Positions 1 through 43,055 of a stretch of 43,055 bases of DNA are shown here, piece by piece. Below the pieces are notes generated by a model. It saw only the letters and a list, made by a program, of their open reading frames with translations. It ran no database searches and was not told the DNA's origin. How positions within the stretch are numbered: position 1 is the first letter of the stretch; every line of letters begins with the position of its first letter. This stretch comes from an uncultured beta proteobacterium (GTDB lineage Bacteria; Pseudomonadota; Gammaproteobacteria; Burkholderiales; Casimicrobiaceae). The stretch covers positions 1 to 43,055 of the forward strand of contig CAIWHR010000557.1 of the NCBI GenBank assembly GCA_903912485.1, in the 5' to 3' direction. The translations under genes and the position numbers were made by a program.

Positions 1-240
1 CAGGAACGTCGCCGCGTCGCCCTGCAGCAGCCCGCCCTGGATCTGCACGTTGCCCAGACCCGCCCCAACCCCCGTCTGGCCCAGCAGCGTCCCGTTCACC
101 GCCAGCGTCCCGCAGTTCAACTGCGTCCTGCCGCTGCCCAGTCCGTAAATGGTGCCCGCCGCAATCTGCAGCTGGTCGGCCTGCGTCGCCGCCGACATCA
201 GCACGAGGCCGAAAGCGGCGAGTATCCCCTTGATCGTCAC
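1..240 (-). CDS. N-terminal part of a secreted repeat-like protein, cut by the window edge
   Basis: An open frame of 80 codons runs off the left edge. It starts at a GTG (238-240) with an AGGGA ribosome-binding site about 8 bases upstream. The first ~20 residues (VTIKGILAAFGLVLMSAATQA) look like a signal peptide: one Lys, a hydrophobic stretch, then a likely cut after TQA. The mature part is rich in Gly, Leu, Gln and Thr with short repeating turns such as GTLLGQTG and NVQIQGG. That texture suits a beta-helical or autotransporter-like surface protein. The family cannot be named from 80 residues. It is divergent from the glycosyltransferase gene at 454. Confidence 0.6.
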   Translation of the reverse strand, partial: MTIKGILAAFGLVLMSAATQADQLQIAAGTIYGLGSGRTQLNCGTLAVNGTLLGQTGVGAGLGNVQIQGGLLQGDAATFL

Positions 241-453
241 GGAATTTTCCCTGAATCTCGCAGCTTCCCGCGGTGCGGCATGAGTCGGATTCCCGCTCGG
301 GGCATGCCGCTTCAGGCCGCGGCTGCTATCCTCGCAAGGTCGTTCAATGCATTGTCGGGTCCCGTTGGCAGCGCCGGCGGCCGATGCGCCGCTCGCCGCC
401 CCTGAAATCGAACTCGGGCACCGCGGCGCAAATGTTATCCATTCGCATTATTC

Positions 454-1551
454 ATGTCCACCACAATTTGCCTGAACATGATCGTCAAGAACGAGGCGCA
501 CGTCATCCGGCGCTGCCTCGATTCGGTCCGGCCGTTCATCGATTGCTGGGTGATCGTCGACACCGGGTCCACCGACGGCACTCAGGACGTCATCCGCGCC
601 CATTTCGCCGACATTCCAGGCAGCCTCCACGAACGACCGTGGCAGGACTTCGCCCACAACCGCAGCGAGGCGCTGGAGTTGGCGCGAGCGAAGGCCGACT
701 ACCTGCTGTTCATCGACGCCGACGAAGTGCTGCGCGCCCCCGAGGGTTACGTACGCCCCGCGCTCGGTGCCGACGCCTACTTCCTGCACACCGAGTACGC
801 CAGTTCGATCTACAGCCGCTGCGCGCTGGTGTCGACCCGGCTTGCCTGGCGCTGGGTCGGAGTATTGCATGAGTACCTGACATCGACGCCCGAGGCCGCG
901 AAGGAGCATCTCGAATGGCCGCGAATCGTGGTGTCCCGCGAAGGCGCGCGTGCCCGCGATCCGGACACGTACCGCAAGGATGCGGCGTTGCTCGAACGGG
1001 CATCGCGGGAAGAGCCGGACAATGCCCGATACGCGTTCTATCTTGCGCAGAGCTGGCGTGATGCCGGCGAGCCTGCGAAGGCGCTCGAGGCCTACCGGCA
1101 TCGTGCCGCGATGCCGGGCTGGGACGAAGAAACATGGCAGACGCTGTACGAGATCGGGCGCATGAGCGAGCAGATCAGGGCGCCGGTGGCGGAGATACAG
1201 GGCGCATACCTTGCGGCCTACCAGTTCCGGCCGCGCCGTGCCGAACCGCTGTACCAGCTGGCCCGCTTTCACCGTGAGCGGGGCGAGCATGCGCTGGCCT
1301 ACCTGTTCGCCCGGCAGGCCTCGGTGATCCCGCTCCCGGCCGACATCCTGTTCGTCGACACGTCCGTCTACTCCTGGCGCAGTCTCGACGAACTCAGCGT
1401 AGCCGCGTCCTACACCGACGCCCTCGATGAAGGCCAGGTGGCCACCAGGCGCCTGCTGGCCGAGGGACATCTGCCCGCCTCGGAACGGCCGCGCGTCGAG
1501 GCCAACCTCGGGTTCTATGCGGGCGCCATCGCCAAGCGCGGCGGGCGGTGA
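454..1551 (+). CDS. Family 2 glycosyltransferase with C-terminal TPR-like helices
   Basis: A 365-residue protein whose first ~100 residues form a GT-A nucleotide-sugar fold. The start MSTTICLNMIVKNEAHVIRR is followed by VDTGSTDGT and by FIDADE at about residue 88, the DxD-like metal and nucleotide-sugar site. The remainder is helical with repeated A/Y/L/E patterns (for example residues 185-215 around PDNARYAFYLAQSWRDAGEPAKAL), typical of the tetratricopeptide-bearing GT2 group. Such proteins are cytoplasmic and transfer sugars to surface glycans or peptides; the acceptor is unknown. There is no signal peptide or membrane segment. It stands alone and converges with the DUF3313-like gene 83 bases downstream. 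Fold confidence is high; substrate is unknown. Confidence 0.85.
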   Translation: MSTTICLNMIVKNEAHVIRRCLDSVRPFIDCWVIVDTGSTDGTQDVIRAHFADIPGSLHERPWQDFAHNRSEALELARAKADYLLFIDADEVLRAPEGYVRPALGADAYFLHTEYASSIYSRCALVSTRLAWRWVGVLHEYLTSTPEAAKEHLEWPRIVVSREGARARDPDTYRKDAALLERASREEPDNARYAFYLAQSWRDAGEPAKALEAYRHRAAMPGWDEETWQTLYEIGRMSEQIRAPVAEIQGAYLAAYQFRPRRAEPLYQLARFHRERGEHALAYLFARQASVIPLPADILFVDTSVYSWRSLDELSVAASYTDALDEGQVATRRLLAEGHLPASERPRVEANLGFYAGAIAKRGGR

Positions 1552-1634
1552 CGTCCGGACCCGCTTCGAAGCTCAGGCCCGGCCGGGCGCCGTGAAATGC
1601 ATGCGGCGCATCCCGATGCCTGCCCCCGGGGCGC

Positions 1635-2330
1635 TCAAAGTCGCTGGTTGGGCTTCAGGTCCTTCGGTATCGGCGACACGGACTTCAATTCTGCGAGCCC
1701 TCGGGTGCAGATGCCCGCCCAAAGGCTGAACAGCAGGCGGAAATCGTAGACGGTGGCCGCTTCGGTCGCGATCTGCCGGCCCATGTCCTGCGTCTCGCGC
1801 CTGTCTCCGACCCGGCCAAGCAATGCGTTGGTGGTTGAATCGCGCACTTCCACGATCAGCGCGGCTTGACCGGCGCTGATGATCCACGTGGTCCCGACGC
1901 TGCCCGGGCCAAGCGGCGCGTTGACGTCGAGGTCGAGGATGCCCGAGTTCACGCGCAGCACGTCGGGCCCGGGGTCGTTGACCACTTCATACCCGGCCTT
2001 GCGAAACGCGTCCCGAAAGATGTCGTCGAAGTTGGTCTGCGCGGCGGCCATGATCTTGTCGGCCTGCTCCTGCGACACCCAGTTTCCCGCCGTGGCGTTG
2101 AGGTTGTAGTCCTTGCGCCAGTCGGGCCGGAACGCGACCTGCGTCGTGCCGACGATCACCTTGGTGTAGGGGCGAAAATCGGCTCCCGGCCGCAGCCACG
2201 CCACTTCCATCCGCCGCGGGGTGACCTTCACCAGGCCGTCGGGCGACTCCGGCGCCTGGCCGGAGGCAAGGCTTGCGAGGCCGAAGAATGCCGACAGCGC
2301 AACGATGCGGGAGCAGCGACCAACGGTCAT
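1635..2330 (-). CDS. Exported DUF3313-like protein
   Basis: A 231-residue protein. The ATG at 2328-2330 is chosen because AAGGACG precedes it at suitable distance and the protein then begins with a signal peptide (MTVGRCSRIVALSAFFGLASLASGQA). The same frame continues 160 codons further upstream, but that part has no protein-like pattern. The body contains LRPGADFRPYTKVIVG, then AALIVEVRDSTTNALLGRVGDRRE, resembling the DUF3313 motif in which a Ser/Thr-rich segment and 'DsxT...vDrR' follow a buried strand. These are small periplasmic or outer-membrane proteins without known activity. No lipobox Cys is seen (LASGQ), unlike many DUF3313 lipoproteins. It is convergent with the glycosyltransferase gene. 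Confidence 0.65.
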   Translation of the reverse strand: MTVGRCSRIVALSAFFGLASLASGQAPESPDGLVKVTPRRMEVAWLRPGADFRPYTKVIVGTTQVAFRPDWRKDYNLNATAGNWVSQEQADKIMAAAQTNFDDIFRDAFRKAGYEVVNDPGPDVLRVNSGILDLDVNAPLGPGSVGTTWIISAGQAALIVEVRDSTTNALLGRVGDRRETQDMGRQIATEAATVYDFRLLFSLWAGICTRGLAELKSVSPIPKDLKPNQRL

Positions 2331-3007
2331 GATTGAGCGTCCTTTTGCGAGCCGGGAGCACGCCCCCGATCCAGCCGTCTGAAATCGACCCCTTGCAGCC
2401 GCGATTCTACCTCGGCCCCTGTCCGGACAGACGGCATCCCGATCGTGGAACTGGCGAGATCCTGGGCGACCCACGATGCTGTCGCCTTGGCATTTTCCCG
2501 AGCTATTTCTTGCTGCAGCGCAACGAATAGCAGGCCATTCCTTAGCTCTCATCCAGTGTTTATTCTGGATTGACGTACGTTGACACCCCCGCCACGCAAG
2601 CCGATGATCGCGTTGCGCCGATTGCGCTCGCAGCTTCTGGTTATTTGACACGTTCATCCAGCGCCATCGCCTCGGCGACGCAGGACAACGTACGATGAAG
2701 ACGACCGATCCACGATTCGCCGTATTGCTGGCGCAGGTCAAAGCCAGACATCGCGCTGCCGGTCCGGACCATCCGCCATGCGACGCCGAGGTGACCCTGA
2801 CCTCCGACACCCGGCCAACGCGGACGGCCGAGGAAGCGACGAAGGCTCACTCGAACGACGAGCGGAAGGCGTGACGACGCGTCGCATGGCCCCCGGGTCG
2901 CCGAACGCGTGACGGCGTCTCCCGAAGCCGGATCGGGCAGCGGCATCCTCACCGGGCCGATCGACGGGTGAATGGTGCCAATCGCGGGGCGAGCGTCGAA
3001 AGGCCGC
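2331..3007. other. Intergenic stretch with little recognisable content
   Basis: A 677-base gap between two minus-strand genes. Apart from one possible 59-codon plus-strand frame (2695-2874, listed separately) nothing protein-like was found. Around 2565-2590 the sequence is more AT-rich and contains two TTGAC motifs (near 2569 and 2579), but no convincing -10 partner was found at normal spacing. Confidence 0.4.
2695..2874 (+). CDS. Possible small protein, 59 residues, unrecognised
   Basis: The frame begins MKTTDPRFAVLLAQVKARHRAAG and ends TKAHSNDERKA before TGA. An AGGA at about 2682-2685 lies 9 bases before the ATG. It is hydrophilic and charged, with no signal peptide or membrane segment. 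The composition is plausible for a soluble small protein, but an open frame this short arises easily by chance in GC-rich DNA. No family is recognised. Confidence 0.25.
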   Translation: MKTTDPRFAVLLAQVKARHRAAGPDHPPCDAEVTLTSDTRPTRTAEEATKAHSNDERKA

Positions 3008-4387
3008 TCAAGCCTCGATCCGGGCCATCTGTTCGAGCAACACCACTTTCTGCGACCGCAGCGTGGTCCGCATGCCGTACATGGTGCTGATCAGGTCGGC
3101 CGCGACGAAGGTCGACAGCGCCCGCGCATCGAGTTCGTCCAGCTGATCGACGAGCGTCTGCAGTTCAGCACACGAATCCGCCCGCAACCCTGCCAACTCG
3201 GCGGCCTTGATGCGCTGGTAGGCATCGGTGATGAACATCGTGGAATAGATGCGCCTGTAGCTGGGAAACAGCTTCACGAGCGGGTAGATGACGGCGATGG
3301 CCCCCACCACGAGCAGCCAGATCCGGTCGAGATAGTTCATCACCCACAGCGGCAACCTGTCGATGAACATGGGAGGTCCATGCTCGAAGTACTTCTTGGC
3401 CACCGGGCTGAGATCGACCGCATGATCCACGTAAGCGGGAAAGAACTCGGGTTTGGCGAAGAACTGATCGACCCTCGAGCTGACGCGATCCGCCGCGACG
3501 AGAAACGTCTGCTGAACCGCGGGGTGCATCGACTTTTCGACGACGAGCGTGATCGTCGAGGCCAGCATCTGCACGTCGGTCGCGGGACGCACCGCCTGCA
3601 GGTCGAGCGCACCCTGGGGTATCACGACCACGTCGAGATAGCGGAGCTTCTTGACGTAAGCGGGCGCGTACGGAAAGCTGTAGATGTTGATGTCCTGGTG
3701 TTTCAGCAGCATCTGGACGTTGGGACTTTCCATACCGTCCATCAGGCATACGGCGTCGATTTCGCCGGCGATCAGCATCTGAACGGCTTGTTGATGCGGA
3801 ATCCTGAGGAAGCGATCGCTCGCGCCGAGGCGAATGCCCGTCACGGCGAGCAGGTCTTTCAGGATGATCTCGGTCGCGGAGCCATCCAGTCCGATCGCCA
3901 CCCGCCTCTCGGCGAAGTGGGCGAATGCTCTCTGGCCGCGAAACTCTTCCCCGCGATAGAACAGCCAGAGCGGAACGTACTCGATGCTTCCCAACGAATA
4001 CAGATTCGGATAGGCGCCGGGCTTCGCGACGCCCCCGGCCATCAGCGCCGCATTGACCTTGATCTTCTCGTCGGCGACGTCGATCAGGCTCGCACCGGAG
4101 CCCGAGGTATTCACCAGGTGCAGGCTGATGCCCTGGTCGGCAAAGTACGGCAAGAACTTGCGGCCGAGATTCTCGAACTCCGAGCCGGCCTGACCGACCG
4201 CGAGGTACACGTCTCTCGGCGGCAGAGGGTCGGTGAACGAGAAGAACACGACCAGTCCCGCGAGCAGGAGGCCGAACAGCTTCCACTCGTTGCGCAACAG
4301 CTGGCCGAGGGCCCGAAGCTCATCCGACAGCTCGTGAAGGCTGTAGTCCACGACCGAAGGTGCGGTCTTCGTCTTCTTCGCGGTCAT
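3008..4387 (-). CDS. Membrane-anchored TAXI-family (TRAP-associated) solute-binding protein
   Basis: A 459-residue protein. Residues ~36-52 (KLFGLLLAGLVVFFSFT) form an N-terminal membrane anchor instead of a cleaved signal. Then comes a TAXI-type periplasmic binding domain: VYLAVGQAGSEFENLGR near residue 60, LHLVNTSGSGASLIDV near 90, and a late DGSATEIILKDLLA. A second membrane helix follows at ~350-370 (IWLLVVGAIAVIYPLVKLF). About 90 residues of helical, probably cytoplasmic tail end the protein. Normal TAXI proteins are free periplasmic receptors of ~320 residues that feed a fused DctQM permease. No permease gene lies next to this one, so it may act as a membrane-bound sensor or partner a distant permease. 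It diverges from the propeller gene at 4629. Confidence 0.8.
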   Translation of the reverse strand: MTAKKTKTAPSVVDYSLHELSDELRALGQLLRNEWKLFGLLLAGLVVFFSFTDPLPPRDVYLAVGQAGSEFENLGRKFLPYFADQGISLHLVNTSGSGASLIDVADEKIKVNAALMAGGVAKPGAYPNLYSLGSIEYVPLWLFYRGEEFRGQRAFAHFAERRVAIGLDGSATEIILKDLLAVTGIRLGASDRFLRIPHQQAVQMLIAGEIDAVCLMDGMESPNVQMLLKHQDINIYSFPYAPAYVKKLRYLDVVVIPQGALDLQAVRPATDVQMLASTITLVVEKSMHPAVQQTFLVAADRVSSRVDQFFAKPEFFPAYVDHAVDLSPVAKKYFEHGPPMFIDRLPLWVMNYLDRIWLLVVGAIAVIYPLVKLFPSYRRIYSTMFITDAYQRIKAAELAGLRADSCAELQTLVDQLDELDARALSTFVAADLISTMYGMRTTLRSQKVVLLEQMARIEA

Positions 4388-4628
4388 ACGCGGCCTGTTC
4401 CGGAGCTATCGCTGTTCATGAGGCGCCATCCGGGCAATCTTAGGCTCCGGATCGACCGGCTGCCTGAAGTTCGCCGATCGCGCCGACGATTTGCCGCCGG
4501 CTATTGATCAGGGTCAACGCCTGCGCCTTGCGCGACGCGATCACGCGGCCTAGATTGAACTTCGGCACACACTGAGGTGACGGCAATCACGGCCGCGAGC
4601 GAATATCCGCCCGGTGCCAGAGGGATGA

Positions 4629-6494
4629 ATGCGACTTGGCCATGCAATGTCGGCACTGCGTACGGCGGCAGTCTTGTGCGCTTGCCTGGGTTTCCTTGGT
4701 CTTGCGATTCCCGCCGCTGCAGCATCGCCGGAAGCTCCCGTTTCCTGGCAGGCGATCGCTCCCCCCGACGGCTACGCGTACTGTTTCGTCCCGCATCCCG
4801 ACGACGACCGGCGGTGGATCGTCTGTTCAGGCGCGGGCTTCCACGTCACCCAGGACGGCGGCGCCACCTACCAGCACTTCGGCGCACCAGTCATCAAGGG
4901 CTCTTACTGCCAGAGTGCCGCGGTCGATCCGCTCGATGCCAATCGCATGGTGGTCGCCTGCGGCTACGACGGCCTGTACATTTCCGAAGACCGCGGCAAT
5001 TCCTGGACGCTGCGAAGTCTGAACACGAGCGAGTTCCTCGCTTTTGTGCTGATCAGTTCGCGTGACGGCAGCATCTGGGTGGGTCCCCGCAACACGGTCA
5101 GCCAGCACGGCGTCTTTCGATCCGAAGATCACGGTCGGACGTTTCGGTTCCTTTCTTTCGAGACCACCAGCAAGAACCTGATCGTCTGGGACATGCTCGA
5201 GGATCCCGACACCGGGGCGCTTTATGCGGGCACCGAGATCGCCGACCATCCGCAGCCCTACAAGCCGCCCTTGTTCCTCTCCACGGACCGCGGCCTGACG
5301 TGGAAAGACGTCCGCGGAACCATCGGCTGGCACGTGGTTTCGTTTGCCTACGATGCCGTCAACAAGGAGACCTTGGCCCTGACCGAGGGACCGGGGCTGT
5401 ACAAGACATCCGACCAGGGCCGGACCTGGATCCGGGTCGCGCAGGGCAGGGACGTGCCCAGCCTCCGGATCGTCACCGATCCCGCAGCGACGCGACGGCT
5501 GTGGGGAACGCGAATCACGACCCTTCTTCCCCCGTCGATCACGCAGCGCGACAGCATCCTGGTCTCCCCGGACATGGGAGTGTCCTGGTCTGCCGTCGGC
5601 CTTCCCGACGTCAATTCGCAAATGGCCGTGAACCGGGCCGGCACGAGGCTCTACGTGACCGGGTACCCGCCCGCCATGTGGATCGGCACGATCAACGGTG
5701 CAGCAGCTCCGCTCAACGCCCAGGGCCTGTGGTGGAGCGCTCCGGCGGGGTCCGAGTCGGGCTGGGGGATCAATTTTTCGCACCAGGGCGACATCATTTT
5801 CGCCACCTGGTTCACCTACGACGCGGCAGGCAAGCCGTGGTGGCTGATCGCGCAGCTCGACAGGAGTGCCGAGGGCGTCTATGCGGGCAGCGTGTCGACG
5901 GTCTCGGGGCCGCCGTTCGGCAGCGTCCCGTTTCCGCCGGGAGGCAGTCCGGGCGGCGCGGTCGAGACGCCGGTCGGCACGATGACGGCCACCTTCGCCG
6001 ACGCGACACACGGGACGATTCACTACACGGTCAACGGCGTCGCGCAGACCAAGGCGATCGTGCCGCAGGACTTCCCCAAGCGGCCGCCCTGCGCCTGGGG
6101 CACGCTGCCCAACCTTGCGCTGGCGACCAACTACACCGACCTGTGGTGGAACGCCGGCGAATCCGGCTGGGGCATCAATTTCAGCCACCAGGGGGACGTC
6201 GTCTTCGCCACCTGGTTCACCTATGACGCTGCGCGCAACCCGTGGTGGCTGATCGCCGAACTGCGCAAGCGCGCGGATGGCGTGTATGCCGGGCCGGTCT
6301 CGACGGTCACCGGCCCGCCGTTCGACGCCGTTCCGTTCGATCCGGGCACGGTTGTCGAGACGGCAATCGGCTCGGCGACGGTAACGTTTGCCAACGGCAA
6401 CGCAGCGAGCCTCAGCTACTCGGTGAACGGCTTGTCGCAGACCAAGTCGATCACGCGCCAGATCTGGGCGCCGCCAGGAACCGTTTGTCACTGA
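4629..6494 (+). CDS. Secreted Asp-box (BNR/sortilin-like) beta-propeller with two C-terminal WW repeats
   Basis: A 621-residue protein. ATG 4629 is preferred because AGAGGG sits just upstream; an in-frame ATG at 4647 is an alternative. A signal peptide ends near residue 32 (AIPAAAAS). Six Asp-box motifs (S/T-x-D-x-G-x-T/S-W/F/Y) are visible: TQDGGATY ~74, SEDRGNSW ~119, SEDHGRTF ~165, STDRGLTW ~218, SDQGRTW ~261 and SPDMGVSW ~313. They mark the blades of a beta-propeller as in sialidase, sortilin or photosystem-assembly-like proteins. From ~367 to the end are two tandem repeats built on WW...ESGWGINFSHQGD, FATWFTYDA and PWWLIA. No sialidase catalytic Arg triad could be assigned. It is first of a probable three-gene plus-strand run. 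Confidence 0.75.
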   Translation: MRLGHAMSALRTAAVLCACLGFLGLAIPAAAASPEAPVSWQAIAPPDGYAYCFVPHPDDDRRWIVCSGAGFHVTQDGGATYQHFGAPVIKGSYCQSAAVDPLDANRMVVACGYDGLYISEDRGNSWTLRSLNTSEFLAFVLISSRDGSIWVGPRNTVSQHGVFRSEDHGRTFRFLSFETTSKNLIVWDMLEDPDTGALYAGTEIADHPQPYKPPLFLSTDRGLTWKDVRGTIGWHVVSFAYDAVNKETLALTEGPGLYKTSDQGRTWIRVAQGRDVPSLRIVTDPAATRRLWGTRITTLLPPSITQRDSILVSPDMGVSWSAVGLPDVNSQMAVNRAGTRLYVTGYPPAMWIGTINGAAAPLNAQGLWWSAPAGSESGWGINFSHQGDIIFATWFTYDAAGKPWWLIAQLDRSAEGVYAGSVSTVSGPPFGSVPFPPGGSPGGAVETPVGTMTATFADATHGTIHYTVNGVAQTKAIVPQDFPKRPPCAWGTLPNLALATNYTDLWWNAGESGWGINFSHQGDVVFATWFTYDAARNPWWLIAELRKRADGVYAGPVSTVTGPPFDAVPFDPGTVVETAIGSATVTFANGNAASLSYSVNGLSQTKSITRQIWAPPGTVCH

Positions 6495-6602
6495 CCGCAC
6501 CGTTGTCTCCACCGCGCCTGGCGGCGGCTGGCGACGACCGGCTTGCCTGCGGTCGTCCCGTCGTTCGGCGAAAGCCCCGACTTCTTCGCGCAAGGATCCC
6601 GC

Positions 6603-8624
6603 ATGAACAGCACCCACCCCTCCCCCATCGGCGATGAAACCAGCGACGGCGAGATCAGCCGCCGGAGATTCCTCCAGTATTCGGCCTGGGCATTCGCCGC
6701 GGTGCCCTTGAGTTCGTGGACCGCGGGCTGCGGCGGAGGCAGCGATCCCCTGCCGCAGCCCTACCTGATCGATCCCGACGTCAGGACCACGCTCGACCGG
6801 ATGCTGGCGTTCCCGCCGACGAAGTCGCCAGGGCTGACGATGGCGCAGCTCAATCAGGTCCAGCTCTACAGCACGTACAACTACGGCGCCTGGACCTACG
6901 GCTCGGGGCTGCCTTCGGCTCCTCGCTACGACATCATGCCGGTCGGTTACGTGCCGTCGCCGACCTACAACAGGAAGCTGCTGCGGTTCTTCGCCTTCAC
7001 CGACATCCACATCACGGACAAGGAAGCGCCCAACCAGCTCATCTACCTGCAGCAGTACGAGCCGACGCAGAACAACAACACGTCGATCTTTTCGCCGGTG
7101 ATGATGTGCACCACGCAGGTGCTGGATGCGGCGATCCAGACGGTGAACGTCCTCCATCGGCGAAACCCCTTCGATTTCGGCATCTCGCTGGGCGACACCT
7201 GCAACAACACGTCGTACAACGAGCTCCGGTGGTACCTCGACGTCATCGACGGCAAGGTCATCCACCCCAGCTCGGGCGCCAACATCGGCGCCGACAGTAT
7301 CGACTATCAGAAGCCGTACCAGGCCGTCGGACTTGACCCTTCGATTTCGTGGTACCAGGCGCTCGGCAACCACGACCACTTCTACATCGGCTCCTTCCCG
7401 GTCGATGCCGATCCGACCATGGGCCTGCGCCAGTCGTACGTCGCCGGCACGGTCTGGAACGTGGGCGACGTGCTGAAGCCCAACATCTGCAACTTCCCCC
7501 GGATGATCGACATGGAGGAACTGAAAGCGCCGCCGCCCATGCTTTATGGCGGGGTGTTCAACGGGGCCTCGCCTTACGGCACGGTCATGTACACCGGCCC
7601 GGTGACCGATTCCGCGTATGCGGCCGGCGCGCCCAAGGTCGCGGCCGATCCCGGTCGGCGCTCGTTGCTGCGCAAGGAATGGGTGCAGGAGTTCTTCAAC
7701 ACGACCACCGGCCCCAAGGGCCACGGCTTCAACCTGGTGGACCCGGCGCTGAACACCGACGGCTTTGCCTGCTACAGCTTCGTGCCGAACTCGAAGATTC
7801 CGCTCAAGATCATCGTGCTCGACGACACCCAGTCCGAGTACGACGGTTCGACCGACATTCATGGCCACGGCTATCTGGATGCCACCCGGTGGGCGTGGCT
7901 GCAAAAGGAACTGGCGCAGGGGCAGGCCAATAACCAGCTCATGATCATCGCCGCCCACTGCCCGATTGGCGTATCCGCCGTCGGCTCGGAGACCGAGTGG
8001 TGGGCGCAAACCGACGGCATCGACAAGAAAAACCAGAATGCGGTCGGGCTCACGGATCTGGTCAGGACGTTGTGGAACACCCCGAACCTGCTGATGTGGA
8101 TCGCCGGGCATCGCCACCTGAACGTGGTCAAGGCCTTCAAGCCGTTTGATCCCCCGGGAGCGCCCGAGCAGGCTTTCTGGCAGGTGGAGACCTCGTCCTT
8201 GCGCGACTGGCCGCAGCAGTTCCGGACCTTCGACATCTACCTCAATTCCGACTACACGATCTCGATCGTGACGACCAACGTCGATCCGTCGGTCGCCGAA
8301 GGCACGCCTGCCGCCGCTTCGCGCAAGTATGCGATTGCGGTGCAGCAGATCGTCCAGAACAACGTGAACCTGAACAACCCGAACCTGAAGACGAAGAACC
8401 TCGGCTGCGGAAGCAACACCTTGCCCACGATGGATCCGTCGCGAATCCAGACCGACCAGGACATCGCTGCGGCCTACGACGCCACCATCCAGTTCGTCGA
8501 CATGACGCAGCCGCGGTTCCCGTTGCCGGTGCCGGTCAACGGCTCGTGCAACGGGCAACTGTTCAAGCAGCTGTCGCCGCAGATGATGGCGGTGCTGAAG
8601 ACCCTGTTCCCGCCGGCGACTTGA
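6603..8624 (+). CDS. Tat-exported metallophosphoesterase (TIGR03768-like)
   Basis: A 673-residue protein. ATG 6603 has AAGGA upstream at good spacing; the frame is open 60 bases further but without a better start. The N-terminus carries a twin-arginine motif (SRRRFLQ, residues 19-25), then a hydrophobic stretch and WTAGC, so it may also be lipidated at Cys43. Calcineurin-type metal motifs follow in order: FTDIHI, SLGDTCNN, GNHDHF, AAHCPIG and AGHRHLN. Together they supply the Asp/His/Asn ligands of a binuclear centre. The whole architecture fits the large periplasmic TIGR03768 metallophosphoesterases of proteobacteria. Its phosphoester substrate is unknown. The amidohydrolase gene begins only 16 bases after its stop, suggesting co-transcription. 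Confidence 0.85.
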   Translation: MNSTHPSPIGDETSDGEISRRRFLQYSAWAFAAVPLSSWTAGCGGGSDPLPQPYLIDPDVRTTLDRMLAFPPTKSPGLTMAQLNQVQLYSTYNYGAWTYGSGLPSAPRYDIMPVGYVPSPTYNRKLLRFFAFTDIHITDKEAPNQLIYLQQYEPTQNNNTSIFSPVMMCTTQVLDAAIQTVNVLHRRNPFDFGISLGDTCNNTSYNELRWYLDVIDGKVIHPSSGANIGADSIDYQKPYQAVGLDPSISWYQALGNHDHFYIGSFPVDADPTMGLRQSYVAGTVWNVGDVLKPNICNFPRMIDMEELKAPPPMLYGGVFNGASPYGTVMYTGPVTDSAYAAGAPKVAADPGRRSLLRKEWVQEFFNTTTGPKGHGFNLVDPALNTDGFACYSFVPNSKIPLKIIVLDDTQSEYDGSTDIHGHGYLDATRWAWLQKELAQGQANNQLMIIAAHCPIGVSAVGSETEWWAQTDGIDKKNQNAVGLTDLVRTLWNTPNLLMWIAGHRHLNVVKAFKPFDPPGAPEQAFWQVETSSLRDWPQQFRTFDIYLNSDYTISIVTTNVDPSVAEGTPAAASRKYAIAVQQIVQNNVNLNNPNLKTKNLGCGSNTLPTMDPSRIQTDQDIAAAYDATIQFVDMTQPRFPLPVPVNGSCNGQLFKQLSPQMMAVLKTLFPPAT

Positions 8625-8640
8625 CGCACAGGGGGAATGC

Positions 8641-9993
8641 ATGCAGATCCGCTGCAGGAACGTGCTGAAGACGTTGCTCATCCTGAGCTGTGCCGCAACG
8701 CAGCCTGCCCTCGCCCAGCAGCCTCCGGCCGCAGGCGTGCTCTTCGAGAACATTCGCATCTTCGACGGCAAGTCCGGTCGGATATCGGAGCCGTCGAACG
8801 TGCTGGTGGTCGGCAACGTCATCAGGACCATCTCGACCTCGCCCATTGCCGCCCCGCCCGCCACTGCGGTGACCCGCATCGACGGCGGCGGACGAACGCT
8901 GATGCCGGGCCTGATCGACGCGCACTCGCACATCTCGGTGATGGCGGTGTCGATGACCGACGCGCTCAACGCCGACGTCGGCTACGTCCACCTCGCGGCG
9001 GGAAAAGCCGCCGAGGCCATGCTCCTGCGCGGCTTCACGACGGTGCGGGACGTCGGAGGGCCGACCTTCGGCCTCAAGCGCGCCATCGACAGCGGCCTCG
9101 TCCCGGGTCCGCGGATATTTCCCTCGGGGACCTTGATCTCCCAGACGGGCGGGCACGGCGACTTTCGCCCCCCTTCCGAGATCCCCAGGGCCGCCGCGGA
9201 TCCGCTCAGCTACACCGAGCGAATCGGCCTTTCCGCCATCGCCGACAGCCCGGACGAGGTGCGCCGCCGGGCGCGCGAGAACCTGTTGAAGGGTGCGAGC
9301 CAGATCAAGCTCACGGCCGGCGGCGGCGTCGGGTCCGCATACGACCCGCTCGACGTGACGCAGTTTTCCGAGGCCGAGTTGCGTGCAGCCGTCGAGGTCG
9401 CCGACAACTGGGGAACGTACGTGACCGTGCATGCATACACGCCGCGCGCCATCCGGGTGGCGATCACCGCCGGCGTCAAGGTCATCGAGCACGGGCAGCT
9501 GATCGACGAGGCCACGGTGAAGCTGATGGCCGAGAAGGGCATCTGGTGGTGCCTGCAACCGCTGCTGGACGACGCGGACTGGACCCCTTTGTCGGGAGAC
9601 AGGCGCGTCAAGCAGCTCGCGGTGGCGAAAGGAACCGACATCGCCTACGCTCTGGCCAGAAAATACGGCGTCCGGACCGCCTGGGGCACCGACATCATCT
9701 TCAGTCCGGAGTTGGCTTCCAGCCAGGGCGAGATGCTGGCCAAGCTGGTGCGCTGGTACGCGCCCGAAGACGTGCTGAAGATGGCCACCGGCGACAACGC
9801 CCGGTTGCTTGCGTTGTCGGGATTGCGCAGCCCCTACGCCGGAAAGCTGGGCGTGGTCGAGGAAGGGGCCCTCGCCGATCTGCTGCTGGTTGACGGTGAC
9901 CCGGTGGCCAACATCAGGTTGATCGAAGATCCGGCCAGGAACTTTCTGGTCATCATGAAGGACGGGAAGATCTACAAGAACCTCCCGCACTGA
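8641..9993 (+). CDS. Secreted metal-dependent amidohydrolase (imidazolonepropionase/prolidase-like)
   Basis: A 450-residue protein with ribosome-binding site AGGGGG 6 bases before the ATG and a signal peptide cut near residue 25 (PALAQ-QP). Metal-site residues of the amidohydrolase superfamily are present: DAHSHI (His95, His97), a Lys in QIKLTAGGG (Lys223, possibly carbamylated), HAYT (His264), IEHGQ (His284) and AWGTDI (Asp351). The C-terminus holds the usual small beta-sandwich (ADLLLVDGDPVANI). Relatives hydrolyse Xaa-Pro dipeptides, imidazolone-type rings or organophosphates; the substrate cannot be told. It is the last gene of the run starting at 4629 and ends 13 bases from the convergent histidine kinase gene. 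Confidence 0.88.
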   Translation: MQIRCRNVLKTLLILSCAATQPALAQQPPAAGVLFENIRIFDGKSGRISEPSNVLVVGNVIRTISTSPIAAPPATAVTRIDGGGRTLMPGLIDAHSHISVMAVSMTDALNADVGYVHLAAGKAAEAMLLRGFTTVRDVGGPTFGLKRAIDSGLVPGPRIFPSGTLISQTGGHGDFRPPSEIPRAAADPLSYTERIGLSAIADSPDEVRRRARENLLKGASQIKLTAGGGVGSAYDPLDVTQFSEAELRAAVEVADNWGTYVTVHAYTPRAIRVAITAGVKVIEHGQLIDEATVKLMAEKGIWWCLQPLLDDADWTPLSGDRRVKQLAVAKGTDIAYALARKYGVRTAWGTDIIFSPELASSQGEMLAKLVRWYAPEDVLKMATGDNARLLALSGLRSPYAGKLGVVEEGALADLLLVDGDPVANIRLIEDPARNFLVIMKDGKIYKNLPH

Positions 9994-10006
9994 CTGCCGC
10001 GAAGAT

Positions 10007-11452
10007 CTACCGCCCGACTGCCACCGGTCCGTCAGGCGCTCGCGACTCGTGATTCCACGGCAGCGTCAGGATGGCGTCCAGCCCCCCGCCTTCGCGATTG
10101 CGCAGGCGGACATCGCCGCCGTGCGCCTGCGCGATGTTTCGCGCGATGCTGAGGCCAAGCCCCGTCCCGCCCGTCTCGCGGCTGCGCGAGCCTTCGAGGC
10201 GATGGAACGGCTCGAACACCTTCTCGATGTCGACTTCGGGTATTCCGGGCCCCTGGTCGCGTACGACGATCACCAGCTGATCGGCACGCTCCTCGGCCCG
10301 GATTTCCGCGCACTTGCCGTAGAGCACCGCATTGTCGACCAGATTCGAGAGGCAGCGCTTGAGCAGCTGCGGCGCTCCCGTCCACGGCCTGACGACACGA
10401 CCGACCAGCGTGACGGTCCGCCCCATCGCTTCGTTGTCCGCCTGCACGCTCTCCAGCAATCCCATGATGTCGATGGGTTGCGCCGGTTCGCGATGGGTCA
10501 GTCCCCGCATGAAGTCCAGCGTCTGCGTCACCATCGCCTGCATTTCCAGCAGATCCGCTTCGAATTTCCGGCGCAGATTCGCGTCCTCCAGCAGTTCGGC
10601 GCGCAGTCGCATGCGCGTCAGCGGCGTCTTGAGGTCGTGCGACATGGCGGTGAGCAGGCGCGTCCGCTCGTCGATGAACCGGACGAGGCGGGTCTGCATG
10701 GTGTTGAACGCGTGAGCGGCGCGGCTGACCTCGACGGGACCGCTTTCCGGCAGCGGCGGGCGGTTGATGTCGCGTCCGAGTTCGTCGGCAGCCGTGGCGA
10801 GCAGTTGCAGCGGACGCGTGACCCAGCGCACCGCAACGTACGAGAGCAGCAGCACCGCGGCGAGCAGCGTCGCCAGGGTGAGCAGCGCACGCCAGGGCAG
10901 GCTGGCGGACGCCGGGGCGACCTGCGTGTCGAAGGTGGCCCAGGTCCCGTCCTGCAGGCGGACCTGGATCAGGAACGAGATCCCGGTCGGGGGAAATCGG
11001 TGCATGCCCGGTCCGCCCATGCCCCCCCCGCCCATCGGACCCTGCCCACGGCCTCGGCCGGCACCGGGCACCCAGTCCGGCGGCGTGCCGCCGATGGCGA
11101 CCCGGATCGGACGGTCGTCGCCGATCGTGGCGCGCAGCACGGCGGCAAGCATTGCGGCGTGGGCGCCTCCGGCAGCTTCCGATGCCTCGGAGGAGGGCGT
11201 GCGATCCAGCGAGACCACCAGCGGCGGCACGTTCAGAATCGCGACGATCCTCTGCCGTTCGACCGGACTCAGCGAATCCAGCAGCGTGACGATGTCCGCG
11301 ATCCGCTGCGCCGGCTGCATGCCGCTCGCGCGGACGAGCGCGGAATCGCGCTCGACCAAGTTGATCGCCGTGCTCAGCAGCTGCGCGACGACCAGCCCGC
11401 TTGCCAGCACCAGCATCAGCCGGCCAAACAGCGACCGCGGCAACAGGCGCAT
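10007..11452 (-). CDS. Sensor histidine kinase, EnvZ/HAMP type
   Basis: A 481-residue inner-membrane kinase. Transmembrane helices lie at ~10-30 and ~187-210 and bracket a periplasmic sensor domain. That domain contains an unusual Gly/Met-rich stretch at residues ~131-151 (GAGRGRGQGPM, then GGGGMGGPGMH). HAMP follows at ~207-260. HisKA has the phospho-accepting His272 in MSHDLKTPLTR. The ATPase part shows the N box LVDNAVLYG (~371), G1 DQGPGIP and G2 GGTGLGLS. The ATG overlaps the regulator stop as TGATG, so the two are translationally coupled. The divergent Spy-like gene suggests envelope or metal stress as the signal; that is inference. Confidence 0.93.
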   Translation of the reverse strand: MRLLPRSLFGRLMLVLASGLVVAQLLSTAINLVERDSALVRASGMQPAQRIADIVTLLDSLSPVERQRIVAILNVPPLVVSLDRTPSSEASEAAGGAHAAMLAAVLRATIGDDRPIRVAIGGTPPDWVPGAGRGRGQGPMGGGGMGGPGMHRFPPTGISFLIQVRLQDGTWATFDTQVAPASASLPWRALLTLATLLAAVLLLSYVAVRWVTRPLQLLATAADELGRDINRPPLPESGPVEVSRAAHAFNTMQTRLVRFIDERTRLLTAMSHDLKTPLTRMRLRAELLEDANLRRKFEADLLEMQAMVTQTLDFMRGLTHREPAQPIDIMGLLESVQADNEAMGRTVTLVGRVVRPWTGAPQLLKRCLSNLVDNAVLYGKCAEIRAEERADQLVIVVRDQGPGIPEVDIEKVFEPFHRLEGSRSRETGGTGLGLSIARNIAQAHGGDVRLRNREGGGLDAILTLPWNHESRAPDGPVAVGR

Positions 11453-12174
11453 CAGGCCGCTTCCGTCACGGTCACGGCGAGCACATAGCCTTCGCCGCGC
11501 ACCGTCTTGATCAGCCGCGGCTCACGCGGATCGTCGTTCAGCCGATGCCGCAGCCGGCTCACCTGCACGTCGATGCTGCGGTCCAGCGGATCCGCCTCCT
11601 TGCCCTGCGTCAGGTCCACCAGCTGGTCGCGATTGAGCACGCGGTTCGGGTGGCCGAGGAAGATCCGGAGCAGCCGGTACTCGGCGCCGCTCAACGGCGT
11701 GACGACACCCGTCGCCGAAACGAGGTGCCGATGGGCGGTATCGAGCGCCCAGTCGGCAAAGTGGAGGTGCCTGGCGCGTTCGGCCTGAAGGTTCTCGGGC
11801 AGGCTCCGCGCCCGACGCAGGATGGCCTTGATGCGCGCCAGCAGTTCGCGGGCGCTGAACGGCTTCGCCAGATAGTCGTCGGCCCCCATCTCCAGCCCGA
11901 CAATCCGGTCGGTCTCGTCGCCGCGCGCGGTGAGCATGATGACCGGCGTGTCGGACCTGGCGCGGAGGTTGCGGCACAGGGTCAGGCCGTCGTCGCCGGG
12001 GAGCATCACGTCGAGCACGATCAGGTCGGTCCGGCCCGCGTCGAGCGCCTGCCACATGCCTCGGCCGTCGGCCACGGCCGTGACGCGAAAACCGCTCTTC
12101 ACCAGATACTGGCTCAGCAGATCCCGGATCTCGGCGTCGTCGTCGACGATAAGGATGTGGTCGGGCGCTTCCAT
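11452..12174 (-). CDS. OmpR-family response regulator
   Basis: A 240-residue regulator. The receiver domain has the acidic pocket VDDD near residue 10, phospho-acceptor Asp55 in LIVLDVMLPG, the conserved Thr in MLTARGDE and Lys in AKPFSARE. A winged-helix DNA-binding domain follows (GAEYRLLRIF, then RSIDVQVSRLRHRL and IKTVRGEGYVL). It is first in a two-gene operon and its stop overlaps the start of the partner kinase by one base. It is transcribed away from the LTXXQ gene at 12391; the 216-base gap between them holds a dyad that could be its operator. Alternatives are RstA-, CpxR- or TctD-like regulators. Confidence 0.94.
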   Translation of the reverse strand: MEAPDHILIVDDDAEIRDLLSQYLVKSGFRVTAVADGRGMWQALDAGRTDLIVLDVMLPGDDGLTLCRNLRARSDTPVIMLTARGDETDRIVGLEMGADDYLAKPFSARELLARIKAILRRARSLPENLQAERARHLHFADWALDTAHRHLVSATGVVTPLSGAEYRLLRIFLGHPNRVLNRDQLVDLTQGKEADPLDRSIDVQVSRLRHRLNDDPREPRLIKTVRGEGYVLAVTVTEAA

Positions 12175-12218
12175 GGGGCGATTGTCGGGCGGTTTGCAGC
12201 GCGCCGGGCGGGAGAAAA

Positions 12219-12261
12219 GTAACGCAGTGTGTCAGCCGGCAGTCCGGTTGCAGTGCGTTAC
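12219..12261. promoter_or_regulatory. 43-bp dyad between the two-component operon and the Spy-like gene
   Basis: GTAACGCA at 12219-12226 is mirrored by TGCGTTAC at 12254-12261 with 27 bases between. GCAGTGTG and GCAGTGCG also form a direct repeat (12224 and 12250). The outer arms are perfect. The site sits 45 bases from the response-regulator start and 129 bases from the start of the LTXXQ gene, where a shared operator would be expected. Its use by the neighbouring regulator is inference; OmpR-type proteins usually bind direct repeats, which are present here too. Confidence 0.45.
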
Positions 12262-12390
12262 CAAAAGCCCCGCTCGTGACATGCTGCGCTTACACGAGGG
12301 TGGTCAAATCATAACCGTTGCAGGGATCGATCCGGCAAACGTGCCGGACCTCCTTTGAACCGATCTCTCACCGCATATTGGAGACTCATC

Positions 12391-12906
12391 ATGAAAAGAA
12401 CCCGCTCCCTCATCGCCGGCGCCGTTGCCGGTGTCGCGCTGGCAGTCGCCGCCGCTGCGTATGCCCAACCGTACGGCGGCATGGGCCAGGGCTGCGGCGC
12501 CGGCATGGGCATGGGCATGGGCATGGGGCCGGGCCACGGGCCGATGGCCGGCGTCGATCCCGCTGCCATGGCCGAGTCTCACCTCGCCGACCTGAAGGCG
12601 CAATTGAAGATCACGACCGGTCAGGAAGCCGCGTGGCAGGCCTTCGCCGGTCAGGCGAGAGCGCAGGCGGCAGGCATGCAGGCAATGCACGCCCGGACGC
12701 AGCAGGACACGGGCACGGCGCCGGAGCGCATGGCCCAGCATGCGGCGGCGATGCAGCAGCGCGCTGCCGGGATGGCGACGATGGCCAACGCACTCAACGC
12801 GCTCTATGCCGTCCTGACCCCGGAACAGAGGGCCATCGCCGATCAGAACGTCGGGATGATGGGCCGCGGCGGCATGCACCGCGGCCACGGCGCCCGCGCG
12901 GGCTGA
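12391..12906 (+). CDS. Periplasmic LTXXQ (Spy/CpxP-like) protein
   Basis: A 171-residue protein. ATG 12391 follows a GGAG box and starts a clear signal peptide (residues 1-25, cut after AYAQ). The mature N-terminus is Gly/Met-rich (GGMGQGCGAGMGMGMGMG), then helical segments rich in Ala, Met and Gln lead to LTPEQRAIA (~142), the LTXXQ motif. The C-terminus is again Met/His/Gly-rich (MMGRGGMHRGHGA). Family members are small cradle-shaped periplasmic chaperones or metal-stress proteins. Met and His clusters suggest metal contact (inference). It is divergent from an OmpR-type system that probably controls it, as CpxRA and BaeSR control CpxP and Spy. Confidence 0.85.
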   Translation: MKRTRSLIAGAVAGVALAVAAAAYAQPYGGMGQGCGAGMGMGMGMGPGHGPMAGVDPAAMAESHLADLKAQLKITTGQEAAWQAFAGQARAQAAGMQAMHARTQQDTGTAPERMAQHAAAMQQRAAGMATMANALNALYAVLTPEQRAIADQNVGMMGRGGMHRGHGARAG

Positions 12907-12954
12907 CGGGGCTTCCCTTGCGGCACCTCGACGTGCTCGCGAACAACCAGCCCG

Positions 12955-13092
12955 TACGCTGACGAGTTCGAGGGCGCGCTGGCCGCCGCGCCGTACCTCG
13001 CCTCCCCGGTGACGGGCCACACGACCGGGCTGTGGGGCTACAACGGCGCGGCGCCCGGGCCGCTGATCGAATTGCGCGAAGGCCAGCATCAA
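12955..13092 (+). pseudogene. Remnant of a multicopper oxidase N-terminal cupredoxin domain
   Basis: One frame reads YADEFEGALAAAPYLASPVTG and then LWGYNGAAPGPLIELREGQ. The 'WGYNGxxPGPxxxxxxGE/Q' segment is the hallmark of the first cupredoxin domain of multicopper oxidases. It normally precedes the first copper ligands (HWHG); these are absent because homology stops at about 13092, where another gene fragment begins. There is no start codon with a ribosome-binding site and no signal peptide. Only ~46 of the ~450+ residues of such an enzyme remain. Seen: the motif and its abrupt end. Inferred: a deletion. Confidence 0.6.
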
Positions 13093-13112
13093 GACACGGC
13101 AGACACGATCCG

Positions 13113-14090
13113 ATGGCGCGGTTCACCGCCCAGGAGCTCGAGTGGAAGGCCTGCGACGCCACGATCGTCCCGGGCGGCTACGGCGGCACCGCGTACGCCG
13201 ACACCATCAAGGCGCTGGGCGAACGCGCACGCTGCGCGTTGATGCGCGCCCCGCTGGACTACGCGAGCCCCGAGCGCGGCGAGGTGGCGATCGCGCTGCT
13301 GCGCGTAGCGGCCGAGGGGCCGCAGCCACGCCGCGGCGCCATCCTGCTCAATCCCGGCGGCCCGGGCGACGACGGGCTGTTCCTGGCGTTGCTGTTCGGA
13401 CGACTGTGGTCCGACGTGAGGACGGATGGCGCGGGCGCGCAGTTCAAGGAGCTCGCGCAGACCTGCGATCTGGTCGGCTTTTCGCCGCGCGGCACCGGTG
13501 CCGGCACGCGGCTCACCTGCGCGGCGCGACGACCGAGGTCCTGCTCGGCGGCATCGGCAACGCGCGTCGCGTCGGGGAGACGGCGCTCGGCCTGCGTGCG
13601 GCCGACGTGCTGAAGTCCTGGCTGCCGCCCCGGCCCGAAGCGCTGTCGCCGGCCAAACTCGCGGCACTGGAGGCGACGATCGCCTCCCGCATCGAGGCGC
13701 CGCGGGCGTTCGTGACCGACGCGGCGCGGAACGCGATCGCGCAAGATCAGGCGCCGACGATCAGTGCCGGCTTCTTCTCCAAGGCCCGGCACGAGACCGA
13801 CGCCGTCGAACTGACCGCGAACCGGTCGACGCAGTGGGCAGCGGCGTGCAACGACACGGTCCCCGGCTGGGACGAGACGGCCTGGGTCGCCGGGAACGAC
13901 CGCAACGCGCCGCTAGCCCGGCGGGACCTCGGTCCCTGCCGCGACCGGGCTCGGCAGGCCCGCCCGGGACAGTCAGCGACGGCTGTGCAGCTGCCTGCCT
14001 CGGCTCTTCCGAGCAGCGACTTGATCCTGGGCATCAATTACCTCACCATGGACCGCGGCGGTCATTGCTCGGCATTTCGAACGATCACCC
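13113..14090 (+). pseudogene. Gutted S33/TAP-like alpha/beta hydrolase
   Basis: From ATG 13113 (MARFTAQELEWKACD) the frame shows the start of a tripeptidyl-aminopeptidase-like hydrolase: RAPLDYASPERGEVAIALLRV, ILLNPGGPGDDG (oxyanion loop) and CDLVGFSPRGTGAGTRLTC. At about 13525 the coding potential moves to another frame (TTEVLLGG...). It continues through SPAKLAALEATIASRIEAP and STQWAAACNDTVPGWDETAW, the last resembling the 'A-x-x-C-x-D' region late in this family. The central part with the nucleophile G-x-S-x-G elbow is missing altogether, so this is more than a single sequencing slip. Pattern fades near 14090. The late-frame fragment is assigned with less confidence. Confidence 0.6.
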
Positions 14091-14194
14091 GCCCCGCTCG
14101 TGAGAGCACAATTCGATCCGGAAGCGCGCCACGTTCGCAGTGTTCCCGATCGCCTGCCCGACTTGCGTCGGGCCAACTTCCCACGGGTGGGAAC

Positions 14195-15340
14195 ATGCTT
14201 GGAAATCGGATAAGGGAATATCCGCCTGCCTTTCGCAGAATTCGAACCGGCGAACCCGTGCCGTGGAGCATTTTCGACGCGGACGGCCTTCTCCTGCTGA
14301 AGAAGGGGCTGCCCGTCGAGGATGAACGCCAGTTGCGGGAACTGACGTCGCGCGGCGTCGTGACGCAGGAGATGCTCGGATTCGATCTTCCGAACTCCAG
14401 GAGCAGGGTGCGTTCGCCTCGCGCCACCCGGAAAAGCGGCAGCCCGTTCTGGATCTGGGAGAATCTCCAGAAGCGGCTCAAGCGACTGTCGAAGACGATC
14501 GCCGAACCCGAGTCCGGATTCGTCGAGGACGTTCGCGAACTCGCCGCGCTCGTCGATTCCTCGGCCAACCAGAACATCGACGCGGCCTGCTTCTTCGTCA
14601 CGCAATCGAGCGGCGCCGACTATCCCATCTCCCACATGATTCACACGGCGATCATCTGTTCGGTCGTCGCCCGGCGCCTGGCATGGGACGACGAGAAGCG
14701 GATGCACGCCATCTGCGCCGCGTTGACGATGAACCTGGGCATGGTCGACCTGCAGGAGCGCCTGTGGAGCGCTCAGGGCGCTCTGACGGACAGGGCGAGA
14801 TCGCTCATCCGCACTCACCCGGCGAACGGCGTTCGCATTCTGCAGGGCGCCGGGCTGAGCGACCCGAGCTGGCTGGACGCCGTCCGTCAGCATCATGAGA
14901 ACAGCGAGGGCACCGGTTATCCGGGGGGTGTTCCGCCGTCCGAGGTGGCAGACCTGGTGGGCAAGGCCGACGTCCTGTCCGCAAGAATCAGTCCAAGGAA
15001 ATACCGGCGCGGCTTCTCGCCAAGCCGTGCCCTGCGCGATCTGTACCTCCGAAACGAGGAGCGCCAGGATCAGGTCATCATGGCCATGATTCACGTGTTC
15101 GGCATCTATCCGCCCGGAAGTTTCGTTCGGCTGGCGAACAACGAGATCGGGGTCGTGGTCAGTCGCGGCGCGAGCAGCATCACACCGGTCGTCGCCGCGG
15201 TCATCGACAGGCAGGGAATCCCCCACGGCGTTCCGGTCCGCAGGGACACCGGACTGCCACACCACAAGATCCGCTCGGATCTCCCGCCGGATTCGGTGAG
15301 GCTCTGGCTCAACTGGGAGACGCTGTTCGAGAAGGAATGA
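14195..15340 (+). CDS. HD-GYP-type protein with a broken HD motif
   Basis: A 381-residue protein; ATG 14195 follows GGTGGG at short spacing. The frame is open upstream but that part is hydrolase debris. The N-terminal ~60 residues (GEPVPWSIFDADGLLLLKKG, then LTSRGV) match the small domain often preceding HD-GYP. The HD-GYP core follows: ISHMIHTAIICSVVARRL, then AALTMNLGMVDL where 'LLHDIGK' is expected, RTHPANGVRIL, VRQHHENSEGTGYPGG and KADVLSARISPRKYR. Thus the GYP and HHE signatures survive but the namesake His-Asp is Met-Asn. HD-GYP enzymes hydrolyse cyclic di-GMP; this one probably cannot, and may bind it instead. A diguanylate cyclase gene lies 229 bases downstream. Confidence 0.82.
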   Translation: MLGNRIREYPPAFRRIRTGEPVPWSIFDADGLLLLKKGLPVEDERQLRELTSRGVVTQEMLGFDLPNSRSRVRSPRATRKSGSPFWIWENLQKRLKRLSKTIAEPESGFVEDVRELAALVDSSANQNIDAACFFVTQSSGADYPISHMIHTAIICSVVARRLAWDDEKRMHAICAALTMNLGMVDLQERLWSAQGALTDRARSLIRTHPANGVRILQGAGLSDPSWLDAVRQHHENSEGTGYPGGVPPSEVADLVGKADVLSARISPRKYRRGFSPSRALRDLYLRNEERQDQVIMAMIHVFGIYPPGSFVRLANNEIGVVVSRGASSITPVVAAVIDRQGIPHGVPVRRDTGLPHHKIRSDLPPDSVRLWLNWETLFEKE

Positions 15341-15569
15341 GCCGCGGAGGCGGCGTTCGAACTGCGCCAGCTTTTCCACGGCGCCGCGTCCCTATCGGCC
15401 GACGAACGGACGGCGCCGGGCTATACTTTGGGCCAGCGGAAACGACCGCCGCCCCGGGTTCGGCCCGGCAAGCGTCAACGGCACGCCGGCCCGTGCGCTT
15501 CGGCGTCTGCGTGGCGCTGCCGGATTCCGGGTTGTTCGCCTGTCGCACAGCAAGAAGAACGGTGCCTCC

Positions 15570-16874
15570 ATGAGTCTCGTTCCGGATTTCCCGGCCGCTG
15601 CGCCCCGACGGGAAGCCAACCCGCGGCGACTGCTGCGGCGATTCGGCTGGCTGTCCGTTGCCTCGGTGCTGATCATCCTCGTGCTGATCGGCGCGAACCT
15701 GCGATTGATCCTGCGCCAGCACCTGATCGAGGAAGCGAAGCGGAATTCGGTGGCCGTGGCGATGGCGATCTTCGAGCGGGAGCAGATGAAGCTCCTGGAG
15801 TCGGTGCCCGGCGGCGGATACACCGTCACGGTGTCCGCCGCAGACCTTCCGGATCTCGACGGAAGGATGCGCACGTTCGTGAAGGCATTCGGGATCGTCA
15901 AGGTGAAGGTCTACGACGCGACCGGCAAGATCGTCTACAGCACCGACGGGACGATCATCGGCAAGGTGGACGCCACCAACGCGCGTCTCGATCGCGTGCT
16001 GCGTCACGGGGAGACCGATTCGGAACTGGTCCACAAGGAAAGCATTCCGGATCTCCAGGGCCAGGAGCACTTCGACGCCGACGTGGTGGAGACCTACATC
16101 GCGATTCGCGTGGGCAGCTCGATCGCCGGAAGTTTCGAGGTCTACATGGACGTCACGCCGGCGTACGCACAGATCTCGCGGACGGTCCAGTATTCGACCG
16201 CAGTGCTGCTGCTGGTGCTGGTCGTCGTGTTCGGCGCGCTTTACTACCCGATGCGCCAGGGGATGACGCAACTGGTGCACGTGCAGAACCGGCTGAGGGA
16301 CTTGGCTGCGATCGACGTGCTCACCGGGCTCTACAACCGGCGCCATCTGTTCGTTCGGATCGGGCAGGAGTCCTCGCGGATGGCACGCCAGATCGGGCGC
16401 CGGAAGCCAACCGAGTTCATCAGCTTCATCATGACCGACATCGACCGGTTCAAGGCGATCAACGACACTCACGGGCATCTGGCGGGCGACCAGGTGCTGC
16501 AGGAAGTGGCGAAGCGGCTTAAAGGGGCCCTGCGCCCCTACGACGTCATCGGCCGATTCGGCGGCGAGGAATTCCTGGTGATGCTGCCGCATACCGCGCT
16601 GCCGGATGCCGCGGCCGTCGCCGAGCGCATGCGCCGTACGATCGAGCAGCCTGCGGTCGATGCGGGGGGCGAGGCGATCACCGTCACCGCCAGTTTCGGG
16701 GTGGCGTGTTGCCAGGATGCCGACGACAGCGCCGACGCGGCCGTCGCACGCGCCGACAGCGCCCTGTATCTGGCCAAGAACGGTGGACGCAACAAGGTCG
16801 TCAGCGCCGACTCTGCCGCTGACGGCGGCGGTGTCGCGACCGGCGGGGCGCCGCCTCCGCCGGCTGGCAGCTAG
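15570..16874 (+). CDS. Membrane diguanylate cyclase (GGDEF)
   Basis: A 434-residue protein. Transmembrane helices at ~27-49 and ~208-227 enclose a periplasmic sensor region of about 160 residues (Cache-like: VKVYDATGKIVYSTDG). The GGDEF domain begins with LRDLAAIDVLTGLYNRRHL, has MTDIDRFKAINDTHGH, and the active loop GGEEF at 331-335. RPYD at 322-325 is a standard RxxD inhibitory site, so product feedback is expected. The enzyme makes cyclic di-GMP from two GTP. The C-terminus ends in a Gly/Pro-rich tail. A TATACT box at 15422-15427 could be a -10 element, with a leader of ~135 bases, but no -35 is evident. Confidence 0.93.
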   Translation: MSLVPDFPAAAPRREANPRRLLRRFGWLSVASVLIILVLIGANLRLILRQHLIEEAKRNSVAVAMAIFEREQMKLLESVPGGGYTVTVSAADLPDLDGRMRTFVKAFGIVKVKVYDATGKIVYSTDGTIIGKVDATNARLDRVLRHGETDSELVHKESIPDLQGQEHFDADVVETYIAIRVGSSIAGSFEVYMDVTPAYAQISRTVQYSTAVLLLVLVVVFGALYYPMRQGMTQLVHVQNRLRDLAAIDVLTGLYNRRHLFVRIGQESSRMARQIGRRKPTEFISFIMTDIDRFKAINDTHGHLAGDQVLQEVAKRLKGALRPYDVIGRFGGEEFLVMLPHTALPDAAAVAERMRRTIEQPAVDAGGEAITVTASFGVACCQDADDSADAAVARADSALYLAKNGGRNKVVSADSAADGGGVATGGAPPPPAGS

Positions 16875-16925
16875 CGCCGGAGGCCATCCCCCGCAGGCTG
16901 CGAACCCGGTCCGGTGCTATTCTCC

Positions 16926-16941
16926 ATGTTAACGCTACCAT
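16926..16941. promoter_or_regulatory. Palindromic operator upstream of the LacI-family gene
   Basis: ATGTTAACGCTACCAT is an imperfect palindrome (ATGTTA-N4-TACCAT). It matches the site in the promoter at 26308-26323 in the outer ATG/CAT and in the TTA/TA-C positions, and resembles the ATGTTA-N4-TAACAT operator remembered for E. coli GntR. A weak -10-like TATTCT at 16918-16923 lies immediately upstream, so a bound repressor would cover the transcription start. This suggests autoregulation. Confidence 0.65.
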
Positions 16942-16960
16942 GGCCGTCGCCAGGACGCTT

Positions 16961-18010
16961 ATGAAACGCGAACCCCCCGCGCGTAAACGCCGTGGCCACG
17001 GAGCGGTGCTCATCAGCGATGTGGCGCGACTGGCGGGCGTTTCCGCGATCACCGTTTCCCGCACGCTGAACAAGCCGCAGATCGTCGCCGATTCGACCCG
17101 CAGGGCGGTGCAGGCGGCGGTCGACCGCCTGGGCTACATCCCGAATCGACTGGCCGGCAACCTGGCCTCGACGCAGACCCGCACCATCGGCGTCGTGATT
17201 CCGTCGCTCTTCAGCAACATCTTCGCCGATTCGGTCCGCGGCATGACCGACGTGCTGGGCAGCGAAGGCTACCAGGTGCTGCTCGGCGTGACCGATGATT
17301 CGCTGGACATGGAGACGAAGCACGTCGTCTCGCTGCTCGGTCAGCGCGTCGCGGGCGTCATCCTGACGGGGGGAATGCACCAGAGGCGCACCCGCGAGCT
17401 GCTGAAGAATTCGGGCGTGCCGGTGGTCGAGACCAACGTCATGGTGCGCAGCTCCATCGACATGGTCGTCGGCTATTCGAACGAAGCCGCCGCCTACGCG
17501 ATGACCCGGCATCTTGCCCGCTGCGGGTATCGCCGGATCGGCTTTGTCACCACGCCGATGGAACGCAACGACCGCGCGCAGGCGCGCCGGGCGGGCTGGC
17601 TGCGCGCCGTGCGGGAATTCGGCCTCGTCGAGCGCGCCGGCCTGTTCCGGGAGGCCACGCTCACCGTTTCGCACGGCGCTCGCGCCTTCGGCGAGATGCT
17701 GGCGTCGGACCCGGACGTGGAGGCCGTGTTTCTTGCCCACGACATGTTGGCCTCGGGGGCGATGTTCGAGGCCCGCCGGCGCGGCCTGCGCGTTCCCGAC
17801 GACGTCGGCATCGCCGGCTTCGACGATCTCGACATCGCGCAGGAGTTCGTGCCCGCACTGACGACGGTGCGCACGCCGCGCTACGCCATCGGCTCCACCG
17901 CCGCCCGGATGGTGCTGCAGCGCATTCGCGGCGAGGCCACCGGCTCAGCGTGCGTGGACATGGGCTTCGAGATCGTGCAACGCGACTCGACCCGGCGCCC
18001 GCCCGCCTGA
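16961..18010 (+). CDS. LacI-family transcriptional regulator, GntR-like subgroup
   Basis: A 349-residue repressor. ATG 16961 is chosen because AGGA lies 5 bases before it. An ATG at 16940 in frame falls inside the operator and lacks a ribosome-binding site. The helix-turn-helix and hinge read LISDVARLAGVSAITVSRTL to YIPNRLAGNL. The effector domain follows: TIGVVIPSLFSNIFADSVRG, GVILTGGMHQRRTRELL, VVGYSNEAAAYAM and VGIAGFDDLDIAQEF. The pattern is closest, by eye, to gluconate repressor GntR. It converges on the TRAP genes 37 bases away. The shared operator (16926, 26308) makes it the likely repressor of the whole catabolic run. The inducer is unknown; sugar acids are plausible. Confidence 0.9.
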   Translation: MKREPPARKRRGHGAVLISDVARLAGVSAITVSRTLNKPQIVADSTRRAVQAAVDRLGYIPNRLAGNLASTQTRTIGVVIPSLFSNIFADSVRGMTDVLGSEGYQVLLGVTDDSLDMETKHVVSLLGQRVAGVILTGGMHQRRTRELLKNSGVPVVETNVMVRSSIDMVVGYSNEAAAYAMTRHLARCGYRRIGFVTTPMERNDRAQARRAGWLRAVREFGLVERAGLFREATLTVSHGARAFGEMLASDPDVEAVFLAHDMLASGAMFEARRRGLRVPDDVGIAGFDDLDIAQEFVPALTTVRTPRYAIGSTAARMVLQRIRGEATGSACVDMGFEIVQRDSTRRPPA

Positions 18011-18019
18011 GCCCGCCGT

Positions 18020-18035
18020 CCCGCCTTCCGGCGGG
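18020..18035. terminator. Hairpin between convergent regulator and dctM genes
   Basis: CCCGCC (18020-18025) and GGCGGG (18030-18035) enclose a TTCC tetraloop. It lies 10 bases after the regulator stop and 12 bases beyond the dctM stop. A U-tract is lacking on the plus strand; CCGCCTATTTCTT further on is only mildly T-rich. It could serve both genes. Confidence 0.45.
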
Positions 18036-18047
18036 GGCGTCTGCCGC

Positions 18048-19337
18048 CTATTTCTTGAGGAACATGTCGGGCAGCATCATCGCGACCGGCGGGTACGCGA
18101 TCATCAGCGCGACGATCAGCATCATGATGAACACGAACATGGCGACGTAGGGGACGCAGGGCCCGGTCTTGACGCGGGCCAGCCCGCAGGTGATGTTCAG
18201 CAGGATTCCGACCGGCGGCGTGATCCCGCCGATCTGCATGACGATGACGATGATGACGCCGAAATACACCGGGTCGAAACCGTATTTCATGCCCATGATG
18301 TTCAGCAGCGGTCCGAAGATCGTCGCCATCGCGAGCACCTCCATGACGGTGCCGAGGATGAGCAGGAACACGAGGACGATGCCGAGAAACAGGTACGAGT
18401 TCGTGGTCAGCGACGTCATGAACCCGACCACGGCCTCGGGCACGTTCTGCCACGCCAGCAGCCAGCCGAAGACCGACGCAAACAGGATGATGGACATCAC
18501 CATCGCGGTCACCGAGGCCGCGTCGACGAATATCTTCGGCATGTCCTTGTACGTGAACGCCTTGTAGAAAAACTTGCCCACGACGAAGGCGTAGACCACG
18601 GCGACGGTCCCGGCCTCGGTCGGAGTGAAGATGCCGCCGGCAATCCCGCCCATGATGATGAGCGGCATGCCGAGCGCCGGGATCGCGATCTTCGCCTCCC
18701 TGGCGACTGCGCGGAGACCGACCCACTTCTCGCTGGCGATGCCGGGCTGGACGCGGGGGCTGGCATAGAAGTACACGACGACCATGAAGGCCAGCCCGAT
18801 CAGCACCCCCGGCAGGAAGCCGGCGAGGAAGAGCCCCCCGATCGAGACGTTGGTCATCGACCCGTAGAGGATCATCAGGATGCTCGGCGGAATGATCGGC
18901 CCCAGCGAGCCGGCCGCGGCCTGCAACGCCGCCACGAAGGGCCGCCCGTAGCCCTTCTCGATCATCGAAGGCACCATCACCGAGCCGATGGCGGTGGTGT
19001 CCGCCACGGCCGATCCGGACACTCCCGCAAAGATCATGCTCGACAGGACGCAGGTCTGACCGAGCCCGCCGCGGATGTGCCCGATGATTGCGTGGGCAAA
19101 GTTGACCAGCCGTATCGTCAGGCCGCCACGGTTCATCAGTTCGCCGGAAAGGACGAACAGCGGAATGGCGAGCAGCGCGAAGCTGTCGGCCGCACTGGCG
19201 ATCCGCTGCGCGAAGACGACCAGCGAGATGTCGGTCATGGTGATCGCGGCCAGCACCGACAGGCCGATGGAAAAGCCGATCGGGACGCCGATGATGATCA
19301 GGACGAAGAACAGCGCGAACATGACAATCGCTTCCAT
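18048..19337 (-). CDS. dctM: TRAP transporter large permease subunit
   Basis: A 429-residue polytopic membrane protein with about 12 hydrophobic helices, the size of DctM. ATG 19337 is taken because AAGGAGT precedes it; a GTG four codons upstream is another possible start but overlaps that box. Typical sequences are SGELMNRGGLTIRLVNFA, VSGSAVADTTAIGSVMVP, IIPPSILMILYG, FTPTEAGTVAVVYAF and MQIGGITPPVGILLN. With DctQ and DctP it drives sodium-coupled import of an organic anion or polyol across the inner membrane. It is the last gene of the run, 103 bases after dctQ. Confidence 0.95.
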   Translation of the reverse strand: MEAIVMFALFFVLIIIGVPIGFSIGLSVLAAITMTDISLVVFAQRIASAADSFALLAIPLFVLSGELMNRGGLTIRLVNFAHAIIGHIRGGLGQTCVLSSMIFAGVSGSAVADTTAIGSVMVPSMIEKGYGRPFVAALQAAAGSLGPIIPPSILMILYGSMTNVSIGGLFLAGFLPGVLIGLAFMVVVYFYASPRVQPGIASEKWVGLRAVAREAKIAIPALGMPLIIMGGIAGGIFTPTEAGTVAVVYAFVVGKFFYKAFTYKDMPKIFVDAASVTAMVMSIILFASVFGWLLAWQNVPEAVVGFMTSLTTNSYLFLGIVLVFLLILGTVMEVLAMATIFGPLLNIMGMKYGFDPVYFGVIIVIVMQIGGITPPVGILLNITCGLARVKTGPCVPYVAMFVFIMMLIVALMIAYPPVAMMLPDMFLKK

Positions 19338-19440
19338 GGCCCTGGTCACTCCTTGCGTGTCGGATGCAGCGGTTGCCCAATTGCCATTTTCGGATTCCTC
19401 TGTTCGTGCATCCGGCGAAGCCGCCGGCCGATCGGCCGCG

Positions 19441-19908
19441 TCAGCTCGCCGGCTTTCCCGCGAATCGCCGGTACAGCCGGATCGTCAACTCGATGACCAT
19501 CAGCGCGCTGCCGAAGGGCAGCGCCGCGTAGACGACCATCTTCGGCAGGCCCAGACCGGAGGTGGACTGGCCCGCCGAGAGGTTCATGAGCATGACGCCG
19601 GAGATGGTCAGCACCACGAACAGCGCGTAGATGAGGACGTCGATCAGGGTGAACATGAAGACCCTGTACTTCCCCTGGTAGCGGTCCATCAGGAAGTCGA
19701 CGGTAGCGTGCTCCGCCCGGACGAAGCTGACGACGATGCCCGTGAACACCAGCCACACGAAGGCGTAGCGGGACAGCTCTTCCGTCCAGGCGAGCGAAAA
19801 GTTCAGGACGTAACGGAAGATGACCTGCAGGAACGTCGTGACGGCGAGCACGGTGAAGCACACCACGATCAACCACTCGCTTAGCCGCAGATGGCTGGAT
19901 TTCTTCAT
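19441..19908 (-). CDS. dctQ: TRAP transporter small permease subunit
   Basis: A 155-residue protein with four hydrophobic helices and the family signature around VTTFLQVIFRYVLNFSLAWTEELSRYAFVW (shown here only to mark residues 23-52: FQVxxRY and W-x-EE-x-x-R). It continues with RAEHATVDFLMDRYQGKYR. The DctQ subunit supports the DctM channel and docks the loaded DctP receptor. It lies between dctP (194 bases upstream) and dctM. The long gap before it contains a stem-loop. Size and motifs match the family fully. Confidence 0.93.
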   Translation of the reverse strand: MKKSSHLRLSEWLIVVCFTVLAVTTFLQVIFRYVLNFSLAWTEELSRYAFVWLVFTGIVVSFVRAEHATVDFLMDRYQGKYRVFMFTLIDVLIYALFVVLTISGVMLMNLSAGQSTSGLGLPKMVVYAALPFGSALMVIELTIRLYRRFAGKPAS

Positions 19909-20073
19909 GCCCGTACCCCGATGGCTGAGATGGTTGACGCGCTTCGCGATCCGGACGCGGAAGCGGCCCGATGGCCGCCGCCCCCGGGCGCGAAGCCGTC
20001 GGCGGCTTCACGCGCTCGTGCGCAGCGCGGCGGGCGGCGGGCCGGCGGCCCGGATCGCCGATCGTCTGCGAAG

Positions 20074-20093
20074 GCCCGGCCCGAAGACCGGGC
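20074..20093 (-). terminator. Stem-loop just after dctP, before dctQ
   Basis: GCCCGG (20074-20079) and CCGGGC (20088-20093) pair around an 8-base loop, starting 10 bases after the dctP stop. The following ~165 bases to dctQ are non-coding and GC-rich. No U-tract follows on the minus strand. An mRNA-end or attenuator structure here would let the binding protein be made in excess over the permease, as is common in binding-protein operons; that role is inference. Confidence 0.45.
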
Positions 20094-20102
20094 GCGGTCC
20101 GG

Positions 20103-21092
20103 CTACCTGCCGAGTTCCTTGCGGATCTTCTGCACGAACTCGAAGATGCCCCGTTCCTTCGCGTATTCGTCGACCATGGGGAGAAAGCGCTTCGCCAGTT
20201 CCTTCTCGTCCAGGTAGGTGGTCTTGAAGCCGTACTTCTCTTCCAGCGTCTTGCGGGCCGTCTTTTCCGCTTCGGCGCCGGTAAAGGGCCGGAACCAGAT
20301 GCCGGCTTCCTTCGCCGCGTCCTTGAAGATCTGCTGGTGCTCCTTCGGCAGCTTCTGGTAGAACTTCTCGCTCATTTCCCACACCGCCGACTGGTAGAGG
20401 TGATGCGAGACGATGGCGCGATTCTCGATCTCGAAGAACTTCATCGCGATGACGCCCGGGTCTTCCTGCTCGTGCCCGCTGACCACGCCCGTCTGCACCG
20501 CCGTGTAGATTTCGTTGAACGGCAGCGGCGTGGGGTTCATGCCCATGGTACGCAGCACCTTGAGGTACAGGGGCGAATTGGGCGACCGGATCTTGATGCC
20601 CTTCAGATCGTCGATGGTGGCGACGTTCTTGTCCTTCAGCCAGATGTTGCGGTAGGCCTGGTCGACGAACCAGAGGATCCGCACGCCGGTCTTGGCCAGG
20701 AACATTTCGGCGAGTTCGTCGCCGATCTTGCCGTTGAGGATCCTGTGCACGTCGTCGAAATTGCTCAGCACGCCCGGCAGGCCGATCGCCTCGAACTCCT
20801 TGACGTGGTTGGGCAATATCGCCGAATACCCGAACTGCATTTCGAGCGTGCCGGCCTGCATCTGCTCCAGCATCGCGCCTTCGTCGCCGAGCACGCTGTT
20901 GTAGAACACCTTGAACGCGTAGGCGTTGTTCGTCTTCTCGTTGACGATCGCCTGGAACTTCTCCATGTACTTGTTCATGTAGAACGATTCGGACTGGATG
21001 CTGCCGATCCGGACCGGTATCGGGGCGGCCGCGGCCGTGCCCATGGCCAACAACATCAAGAAGCCAACGACGGTAGACATGAAGCGTTTCAT
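20103..21092 (-). CDS. dctP: TRAP transporter periplasmic solute-binding protein, DctP family
   Basis: A 329-residue protein. ATG 21092 follows a near-perfect AGGAGGAG box 7 bases upstream, the strongest ribosome-binding site in this run. The signal peptide is MKRFMSTVVGFLMLLAMGTAAAA. The binding domain shows YMNKYMEKFQAIVNEKT, LKGIKIRSPNSPLYLKVLR with the conserved Arg that usually grips the ligand carboxylate, and MNPTPLPFNEIYTAVQTGVV. The 'DGxE' after GVV is SGHEQED. The conserved Arg hints at a carboxylated ligand such as a sugar acid, though DctP proteins for polyols are also known. Partners are DctQ and DctM downstream; catabolic genes lie upstream. Confidence 0.94.
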   Translation of the reverse strand: MKRFMSTVVGFLMLLAMGTAAAAPIPVRIGSIQSESFYMNKYMEKFQAIVNEKTNNAYAFKVFYNSVLGDEGAMLEQMQAGTLEMQFGYSAILPNHVKEFEAIGLPGVLSNFDDVHRILNGKIGDELAEMFLAKTGVRILWFVDQAYRNIWLKDKNVATIDDLKGIKIRSPNSPLYLKVLRTMGMNPTPLPFNEIYTAVQTGVVSGHEQEDPGVIAMKFFEIENRAIVSHHLYQSAVWEMSEKFYQKLPKEHQQIFKDAAKEAGIWFRPFTGAEAEKTARKTLEEKYGFKTTYLDEKELAKRFLPMVDEYAKERGIFEFVQKIRKELGR

Positions 21093-21198
21093 CTTTGCTC
21101 TCCTCCTGGACTGAATCGTTCCGGAACTGCAGTTGTGATCAACCAATGAATCCGCTGCGGCTCGAGTCTGACGCCCGGCCTGCAGAAAACCGTACCGC

Positions 21199-22296
21199 CT
21201 ACTTCGCCCTGGATCCGGCGCCCAACGCATCGGCAGCGAGCACCGCCCGCTCCAGCCGTGCCTCGTCCACCGGCTTGATCAGCGCGCGCACGTAAGGTGC
21301 GCGCTCCCAAGTGTGACGGGCGATCTGCGCGGCGACTCCGGCAGGATCCCCCGGATACCCCAGTTGCGCAAGCGAGCACGGCAACCCCATGCGCCCGTAG
21401 AAGTCGACCAGGTCCGCGACAAAGGCCGCCGGCCGCTCTTCCAGAACCAGCTGCACCAGCAGGCCGAACGCCACCTGCTCGCCGTGCAGGGCCCGGGCGA
21501 GCTCGGGTACGGTCGACAAGCCGCGGGTCATCGAATGGGCGATCGACAGCCCGCCGTTCTCGAACGCCAGCCCGGAGAGCAGGATGGTCGCCTCCACCGT
21601 GCGCTCGAAGTCTTCGCTGAGCTGCTTCGCGCGCGACGCCGCGAGCGCACCCTCGGCGTGCGCGCGAATGGCGGCGTAGCAGGCGTCGGCCAGCGTCAGC
21701 GCCAGATACGGCGGGCGCGCCTTGTAGAAATTGTTGCCGCCCGTCGCGAAGCACTGCTCGGCCTCGAACTTCTTCGACAGCGCGTCGCCCACGCCGGAGA
21801 CGAAGAACCGCTCCGGCGCCCCGATGATCACCGCGGTGTCGACCAGCACGGCGTCCGGATTGACGGGCATGGCCCGGACCTCGTGCAGCACGTGGTCCTT
21901 CGTGTAGACGACCACCAGCCGGCTGGTGGGCGAGTCGTTCGACGCGATGGTCGGCACGATGATCAGCGGCCGGTCAAGCTGGATGCGCACGCCCTTGGCC
22001 GTGTCGATGGCCTTGCCGCCACCGACGCCTATCACCACGTCGGCGCCGGCCGCGCCGGCCTCGGCGCCGAGGCGCGCGATCTCGTCGGCGGTGCACTCGC
22101 CGCCGAATTCGGCGAAGCGGGTCGCGCCGGCCAGCGGGCCCAGGCTGGCTTCGAGGCGCTGGCGCAGCAATGCCAGAACGATTCCGTCGGCAATCACCAG
22201 CGGGTGCTTGCCATAGCCTCCCGCCAGCTCGCCGAGCTGATCGAGCGCCCCCGGACCCTGCACGTAGCGATGCGGCGAACCGAATGCACGCAGCAT
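21199..22296 (-). CDS. Iron-type alcohol dehydrogenase, glycerol dehydrogenase (GldA)-like
   Basis: A 365-residue cytoplasmic NAD-dependent enzyme. GVGGGKAIDTAK (~90-101) is the nucleotide loop. VPTIASNDSPTS (~114) and NPDAVLVDT (~146) follow. Predicted metal ligands are Asp171 (SGVGDAL), His254 (SIAHSM) and His271 (LHGEQVAFG), in the same spacing as in GldA, which is about the same length. GldA oxidises glycerol to dihydroxyacetone and accepts other vicinal diols. Here the neighbours suggest oxidation of an imported polyol or hydroxy compound to a ketone. Its ATG is 4 bases after the kinase stop, so the two genes are tightly coupled. Confidence 0.9.
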   Translation of the reverse strand: MLRAFGSPHRYVQGPGALDQLGELAGGYGKHPLVIADGIVLALLRQRLEASLGPLAGATRFAEFGGECTADEIARLGAEAGAAGADVVIGVGGGKAIDTAKGVRIQLDRPLIIVPTIASNDSPTSRLVVVYTKDHVLHEVRAMPVNPDAVLVDTAVIIGAPERFFVSGVGDALSKKFEAEQCFATGGNNFYKARPPYLALTLADACYAAIRAHAEGALAASRAKQLSEDFERTVEATILLSGLAFENGGLSIAHSMTRGLSTVPELARALHGEQVAFGLLVQLVLEERPAAFVADLVDFYGRMGLPCSLAQLGYPGDPAGVAAQIARHTWERAPYVRALIKPVDEARLERAVLAADALGAGSRAK

Positions 22297-22300
22297 GACG

Positions 22301-23821
22301 TCAGGCCTTCCCGACGGCGGAGAGCCGGTGGTTGATGTCGATCAATTGCTTCGCCGTGTCGTGATAGATCCCGTACATCTCCTCGTACAGCGGACGGCGG
22401 GTCGGATCGGGTTCGTGGCGCGCGACCACCGAGATGCACTGCTTCGCCGCGGTGATCTCGTCCGGAAACACCCCGACGCCGACGCCCGCGACCAGCGCCG
22501 CACCGAACGACGCGTCGGTCACGCGCGGCACGAGGATCGAGATGCCCAGCACGTCGGCAACGATCTGCCGCCACGTGGAGCTCCGCGCGCCGCCGCCGAT
22601 GATGCGCGCCTCGGCCATGCCGAGGTTCTGCGCACGCAGCTGCTCGAGAACGTCGCGGAGCGAGAACGCGATCCCTTCGTAGAGCGCGCGTACGAAGTGA
22701 CCGCGGTCGTGGCGGAACGTCATGCCGACGAAATCGGCGCGCAACAGCGGATCCCAGTGCGGCGCGCGCTCACCCTGCATGTACGGGTGAAACAGCAGCC
22801 CGTCGGCGCCCGGCGCGATGCCGGTGGCGAGTCGATCCATCGTGCTGAACGCCTCGGCGCCACTGCCACCGGGCTCGAGGAAGAACCGGTCGCGCAGCCA
22901 TCGATGCGCCGAGGCGCAGGAGTTGGTCGCGGTGATCGTGTACCAGTGTCCCGGGATCACAAACGGATAGTTGATCAGCGTCGGGTGCACGTGCGGCTGG
23001 CGCCCGACGATGCACACGGCACCCGCCGTCGCGAGCTTCACTGTCCCCTGGCCGACGGCGATCGCCCCCGCGCCGTAGACTTCGACCGAAGTGTCCGAGC
23101 TGCCGCAGACGACCGGGGTGCCGGCCGCCAGCCCGCTCGCCTGCGCCGCGGCCAGCAGGACGGTCCCCACGACCGTCGTCGGTTTGACGATGGGCGGCAG
23201 GATGCGCATGTCCAGATCGATCATCGAGCACAGCCGCTCCGACCACGCGTTGTTGGCGGCGTCGAAGAGCAGCGTGCCGACCGCCTCGGTGGGGTCGGTC
23301 TCCCACGTGCCGGTGAGGCGCGAGCGCAGCCAGTCCTTGGCGACGTACAGTCGCTTCGTCCGGGCGAGCGCCTCAGGCTCGTGGCGCGCAAGCCACAGCA
23401 GTTGCGACTGGGTCCAGGTCGGCGCGGGGCGGTTGCAGCCGATGGCGAGAATCTCCGCACCGTGCTTCTCCTGCAGTTCCTTCGTCTCGGCGCCGCTGCG
23501 CGCGTCGCTCCACAGGATCGCCGGGCGGATGACCCGGCCCTGCGCATCCTCCAGCACCGGCGTGTGCGCCCCGGCGCTGAAGGCGATCGCGGCGATCTCG
23601 TCGGCCGTGATGCCGGCCTCGGCCAGCGCGCGCGGTACCGTCGTGCACAGCGCCCGCCACCAATCGGCCGGATCCTGCTCGCTCCAGCCGGGATGCGCCG
23701 AGCGGGTCTCGATGTCGACGCCCGCCGAGCCGCCGACGCGGCCGTCGGGGGCAACGACCATCGTCTTCAGGCCGCCGGCGCCGATGTCGATGCCCATCAG
23801 CCAGATCTTCGCTGCGCTCAT
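22301..23821 (-). CDS. FGGY-family carbohydrate kinase, xylulokinase-like
   Basis: A 506-residue kinase, the usual family size. The ATP-site loop is MGIDIGAGGLKTMVV. HPGWSEQDPADWW, AAIAFSAGAHTPVL, ILWSDARSGAE and PTWTQSQLLWL make up the sugar side. The second domain has VCGSSDTSVEVYGAGA, YEGIAFSLRDVLEQL and the adenine-binding IGGGARSSTWRQIVADVLG. Members phosphorylate ketoses or polyols such as xylulose, ribulose, glycerol or erythritol. The IGGGA...W..I.AD pattern favours the xylulokinase branch. It lies 39 bases after the SDR gene. The exact sugar cannot be read from sequence. Confidence 0.92.
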   Translation of the reverse strand: MSAAKIWLMGIDIGAGGLKTMVVAPDGRVGGSAGVDIETRSAHPGWSEQDPADWWRALCTTVPRALAEAGITADEIAAIAFSAGAHTPVLEDAQGRVIRPAILWSDARSGAETKELQEKHGAEILAIGCNRPAPTWTQSQLLWLARHEPEALARTKRLYVAKDWLRSRLTGTWETDPTEAVGTLLFDAANNAWSERLCSMIDLDMRILPPIVKPTTVVGTVLLAAAQASGLAAGTPVVCGSSDTSVEVYGAGAIAVGQGTVKLATAGAVCIVGRQPHVHPTLINYPFVIPGHWYTITATNSCASAHRWLRDRFFLEPGGSGAEAFSTMDRLATGIAPGADGLLFHPYMQGERAPHWDPLLRADFVGMTFRHDRGHFVRALYEGIAFSLRDVLEQLRAQNLGMAEARIIGGGARSSTWRQIVADVLGISILVPRVTDASFGAALVAGVGVGVFPDEITAAKQCISVVARHEPDPTRRPLYEEMYGIYHDTAKQLIDINHRLSAVGKA

Positions 23822-23860
23822 GTGCCCATACCCCCCGTCCGTGACGTTGCCATGCTCACT

Positions 23861-24628
23861 TCAACCCCAGTAGAAATCGCGCCTGCCGCCATCCATGCAG
23901 ACATGCTCGCCGTTGATGAAGCCCGCGTGGGTCGAACACAGGAAAGCCACCAGCGCCGCGACTTCCTGCGGCTGGCACATGCGCCCCACCGGGTTCTGCT
24001 GGTGCAGCCGCTCGCGCATTTCGGGCGAAAACTGCGCGATCAGCGCGGTCTCGACGTAACCGGGCGCGATCGCGTTCGCGGTGATGCCGAAGGGCCCGAC
24101 CTCCTTGGCCAGCGTCTGCGTGAACCCCAGGATGCCGGCCTTCGCGGCGGAATAGTGCGCGACACCCGGCCGCCCGCCGCCGGTGAAATTCATCGAGCAG
24201 GTATTGACGATGCGGCCGAATCCTCCGGCCTTCATGTGCGGGATGACCTCCCGGGACCACAGGAACGTGCTCTTCATGTGGACGTGGATCATCGTGTCCC
24301 ACGCCTCGGCGGGCATGTCGGCGACGGGGTAGGCCGGCTTCACGCCGATCCCTGCGTTGTTGATCAGGATGTCGATCCTTCCGTAGCGCCGGGCCACGTC
24401 GGCCACCGTGCGCTTCGCCACCGCTTCGTCGGCGGCGTCGCCCGGGTAGAAGGCTGCGTCGATGCCTTCGGTCGCGAGCGCGGCGACCGCGCGCTCCGCG
24501 GTGGCCGCATCGAGGTCGTTGATCACGACCGTCGCGCCCTCGCCGCCGAGCACCCGGGCGTCGGCGAGACCGATGCCCTGGCCGCCGCCAGTGATCAACG
24601 CCACCCTGCCTGCAAGACCCAGGTCCAT
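23861..24628 (-). CDS. Short-chain dehydrogenase/reductase
   Basis: A 255-residue classical SDR. ATG 24628 has GAGGAGT 5 bases upstream; the same frame is open further but without a start this good. Rossmann loop TGGGQGIG (13-20), NNAG (90-93), Ser145 in NTCSMN, and the catalytic Tyr159/Lys163 pair in HYSAAK are present. PGYVETAL and CMDGG complete the family marks. Asp38 after the second strand (VINDLD) favours NAD over NADP. The place of the Asn of the catalytic tetrad is His117 (VHMKSTF), a common variant. It lies between the oxidase and kinase genes and probably oxidises a secondary hydroxyl of the same substrate. Confidence 0.92.
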   Translation of the reverse strand: MDLGLAGRVALITGGGQGIGLADARVLGGEGATVVINDLDAATAERAVAALATEGIDAAFYPGDAADEAVAKRTVADVARRYGRIDILINNAGIGVKPAYPVADMPAEAWDTMIHVHMKSTFLWSREVIPHMKAGGFGRIVNTCSMNFTGGGRPGVAHYSAAKAGILGFTQTLAKEVGPFGITANAIAPGYVETALIAQFSPEMRERLHQQNPVGRMCQPQEVAALVAFLCSTHAGFINGEHVCMDGGRRDFYWG

Positions 24629-24686
24629 CGTCACTCCTCGCTCGGTCCGGCGATCGGGGCCGCCGCCGGACCTGCGGCTCGCTTCG

Positions 24687-26255
24687 TCACGCGGCGCCTC
24701 CATCCGGGCCGAGCGCAAGCTTGCCCGGACAGAGGATCTGGCCCGGATCGATGCCGGCCTTGAGGTGCCTCAGCAGCGCCAGTCCCGTCGACCCGAGCTG
24801 CTGTTCGAGATACGGCGCGAGTCGCATGCCGACGCCGTGATGGTCGTTCATGACCCCGCCGGACTCGATCGCGGCGAGCGCCGCCGCCCGCACGACGCGA
24901 TCGTGCAACTCGAGTGCGCTCTCGAGATCGTCCGGCCCCTTGGGAATGCCGAAACGCGGGTAGATCATCGACCCCCACTCGAACCAGTGCGACAGGTGGG
25001 TCCGGACGGTCAGTCCCCAGACCGGGTCGATGGACTCGCGCATGGCGCAAGTGACGTTCCGGTAAAGCGCCTCGATGTGGGTGAAGTCCGACACGGCATC
25101 CATCGTGCACCAGATCTGCGGAAGCTGCGGCGCGTACGGCGGGTGGTAGAAGACATAGCGCTTGTCCCACCACGTCTCGCCGATCGTGGCGTCGAGTTCG
25201 CGGGCGCCCTGCCCCACGCAGATCTCGCGGCAGATCGCCGCCTCGGCATCGACCAGAGAAGGGTGGTCGCCGTCGAACATGACGACCATGGTTTCGCTGT
25301 CGAGCCCGGCGTCGACCGCGCGGTTGAGGCTGTGCATCGCCGCGTCCTTGTCGTACAGGCGCATCACCGCGGGCCGCAGACCGCTGGTCATGATGCGACG
25401 GCCGGCCTCGATTCCCTGCGCCAGGCCGTCGAATCGGAAGGCGCCGAAACTGCGCCGCGCCGGAATCCGCCGCAGCTTGACCTTCACCGCGGTGATGACG
25501 CCCAGCACACCCTCGCTGCCCACGAAAAGCTGCGTCACTTCCGGTCCGACGCCGTGCCGCGGCACTTCGGGAAGCTGGACGATGTCGCCGCCGGGCAGGA
25601 CGACTTCGACGGACAGGACGTGGTCCTGGATCGTCCCGTACTTGGTCGACAGTACGCCGGAACCCCTTGCCGCGACGCAGCCGCCGATGCTCGCCCACTC
25701 CGCCGATGCCGGGTAATGCGTGAAGGTCAGCCCCTGGGCATTGAGGTCGTCTTCGAACTCCTTGACGTTCATGCCCGGTTCGACCGTGCAGGTCAGCGAA
25801 AGAAGATCCAGGTGCCGCACGCGCTTCATCCGGCCCATGTTGAGCAGAATGCCGCCGCAGTTGGCGTTCGCGGCACCCTGGACGCCGGAACCGCCACCCA
25901 GCGGAGTCACCGGAACGCGGAGTCGGGTGGCGAGCTTCATGATCGCCGCGACCTCCTCGGTGGAGGTCGGTGCGGCCACCACGTCCTGGGTGGCAAGCGG
26001 CTTTCCGTGATGCGCGTGGATATAGGTGAGCCAACTCATGTCGCCCGGGTATTGCCGCCGCGCTTCGGCTCCCTGGAGCACGCGCTCGGCACCCACGATC
26101 GCGGCCACCTCGGCGGCAAGCTCGCGGGAGTCGAAGTCGGAGCGCGCGCCGAACGTGCCGTACGTCGGCCACTTGATGTCGTTCATGCGGCACGCACCGC
26201 GGATGCGGATGCCAGCCGGGGAAGTCCGTTTCGCTTCATGCCGCTCGTTCTCCAT
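24687..26255 (-). CDS. FAD-linked oxidase (glycolate/lactate dehydrogenase or AGPS-like)
   Basis: A 522-residue flavoprotein. Start 26255 (MENERHEAK) is chosen because it lies ~45 bases from the predicted transcription start; MNDIKWPTYG at 26186 is a good alternative and neither has a strong ribosome-binding site. The PCMH-type FAD domain shows VAAPTSTEEVAAIMKLA, VTPLGGGSGVQG, LTCTVEPGMNVKEFE, ASIGGCVAARGSG and GSEGVLGVITAVKVKL. The C-terminal cap ends in NDHHGVGMRLAPYLEQQLG and KAGIDPGQILCPGKL, as in D-lactate/glycolate dehydrogenases and alkyldihydroxyacetonephosphate synthase. It is first gene of the catabolic run and probably oxidises a 2-hydroxy acid or related alcohol. Confidence 0.9.
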   Translation of the reverse strand: MENERHEAKRTSPAGIRIRGACRMNDIKWPTYGTFGARSDFDSRELAAEVAAIVGAERVLQGAEARRQYPGDMSWLTYIHAHHGKPLATQDVVAAPTSTEEVAAIMKLATRLRVPVTPLGGGSGVQGAANANCGGILLNMGRMKRVRHLDLLSLTCTVEPGMNVKEFEDDLNAQGLTFTHYPASAEWASIGGCVAARGSGVLSTKYGTIQDHVLSVEVVLPGGDIVQLPEVPRHGVGPEVTQLFVGSEGVLGVITAVKVKLRRIPARRSFGAFRFDGLAQGIEAGRRIMTSGLRPAVMRLYDKDAAMHSLNRAVDAGLDSETMVVMFDGDHPSLVDAEAAICREICVGQGARELDATIGETWWDKRYVFYHPPYAPQLPQIWCTMDAVSDFTHIEALYRNVTCAMRESIDPVWGLTVRTHLSHWFEWGSMIYPRFGIPKGPDDLESALELHDRVVRAAALAAIESGGVMNDHHGVGMRLAPYLEQQLGSTGLALLRHLKAGIDPGQILCPGKLALGPDGGAA

Positions 26256-26307
26256 TGTCTGACCCGCTGGCCTCGGACGAGTCCGCGCACCTGAATCGGC
26301 GCGGGAA

Positions 26308-26336
26308 ATGTTAGCGGTAGCATTTTTTCCGGTCAA
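26308..26336 (-). promoter_or_regulatory. Promoter of the catabolic run with overlapping LacI-type operator
   Basis: Reading the minus strand, TTGACC (26331-26336) and TAACAT (26308-26313) are separated by exactly 17 bases and make a good sigma-70 promoter. The operator ATGTTAGCGGTAGCAT (plus-strand reading, 26308-26323) covers the -10 and most of the spacer, so binding would block RNA polymerase. It is the second copy of the palindrome found before the LacI-family gene. Transcription should begin near 26300. Confidence 0.75.
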
Positions 26337-26469
26337 GCTGCAATGCAATGGCTGCACTGCAACATGGATCGGCCGGCGCTGCCACGCCTGCGCCCACCGT
26401 GCCCCGAGGCGGGCCGGCTCGGCGCCCGCGTCGGTTCTATGGACCCCGAGAGCGCAAGACCCCGCCCTG

Positions 26470-27603
26470 TCAATCCAGTTCGATCACCTCACGCTGCGCG
26501 GCCGGAGCAGGCGGCACCGGGGTTGCCTCGTAGAATGGCTGCGTCCCCGAAGGCGGATCCCGGCCGTAGTTCGCGACGCTCAGGCGACCGCTACTGTGCA
26601 ACCGGATCTCGGCAAATCCAAAGGTGGTGCCAAGCTTCGGCGCCCACTCTTTCTCAAGCGGTGCGCCACCGTTTCCGGAAACGATCTGCCATATCCTCGG
26701 TGCCGCCACGAGCCGGGCAGCATTGAACGCGTGCACATGGCTGCAGAAATAGGCCTTCACCTTCGGAGTCCTCTGCAGCAGAGCGGCAAGATCACCTGCC
26801 AGCTGATGCTGGTTCAGATTCAGGATGGTGTGGCCATAGGCGGGCGGCGGCACGAAATCCGGGACTTCGATCGGGCGATGGCCCATGAGCAGGATTGCGC
26901 TGATCGCGGGATCGGCTTGCGCTGCCGCGAGATCAGCCGCGAGCCAGTGGATCGGAATCCATCCCGAGTAAGGCAATCCGGTAGCCGGATTCGTGGCCGT
27001 GGACAGCGTGTCGGTGTTGATGATCACGATATGCACGGCGCCCCAGTTGAACGAATGCGTGTAGCGGCTTTCGTCCTCGACCAATTGATCCGGATTGGCA
27101 CCTCCGGGCCTGGGACCATTGGCTTCGAAGGGAAACAGCCGATTGCTCGCGATCCAGGAATTCCAGACGGAGTAGGAGTAGGGGTACGGTGCCTCGTCGT
27201 CGACGGCCTTGTCCGAATAATCCATCTCGTGGTTCCCCGGCAGCGGAACGAGGTTGATGGCCGCCCCGCCGTGGAATCCTCGAAACAACGTCATCCAGGC
27301 GTTGAGTTGCACTTCCAGTGCACGGCCCTGATCCTCCAGCTCGCCGACCACCAGATCGCCCAGGATGAACGTGTGGTCCGGCTTGCTCGGCAACGCCGCG
27401 ATGTCCGCGACATTCTGCCGAAGCTGCGGGATGTTGGTACCGCTCGGATTCGCCTGCGGGATGGGTTGCCAATTCGCGTTGCCAATCTGCAAGTCTCCCA
27501 TGACGACCAGCGACCGTTCCACGGGATCGCTTCGGGTCGCATTGTCGGTAAGGCAACCGGTGAGGATGAACGTCAGCGCAAGTGCCGGGAGCAGTGCAGC
27601 CAT
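26470..27603 (-). CDS. Metallophosphoesterase lipoprotein with an altered first motif
   Basis: A 377-residue protein. ATG 27603 is chosen because it starts a lipoprotein signal (MAALLPALALTFILTGC, lipobox LTGC, Cys17); upstream residues in frame lack protein character. Calcineurin-like motifs are LGDLVVG, PGNHEMD, MGHRPIE and CSHVHAF. The first motif, usually D-x-H, reads GDLQIG, so the His metal ligand is Gln. That may change metal use or abolish activity. It is unrelated in length and detail to the Tat-exported enzyme at 6603. It probably faces the periplasm. It stands apart from the catabolic run, 214 bases from the oxidase start. Confidence 0.8.
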   Translation of the reverse strand: MAALLPALALTFILTGCLTDNATRSDPVERSLVVMGDLQIGNANWQPIPQANPSGTNIPQLRQNVADIAALPSKPDHTFILGDLVVGELEDQGRALEVQLNAWMTLFRGFHGGAAINLVPLPGNHEMDYSDKAVDDEAPYPYSYSVWNSWIASNRLFPFEANGPRPGGANPDQLVEDESRYTHSFNWGAVHIVIINTDTLSTATNPATGLPYSGWIPIHWLAADLAAAQADPAISAILLMGHRPIEVPDFVPPPAYGHTILNLNQHQLAGDLAALLQRTPKVKAYFCSHVHAFNAARLVAAPRIWQIVSGNGGAPLEKEWAPKLGTTFGFAEIRLHSSGRLSVANYGRDPPSGTQPFYEATPVPPAPAAQREVIELD

Positions 27604-27760
27604 GCTCCTGCAGCTGCTGGTCGACGAGGCTGCCGACACCTTCGCCGACGCCGGAACCGCGCGGTGTGGACTTTGCAGCCGGGAAACGCAACGGGCAAGT
27701 GCTCTACAGGTAATCATTGGGCGGACTCGCACATAGGGATTACGGGGTGGGCAAGCGCTC

Positions 27761-30700
27761 TCATGCCGAATCCAGCACTTCCCGGACCTTGGCGGTCAGT
27801 TCATCTATGGAGAACGGCTTCTGGATGAAATGCACGCCCTGGTCCAACACGCCCTGGTGAACGATGATGTTGGCTGTGTACCCCGACATGAACAGCACCT
27901 TGAGACCTGGATAGCGCGATTGCAGGTTCCTGGCGAGGTCGCGTCCATTCATCTCGGGCATGACCACGTCGGTCGTGAGCAGATGAATCACTCCCGCGTG
28001 CTCGCCGGCGATGCGGATGGCTTCACCCGGGCCCTTCGCCGGCAGTACCGCGTAGCCCTGCCGCGCGAGAACCCTTTCGGCCAGCTTCAGAATGGAGGGT
28101 TCGTCCTCTACCAGGAGGATGGTCTCCTGGCCGCGACCCGCCGGATCCGCTGAGTCTGTCGTCTGTTCCCGGGCGTCCCCTCCTTCCTGCCGCGGCAGAT
28201 AGATCGTGAACGTCGTGCCTGTACCCGGCTCGCTGTAGACGTTGATGAAACCGTTGTTCTGCTTGACGGCGCCATACACGGTCGCCAAGCCGAGGCCGGT
28301 CCCTTCGCCGGCGCCCTTGGTGGTGAAGAAAGGCTCGAAGATGTGTGCCAGCGTTTCCTTGTCGATGCCGTGACCGTTGTCGCTGACGGATATGCGCGCA
28401 TAGTCGCCGGGAACACAGCCCGCGTGAACGGCACAGTAGCTCTCGTCCAGCGTCCTGTTTCCCGTCTCTATGACTATGTTGCCGACGCCGGCGATCGCGT
28501 CACGGGCGTTGATGCACAGGTTGGCCAGGATCTGGTCGATCTGCGAGGGGTCGACCTTGACCCGCCACAGATTCGCCTCGGGCCGCCAGGTCAGGCTGAT
28601 ATCCTCGCCGATGAGACGCTGCAGCATCTTGATGATGCCCGGAACCGTCTCATTGAGGTCCAGCACCATGGGCGCGACCACCTGCTTGCGCGCAAACGCC
28701 AGCAGTTGCCGCGTGAGGTCGGCAGAACGGTTGGCCGCCTTGCGGATTTCGACGAGGTCCGTGTGCAGCGGCTGCGCGGGATCCACGTGCTCGATGGCCA
28801 TCGCCACGTTGCCGAGAATCACCGTCAGCATGTTGTTGAAGTCGTGCGCGACGCCGCCCGCCAGCCGGCCCACCGATTCCATCTTCTGGGCCTGCTGGAC
28901 CTGGATTTCGAGGGCTGCCTTCTCCTTCGCCGCCCGCGTGCGCTCGGTGATGTCCGTGAATGTGACGACCACCTGCAGGATCGCGCCCTCTTCGTCACGC
29001 ACCGGATAGGCATTGCACAGCCCCCAGGCAGGTTCGGCGCGATCGGGACGGCACATGCCGACGACGTAATTTCGCAATTCCTTGCCGGAAGCAATGACGC
29101 GATTGACGGGATAATCCTTCAAGGGCATGGGCGTTCCATCTTCCTGGAGAAAACACCAGGCGGAGTCCATCGCCGCCTTGCCCAACAGTTGGTCTTCGCT
29201 CAGTCCGAGGAACGATGCCGCCGCCGCATTCGAAAACAGGATCGAGGTGTCGGCACGGTGAACCACGACGCCGGATGAGAGATTGATCAGCAGCGTTCGA
29301 TACAGTTCCTCGCTGTCGCGCAACGATTTCTCGGTCCGCTTGCGCTCCGTGATGTCGCGAACGAAGGCACAGTTTCGCTCCTCGCCGCCGTACTTGACGT
29401 AATTGGCGACAATCTCCACCGGAAAAAGTCTTCCCTCGCTGGAACGTTGCTCGGACTCGAACGTCATCGAACCGCGCCGCCGCAGTTCGGCGAAGTGCTG
29501 CGGCCATAGTTCCTCATTGAAGCGGGCATCGACGTCCGGAACGCGCAACCGGAGCAATTCCTCTCGGGTGTAGCCAAGCGAACGACATGCCGCTGCATTG
29601 ACGTCTACAATGCGGGCGTCCGGCGTCATCCAGAAGAGTGCGTCGGATGCCGCATCCACGCTGAAGCGGGTCAGGCGCAGCGTCTCCTCTGCCCGGTATT
29701 GCTCGGTGACGTCGCTGAACACCAGGACCACGCCGACGATTTCGTCACCGGCGTTGCGAATCGGCGATGCGCTGTCGGCGATCTGATATTCCCGTCCGCC
29801 ACGGGCCAGCAGCACGGTGTGGTTGGCGAGGCCGACGACCTTGCCCTGCGCCATCACCAGCTGTACCGGGTCGGGTACGGTCTCGCGGGTGAGGGCGTTG
29901 ACGATGCGGAAGACGTCCGACAGCGGTCGGCCGGCGGCGTCGGCCAGCGTCCAGCCCGAGAGGCGCTCGGCGGAGGCGTTCATGCGTGTCACGCGCCCGG
30001 TCGCGTCGGTAGCGATGACTGCGTCGCCGATGGAATTCAGAGTGATCGCGAGGCTCTCTTCGCTCTCCTGCAGGTCGCGTTCGGTTTTCTTGCGCACCGC
30101 CTCGCGGTCAGCCAGAAGATGGCCGTAGGCCCGTTGTCGCCTCTGGTAGGAATGCAGTCCCAGAGTGGTCGTGACGACCAGCAGGAAGAACAATCCGCCG
30201 TGTACGAAAGCGCTCCCGCGCCAGGGCGCGAAAAGCGCCGACAACTCCCGGCTGACGGCGATCACCAGGGGCTTGTCCATGGACACCGCTGCCGGCTGGA
30301 TGGTGCGCAGAACCGTCAGCCGGGCCTCACCCGTGGACGCGACGACACCCTTGTACACATTGATCGGCATTGCGCTCTTCATGTGCTCGACAAAGAAGGC
30401 TCCGGGCCTGGCCGTCAGGTCGACGCCCACAATGCCCTGCGGGTCGGGAGCTCTGAAGACCACTTTGCCGTCGCCATGAATCAGCGATGTACGCATGTCC
30501 GGTGCGTAGAGCACCGATTGCATCAGCGTGCGGAAATACGCGGGGTCGAGACTGACCAGGATGACTCCCGCGAACGCCCCCTTGTCATCGAGCAAGACCT
30601 CCGACACGTTCAGCACGTAATCGCCCGTTGCGGCCAGGAACGGCGGAGCGACGTAGAGCGTGGACGGGTTCATTCCCTGGCGAGCGACCTGAAAATACCC

Positions 30701-31102
30701 CCGGCTGCTGAAGTTCTGCCCGACAAATTCATCCGGGCTCCGGGCGATCAGCGTGCCGTCTGCATCGAAGACGGATATGGCGCGCGCGCCGAACATGGCA
30801 TCGCGCACAACTTGCAGCTGGTGGTCGAGCTGCGCCTTGCTGTCCTTCCGTGCTTTCAGCGTCGGCAGATCGCTGCGAATCGAGTCCAGCGCATGCTTGG
30901 TCGAGGTCAGCTGGCGCTCGAGATTTTCGTCGACGACGTTGGTCTGGGTGGCAAGCCGTTCGCGCTCGCCAGCATCGATGGCCTGGTGTCCGGAGTAGAG
31001 ATTCCAGCCGACGACGCTGCCTAGCAGCAGCAGGACGCCTGCGAGAACCAGCCACTGGGCGACGCGAGCATGCGCGTTCAGTCGCTCCAGGAAAGCGCTC
31101 AT
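27761..31102 (-). CDS. Hybrid sensor histidine kinase with Cache and three PAS domains plus receiver
   Basis: A 1113-residue membrane kinase. ATG 31102 (MSAFLERLNAH) puts the first membrane helix at ~13-35; 38 more codons are open upstream. A large periplasmic dCache-type sensor follows (DADGTLIARSPDEFVGQNFSSRGYF), then a helix at ~305-327. Three PAS domains end in VFSDVTEQYR, VRDITERKR and TFTDITERTR. The kinase core has His in GRLAGGVAHDFNNMLTVILGN (the ATP-dependent NtrB-like type), then INARDA, SDNGHGID and GEGTGLGLA. The receiver ends the protein with ETILLVEDEP, TTDVVMPEMNG and IQKPFS. A separate phosphotransfer or output partner must exist elsewhere, since no regulator gene is adjacent. 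Confidence 0.92.
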   Translation of the reverse strand: MSAFLERLNAHARVAQWLVLAGVLLLLGSVVGWNLYSGHQAIDAGERERLATQTNVVDENLERQLTSTKHALDSIRSDLPTLKARKDSKAQLDHQLQVVRDAMFGARAISVFDADGTLIARSPDEFVGQNFSSRGYFQVARQGMNPSTLYVAPPFLAATGDYVLNVSEVLLDDKGAFAGVILVSLDPAYFRTLMQSVLYAPDMRTSLIHGDGKVVFRAPDPQGIVGVDLTARPGAFFVEHMKSAMPINVYKGVVASTGEARLTVLRTIQPAAVSMDKPLVIAVSRELSALFAPWRGSAFVHGGLFFLLVVTTTLGLHSYQRRQRAYGHLLADREAVRKKTERDLQESEESLAITLNSIGDAVIATDATGRVTRMNASAERLSGWTLADAAGRPLSDVFRIVNALTRETVPDPVQLVMAQGKVVGLANHTVLLARGGREYQIADSASPIRNAGDEIVGVVLVFSDVTEQYRAEETLRLTRFSVDAASDALFWMTPDARIVDVNAAACRSLGYTREELLRLRVPDVDARFNEELWPQHFAELRRRGSMTFESEQRSSEGRLFPVEIVANYVKYGGEERNCAFVRDITERKRTEKSLRDSEELYRTLLINLSSGVVVHRADTSILFSNAAAASFLGLSEDQLLGKAAMDSAWCFLQEDGTPMPLKDYPVNRVIASGKELRNYVVGMCRPDRAEPAWGLCNAYPVRDEEGAILQVVVTFTDITERTRAAKEKAALEIQVQQAQKMESVGRLAGGVAHDFNNMLTVILGNVAMAIEHVDPAQPLHTDLVEIRKAANRSADLTRQLLAFARKQVVAPMVLDLNETVPGIIKMLQRLIGEDISLTWRPEANLWRVKVDPSQIDQILANLCINARDAIAGVGNIVIETGNRTLDESYCAVHAGCVPGDYARISVSDNGHGIDKETLAHIFEPFFTTKGAGEGTGLGLATVYGAVKQNNGFINVYSEPGTGTTFTIYLPRQEGGDAREQTTDSADPAGRGQETILLVEDEPSILKLAERVLARQGYAVLPAKGPGEAIRIAGEHAGVIHLLTTDVVMPEMNGRDLARNLQSRYPGLKVLFMSGYTANIIVHQGVLDQGVHFIQKPFSIDELTAKVREVLDSA

Positions 31103-31318
31103 GTCAACCCGTCCGCGCGGCCGCGCTTCGACGAACGGAGTGGTCGCCGAATGGAATCGGCTCCTGGTGTCGGGCCTTCGGTTGCCATGAAGATGCGCGC
31201 ATTGGGATGGGTTCACCTACGCAGGCATGATACGCCGGGAATCGAGCACCGATCGGGGCGCCGGCCAAGGGCAAGTCGCCGCCGCGAACCAGCCGCACGA
31301 AGGGCCAGCCCGCGCGTC

Positions 31319-33304
31319 TCAGGGGGACTGCGCCTCGCGACCGGGTACCGAGTAGATCCAGAAGCTCTTGCCTTCGAGCGGACTGACGAAGCGTTCCGCC
31401 ACGCCGCGAGGATAAAGACCGAGCAGTACGGCCAGCGTGTCCTGATCGTTTTCCTTGACGACGAACAGCTTGTTCCCCGGCACCGCCCGCGTCCCGGGCA
31501 GGTCGTCGCGCCGCAGCGCGAAGTCGCGGGCGGGGTACCCGCTCTGCATTCCCGCCAGGCGGGTGTCGACCCAGTGCGGGTACGGCACCACGAAGACGGC
31601 TTCCGGGCGGTTGCCGGCGGCGACGAAGGCGCGCACGACGCGGCCGATGTCCGACGTATTCCACGCGCTACGCAGAAACTGAGCGGAAAAGGCATCGAAC
31701 ACCAGCGCGTAATTCTGCAGCGTGGAGATCGTCAGCAGCAGCACGACCACCGCGGGCGCGACCGCGAGTTGCCAGCCCGCGCGGCACGACGACCGCAATC
31801 CGGCATAGATCCCGTCGAGCGCCATGGCGGCAACGACGAACACCACCACCGCGGCGCCGCCGGTGCGGTTGAGCGACGGGTTCTCGCCGGGGAACGCGAG
31901 CGACAGGATCGACGGCATCAGCAGCAGCGGGATCGCCAGCAACAGGAAGAGATCCAGCCACCGGCGCTGGCCGAGGTAGCGCGCGAAGAGGAATACGCTT
32001 CCGATCACGAACAGCGTGGCGGTCACCACGTCCAGCGCCGGGCGATGGGGAACCGAATGCACCCAGATCTCGCCGTTGTCGAAATTGAACATCCGCATCG
32101 CATTGAACGCGTTGCCGGCGAATATCCGCCAGGCGGACGCCGCGAGCGGCTGCTCCTCGCCGGTCAGGCGCGTCAGCGCGCGGTACGCGAACAACTGCGG
32201 ATTCTCGACGGCGTAGCGCAGCAGCGGCAGGAACGCCAGCAGCGAAGCCGCGACCAGGATCGAAAACAGCACCAGGGTCTGCCTGCGATGGCCGGCGGCC
32301 TGGCGGTGCAGCAAATACAGTCCCGCGCCCAGCAGCATCACCAGCGGCACGACGCGAAAAGGGCTGTAGCCGTGCAGGCCCAAGCCGAGGAACAGGCCGG
32401 CCAGGATGAAGTCGTTGCGGTCCTGACGGCGCAGGCCGCGGATCAGGTAGTAGAGCGCGGGCGCCGTAAAGGCCGGGTAGAGCGGGAAACGCAATCCGAT
32501 GCGGCTGATGGTGTTCAGCCAGTACGAAGCGCCGGCCAGAACGAGGGCGAACAGCGCGACGCGCCTGCCGCCGACTTCCCTGCCGAGCAGATAGACGTAC
32601 GGCAGCGTGAACAGGCCGATCAACGCGGTGCCCAGCTTCAGGCTGATGAACGACGCCCCGGTGCCGAACGCGGTGGCGACCAGCGCGGTCCAATAGAACT
32701 GGATGAACTCGCGACCGGTGTTGCGGGGGAAGAAGACGTGCGTCTGCCCCTGCATGACGTCGAGCACGTCCAACAGCTTCTCCGCGTGATCGCTGAACGG
32801 TTCGCCCGGGACGCCGTCCAGCCGGTAAAGGCGCAGGAATGCGATCACGCCCGTCAGTGCGACCAGAAGCAGGCCCCAGCGCGTCGCGGGCGGCAGCCGG
32901 CGGCTGTGCCCGAGAAGACAAGACCGCCACTTCGGGATCGTGGGCGAGTCGGGGGCGTATAGCCACAGCGCACGGACGAAAAGGACGATTGCCGCCAGCC
33001 AGAGGCTGACATTTGCCGCGGTAAACAGGTTGCCGCCGAAGAAAGCGAAAGCAGCCACCGCCGTCGCAAACGCGAGGGTGAGCGTGCCGCGACGGCAGGA
33101 CCCGGGGTCGGTCAGAACCGGGACTTCCACCGGATCGGGCAGCGAGAATTCCCGGGCCGCGACAGCCCAGGCCAGCAGGGCCAGCGCGACGAGGTAGAGG
33201 CCGAGTGCGGGCATCGAGGCGTCGGCTGGCGGCTCGAGCAGGCACTGCGCGAAGATCGCCAGCGCCAGCGCCAGAGAGATCCGCCAGGGAACGTCGGTGG
33301 TCAT
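31319..33304 (-). CDS. Polytopic membrane glycosyltransferase, GT39/PMT (ArnT-like) family
   Basis: A 661-residue protein with about a dozen hydrophobic helices. The first periplasmic loop contains YRLDGVPGEPFSDHAEKLLD, with the acidic residues expected at the catalytic site. GREFIQFYWTALVA and LKLGTALIGLFTLPYVYLLG follow, the typical PMT/ArnT core. A soluble periplasmic C-terminal domain begins near residue 530 (NTSDIGRVVRAFVAAGNRPEAVFV). Members move sugars from polyprenyl-phosphate carriers to proteins or lipids on the outer side of the inner membrane. Acceptor and sugar are unknown. It stands alone on the minus strand, 216 bases upstream of the hybrid kinase start. Confidence 0.85.
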   Translation of the reverse strand: MTTDVPWRISLALALAIFAQCLLEPPADASMPALGLYLVALALLAWAVAAREFSLPDPVEVPVLTDPGSCRRGTLTLAFATAVAAFAFFGGNLFTAANVSLWLAAIVLFVRALWLYAPDSPTIPKWRSCLLGHSRRLPPATRWGLLLVALTGVIAFLRLYRLDGVPGEPFSDHAEKLLDVLDVMQGQTHVFFPRNTGREFIQFYWTALVATAFGTGASFISLKLGTALIGLFTLPYVYLLGREVGGRRVALFALVLAGASYWLNTISRIGLRFPLYPAFTAPALYYLIRGLRRQDRNDFILAGLFLGLGLHGYSPFRVVPLVMLLGAGLYLLHRQAAGHRRQTLVLFSILVAASLLAFLPLLRYAVENPQLFAYRALTRLTGEEQPLAASAWRIFAGNAFNAMRMFNFDNGEIWVHSVPHRPALDVVTATLFVIGSVFLFARYLGQRRWLDLFLLLAIPLLLMPSILSLAFPGENPSLNRTGGAAVVVFVVAAMALDGIYAGLRSSCRAGWQLAVAPAVVVLLLTISTLQNYALVFDAFSAQFLRSAWNTSDIGRVVRAFVAAGNRPEAVFVVPYPHWVDTRLAGMQSGYPARDFALRRDDLPGTRAVPGNKLFVVKENDQDTLAVLLGLYPRGVAERFVSPLEGKSFWIYSVPGREAQSP

Positions 33305-33863
33305 GCGTGCAATGACGGGGTGATGGCGGCTCGGGTCACGCTGTCGGCGCCGATGCCGCGGGTCCGGACCGTTGTGGTGGAAGCGCGATCCCGGCGTTTC
33401 CTCTGGTGAGGTGCGCCGGTGCGCGCCGTCGACGCACCGTGCGTCGGAGTGGTCCGAAACTGTAACATTTCACGGGAACGTTTCGAGAACCGACTGGCCC
33501 GACATGGCGATGCCGGCCCGCCGAAGCTGCAGCACCTGCCTCCGGCGACTGCTGACACCGAAGGCGGCAATGCTGGCCGTCGTGTAGGTCGGCCCGGTTA
33601 ACGTTTACGTTGTCGCGGACGCAATTCCGCAAACTGCAACCGGCGGCGCCAACAGCAACCCCCCCGGCAATTTCAGCACAAGATTCATCTACTCGTCCCC
33701 GTTGTGTCTCCCCGACTATTACTTCAAGCAACGCCTCGTCGCGGTGCTGCCCCGTGCCTGTCCAGCCGACCATGATCGAAGAAGCCAGCGTCGACGCCTA
33801 TGGCGCATCGGAGCAGACCCCCGGCGGGTGCACGATGCTCGAGGAGCACGTCGCGCTGCCGCG
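33305..33863. other. Intergenic stretch, no convincing gene
   Basis: This 559-base gap lies between the end of the big lipoprotein gene and the start of the GT39 gene, both on the minus strand. It should hold the GT39 promoter; AT-rich sequence near 33455-33490 is the likeliest place but no clear -35/-10 pair was found. A plus-strand frame around 33590-33760 looks faintly protein-like but has no start codon. Confidence 0.4.
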
Positions 33864-36569
33864 TCAGTTGAGTGAACTTGTGGCCCAGCTGGCGATGCCG
33901 TTGAGCAGGTTCGAACCGCTGCTGTTGCGCTGGACCACGTAGCTCACGCCGGTGCCGTCGACGAAATAGCAGTTGAGCGTCGCGTTCCAGCTCCCCGTCC
34001 CCTGAACCGCGCTGCAGGAGATGATGTTGTCGCTGAACGGCGTTGCCGACGTGTACTGCGGCGGCGGCACGATCGTGAATTGCGAGAACTGGTTGCTCCC
34101 GCTGCCACCGACGTTGATCACGAAGGCGAGGTAGAGCGTGGCGGGATGCCACGTCGCTCCGCCGGGGAGCATCTGGGCCGGGTTCGTCCAGACGTGCGTG
34201 AACGACATCGCCGGTTGGTACAGCGGGCAACTCTTGTGCGATTCGCAGACCCAGCCGAAGCCGTAGCCCGCTGTGCCGTTGTACGCCCCTGGGCCGGCCA
34301 GCGGCAGCTTGGTCGTCGGATCGACGTAGTTGCTCGTGGCCAGGCTGCTCGGAAAGTAGTAGAGGATGGAACCGCAGCCCCCTCCGTTGTAGCAGTACCC
34401 GTCGCTGGAGCCGGCTCCGCTGAGCGTGTTTTCCGTGCTGCTGATGTTGAGCCAGGCGCCCTGGGAGGCGTTGCTGAAGTAGTCGCTGAAGGCGGTGCTC
34501 GGGGGGGAAGGCGTCCAATAGCTGCAATTCAGATACTGCGTCCCCGCGACGAGGCCGGCCGGATTGCCGACGTACGCGGCGGCAGGCGCGTACCAGGACC
34601 ACGAGGGGACGGTGCCGGTAAGCTGTGGGTAGGCGTCGCAGAACTTCACGTTGCCCACCATGCCCTGCGGCACCGACGCGAGCGTCACCGTGGTCGTCGA
34701 ACCGCTGGTCGCCACGCTACACTTGGACGCCGAACCGAAACCGCCGCCGAGCGACAGGACGCCGGTGCTCGTGTTCGTCCACCAGGGAATCACCGTGCTG
34801 CCGTCGTAATAGGACCCGCCGACGAACGCCGACGTTTGGGTGGGGGCGCTGCCTGCGATCGGCCCGCAGGCCGATCCCCCCACCACCGACCCGGCCGCCG
34901 CCGGATAGACCGTCGGGCACCAGCCCGGGTTCGCCTGCGTCAGCGCGGCGATGCTGCCCTGCGCTCCGTTCTGGCCGAGGTAGCTGGCGAGGTTGGAGAG
35001 GCACGCGTTCACGTTCTGCAGGCCCGCGAACTGGTAGAGAACCGCGTTCTGCGTCCACGCCTGCGCCGCCACCGGCGGATTCGCCGAAGGATTGCCCTTG
35101 GCGGTCACCCAGCCTGGCATGTTCTGGTACGGATAAGGCCCCTTGACGAGGTACGTGCCGACGCGCACCCCCACCGCCGACGGGTAGTCGATGGCAAGCG
35201 GGTAGGACTGGTTGTCGATGGTCACCGTCGTGGCCGTCGGCCAGGTCTGGCCCTGAACCAGCGGATCGGTGTAAAGGTAACCCAGCGTCGTCAGATAGAG
35301 CTGGTTCATGTACGCGGCGTAGAGCAGCGTCAGCTGCTGCTGGGCCGAGTTGTAGGCAAGCGCCTCGTTCTGCCCGTTGTACGGCGCGCCCCCGGCGAAT
35401 TGGTACTGCACGCCGGCGGCGTTGGATGCGGATGGCAGCGTCAGTTGCGCGCTGATGACCGCCGTCGCGTTGAAATTGGGGTTCCCCTGGTTGGTCGTGA
35501 AATTGTTGGAGCTCCACCAGTAGTTCGCCTGGTTGGCGAGATACTCCATCTGGTACATCAGCTGCAGCGCGTAGACGCTCTGCTGGTAGATCGACACCAC
35601 GGCCGTGTTGTACTGGTCGAACAGCGGGACGATGTCGCCCGGGGGCGACTGGGCCTGGACCTTGGCGATCGCGGCGGCGAGGTCCTGCGCATAGGTCTGG
35701 TAGGTCTTGACCACCGCCGGCGTCGCGGTGCCCGCCGGGACGCTCGCTGACACGTTGTTGTAGCAGGCGTAGGTCTGGTACGGCCCGGTCGTGGGATCGG
35801 GGTAGAGGGCCGACGGGCAGCCCCCCGACGCGATGAAGGATGCCGCGAGGTCCTGCGGGTACACGCCGGTCACCGCGGTCAGCGCCGCCTTCGCGTTCGC
35901 CATGTTGGTCGTGCCGACGGGCGACTGCGCGCCGCTGCTCCAGGTTCCCAGCGTGTCCAGGCTCCCCCCGGCCTGGCCGTTCGTCCACAGGCCCAGCCCG
36001 GTCAGCACGCTGCCGTAGGCGCTCTGCACGTTGGTGAACAGCGTGGCCATGCCGTAGGTCGAGATGCCCGCGAGGTCGTTGGCCATCTGCAGCGCCTGCT
36101 GGTAGAACGCCGTGTAGACGAGGCCGAGTTCCTGGTTGATCTGGTTGATCTGCGCCTGCTGGGCGTTCAGCTGACTGGACAGGGCATTGATCTGGCTCTG
36201 CATGCAGGCGTTGCCGGCGTTGGCGCCGAACAGGGTCAGCACGCTGCCGGCGGCATTGTCGATCGCGCCGAGCACCGGGCCGACCACCGGAAGCAGCGAC
36301 ACGACCCCTGCGGCAACGGTCAGGCCGGCACCGGCATTGCTCATCACCGTGCCGCACCCGCTCGCCCTGGGCAAGGCCCCGCCGGCGGTCGGCGTCGCGA
36401 AGACGGCCTGAATGTACGCATAGGGAATCGGGCCGACCGGCGGATTGCTCGCTGGCGGGGCCGTGCCGGCCGTTCCGCCATCCCCGCCGCCGCCGCCGCC
36501 GCAACCGGCCAGCGCCAGCATGAGCGCGCCACCGACCACCATCGAGGCCCTCGTCGTCAGTCTGCGCAT
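33864..36569 (-). CDS. Large lipoprotein of unknown function with hydrophobic hairpin and coiled coil
   Basis: A 901-residue protein. ATG 36569 has GGGGAGAG upstream at 7-8 bases and begins a lipoprotein signal with lipobox ALAGC (Cys23), followed by a Gly run. Residues ~70-105 hold a long hydrophobic segment (LTVAAGVVSLLPVVGPVLGAI, then SVLTLFG). It is followed at once by a coiled coil (MQSQINALSSQLNAQQAQIN). The middle is rich in Tyr, Gln, Ala and Asn. The C-terminal third is rich in Gly, Ser, Tyr and Cys, with many short beta-type segments. No family is recognised. The hydrophobic hairpin beside a helical coil recalls alpha-pore-forming toxins, but this is only resemblance. It sits alone upstream of GT39. 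Confidence 0.75.
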   Translation of the reverse strand: MRRLTTRASMVVGGALMLALAGCGGGGGGDGGTAGTAPPASNPPVGPIPYAYIQAVFATPTAGGALPRASGCGTVMSNAGAGLTVAAGVVSLLPVVGPVLGAIDNAAGSVLTLFGANAGNACMQSQINALSSQLNAQQAQINQINQELGLVYTAFYQQALQMANDLAGISTYGMATLFTNVQSAYGSVLTGLGLWTNGQAGGSLDTLGTWSSGAQSPVGTTNMANAKAALTAVTGVYPQDLAASFIASGGCPSALYPDPTTGPYQTYACYNNVSASVPAGTATPAVVKTYQTYAQDLAAAIAKVQAQSPPGDIVPLFDQYNTAVVSIYQQSVYALQLMYQMEYLANQANYWWSSNNFTTNQGNPNFNATAVISAQLTLPSASNAAGVQYQFAGGAPYNGQNEALAYNSAQQQLTLLYAAYMNQLYLTTLGYLYTDPLVQGQTWPTATTVTIDNQSYPLAIDYPSAVGVRVGTYLVKGPYPYQNMPGWVTAKGNPSANPPVAAQAWTQNAVLYQFAGLQNVNACLSNLASYLGQNGAQGSIAALTQANPGWCPTVYPAAAGSVVGGSACGPIAGSAPTQTSAFVGGSYYDGSTVIPWWTNTSTGVLSLGGGFGSASKCSVATSGSTTTVTLASVPQGMVGNVKFCDAYPQLTGTVPSWSWYAPAAAYVGNPAGLVAGTQYLNCSYWTPSPPSTAFSDYFSNASQGAWLNISSTENTLSGAGSSDGYCYNGGGCGSILYYFPSSLATSNYVDPTTKLPLAGPGAYNGTAGYGFGWVCESHKSCPLYQPAMSFTHVWTNPAQMLPGGATWHPATLYLAFVINVGGSGSNQFSQFTIVPPPQYTSATPFSDNIISCSAVQGTGSWNATLNCYFVDGTGVSYVVQRNSSGSNLLNGIASWATSSLN

Positions 36570-36901
36570 CGCGTCTCTCCCCATCGAAAGGGTGGCACGT
36601 TCGTGCGCGCCCGGATTCGGATCATTCCCGTTTCGAACGATCGCCCGGCCCCCACCCGACGCCGGCGCACCGACCAGCTTCGGAGAAGGCATCCCTTCAG
36701 CGTCGCCCTGCGGCGGCTGCCGGGCGCTACCGACGCCATCAGCAATATCGGCAGTCGGCGCGATCACTTGAGAGCGGCGTCGCGTCTCACTTCGCGGAGC
36801 CGTATGCGGCCGGCGATTTCGGATTCACCCCGTCGGCGCCGCAAATCGGCGGAATCGGCTGGCCGGCGTTTCGCAATCGAGCGTCTTCCTCGACCGTCGC
36901 G
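36570..36901. other. Intergenic stretch, nothing recognised
   Basis: A 332-base gap between the lipoprotein gene and the end of the alpha/beta hydrolase gene, both minus-strand. It should contain the promoter of the lipoprotein gene; no clear element was found. Frames on either strand lack protein character. Confidence 0.4.
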
Positions 36902-37846
36902 CTAGACGCGCTCCAGGAACGCGCGCATCGCGGCGAGCACCGGTGTCTGGCCTTGCTCCTGGAGGTGCAGGAGATGGCCGACTCCTTCGATCTGAGTGCA
37001 TTGCACGTTCCTGAAGTCGCGTTGCAGCCAGGCGATTTCATCATCCGTCATTACCGTGCCGAGCTTGCTCTCGCCCCGGAGGAACAGCACGGGACAGCGG
37101 ATCTTCGCCAGGATGGCCGGGCAATCGTAGCCTTCCGCAAAGCCGTCGAAATCGTTGAGCAGCGGATCAAAGAAGCTGGGGTCGAGCTGCCACAGACATC
37201 CGGCGAAAAACAGCATCCATGGACTGGTCACGCCCGGATAGTCTTTGTACGCGTCCGCCAGTGCCAGGGACAATTGCTGTTCCGATCGTGCAGATTTCTT
37301 GAGGCCAAGCCAAAGACGAAACATGTCCCGACTCGAATCAACGATCTTCCTGTAGTTATCCAGACCGACGGGGACATCTTCGATGATCAGGGCGCTGACC
37401 TTCTCCGGGTGTCGCGCGGCGACCATGAGCGCGATCACGCCCCCGATCGAGTGCCCCACCAGCACCGCCGGCGCATTCAACCGGCTCACGAATTCCGCGT
37501 TGTCCTGCGCGAAGTCCCGCAAGCGATACGCCTTCGGAACCCATCCCGATCTCCCGTTTCCCCGCAGATCCAGCGCATGGACGTGCCATCGCTGGCCCAG
37601 CCCGGGGATCAGGGAGAGAAACTCCTGCCAGCGCCAGGCACCGCCGTGCAGCATGACCAGCGGTCGGTCCGCGGCAGACCCGTAGTCGAGATAGTTCAGT
37701 TTCACCGCCTTTGCGTCGAAGGTCTTTTCGTGCGGCATGGTCAACCCCTGGATTGGATTGCTGGTGACGCCTTCCGTGGCGCCCGCAAACAGCGGCGCCA
37801 GCAGAAGACCGCCGGCAGTACGCTCGATGAATGCTCGACGATCCAT
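36902..37846 (-). CDS. Exported alpha/beta-fold hydrolase
   Basis: A 314-residue protein with an N-terminal export signal that resembles a twin-arginine type (MDRRAFIERTAGGLLLAPLF, cut near ATEG). The core is a classical alpha/beta hydrolase: VMLHGGAWRWQEFLSL (oxyanion loop), DLRGNGRSG, nucleophile Ser in LVGHSIGGVIALM, acid region VLFLRGESK and catalytic His in GVGHLLHLQ. The sequence is typical of epoxide-hydrolase or haloalkane-like esterases, so the substrate is open. A late cap domain is present at about residues 170-240. The stop lies 332 bases from the lipoprotein gene. There is no strong ribosome-binding site at the ATG. Confidence 0.87.
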   Translation of the reverse strand: MDRRAFIERTAGGLLLAPLFAGATEGVTSNPIQGLTMPHEKTFDAKAVKLNYLDYGSAADRPLVMLHGGAWRWQEFLSLIPGLGQRWHVHALDLRGNGRSGWVPKAYRLRDFAQDNAEFVSRLNAPAVLVGHSIGGVIALMVAARHPEKVSALIIEDVPVGLDNYRKIVDSSRDMFRLWLGLKKSARSEQQLSLALADAYKDYPGVTSPWMLFFAGCLWQLDPSFFDPLLNDFDGFAEGYDCPAILAKIRCPVLFLRGESKLGTVMTDDEIAWLQRDFRNVQCTQIEGVGHLLHLQEQGQTPVLAAMRAFLERV

Positions 37847-37864
37847 GACGGAACCGAATCCGGT

Positions 37865-38328
37865 TCAAGCGAACTTGCGTGCGGATACGCAATCAATCAG
37901 CGGAAGCGGCACCGCGAAGTTTTGTTCGCACTGGGCCCAGTAGCGCATGTCGACGCCGCGGTGGCCCCGCGACGACGCCCACATCGGCGAATGCTCGTAG
38001 GCGCCGGGGAAACGCGGCGCCTTGCCATGAATGACCATGATCCGGCCCGGTTGGTATTTCTCCCACGGCCACATCATCATGTACTTTCCATCCGGATTCG
38101 GCCACAGGACTGCAGCTGCCTGGAGCCGGCATTGCCCGCAAGGGTTATGGTGGGTAGCGGCAAGCCACCCATAAGGCTTTGCCCGCTCAGGGACGGATGC
38201 TGATTTGACACGTACATCTGCAGGACTATCCAGGTAAGGACCGGCGGATCCGACGAAACCTTGATCGTATTCCCCGAAGTCTTGTCGGTGCGCGAGAAGA
38301 CGACCGTATAGGCGGTACAGGCAATGCC
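37865..38328 (-). pseudogene. Frameshifted C-terminal fragment of a secreted protein
   Basis: Two overlapping minus-strand frames both look coding. The upstream one (38328-38077) reads CTAYTVVFSRTDKTSGNTIK, then DPPVLTWIVLQMYVSNQHPS and LPLPTITLAGNAGSRQ before TGA. The downstream one (ending at 37865) reads LWPNPDGKYMMMWPWEKYQ, RIMVIHGKAPRFPG and VDMRYWAQCEQNFAVPLPLI. The latter recalls exported proteins with an 'R/HGKxP ... MRYWSxCxN' C-terminus. One frameshift between about 38090 and 38140 would join them. No start codon, signal peptide or N-terminal half exists, because an in-frame TAA lies at 38329-38331. Two close breaks argue for decay, not a read error. Confidence 0.6.
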
Positions 38329-38721
38329 TTATATTGTACGGTCCGCCAGAGGCTTGTTTGCTGATGATCGAGAAGTAAGCGTCCCGACGGTCCGAAGCGC
38401 TGGTGGGAACGTGTTGCGCGAAAACGCGATTTCAACTCGTTGAGTCCTTCGCGTCACGTTCAATAATGTTGAGCCGCCGCAGGGCGGAGTTCTTGTTGCA
38501 GGTCAAGGGCCGGTTGGATGCCGCAGGCGCTTCGATCCACGCCTTCGCGTTGCGAGCGAGCGGTCCTGAACAAGCCCCGTCAACGCCGTGCCCATCCCGT
38601 CGTCATTGATCGAAGTCAAGTCTCGATCCGGCTTGACTGGAAATGCGCCGGGGTTCGGTCGCATCATTTGATTGATTGCTTCGATCGGCAACTATCGCAA
38701 CGGTGCTGGATGGAGGGGATC
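38329..38721. other. Intergenic stretch with a possible promoter
   Basis: This 393-base stretch separates the broken fragment from the WW-repeat gene. TTGAGT (38440-38445) and AATAAT (38462-38467) with a 16-base spacer form a moderate sigma-70-like promoter on the plus strand, about 250 bases before the start at 38722. No gene was recognised in the stretch. Confidence 0.35.
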
Positions 38722-40047
38722 ATGGGTCGCATGCAATGGCGGATGGTGCTGCTGACTTTCGGGTTGCTTTGGCTTCAGCCCGGTCTTGCACAGACCTGGC
38801 CCGAGAACGGCTGGTGGTTGAACCCTGCCGAGAGCGGACGCGGCTTCTACATCGAGCAGCAGGGCAGTGTGCTGTTCATGGCGGCATACTTCTACGACGC
38901 GGACGGGCGGCCCACCTGGCTCATTTCCGCGGGGGCGCCTTCCGACCCGATGCACTACACCGGACCGCTCTTTGCCGTCAGCGGCGGCCAGACGCTGGTC
39001 GGTGATTACAAGGCGCCGGTCGAGGTCGACGCCGGCGAGGTGAGCCTCGACTTCTCCGATCGAACGCACGGGACGATGACCTGGCCCGGCGGCACGATCC
39101 CGATCGAGCGCCAGATATGGGACCGCGAGTTGTCCGCGTTCAATCCCGACGGCTGGTGGTGGAATCCCGACCAGAGCGGACGCGGGTACGCGATCGAGGT
39201 ACAGGGCGATACGCTGGTCATGGCGGCGTTCATGTACGACGACCAGGGCAAGCCGGTCTGGTACCTCACCTTTGGACCGATGACGACACCGACGCATTTC
39301 GAAGGGGTGTGGTCGAAGTTCAGCAACGGGCAGACGATGAGCGGGCCGTACAAGGCGCCGGACGAGACGCAGTTCGGCAGCGTGACCATCGACTGGGCGA
39401 CCAAGGACGAGGCGACGCTGACGCTGTCGGACGAATCGCCGTCGCCCAAGGCGATGGCCGCGAAGAAGAAGCAGGTGGTCCCGATCAAGCGCGAACTGCC
39501 GCGAGTGCCCACGCCGCCGCCGCCGGCCTGGCCGAGCACGTGGTTCGGCCCCTTCTCGCAGCACTATTTCTTCGACGCGTCCGGTGACGACGCGTTGGTC
39601 AAGGGAACGCTGCACCTGCACGGCAACGCCACCTGGCACGAGAACCCGCTGGCCCCGCTGACCGGAGGCAGCGCCTACTCGCTGGTGGGTTCGGTCGAAA
39701 TGGACTGGGACTGGAAGGTGCAGGACTCCCACACCAGTTGCTCCGGCGGCCACTACGAAGCGGTTTCGCTGTCCGGCGGCGACGGGGTCCTGAACCTGGG
39801 GGCCGACGGCGCGTATTCCGGGCAGATCAAACGCGACCTGCCCTTCACCTGGTCACAAACCTGCATCACCTGTGACGAGGACGGGTGCAAGAGCATGACG
39901 AAGGAAACGACGTTCGATTCCTTGCCGCTCGACATTCCGCTCGGGGGAGTGGTGAGCAACTACACCATCGAAGGCACCAAGCAGTTGCCCGGCTTCACCT
40001 ACACCACGATATGGGTCAACTGGGACTTCGTTCCACGTCCATGGTGA
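38722..40047 (+). CDS. Secreted protein with two WW repeats and a unique C-terminal domain
   Basis: A 441-residue protein. ATG 38722 follows GGAGGGG at 5-6 bases and starts a signal peptide cut near residue 24 (QPGLAQ-TW). The frame is open 68 codons upstream without a ribosome-binding site. Residues ~25-130 and ~140-250 are two related repeats: GWWLNPAESGRGFYIEQQG...FYDADGRPTWLIS and GWWWNPDQSGRGYAIEVQG...MYDDQGKPVWYLT. They match the repeats at the end of the propeller protein at 4629. A Pro-rich linker with a KKK patch follows, then a ~150-residue domain (TWFGPFSQHYFFDASG) with a CITCDEDGC cysteine cluster. No catalytic motif was found; adhesion or ligand binding is possible. Confidence 0.8.
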   Translation: MGRMQWRMVLLTFGLLWLQPGLAQTWPENGWWLNPAESGRGFYIEQQGSVLFMAAYFYDADGRPTWLISAGAPSDPMHYTGPLFAVSGGQTLVGDYKAPVEVDAGEVSLDFSDRTHGTMTWPGGTIPIERQIWDRELSAFNPDGWWWNPDQSGRGYAIEVQGDTLVMAAFMYDDQGKPVWYLTFGPMTTPTHFEGVWSKFSNGQTMSGPYKAPDETQFGSVTIDWATKDEATLTLSDESPSPKAMAAKKKQVVPIKRELPRVPTPPPPAWPSTWFGPFSQHYFFDASGDDALVKGTLHLHGNATWHENPLAPLTGGSAYSLVGSVEMDWDWKVQDSHTSCSGGHYEAVSLSGGDGVLNLGADGAYSGQIKRDLPFTWSQTCITCDEDGCKSMTKETTFDSLPLDIPLGGVVSNYTIEGTKQLPGFTYTTIWVNWDFVPRPW

Positions 40048-40288
40048 GGACCTGGAAAGTGCGCTGACGTAGGCGGATGCACCGCGAGCGGGTACGCGAT
40101 GCGCTCTGGCATCGCGAGGTGGCCGTGGTGTACCGGGGTCCTGACAACGATTGCGTCCCGGTATCTTCCTTCCTCTTGCCGTTAGCGAAACGAGGTTCCC
40201 TCGGGAAGGGGCTTGCCACACCACCCCTGCCCCGCCCCGAGCAGAAACCTGCAATCAATACCGAAAGTCCGATGGTGTCCCAGAAAGC

Positions 40289-41278
40289 CTATTTGACGCT
40301 TCCACCCGAGTTCAGAGGATTGGGCAACTTGACCGGGTTTACCGACTGTTCAAGACTTCCACCGCTGGTGTTCTGGGGATTACTGGCCGGCTGAGGCATG
40401 GCGGGCTGGAAGTCGATCGAAGTACGCGGAGCAGCAGGCGAAGCGTCACGAACCACGGCCTTCGCGATGCCATAGGCGACCGGATCAATGTATGTCCCCT
40501 TCATCCTGTCAGTCTTTGCCTGTTCGGCAATGAACGGGAACATCTGCATATGCCGATCGTTGCGGACACCTTTCACCTCCCAACTCACTTTGACGTTAGG
40601 CTGGCTGGTGGCGATTTCAAACTGATTCCCGCTGACTTCCCTGCTGATGATTGCCTGCGCGAAACCGCCGCCTACGACAGTCAACTGGTAACGAAAGTCC
40701 TTGTTCAGCGCTTCGAAATAATCCGGCAGGCTGACGACCGCTTTGCCACGGCCATCGGTGATTGCATTCCCGCTATAAACGTTAAGCACTTCGTTGCTCT
40801 CAATCGAGGCATGCATCAACTGCTTGTTTGCCGGATCGAGCGGATGATCGATGGTAAACGGCTTTACACCCGAGGTCGTAATCGCCCCGGTGACCTCAAG
40901 GGTTCCCGACATCACCACCCTGCCGGTGCCGTTTTCAATTCTCAGCCGTTCGCCGCCGCCACCCAATTCAAAAATCTGGAGGTCGTCGTTGGCGGGATTG
41001 TTCCGGATATTCCATTGATTGACGCCGGCTCGTGCAAAGCGCAGAGCCGCATCGCCGCTGGCCCCGTCGATATCAACCACGGAGAAGCTGCTGGTCGACT
41101 TGCTGCGGATACCGGTGGAGCCGCCGTGTTCGACGTCCAGCTTGTAAGCCGGAGAAACAGTGGCGCCGATGCCCACGTTGCCGGTAGCGTCCTGGATCAC
41201 GAAGCGGCTGCCGCCGCCGCCGAGCTCGAATATTTCAAAGTAATCATCGGCGGGACGATTCCGGACGTTCCATTGATG
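40289..41278 (-). pseudogene. 5'-truncated tail-fibre-like (beta-helical repeat) gene
   Basis: The open frame has 329 codons from just after an in-frame TGA (41279-41281) to the stop. It has no ATG or signal near its start; a GTG at 41200 is the first candidate but lies inside a repeat. Two tandem repeats are visible: QWNVRNRPADDYFEIFELGGGG with IQDATGNVGIG, and QWNIRNNPANDDLQIFELGGGG with IENGTGRVVMSG. This pattern is typical of trimeric tail-fibre or endosialidase-chaperone-associated proteins. The C-terminal part (HPLDPANKQLMHASIESNE, then YFEALNKDFRYQLTVVG) resembles regions of such proteins as well. Since the first repeat begins right at the break, more repeats were probably lost. Confidence 0.65.
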
Positions 41279-41473
41279 TCACGAGTTTTGGAGTTGTCCG
41301 GATTTGTAGCACGTGATCTGTCCGGTCGTCATAGTCAGAAGTCCATGAATGCAAGCGACCAGACCCTGAGGAATAGACCATTTCCGGGCGCGAACCGTCG
41401 AACTCGGGCGTTCGGGCAAGGAGTCACCGGCAGGGATCGAGAAAGACGGCCAACAATCTGCTGACCTGCAGGC

Positions 41474-41514
41474 GACAAGGAAAGGGCGCTCGAGAAAAGT
41501 GCCCGTTCCTTGTC
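41474..41514 (-). terminator. Strong stem-loop after the IPTL-CTERM gene
   Basis: GACAAGGAAAGGGC (41474-41487) pairs with GCCCGTTCCTTGTC (41501-41514) with one mismatch in 14 positions and a 13-base loop. It begins 12 bases downstream of the stop of the minus-strand gene ending at 41527, the expected place for a rho-independent terminator. No long U-tract follows. Confidence 0.6.
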
Positions 41515-41526
41515 GGAAATGAAAGT

Positions 41527-42854
41527 TCAGGGCGGCATGCTGTCCGTGCGTCGGCGCACGCAGGCCAGCCCCAGAAGCGCCAGCAGGCCGGACAGCGTGA
41601 TCGAGCCCCAGTTGGAAAGCGTTGGCACCGGGGTGGCGGCGACCACGGTCACGTCAACGGTTGCCATCGCGGCGAGGTAATGCGCATCCTCCCCCTTTGT
41701 CGCGGTGACCGTGCATGTCCCCGCCGCGCCGGTTCCGTAGAGCATCGACCCCGCGATCGAGCATGAACCCGCTCCTGCCGTGACGGCATAAGTCACGGCG
41801 CTGGTGCCCGAGCCACCGATCGTGCCCAGCGCGAAGATGTCACCATCGGCATTGGTTGTCGGGGTCGCCGTCGCGGCGAGGGGCGACTGGCTGGCCTTGC
41901 TGACGATCACGTCAACGGTCGCCGACGCGGCGAGGTAATTCGCATCCGCCGCTTTTGTCGCCGAGAGCGTGCACGTTCCAACGTCGATTCCCGTGAGCGT
42001 CGTTCCTGCGGTGATCGAGCAGATACTCGCGCCCGTCGTCACCGCATAGGTCACGGCACCGGTGCCGGAGCCCCCCGTCGTGCCCAGCGCCGAGGCTTCG
42101 CCGAAGGCGATGGTCGTCGGGGTCGCTGTCGCAGCGAAGGCTGCCTGGTTTGCCGGCACGATGGTCTGGACTGGGGGGAATTCGCCCGCGTCCCTATCGC
42201 TGGCCGCTACCTGATTGGCCGGCAGCAGGGTCTCGATCTGGGAGAAATCGACCGCGCTCCTGTTGGTGAAGGTGTAGTTGCCCGAGTACCCGCTGGCACC
42301 GAGGTTGGCACCCAGAGTCGTACCGGCCGCTCCGTCGCTCAGGACAATGATCAGACTGTCACCGGGCAGCGTCGGAGGCGCGGGATTGCCCCCGGCGATG
42401 GCAAAGGCGGTCGTGGCGCTCGGCGTCACCGTGAACGTATCGCCGTTGCTTCCTCCCACGATGCTCTGGACGTTGGCTCCCGCGAGATTGGCAACTCCGG
42501 TGACGCGGCCGGCCGCCAGATTGAGCGCGATCGCGTCGGTCATACCGGTGAAGTCGAGGGTGTTGACGCCGCTCCCGCCGTCGATCGAAGCGAAGGAACC
42601 CAGCGCCGAGAGCGATGGGCCGGGGAAGAGAAAGGTGTCGCTGCCGGAGCCGCCGATCGCGGCAAACGGTTCGGCGGTGGAAATGAGCGGATGGAGAATG
42701 CTCTTGATCCGATACACGCTGCCGGCGTTCGAACCCTTCAATGTCACGCCTCCCACCCAGGCGGCGGAAGCGGACTCGTCGAAGTTGATTCCCGGCGCTG
42801 TGATGAAGCCGGGCTGCGTGTCGATGACGTACGTGACGGCCGCAGAGTTCCAGG
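41527..42854 (-). pseudogene. IPTL-CTERM surface protein, 5' end lost at an insertion-sequence junction
   Basis: The C-terminus (VPTLSNWGSITLSGLLALL, then VRRR) is an IPTL-CTERM sorting signal: motif, membrane helix and Arg cluster. It directs proteins to the outside by an exosortase-like route. Before it lie two Ig-like repeats of ~80 residues (AATATPTT...GGSGTGAVTYAV...NYLAASATVDV and its copy). The N-terminal part has a GGSGSDTF / DGGSGVNTLDF style like calcium-binding beta-rolls. The frame continues to 42951 only because it reads through tandem repeats, giving Arg/Ser-rich nonsense; real protein pattern starts near TWNSAAVTYVIDTQ (42854). Signal peptide and start are missing, so the gene was probably cut by the adjoining element. 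Confidence 0.72.
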
Positions 42855-43055
42855 TGCGTATTTCGGACGATCGTGACCGCCGATTTCGGCATCGTGACCG
42901 CGCGTTTCGGCTGAACGTGACCGCGCGTTTCGGCTGAACGTGACCGCGCAATTCGGCTGAACGTGACCGGTGGTTTCGGTGATCGTGACCGCCCTTGCGG
43001 CGGCATGGTCGGGCCTGGTGATGCTGCGTAGAGAACGCAACCGCGGTGCCGTACG
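42855..43055. mobile_element. Probable end of an IS21-type insertion sequence leaving the right edge
   Basis: Protein pattern of the IPTL-CTERM gene stops at about 42855 and a block of short tandem repeats begins. IS21-family elements carry several repeats of ~20 bases at each end and begin with TG; here TGCGTATTTCGG starts at 42855. The transposase genes would lie beyond 43055, so the identification rests on the repeats and the broken gene only. Confidence 0.5.
42861..42991. repeat. Six tandem ~23-bp direct repeats
   Basis: The core TTTCGG-NTGAACGTGACCG (consensus) occurs at 42861-42879, 42884-42900 (two bases shorter), 42905-42923, 42928-42946, 42951-42969 (first base A) and 42974-42991. 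Start-to-start spacing is 23, 21, 23, 23 and 23. Copies three and four are identical over 19 bases. Between units lie only 4 bases. Confidence 0.92.

What the first reader, a model, noticed from the sequence alone, without database searches (positions are those of the whole stretch)
18048..26255. Candidate undescribed polyol or sugar-acid pathway
A DctPQM importer is joined to four cytoplasmic enzymes: FAD-linked oxidase, SDR, FGGY kinase and GldA-like dehydrogenase. I do not recall a characterised pathway with exactly this set. Three oxidising enzymes and one kinase suggest diol or hydroxy-acid oxidation to a ketose that is then phosphorylated. No aldolase or dehydratase is present, so the product should enter central metabolism directly. 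GntR-like regulator and operator point to sugar-acid-like inducers; xylulokinase-like and GldA-like enzymes point to polyols.
Basis: inference. Interest (0 to 1): 0.8.

Follow-up and report, generated by a model that had tools for sequence, protein, structure and literature searches.

The report
Uncharacterised TRAP–kinase sugar-acid operon
This is a real, self-contained bacterial gene set for eating a small, probably acidic, sugar-like compound that I could not identify; its kinase and flavin enzyme are of unfamiliar kinds, and the same enzymes recur in distant bacteria behind different importers.

Summary
Confirmed: a LacI-family regulator (16940-18010) faces one minus-strand operon, 26186→18048: FAD protein, SDR, FGGY kinase, GldA-like dehydrogenase, DctP, DctQ, DctM. 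Its operator occurs over the only promoter-like -10 and over the regulator's start codon, and nowhere else without mismatch in the assembly. The enzyme set is conserved: Pusillimonas keeps it with the TRAP, several Alphaproteobacteria with an ABC importer. New points: the FAD protein is not GlcD-like but alkylglycerone-phosphate-synthase(AGPS)-like, keeping R419, Y578 and two active-site histidines. The kinase signature (AHTDA; relatives AHTDT) differs from XylB (MHGDV) and five other E. coli FGGY kinases, and AHTDT kinases go with the FAD gene. The GldA-like enzyme has an invariant Lys and Arg beside presumed metal ligands. These suggest an anionic polyhydroxy substrate, oxidised to a ketone and phosphorylated; the compound is unknown. 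Seven paper searches found no description. New variant of a known kind. Boldest open reading: AGPS chemistry run backwards, releasing DHAP from 1-substituted glycerols.

The parts
16940..18010 (+). LacI-family repressor, GntR (gluconate repressor)-like subgroup
   Evidence: Pfam LacI and Peripla_BP_3 over cut-off; NCBIfam GntR 312.5 bits, below cut-off 400
16926..16941 (.). operator copy 1, overlaps the regulator's start codon (autorepression, inferred)
   Evidence: 0-mismatch match to ATGNTASCGYTAACAT; only two such sites in the assembly
18048..19349 (-). DctM, TRAP large permease
   Evidence: Pfam DctM 363 bits; NCBIfam dctM 381 over 268
19441..19908 (-). DctQ, TRAP small permease
   Evidence: Pfam DctQ 103.6 bits over 28.3
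20103..21092 (-). DctP, TRAP solute-binding protein; keeps the Arg of the LKGIKIR stretch
   Evidence: Pfam DctP 201 bits; NCBIfam TRAP_S1 177.8 over 50; Arg shared in the printed alignments to 4p47 and 8t9t
21199..22296 (-). GldA-like iron-containing alcohol dehydrogenase with K175 and R258 beside the presumed metal ligands D171 and H254
   Evidence: NCBIfam glycerol dehydrogenase 385.6 over 336; residue comparison
22301..23821 (-). FGGY kinase, signature A85 H86 T135 D243 A268
   Evidence: Pfam FGGY_N and FGGY_C; signature
23861..24631 (-). classical SDR dehydrogenase (GGGQGIG, YSAAK)
   Evidence: Pfam adh_short_C2 204 bits; none of the 25 NCBIfam models shown, of 225 matched, reaches its cut-off
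24687..26186 (-). AGPS-like FAD protein (FAD_binding_4 + FAD-oxidase_C); R278, R345, H399, H402, Y411, H451, H452 (numbered from the 501-residue frame)
   Evidence: Pfam; profile of A2 versus PDB: AGPS 2uuu 1.3e-102, 4bby 2.6e-94, LDHD 2.5e-71; residue counts
26308..26323 (.). operator copy 2, overlaps the -10 of the operon's promoter-like site
26308..26336 (-). promoter-like site TTGACC-17-TAACAT
   Evidence: 9 of 12 matches; one found in 9.7 kb, 1.0 expected by chance

Best explanation
A LacI-repressed catabolic operon for one small anionic polyhydroxy compound (sugar acid, or glycerol-like diol carrying an acidic group). Shown: gene content, operator placement, conserved enzyme set, active-site residues. 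Inferred: the inducer frees the repressor; DctPQM imports the anion; the GldA-like and/or SDR enzyme oxidises a secondary alcohol to a hydroxyketone; the FGGY kinase phosphorylates the ketone on a terminal hydroxyl; the AGPS-like flavoprotein carries out the remaining step (a flavin oxidation, or AGPS-type chemistry at the carbon next to the ketone); the resulting triose or pentose phosphate enters central metabolism without a dedicated aldolase.
For: Operon, regulator and promoter-embedded operator. Same enzymes with TRAP in Pusillimonas, same gene order, 61-65% identity (FAD, SDR, FGGY, GldA, DctP, DctM; DctQ 46%), and with a CUT1-type ABC importer in Afipia and Ancylobacter and in Roseibium, Shinella and Paracoccus, where the SDR is only distantly related. 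Of 26 loci whose kinase is at least 50% identical, 17 have an AGPS-like FAD gene; 15 of those 17 have the GldA-like gene, 12 of 17 the SDR; of the 9 without FAD, 0 have GldA and 6 have an SDR. The two FAD loci without GldA end 5.0 and 2.6 kb past the kinase. The pattern held in 19 further regions: 3 of 3 AHTDT kinases have the FAD gene and 2 of 3 GldA (the third lies 4.0 kb from a contig end); 16 of 16 AHTDV kinases have neither (three of these 16 look like contigs seen before). Anionic substrate: TRAP-type binding protein; K175/R258 invariant in 14 cluster GldAs, T and N in E. coli GldA; R345 of the FAD protein aligns with LDHD R347 (my reading of the alignment), which binds the substrate carboxylate (PMC10589216, passages read). 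Ketone-type kinase substrate: the second signature residue is His, as in XylB.
Against: No substrate, no assay. The ABC-borne versions (UgpB/CUT1 type) more often carry neutral sugars (recalled). K175/R258 may bind a phosphate made by the kinase rather than a carboxylate, and 16 of 46 FAD relatives have Lys instead of Arg at 345. The FAD/GldA co-occurrence follows one split in the kinase tree, so the counts are not independent events. GldA scores above the plain glycerol dehydrogenase model. The DctP model was poor (pLDDT 64.6), so ligand-pocket reading failed.
Confidence: 0.55

Rival explanations
1. Pentitol/D-xylulose pathway: the dehydrogenases make D-xylulose from a pentitol and the FGGY enzyme is an ordinary xylulokinase.
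For: Kinase closest to XylB in PDB (2itm, 2.7e-66); NCBIfam XylB 371.8 bits, just below 380.25; plasmid records name the relatives xylulokinase.
Against: XylB signature MHGDV replaced by AHTDA; 0 of 8 XylB-signature kinases in my loci have an AGPS-like FAD gene, 17 of 17 AHTDT ones do. In the tree E. coli XylB groups with the eight MHGDV loci, apart from the window (quick method). Pentitols carry no charge, yet the importer is a TRAP.
Confidence: 0.12
2. The FAD protein is a plain D-2-hydroxy-acid dehydrogenase (GlcD/LDHD type) acting on a sugar acid, with ETF or quinone as acceptor; kinase and NAD enzymes follow.
For: Best fold matches are LDHD structures, Z 38.4, rmsd 2.6, 445 aligned, against Z 35.4, rmsd 2.7, 463 aligned for AGPS; R345 and H452 align with LDHD R347 and H443. 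AGPS-like relatives in Clostridia sit with a probable Fe-S protein and a fused ETF; E. coli ygcU lies near two putative flavoproteins, ygcQR (ETF-like, recalled), and ygcN with an ETF-QO domain. This points to redox.
Against: LDHD metal ligands H398/H405/E442 become H399/Y411/H451; H, Y, H in 46 of 46 relatives. GlcD model 190 bits against a cut-off of 567.9. Profile search prefers AGPS. No ETF or Fe-S gene in the window's operon or inside the ABC-type operons annotated (the Shinella record has a FAD/4Fe-4S pair 4-5 kb upstream, ahead of another ABC set).
Confidence: 0.2
3. Reverse-AGPS pathway: GldA-like oxidises X-CH2-CHOH-CH2OH to the ketone, FGGY makes the 1-substituted DHA phosphate, and the AGPS-like flavoprotein swaps X for OH, giving DHAP plus HX.
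For: AGPS residues R419, Y578 and H616/H617 kept in 46 of 46 relatives; the enzyme order matches AGPS chemistry (recalled); no aldolase needed; accessory genes differ by host in a way that fits a variable X: aminotransferase (L075), MttB-type methyltransferase (L053, L057), Rieske protein plus desaturase-type protein (L047, L068).
Against: The AGPS substrate-binding Arg515 (role recalled, position by my count) is not conserved: it aligns near P352; 0 of 46 relatives have Arg at 352, 1 has Arg and 9 have Lys at 353. Probable ETF/Fe-S partners of related proteins suggest redox. Accessory gene names other than the desaturase rest on my reading of sequences.
Confidence: 0.12
4. Ordinary glycerol or tetritol use: GldA makes dihydroxyacetone or erythrulose, FGGY phosphorylates it.
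For: GldA over the glycerol dehydrogenase cut-off; distant AGPS-like relatives lie beside glycerol-3-phosphate dehydrogenase and FGGY kinase or GlpK genes.
Against: GlpK signature REYDF absent; GldA differs at K175, R258, N120; TRAP import is unneeded for glycerol; two more oxidoreductases unexplained.
Confidence: 0.08

Closest known systems
E. coli ygc region (ygcU, ygcW, ygcS, ygcQR, ygcE), annotated only as putative
   Same: AGPS-like FAD protein (25%), SDR (33%) and FGGY kinase (23%, partial) near a putative transporter
   Different: Putative flavoproteins ygcQR nearby, no GldA in the stretch; different kinase signature (RC-DA, partial sequence)
E. coli yia operon (YiaMNO TRAP plus LyxK FGGY kinase)
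   Same: TRAP importer joined to an FGGY kinase and a reductase; DctM and DctQ also match YiaN and YiaM models, far below their cut-offs
   Different: Yia has a decarboxylase and epimerases; LyxK signature GKGDV; no AGPS-like or GldA-like enzyme
AGPS (alkylglycerone-phosphate synthase)
   Same: Fold, R419, Y578, H616, H617
   Different: H615 is D450, Arg515 not conserved, no long N-terminal part (AGPS alignment starts near residue 157); bacterial catabolic setting
Xylulokinase XylB
   Same: Overall sequence, signature His and Asp
   Different: Met to Ala, Gly to Thr, Val to Ala at signature positions
Alphaproteobacterial LacI-FAD-FGGY-ABC-SDR-GldA operons (Afipia, Ancylobacter, Roseibium)
   Same: Kinase 47-61%, GldA 47-60%; SDR 56-58% in Afipia and Ancylobacter
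   Different: CUT1 ABC importer; FAD protein only about 30% identical and in another branch of the tree; LacI 28-29% where compared; other inverted repeats upstream; Roseibium SDR much more distant, and its order is GldA-SDR

Membership tests
XylB xylulokinase | NCBIfam TIGR01312 curated cut-off 380.25 bits | tested here: not met
   371.8 bits
XylB xylulokinase | Signature starting Met-His at the first two specificity positions (PMC3245297, passages read) | tested here: not met
   Window Ala-His; full signature AHTDA versus E. coli XylB MHGDV
Glycerol kinase | Signature Arg-Glu-Tyr-Asp-Phe (PMC3245297) | tested here: not met
   AHTDA
AGPS | Arg419 and Tyr578 | tested here: met
   R278 and Y411; numbering checked against the R419H (4bc7) and Y578F (4bca) chains in the alignments, titles; 46 of 46 relatives keep both
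AGPS | HHH motif 615-617 | tested here: inconclusive
   D450-H451-H452: two of three kept; position 450 is H in 19, D in 17, E in 10 of 46 relatives
AGPS | Arg515, substrate binding (role recalled) | tested here: not met
   Window P352; 0 of 46 relatives with Arg at 352, 1 with Arg and 9 with Lys at 353; alignment is gappy there
AGPS | Ether-forming activity on acyl-DHAP | not testable with these tools
   needs enzyme assay
D-2-hydroxy-acid dehydrogenase (LDHD/GlcD) | Metal ligands His398, His405, Glu442 (PMC10589216) | tested here: not met
   H399, Y411, H451: one of three kept
D-2-hydroxy-acid dehydrogenase (LDHD/GlcD) | Carboxylate Arg347 and base His443 (PMC10589216) | tested here: met
   R345 and H452; relatives: Arg 30 and Lys 16 of 46 at 345, His 46 of 46 at 452
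Glycerol dehydrogenase GldA | NCBIfam PRK09423 cut-off 336 bits | tested here: met
   385.6 bits
Glycerol dehydrogenase GldA | Metal ligands Asp, His, His (roles recalled) | tested here: met
   D171, H254, H271 invariant and aligned with E. coli GldA
Glycerol dehydrogenase GldA | Activity on glycerol | not testable with these tools
   10 positions invariant in 14 cluster enzymes differ from both reference GldAs
TRAP transporter | DctP, DctQ and DctM together | tested here: met
   Pfam; NCBIfam dctM and TRAP_S1 over cut-off, dctP TIGR00787 just below (171.7 of 175.05)
LacI-family regulator | LacI HTH plus periplasmic-binding-like domain | tested here: met
Gluconate repressor GntR (LacI type) | NCBIfam NF052440 cut-off 400 | tested here: not met
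   312.5 bits

The most novel reading that the evidence does not exclude
A bacterial catabolic route that runs AGPS chemistry backwards: a GldA-like enzyme oxidises a 1-substituted glycerol (for instance a glyceryl ether with an acidic or betaine head, such as a betaine-lipid head group), a new FGGY kinase makes the 1-substituted dihydroxyacetone phosphate, and an AGPS-like flavoprotein releases DHAP and the free head group through a flavin adduct without net redox. This would be an oxygen-independent way to break an alkyl ether.
Probability: 0.1. Interest if true: 0.85.

Novelty: new variant of a known kind. Interest (0 to 1): 0.45.

Why it matters
The enzyme set is shared by Beta- and Alphaproteobacteria with swapped importers, and its kinase–flavoprotein pair recurs, with more distant members, in Bacillota, Verrucomicrobiota, Lentisphaerota and Planctomycetota, so identifying one substrate would annotate a widespread family that records now call 'xylulokinase' and 'FAD-binding oxidoreductase'. 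It would also suggest what AGPS-like flavoproteins do in bacteria, including the E. coli ygc genes.

Tried and rejected
Ligand class from DctP: the model was poor (pLDDT 64.6, residues 148-235 below 50). The 50 rows shown of the second-look search are solute-binding proteins (sialic acid, sugar acid and others; Z 19.2-20.9), so no ligand is inferred.

GlcD-type glycolate/lactate oxidase for the FAD protein: rejected as a family label because the metal ligands and the GlcD cut-off are not met, kept as a rival for the chemistry.

Sulfonate (DHPS) route: considered because the second-best PDB match of DctP is an isethionate binder and because L048 has a histidinol-dehydrogenase-like gene (my reading); dropped, since that route needs no FGGY kinase (recalled).

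Inositol-like or sulfoquinovose-like chemistry: seen only in the Clostridia/Verrucomicrobia-type loci (IolB-like, PfkB, class II aldolase, SftI-like), whose kinases have other signatures (mostly TH.D[NR]); not carried over to the window.

Polyamine-type setting: FGGY kinases with signature AHTDV lie beside genes that I read as glutamine-synthetase-like, class III aminotransferase, aldehyde dehydrogenase and PuuD-like; these lack FAD and GldA, so they were not used for the substrate.

Gene calling by longest ORF gave antisense artefacts in GC-rich loci; replaced by a GC3 score. Even that missed a GldA gene in L163, which tblastn finds. Locus counts rest on tblastn. Cluster neighbourhoods in Clostridia and Verrucomicrobia still rest on longest ORFs.

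Rows dropped before counts: kinase signatures use 79 full-length kinases of 81 loci with a kinase hit (L059 and L085 fell out); FAD residue counts use 44 full-length locus proteins plus two plasmid ones; partial FAD hits in L086, L087 and L098 were left out. Signature classes not named in the text: THLDR 2 of 2, THMDR 1 of 2, HHTDN 1 of 1, THVDR 1 of 1 with the FAD gene; AHVDI, AHTDG and MMADW 0 of 1 each.


Full report
What is there. The window holds one minus-strand transcription unit: FAD protein (24687-26186), SDR (23861-24631), FGGY kinase (22301-23821), GldA-like dehydrogenase (21199-22296), DctP (20103-21092), DctQ (19441-19908), DctM (18048-19349), with a convergent LacI-family regulator (16940-18010) at its 3' end. 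Each protein passes the cut-off of at least one Pfam family. The kinase and the GldA-like gene are 4 bases apart; the largest gap, 194 bases, lies between DctP and DctQ.

Regulation. A GntR-type palindrome occurs at 26308-26323 upstream of the FAD gene and at 16926-16941 over the regulator's start codon. A pattern drawn from these two sites finds them and no other exact site in the 5.27 Mb assembly; other sites with up to two mismatches are no more frequent than in the reversed control. The only sigma-70-like site in 16800-26500 has its -10 hexamer inside the operator, as expected of a repressor, although one such site is expected by chance. The regulator is LacI family, most like the GntR model NF052440, below that model's cut-off.

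The set is conserved. A kinase-profile scan of public genomes returned the best 80 of 562 relatives. Pusillimonas sp. MFBS29 (L049) has FAD, SDR, FGGY, GldA, DctP, DctQ, DctM in the same order at 61, 65, 64, 61, 65, 46 and 61% identity; it has a LysR gene upstream in place of the LacI gene. Afipia, Ancylobacter and other Alphaproteobacteria carry LacI, FAD, FGGY, four ABC genes, SDR and GldA; annotated plasmid copies in Paracoccus contaminans, Shinella and Roseibium have the same gene kinds with a distant SDR. Of the 81 loci counted (80 plus L047, from a genome of the window's order), 26 have a kinase of at least 50% identity: 17 carry an AGPS-like FAD gene, 15 of these 17 the GldA-like gene, 12 the SDR; of the other 9, 0 have GldA and 6 an SDR. 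The enzymes stay together in several gene orders and with at least two importer types; the TRAP version was seen only in the window and Pusillimonas. The set is rare near the window: kinase relatives of at least 50% identity in 2 of 300 genomes of its order, own included; at E 1e-110 or better in 2 of 398 of its phylum, own included; FAD relatives at E 1e-90 or better only in the window's genome among 274 of its class.

A further check. In the order of G315, 21 of 61 genomes have a close kinase. I took 18 regions from 17 of these genomes and one from G315. Of these 19, 3 kinases read AHTDT and 16 AHTDV; the FAD gene is in 3 of 3 and 0 of 16, GldA in 2 of 3 (the third is 4.0 kb from a contig end) and 0 of 16. 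Three of the 16 look like contigs already counted (equal contig lengths). So the link between signature and gene set, first seen, held.

The flavoprotein. A profile of 12 relatives (A2) hits AGPS first (Dictyostelium 2uuu 1.3e-102; mammalian 4bby 2.6e-94), then LDHD (2.5e-71). The printed alignments to the R419H and Y578F mutant chains let me place AGPS R419 on R278 and Y578 on Y411. R278, H399, H402, Y411, H451 and H452 are invariant in 46 of 46 relatives; E. coli GlcD lacks R278 and Y411. Against LDHD, whose residues I took from passages of PMC10589216, the metal ligands H398, H405, E442 become H399, Y411, H451, while the carboxylate Arg347 and the base His443 are kept as R345 and H452 (my reading). 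AGPS Arg515 (role recalled) is not kept. The AlphaFold model (pLDDT 85.5) matches LDHD (Z 38.4, rmsd 2.6, 445 aligned) slightly better than AGPS (Z 35.4, rmsd 2.7, 463 aligned). So it is neither a proper AGPS nor a metal-dependent hydroxy-acid dehydrogenase. In the tree, window and Pusillimonas form a deep branch of their own, apart from the alphaproteobacterial FAD proteins, although long branches make its place unsure; the kinases of these operons do group together. The flavoprotein thus seems to have been exchanged inside a conserved enzyme set.

The kinase. At the five specificity positions of Zhang et al. 2011 (PMC3245297, passages read) the window reads AHTDA. E. coli references on the same alignment: GlpK REYDF, XylB MHGDV, LyxK GKGDV, FucK GVFDI, RhaB GVFDL, AraB GSEDC. 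Among 79 full-length relatives, AHTDT kinases have an AGPS-like FAD gene in the locus in 17 of 17 cases, AHTDA 1 of 1, AHTDV 0 of 11, MHGDV 0 of 8, THIDR 14 of 16, THTDN 9 of 17. The AHTDT/AHTDV split follows the tree, so this is a clade property, not many independent events.

The GldA-like enzyme. It passes the glycerol dehydrogenase model (385.6 over 336) and keeps the presumed metal ligands, but ten positions invariant in 14 cluster enzymes differ from both E. coli and Enterococcus gilvus GldA, among them K175 and R258, each four residues after a presumed ligand. That suggests a negatively charged substrate. Together with a TRAP importer and R345 of the flavoprotein this argues for an anionic compound. 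An alternative is that these residues meet a phosphate put on by the kinase.

Wider relatives. In Clostridia and Planctomycetia loci the kinase–flavoprotein pair recurs with a protein that scores weakly as 4Fe-4S, a fused ETF, PfkB kinase, class II aldolase and an IolB-like protein; Verrucomicrobia and Lentisphaerae loci share PfkB, aldolase and IolB-like genes, without the ETF among their recurrent neighbours and with a further protein that has no Pfam match. E. coli ygcU lies near ygcW (SDR), two putative flavoproteins, ygcQR, and ygcE; ygcN has an ETF-QO domain. These partners speak for redox in those relatives. Accessory genes in alphaproteobacterial and Burkholderiaceae loci vary: desaturase-type protein (Pfam); aminotransferase, MttB-like methyltransferase and Rieske protein (my reading of the sequences). 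This fits a common core acting on a shared part of different compounds, and leaves room for the reverse-AGPS reading.

Mechanism, most likely. Import of an acidic polyhydroxy compound, NAD-linked oxidation to a hydroxyketone, phosphorylation, and a flavoprotein step, giving a phosphorylated product that needs no operon-borne aldolase. Steps shown: genes, regulation sites, residues, conservation. Steps inferred: all reactions and their order.

Literature. Ten searches of the open-licence library were run; seven looked for the set or its parts and their listings gave no description of it; three were for active-site residues and kinase signatures. Subscription papers are not covered, so 'undescribed' is provisional.

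Verdict. A real, regulated, conserved and apparently uncharacterised catabolic operon with two unfamiliar enzyme variants; ordinary in overall logic. Interest 0.45; new variant of a known kind.

Noticed in passing
L047:5404-12170 and L068:2668-9429: Relatives in the window's order (L068 titled Burkholderiaceae) insert a Rieske-type ferredoxin (my reading) and a desaturase-family membrane protein (PF00487, tested for L068) between SDR and GldA, plus a 102-107 aa Cys-containing protein between FAD and kinase (the L068 copy has no Pfam match).
   Followed up: partly
L053:11407-12954 and L057:6295-7545: MttB (trimethylamine methyltransferase)-like genes (my reading) beside the FAD-FGGY-GldA genes in two Rhodospirillales assemblies, suggesting a methylated-amine substrate there.
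   Followed up: no
L067, L141, L165-L179: FGGY kinases of signature AHTDV sit among genes read as glutamine-synthetase-like, aminotransferase and PuuD-like in many of these loci, an odd place for a sugar kinase.
   Followed up: partly
L091, L094, L097, L113 and similar Clostridia loci: Loci joining an FGGY kinase, AGPS-like flavoprotein, probable Fe-S protein, fused ETF, PfkB, class II aldolase, IolB-like protein and in several DUF4867: apparently another uncharacterised sugar pathway.
   Followed up: partly
L043:7658-18001 (E. coli K-12): The ygc genes of E. coli look like a distant version of the same idea; the paper search for four ygc names listed three papers, each with one or two occurrences of a name, none about these genes by title.
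   Followed up: partly
window 13142-16871: An HD-domain protein (PF13487) followed by a GGDEF-like protein (my reading) next to the regulator: possible cyclic-di-GMP pair; the 13142 ORF start looks too early.
   Followed up: no
window 3011-4387 and 8641-9990: NMT1-like solute-binding-type protein and an amidohydrolase, with no evident link to the operon.
   Followed up: no
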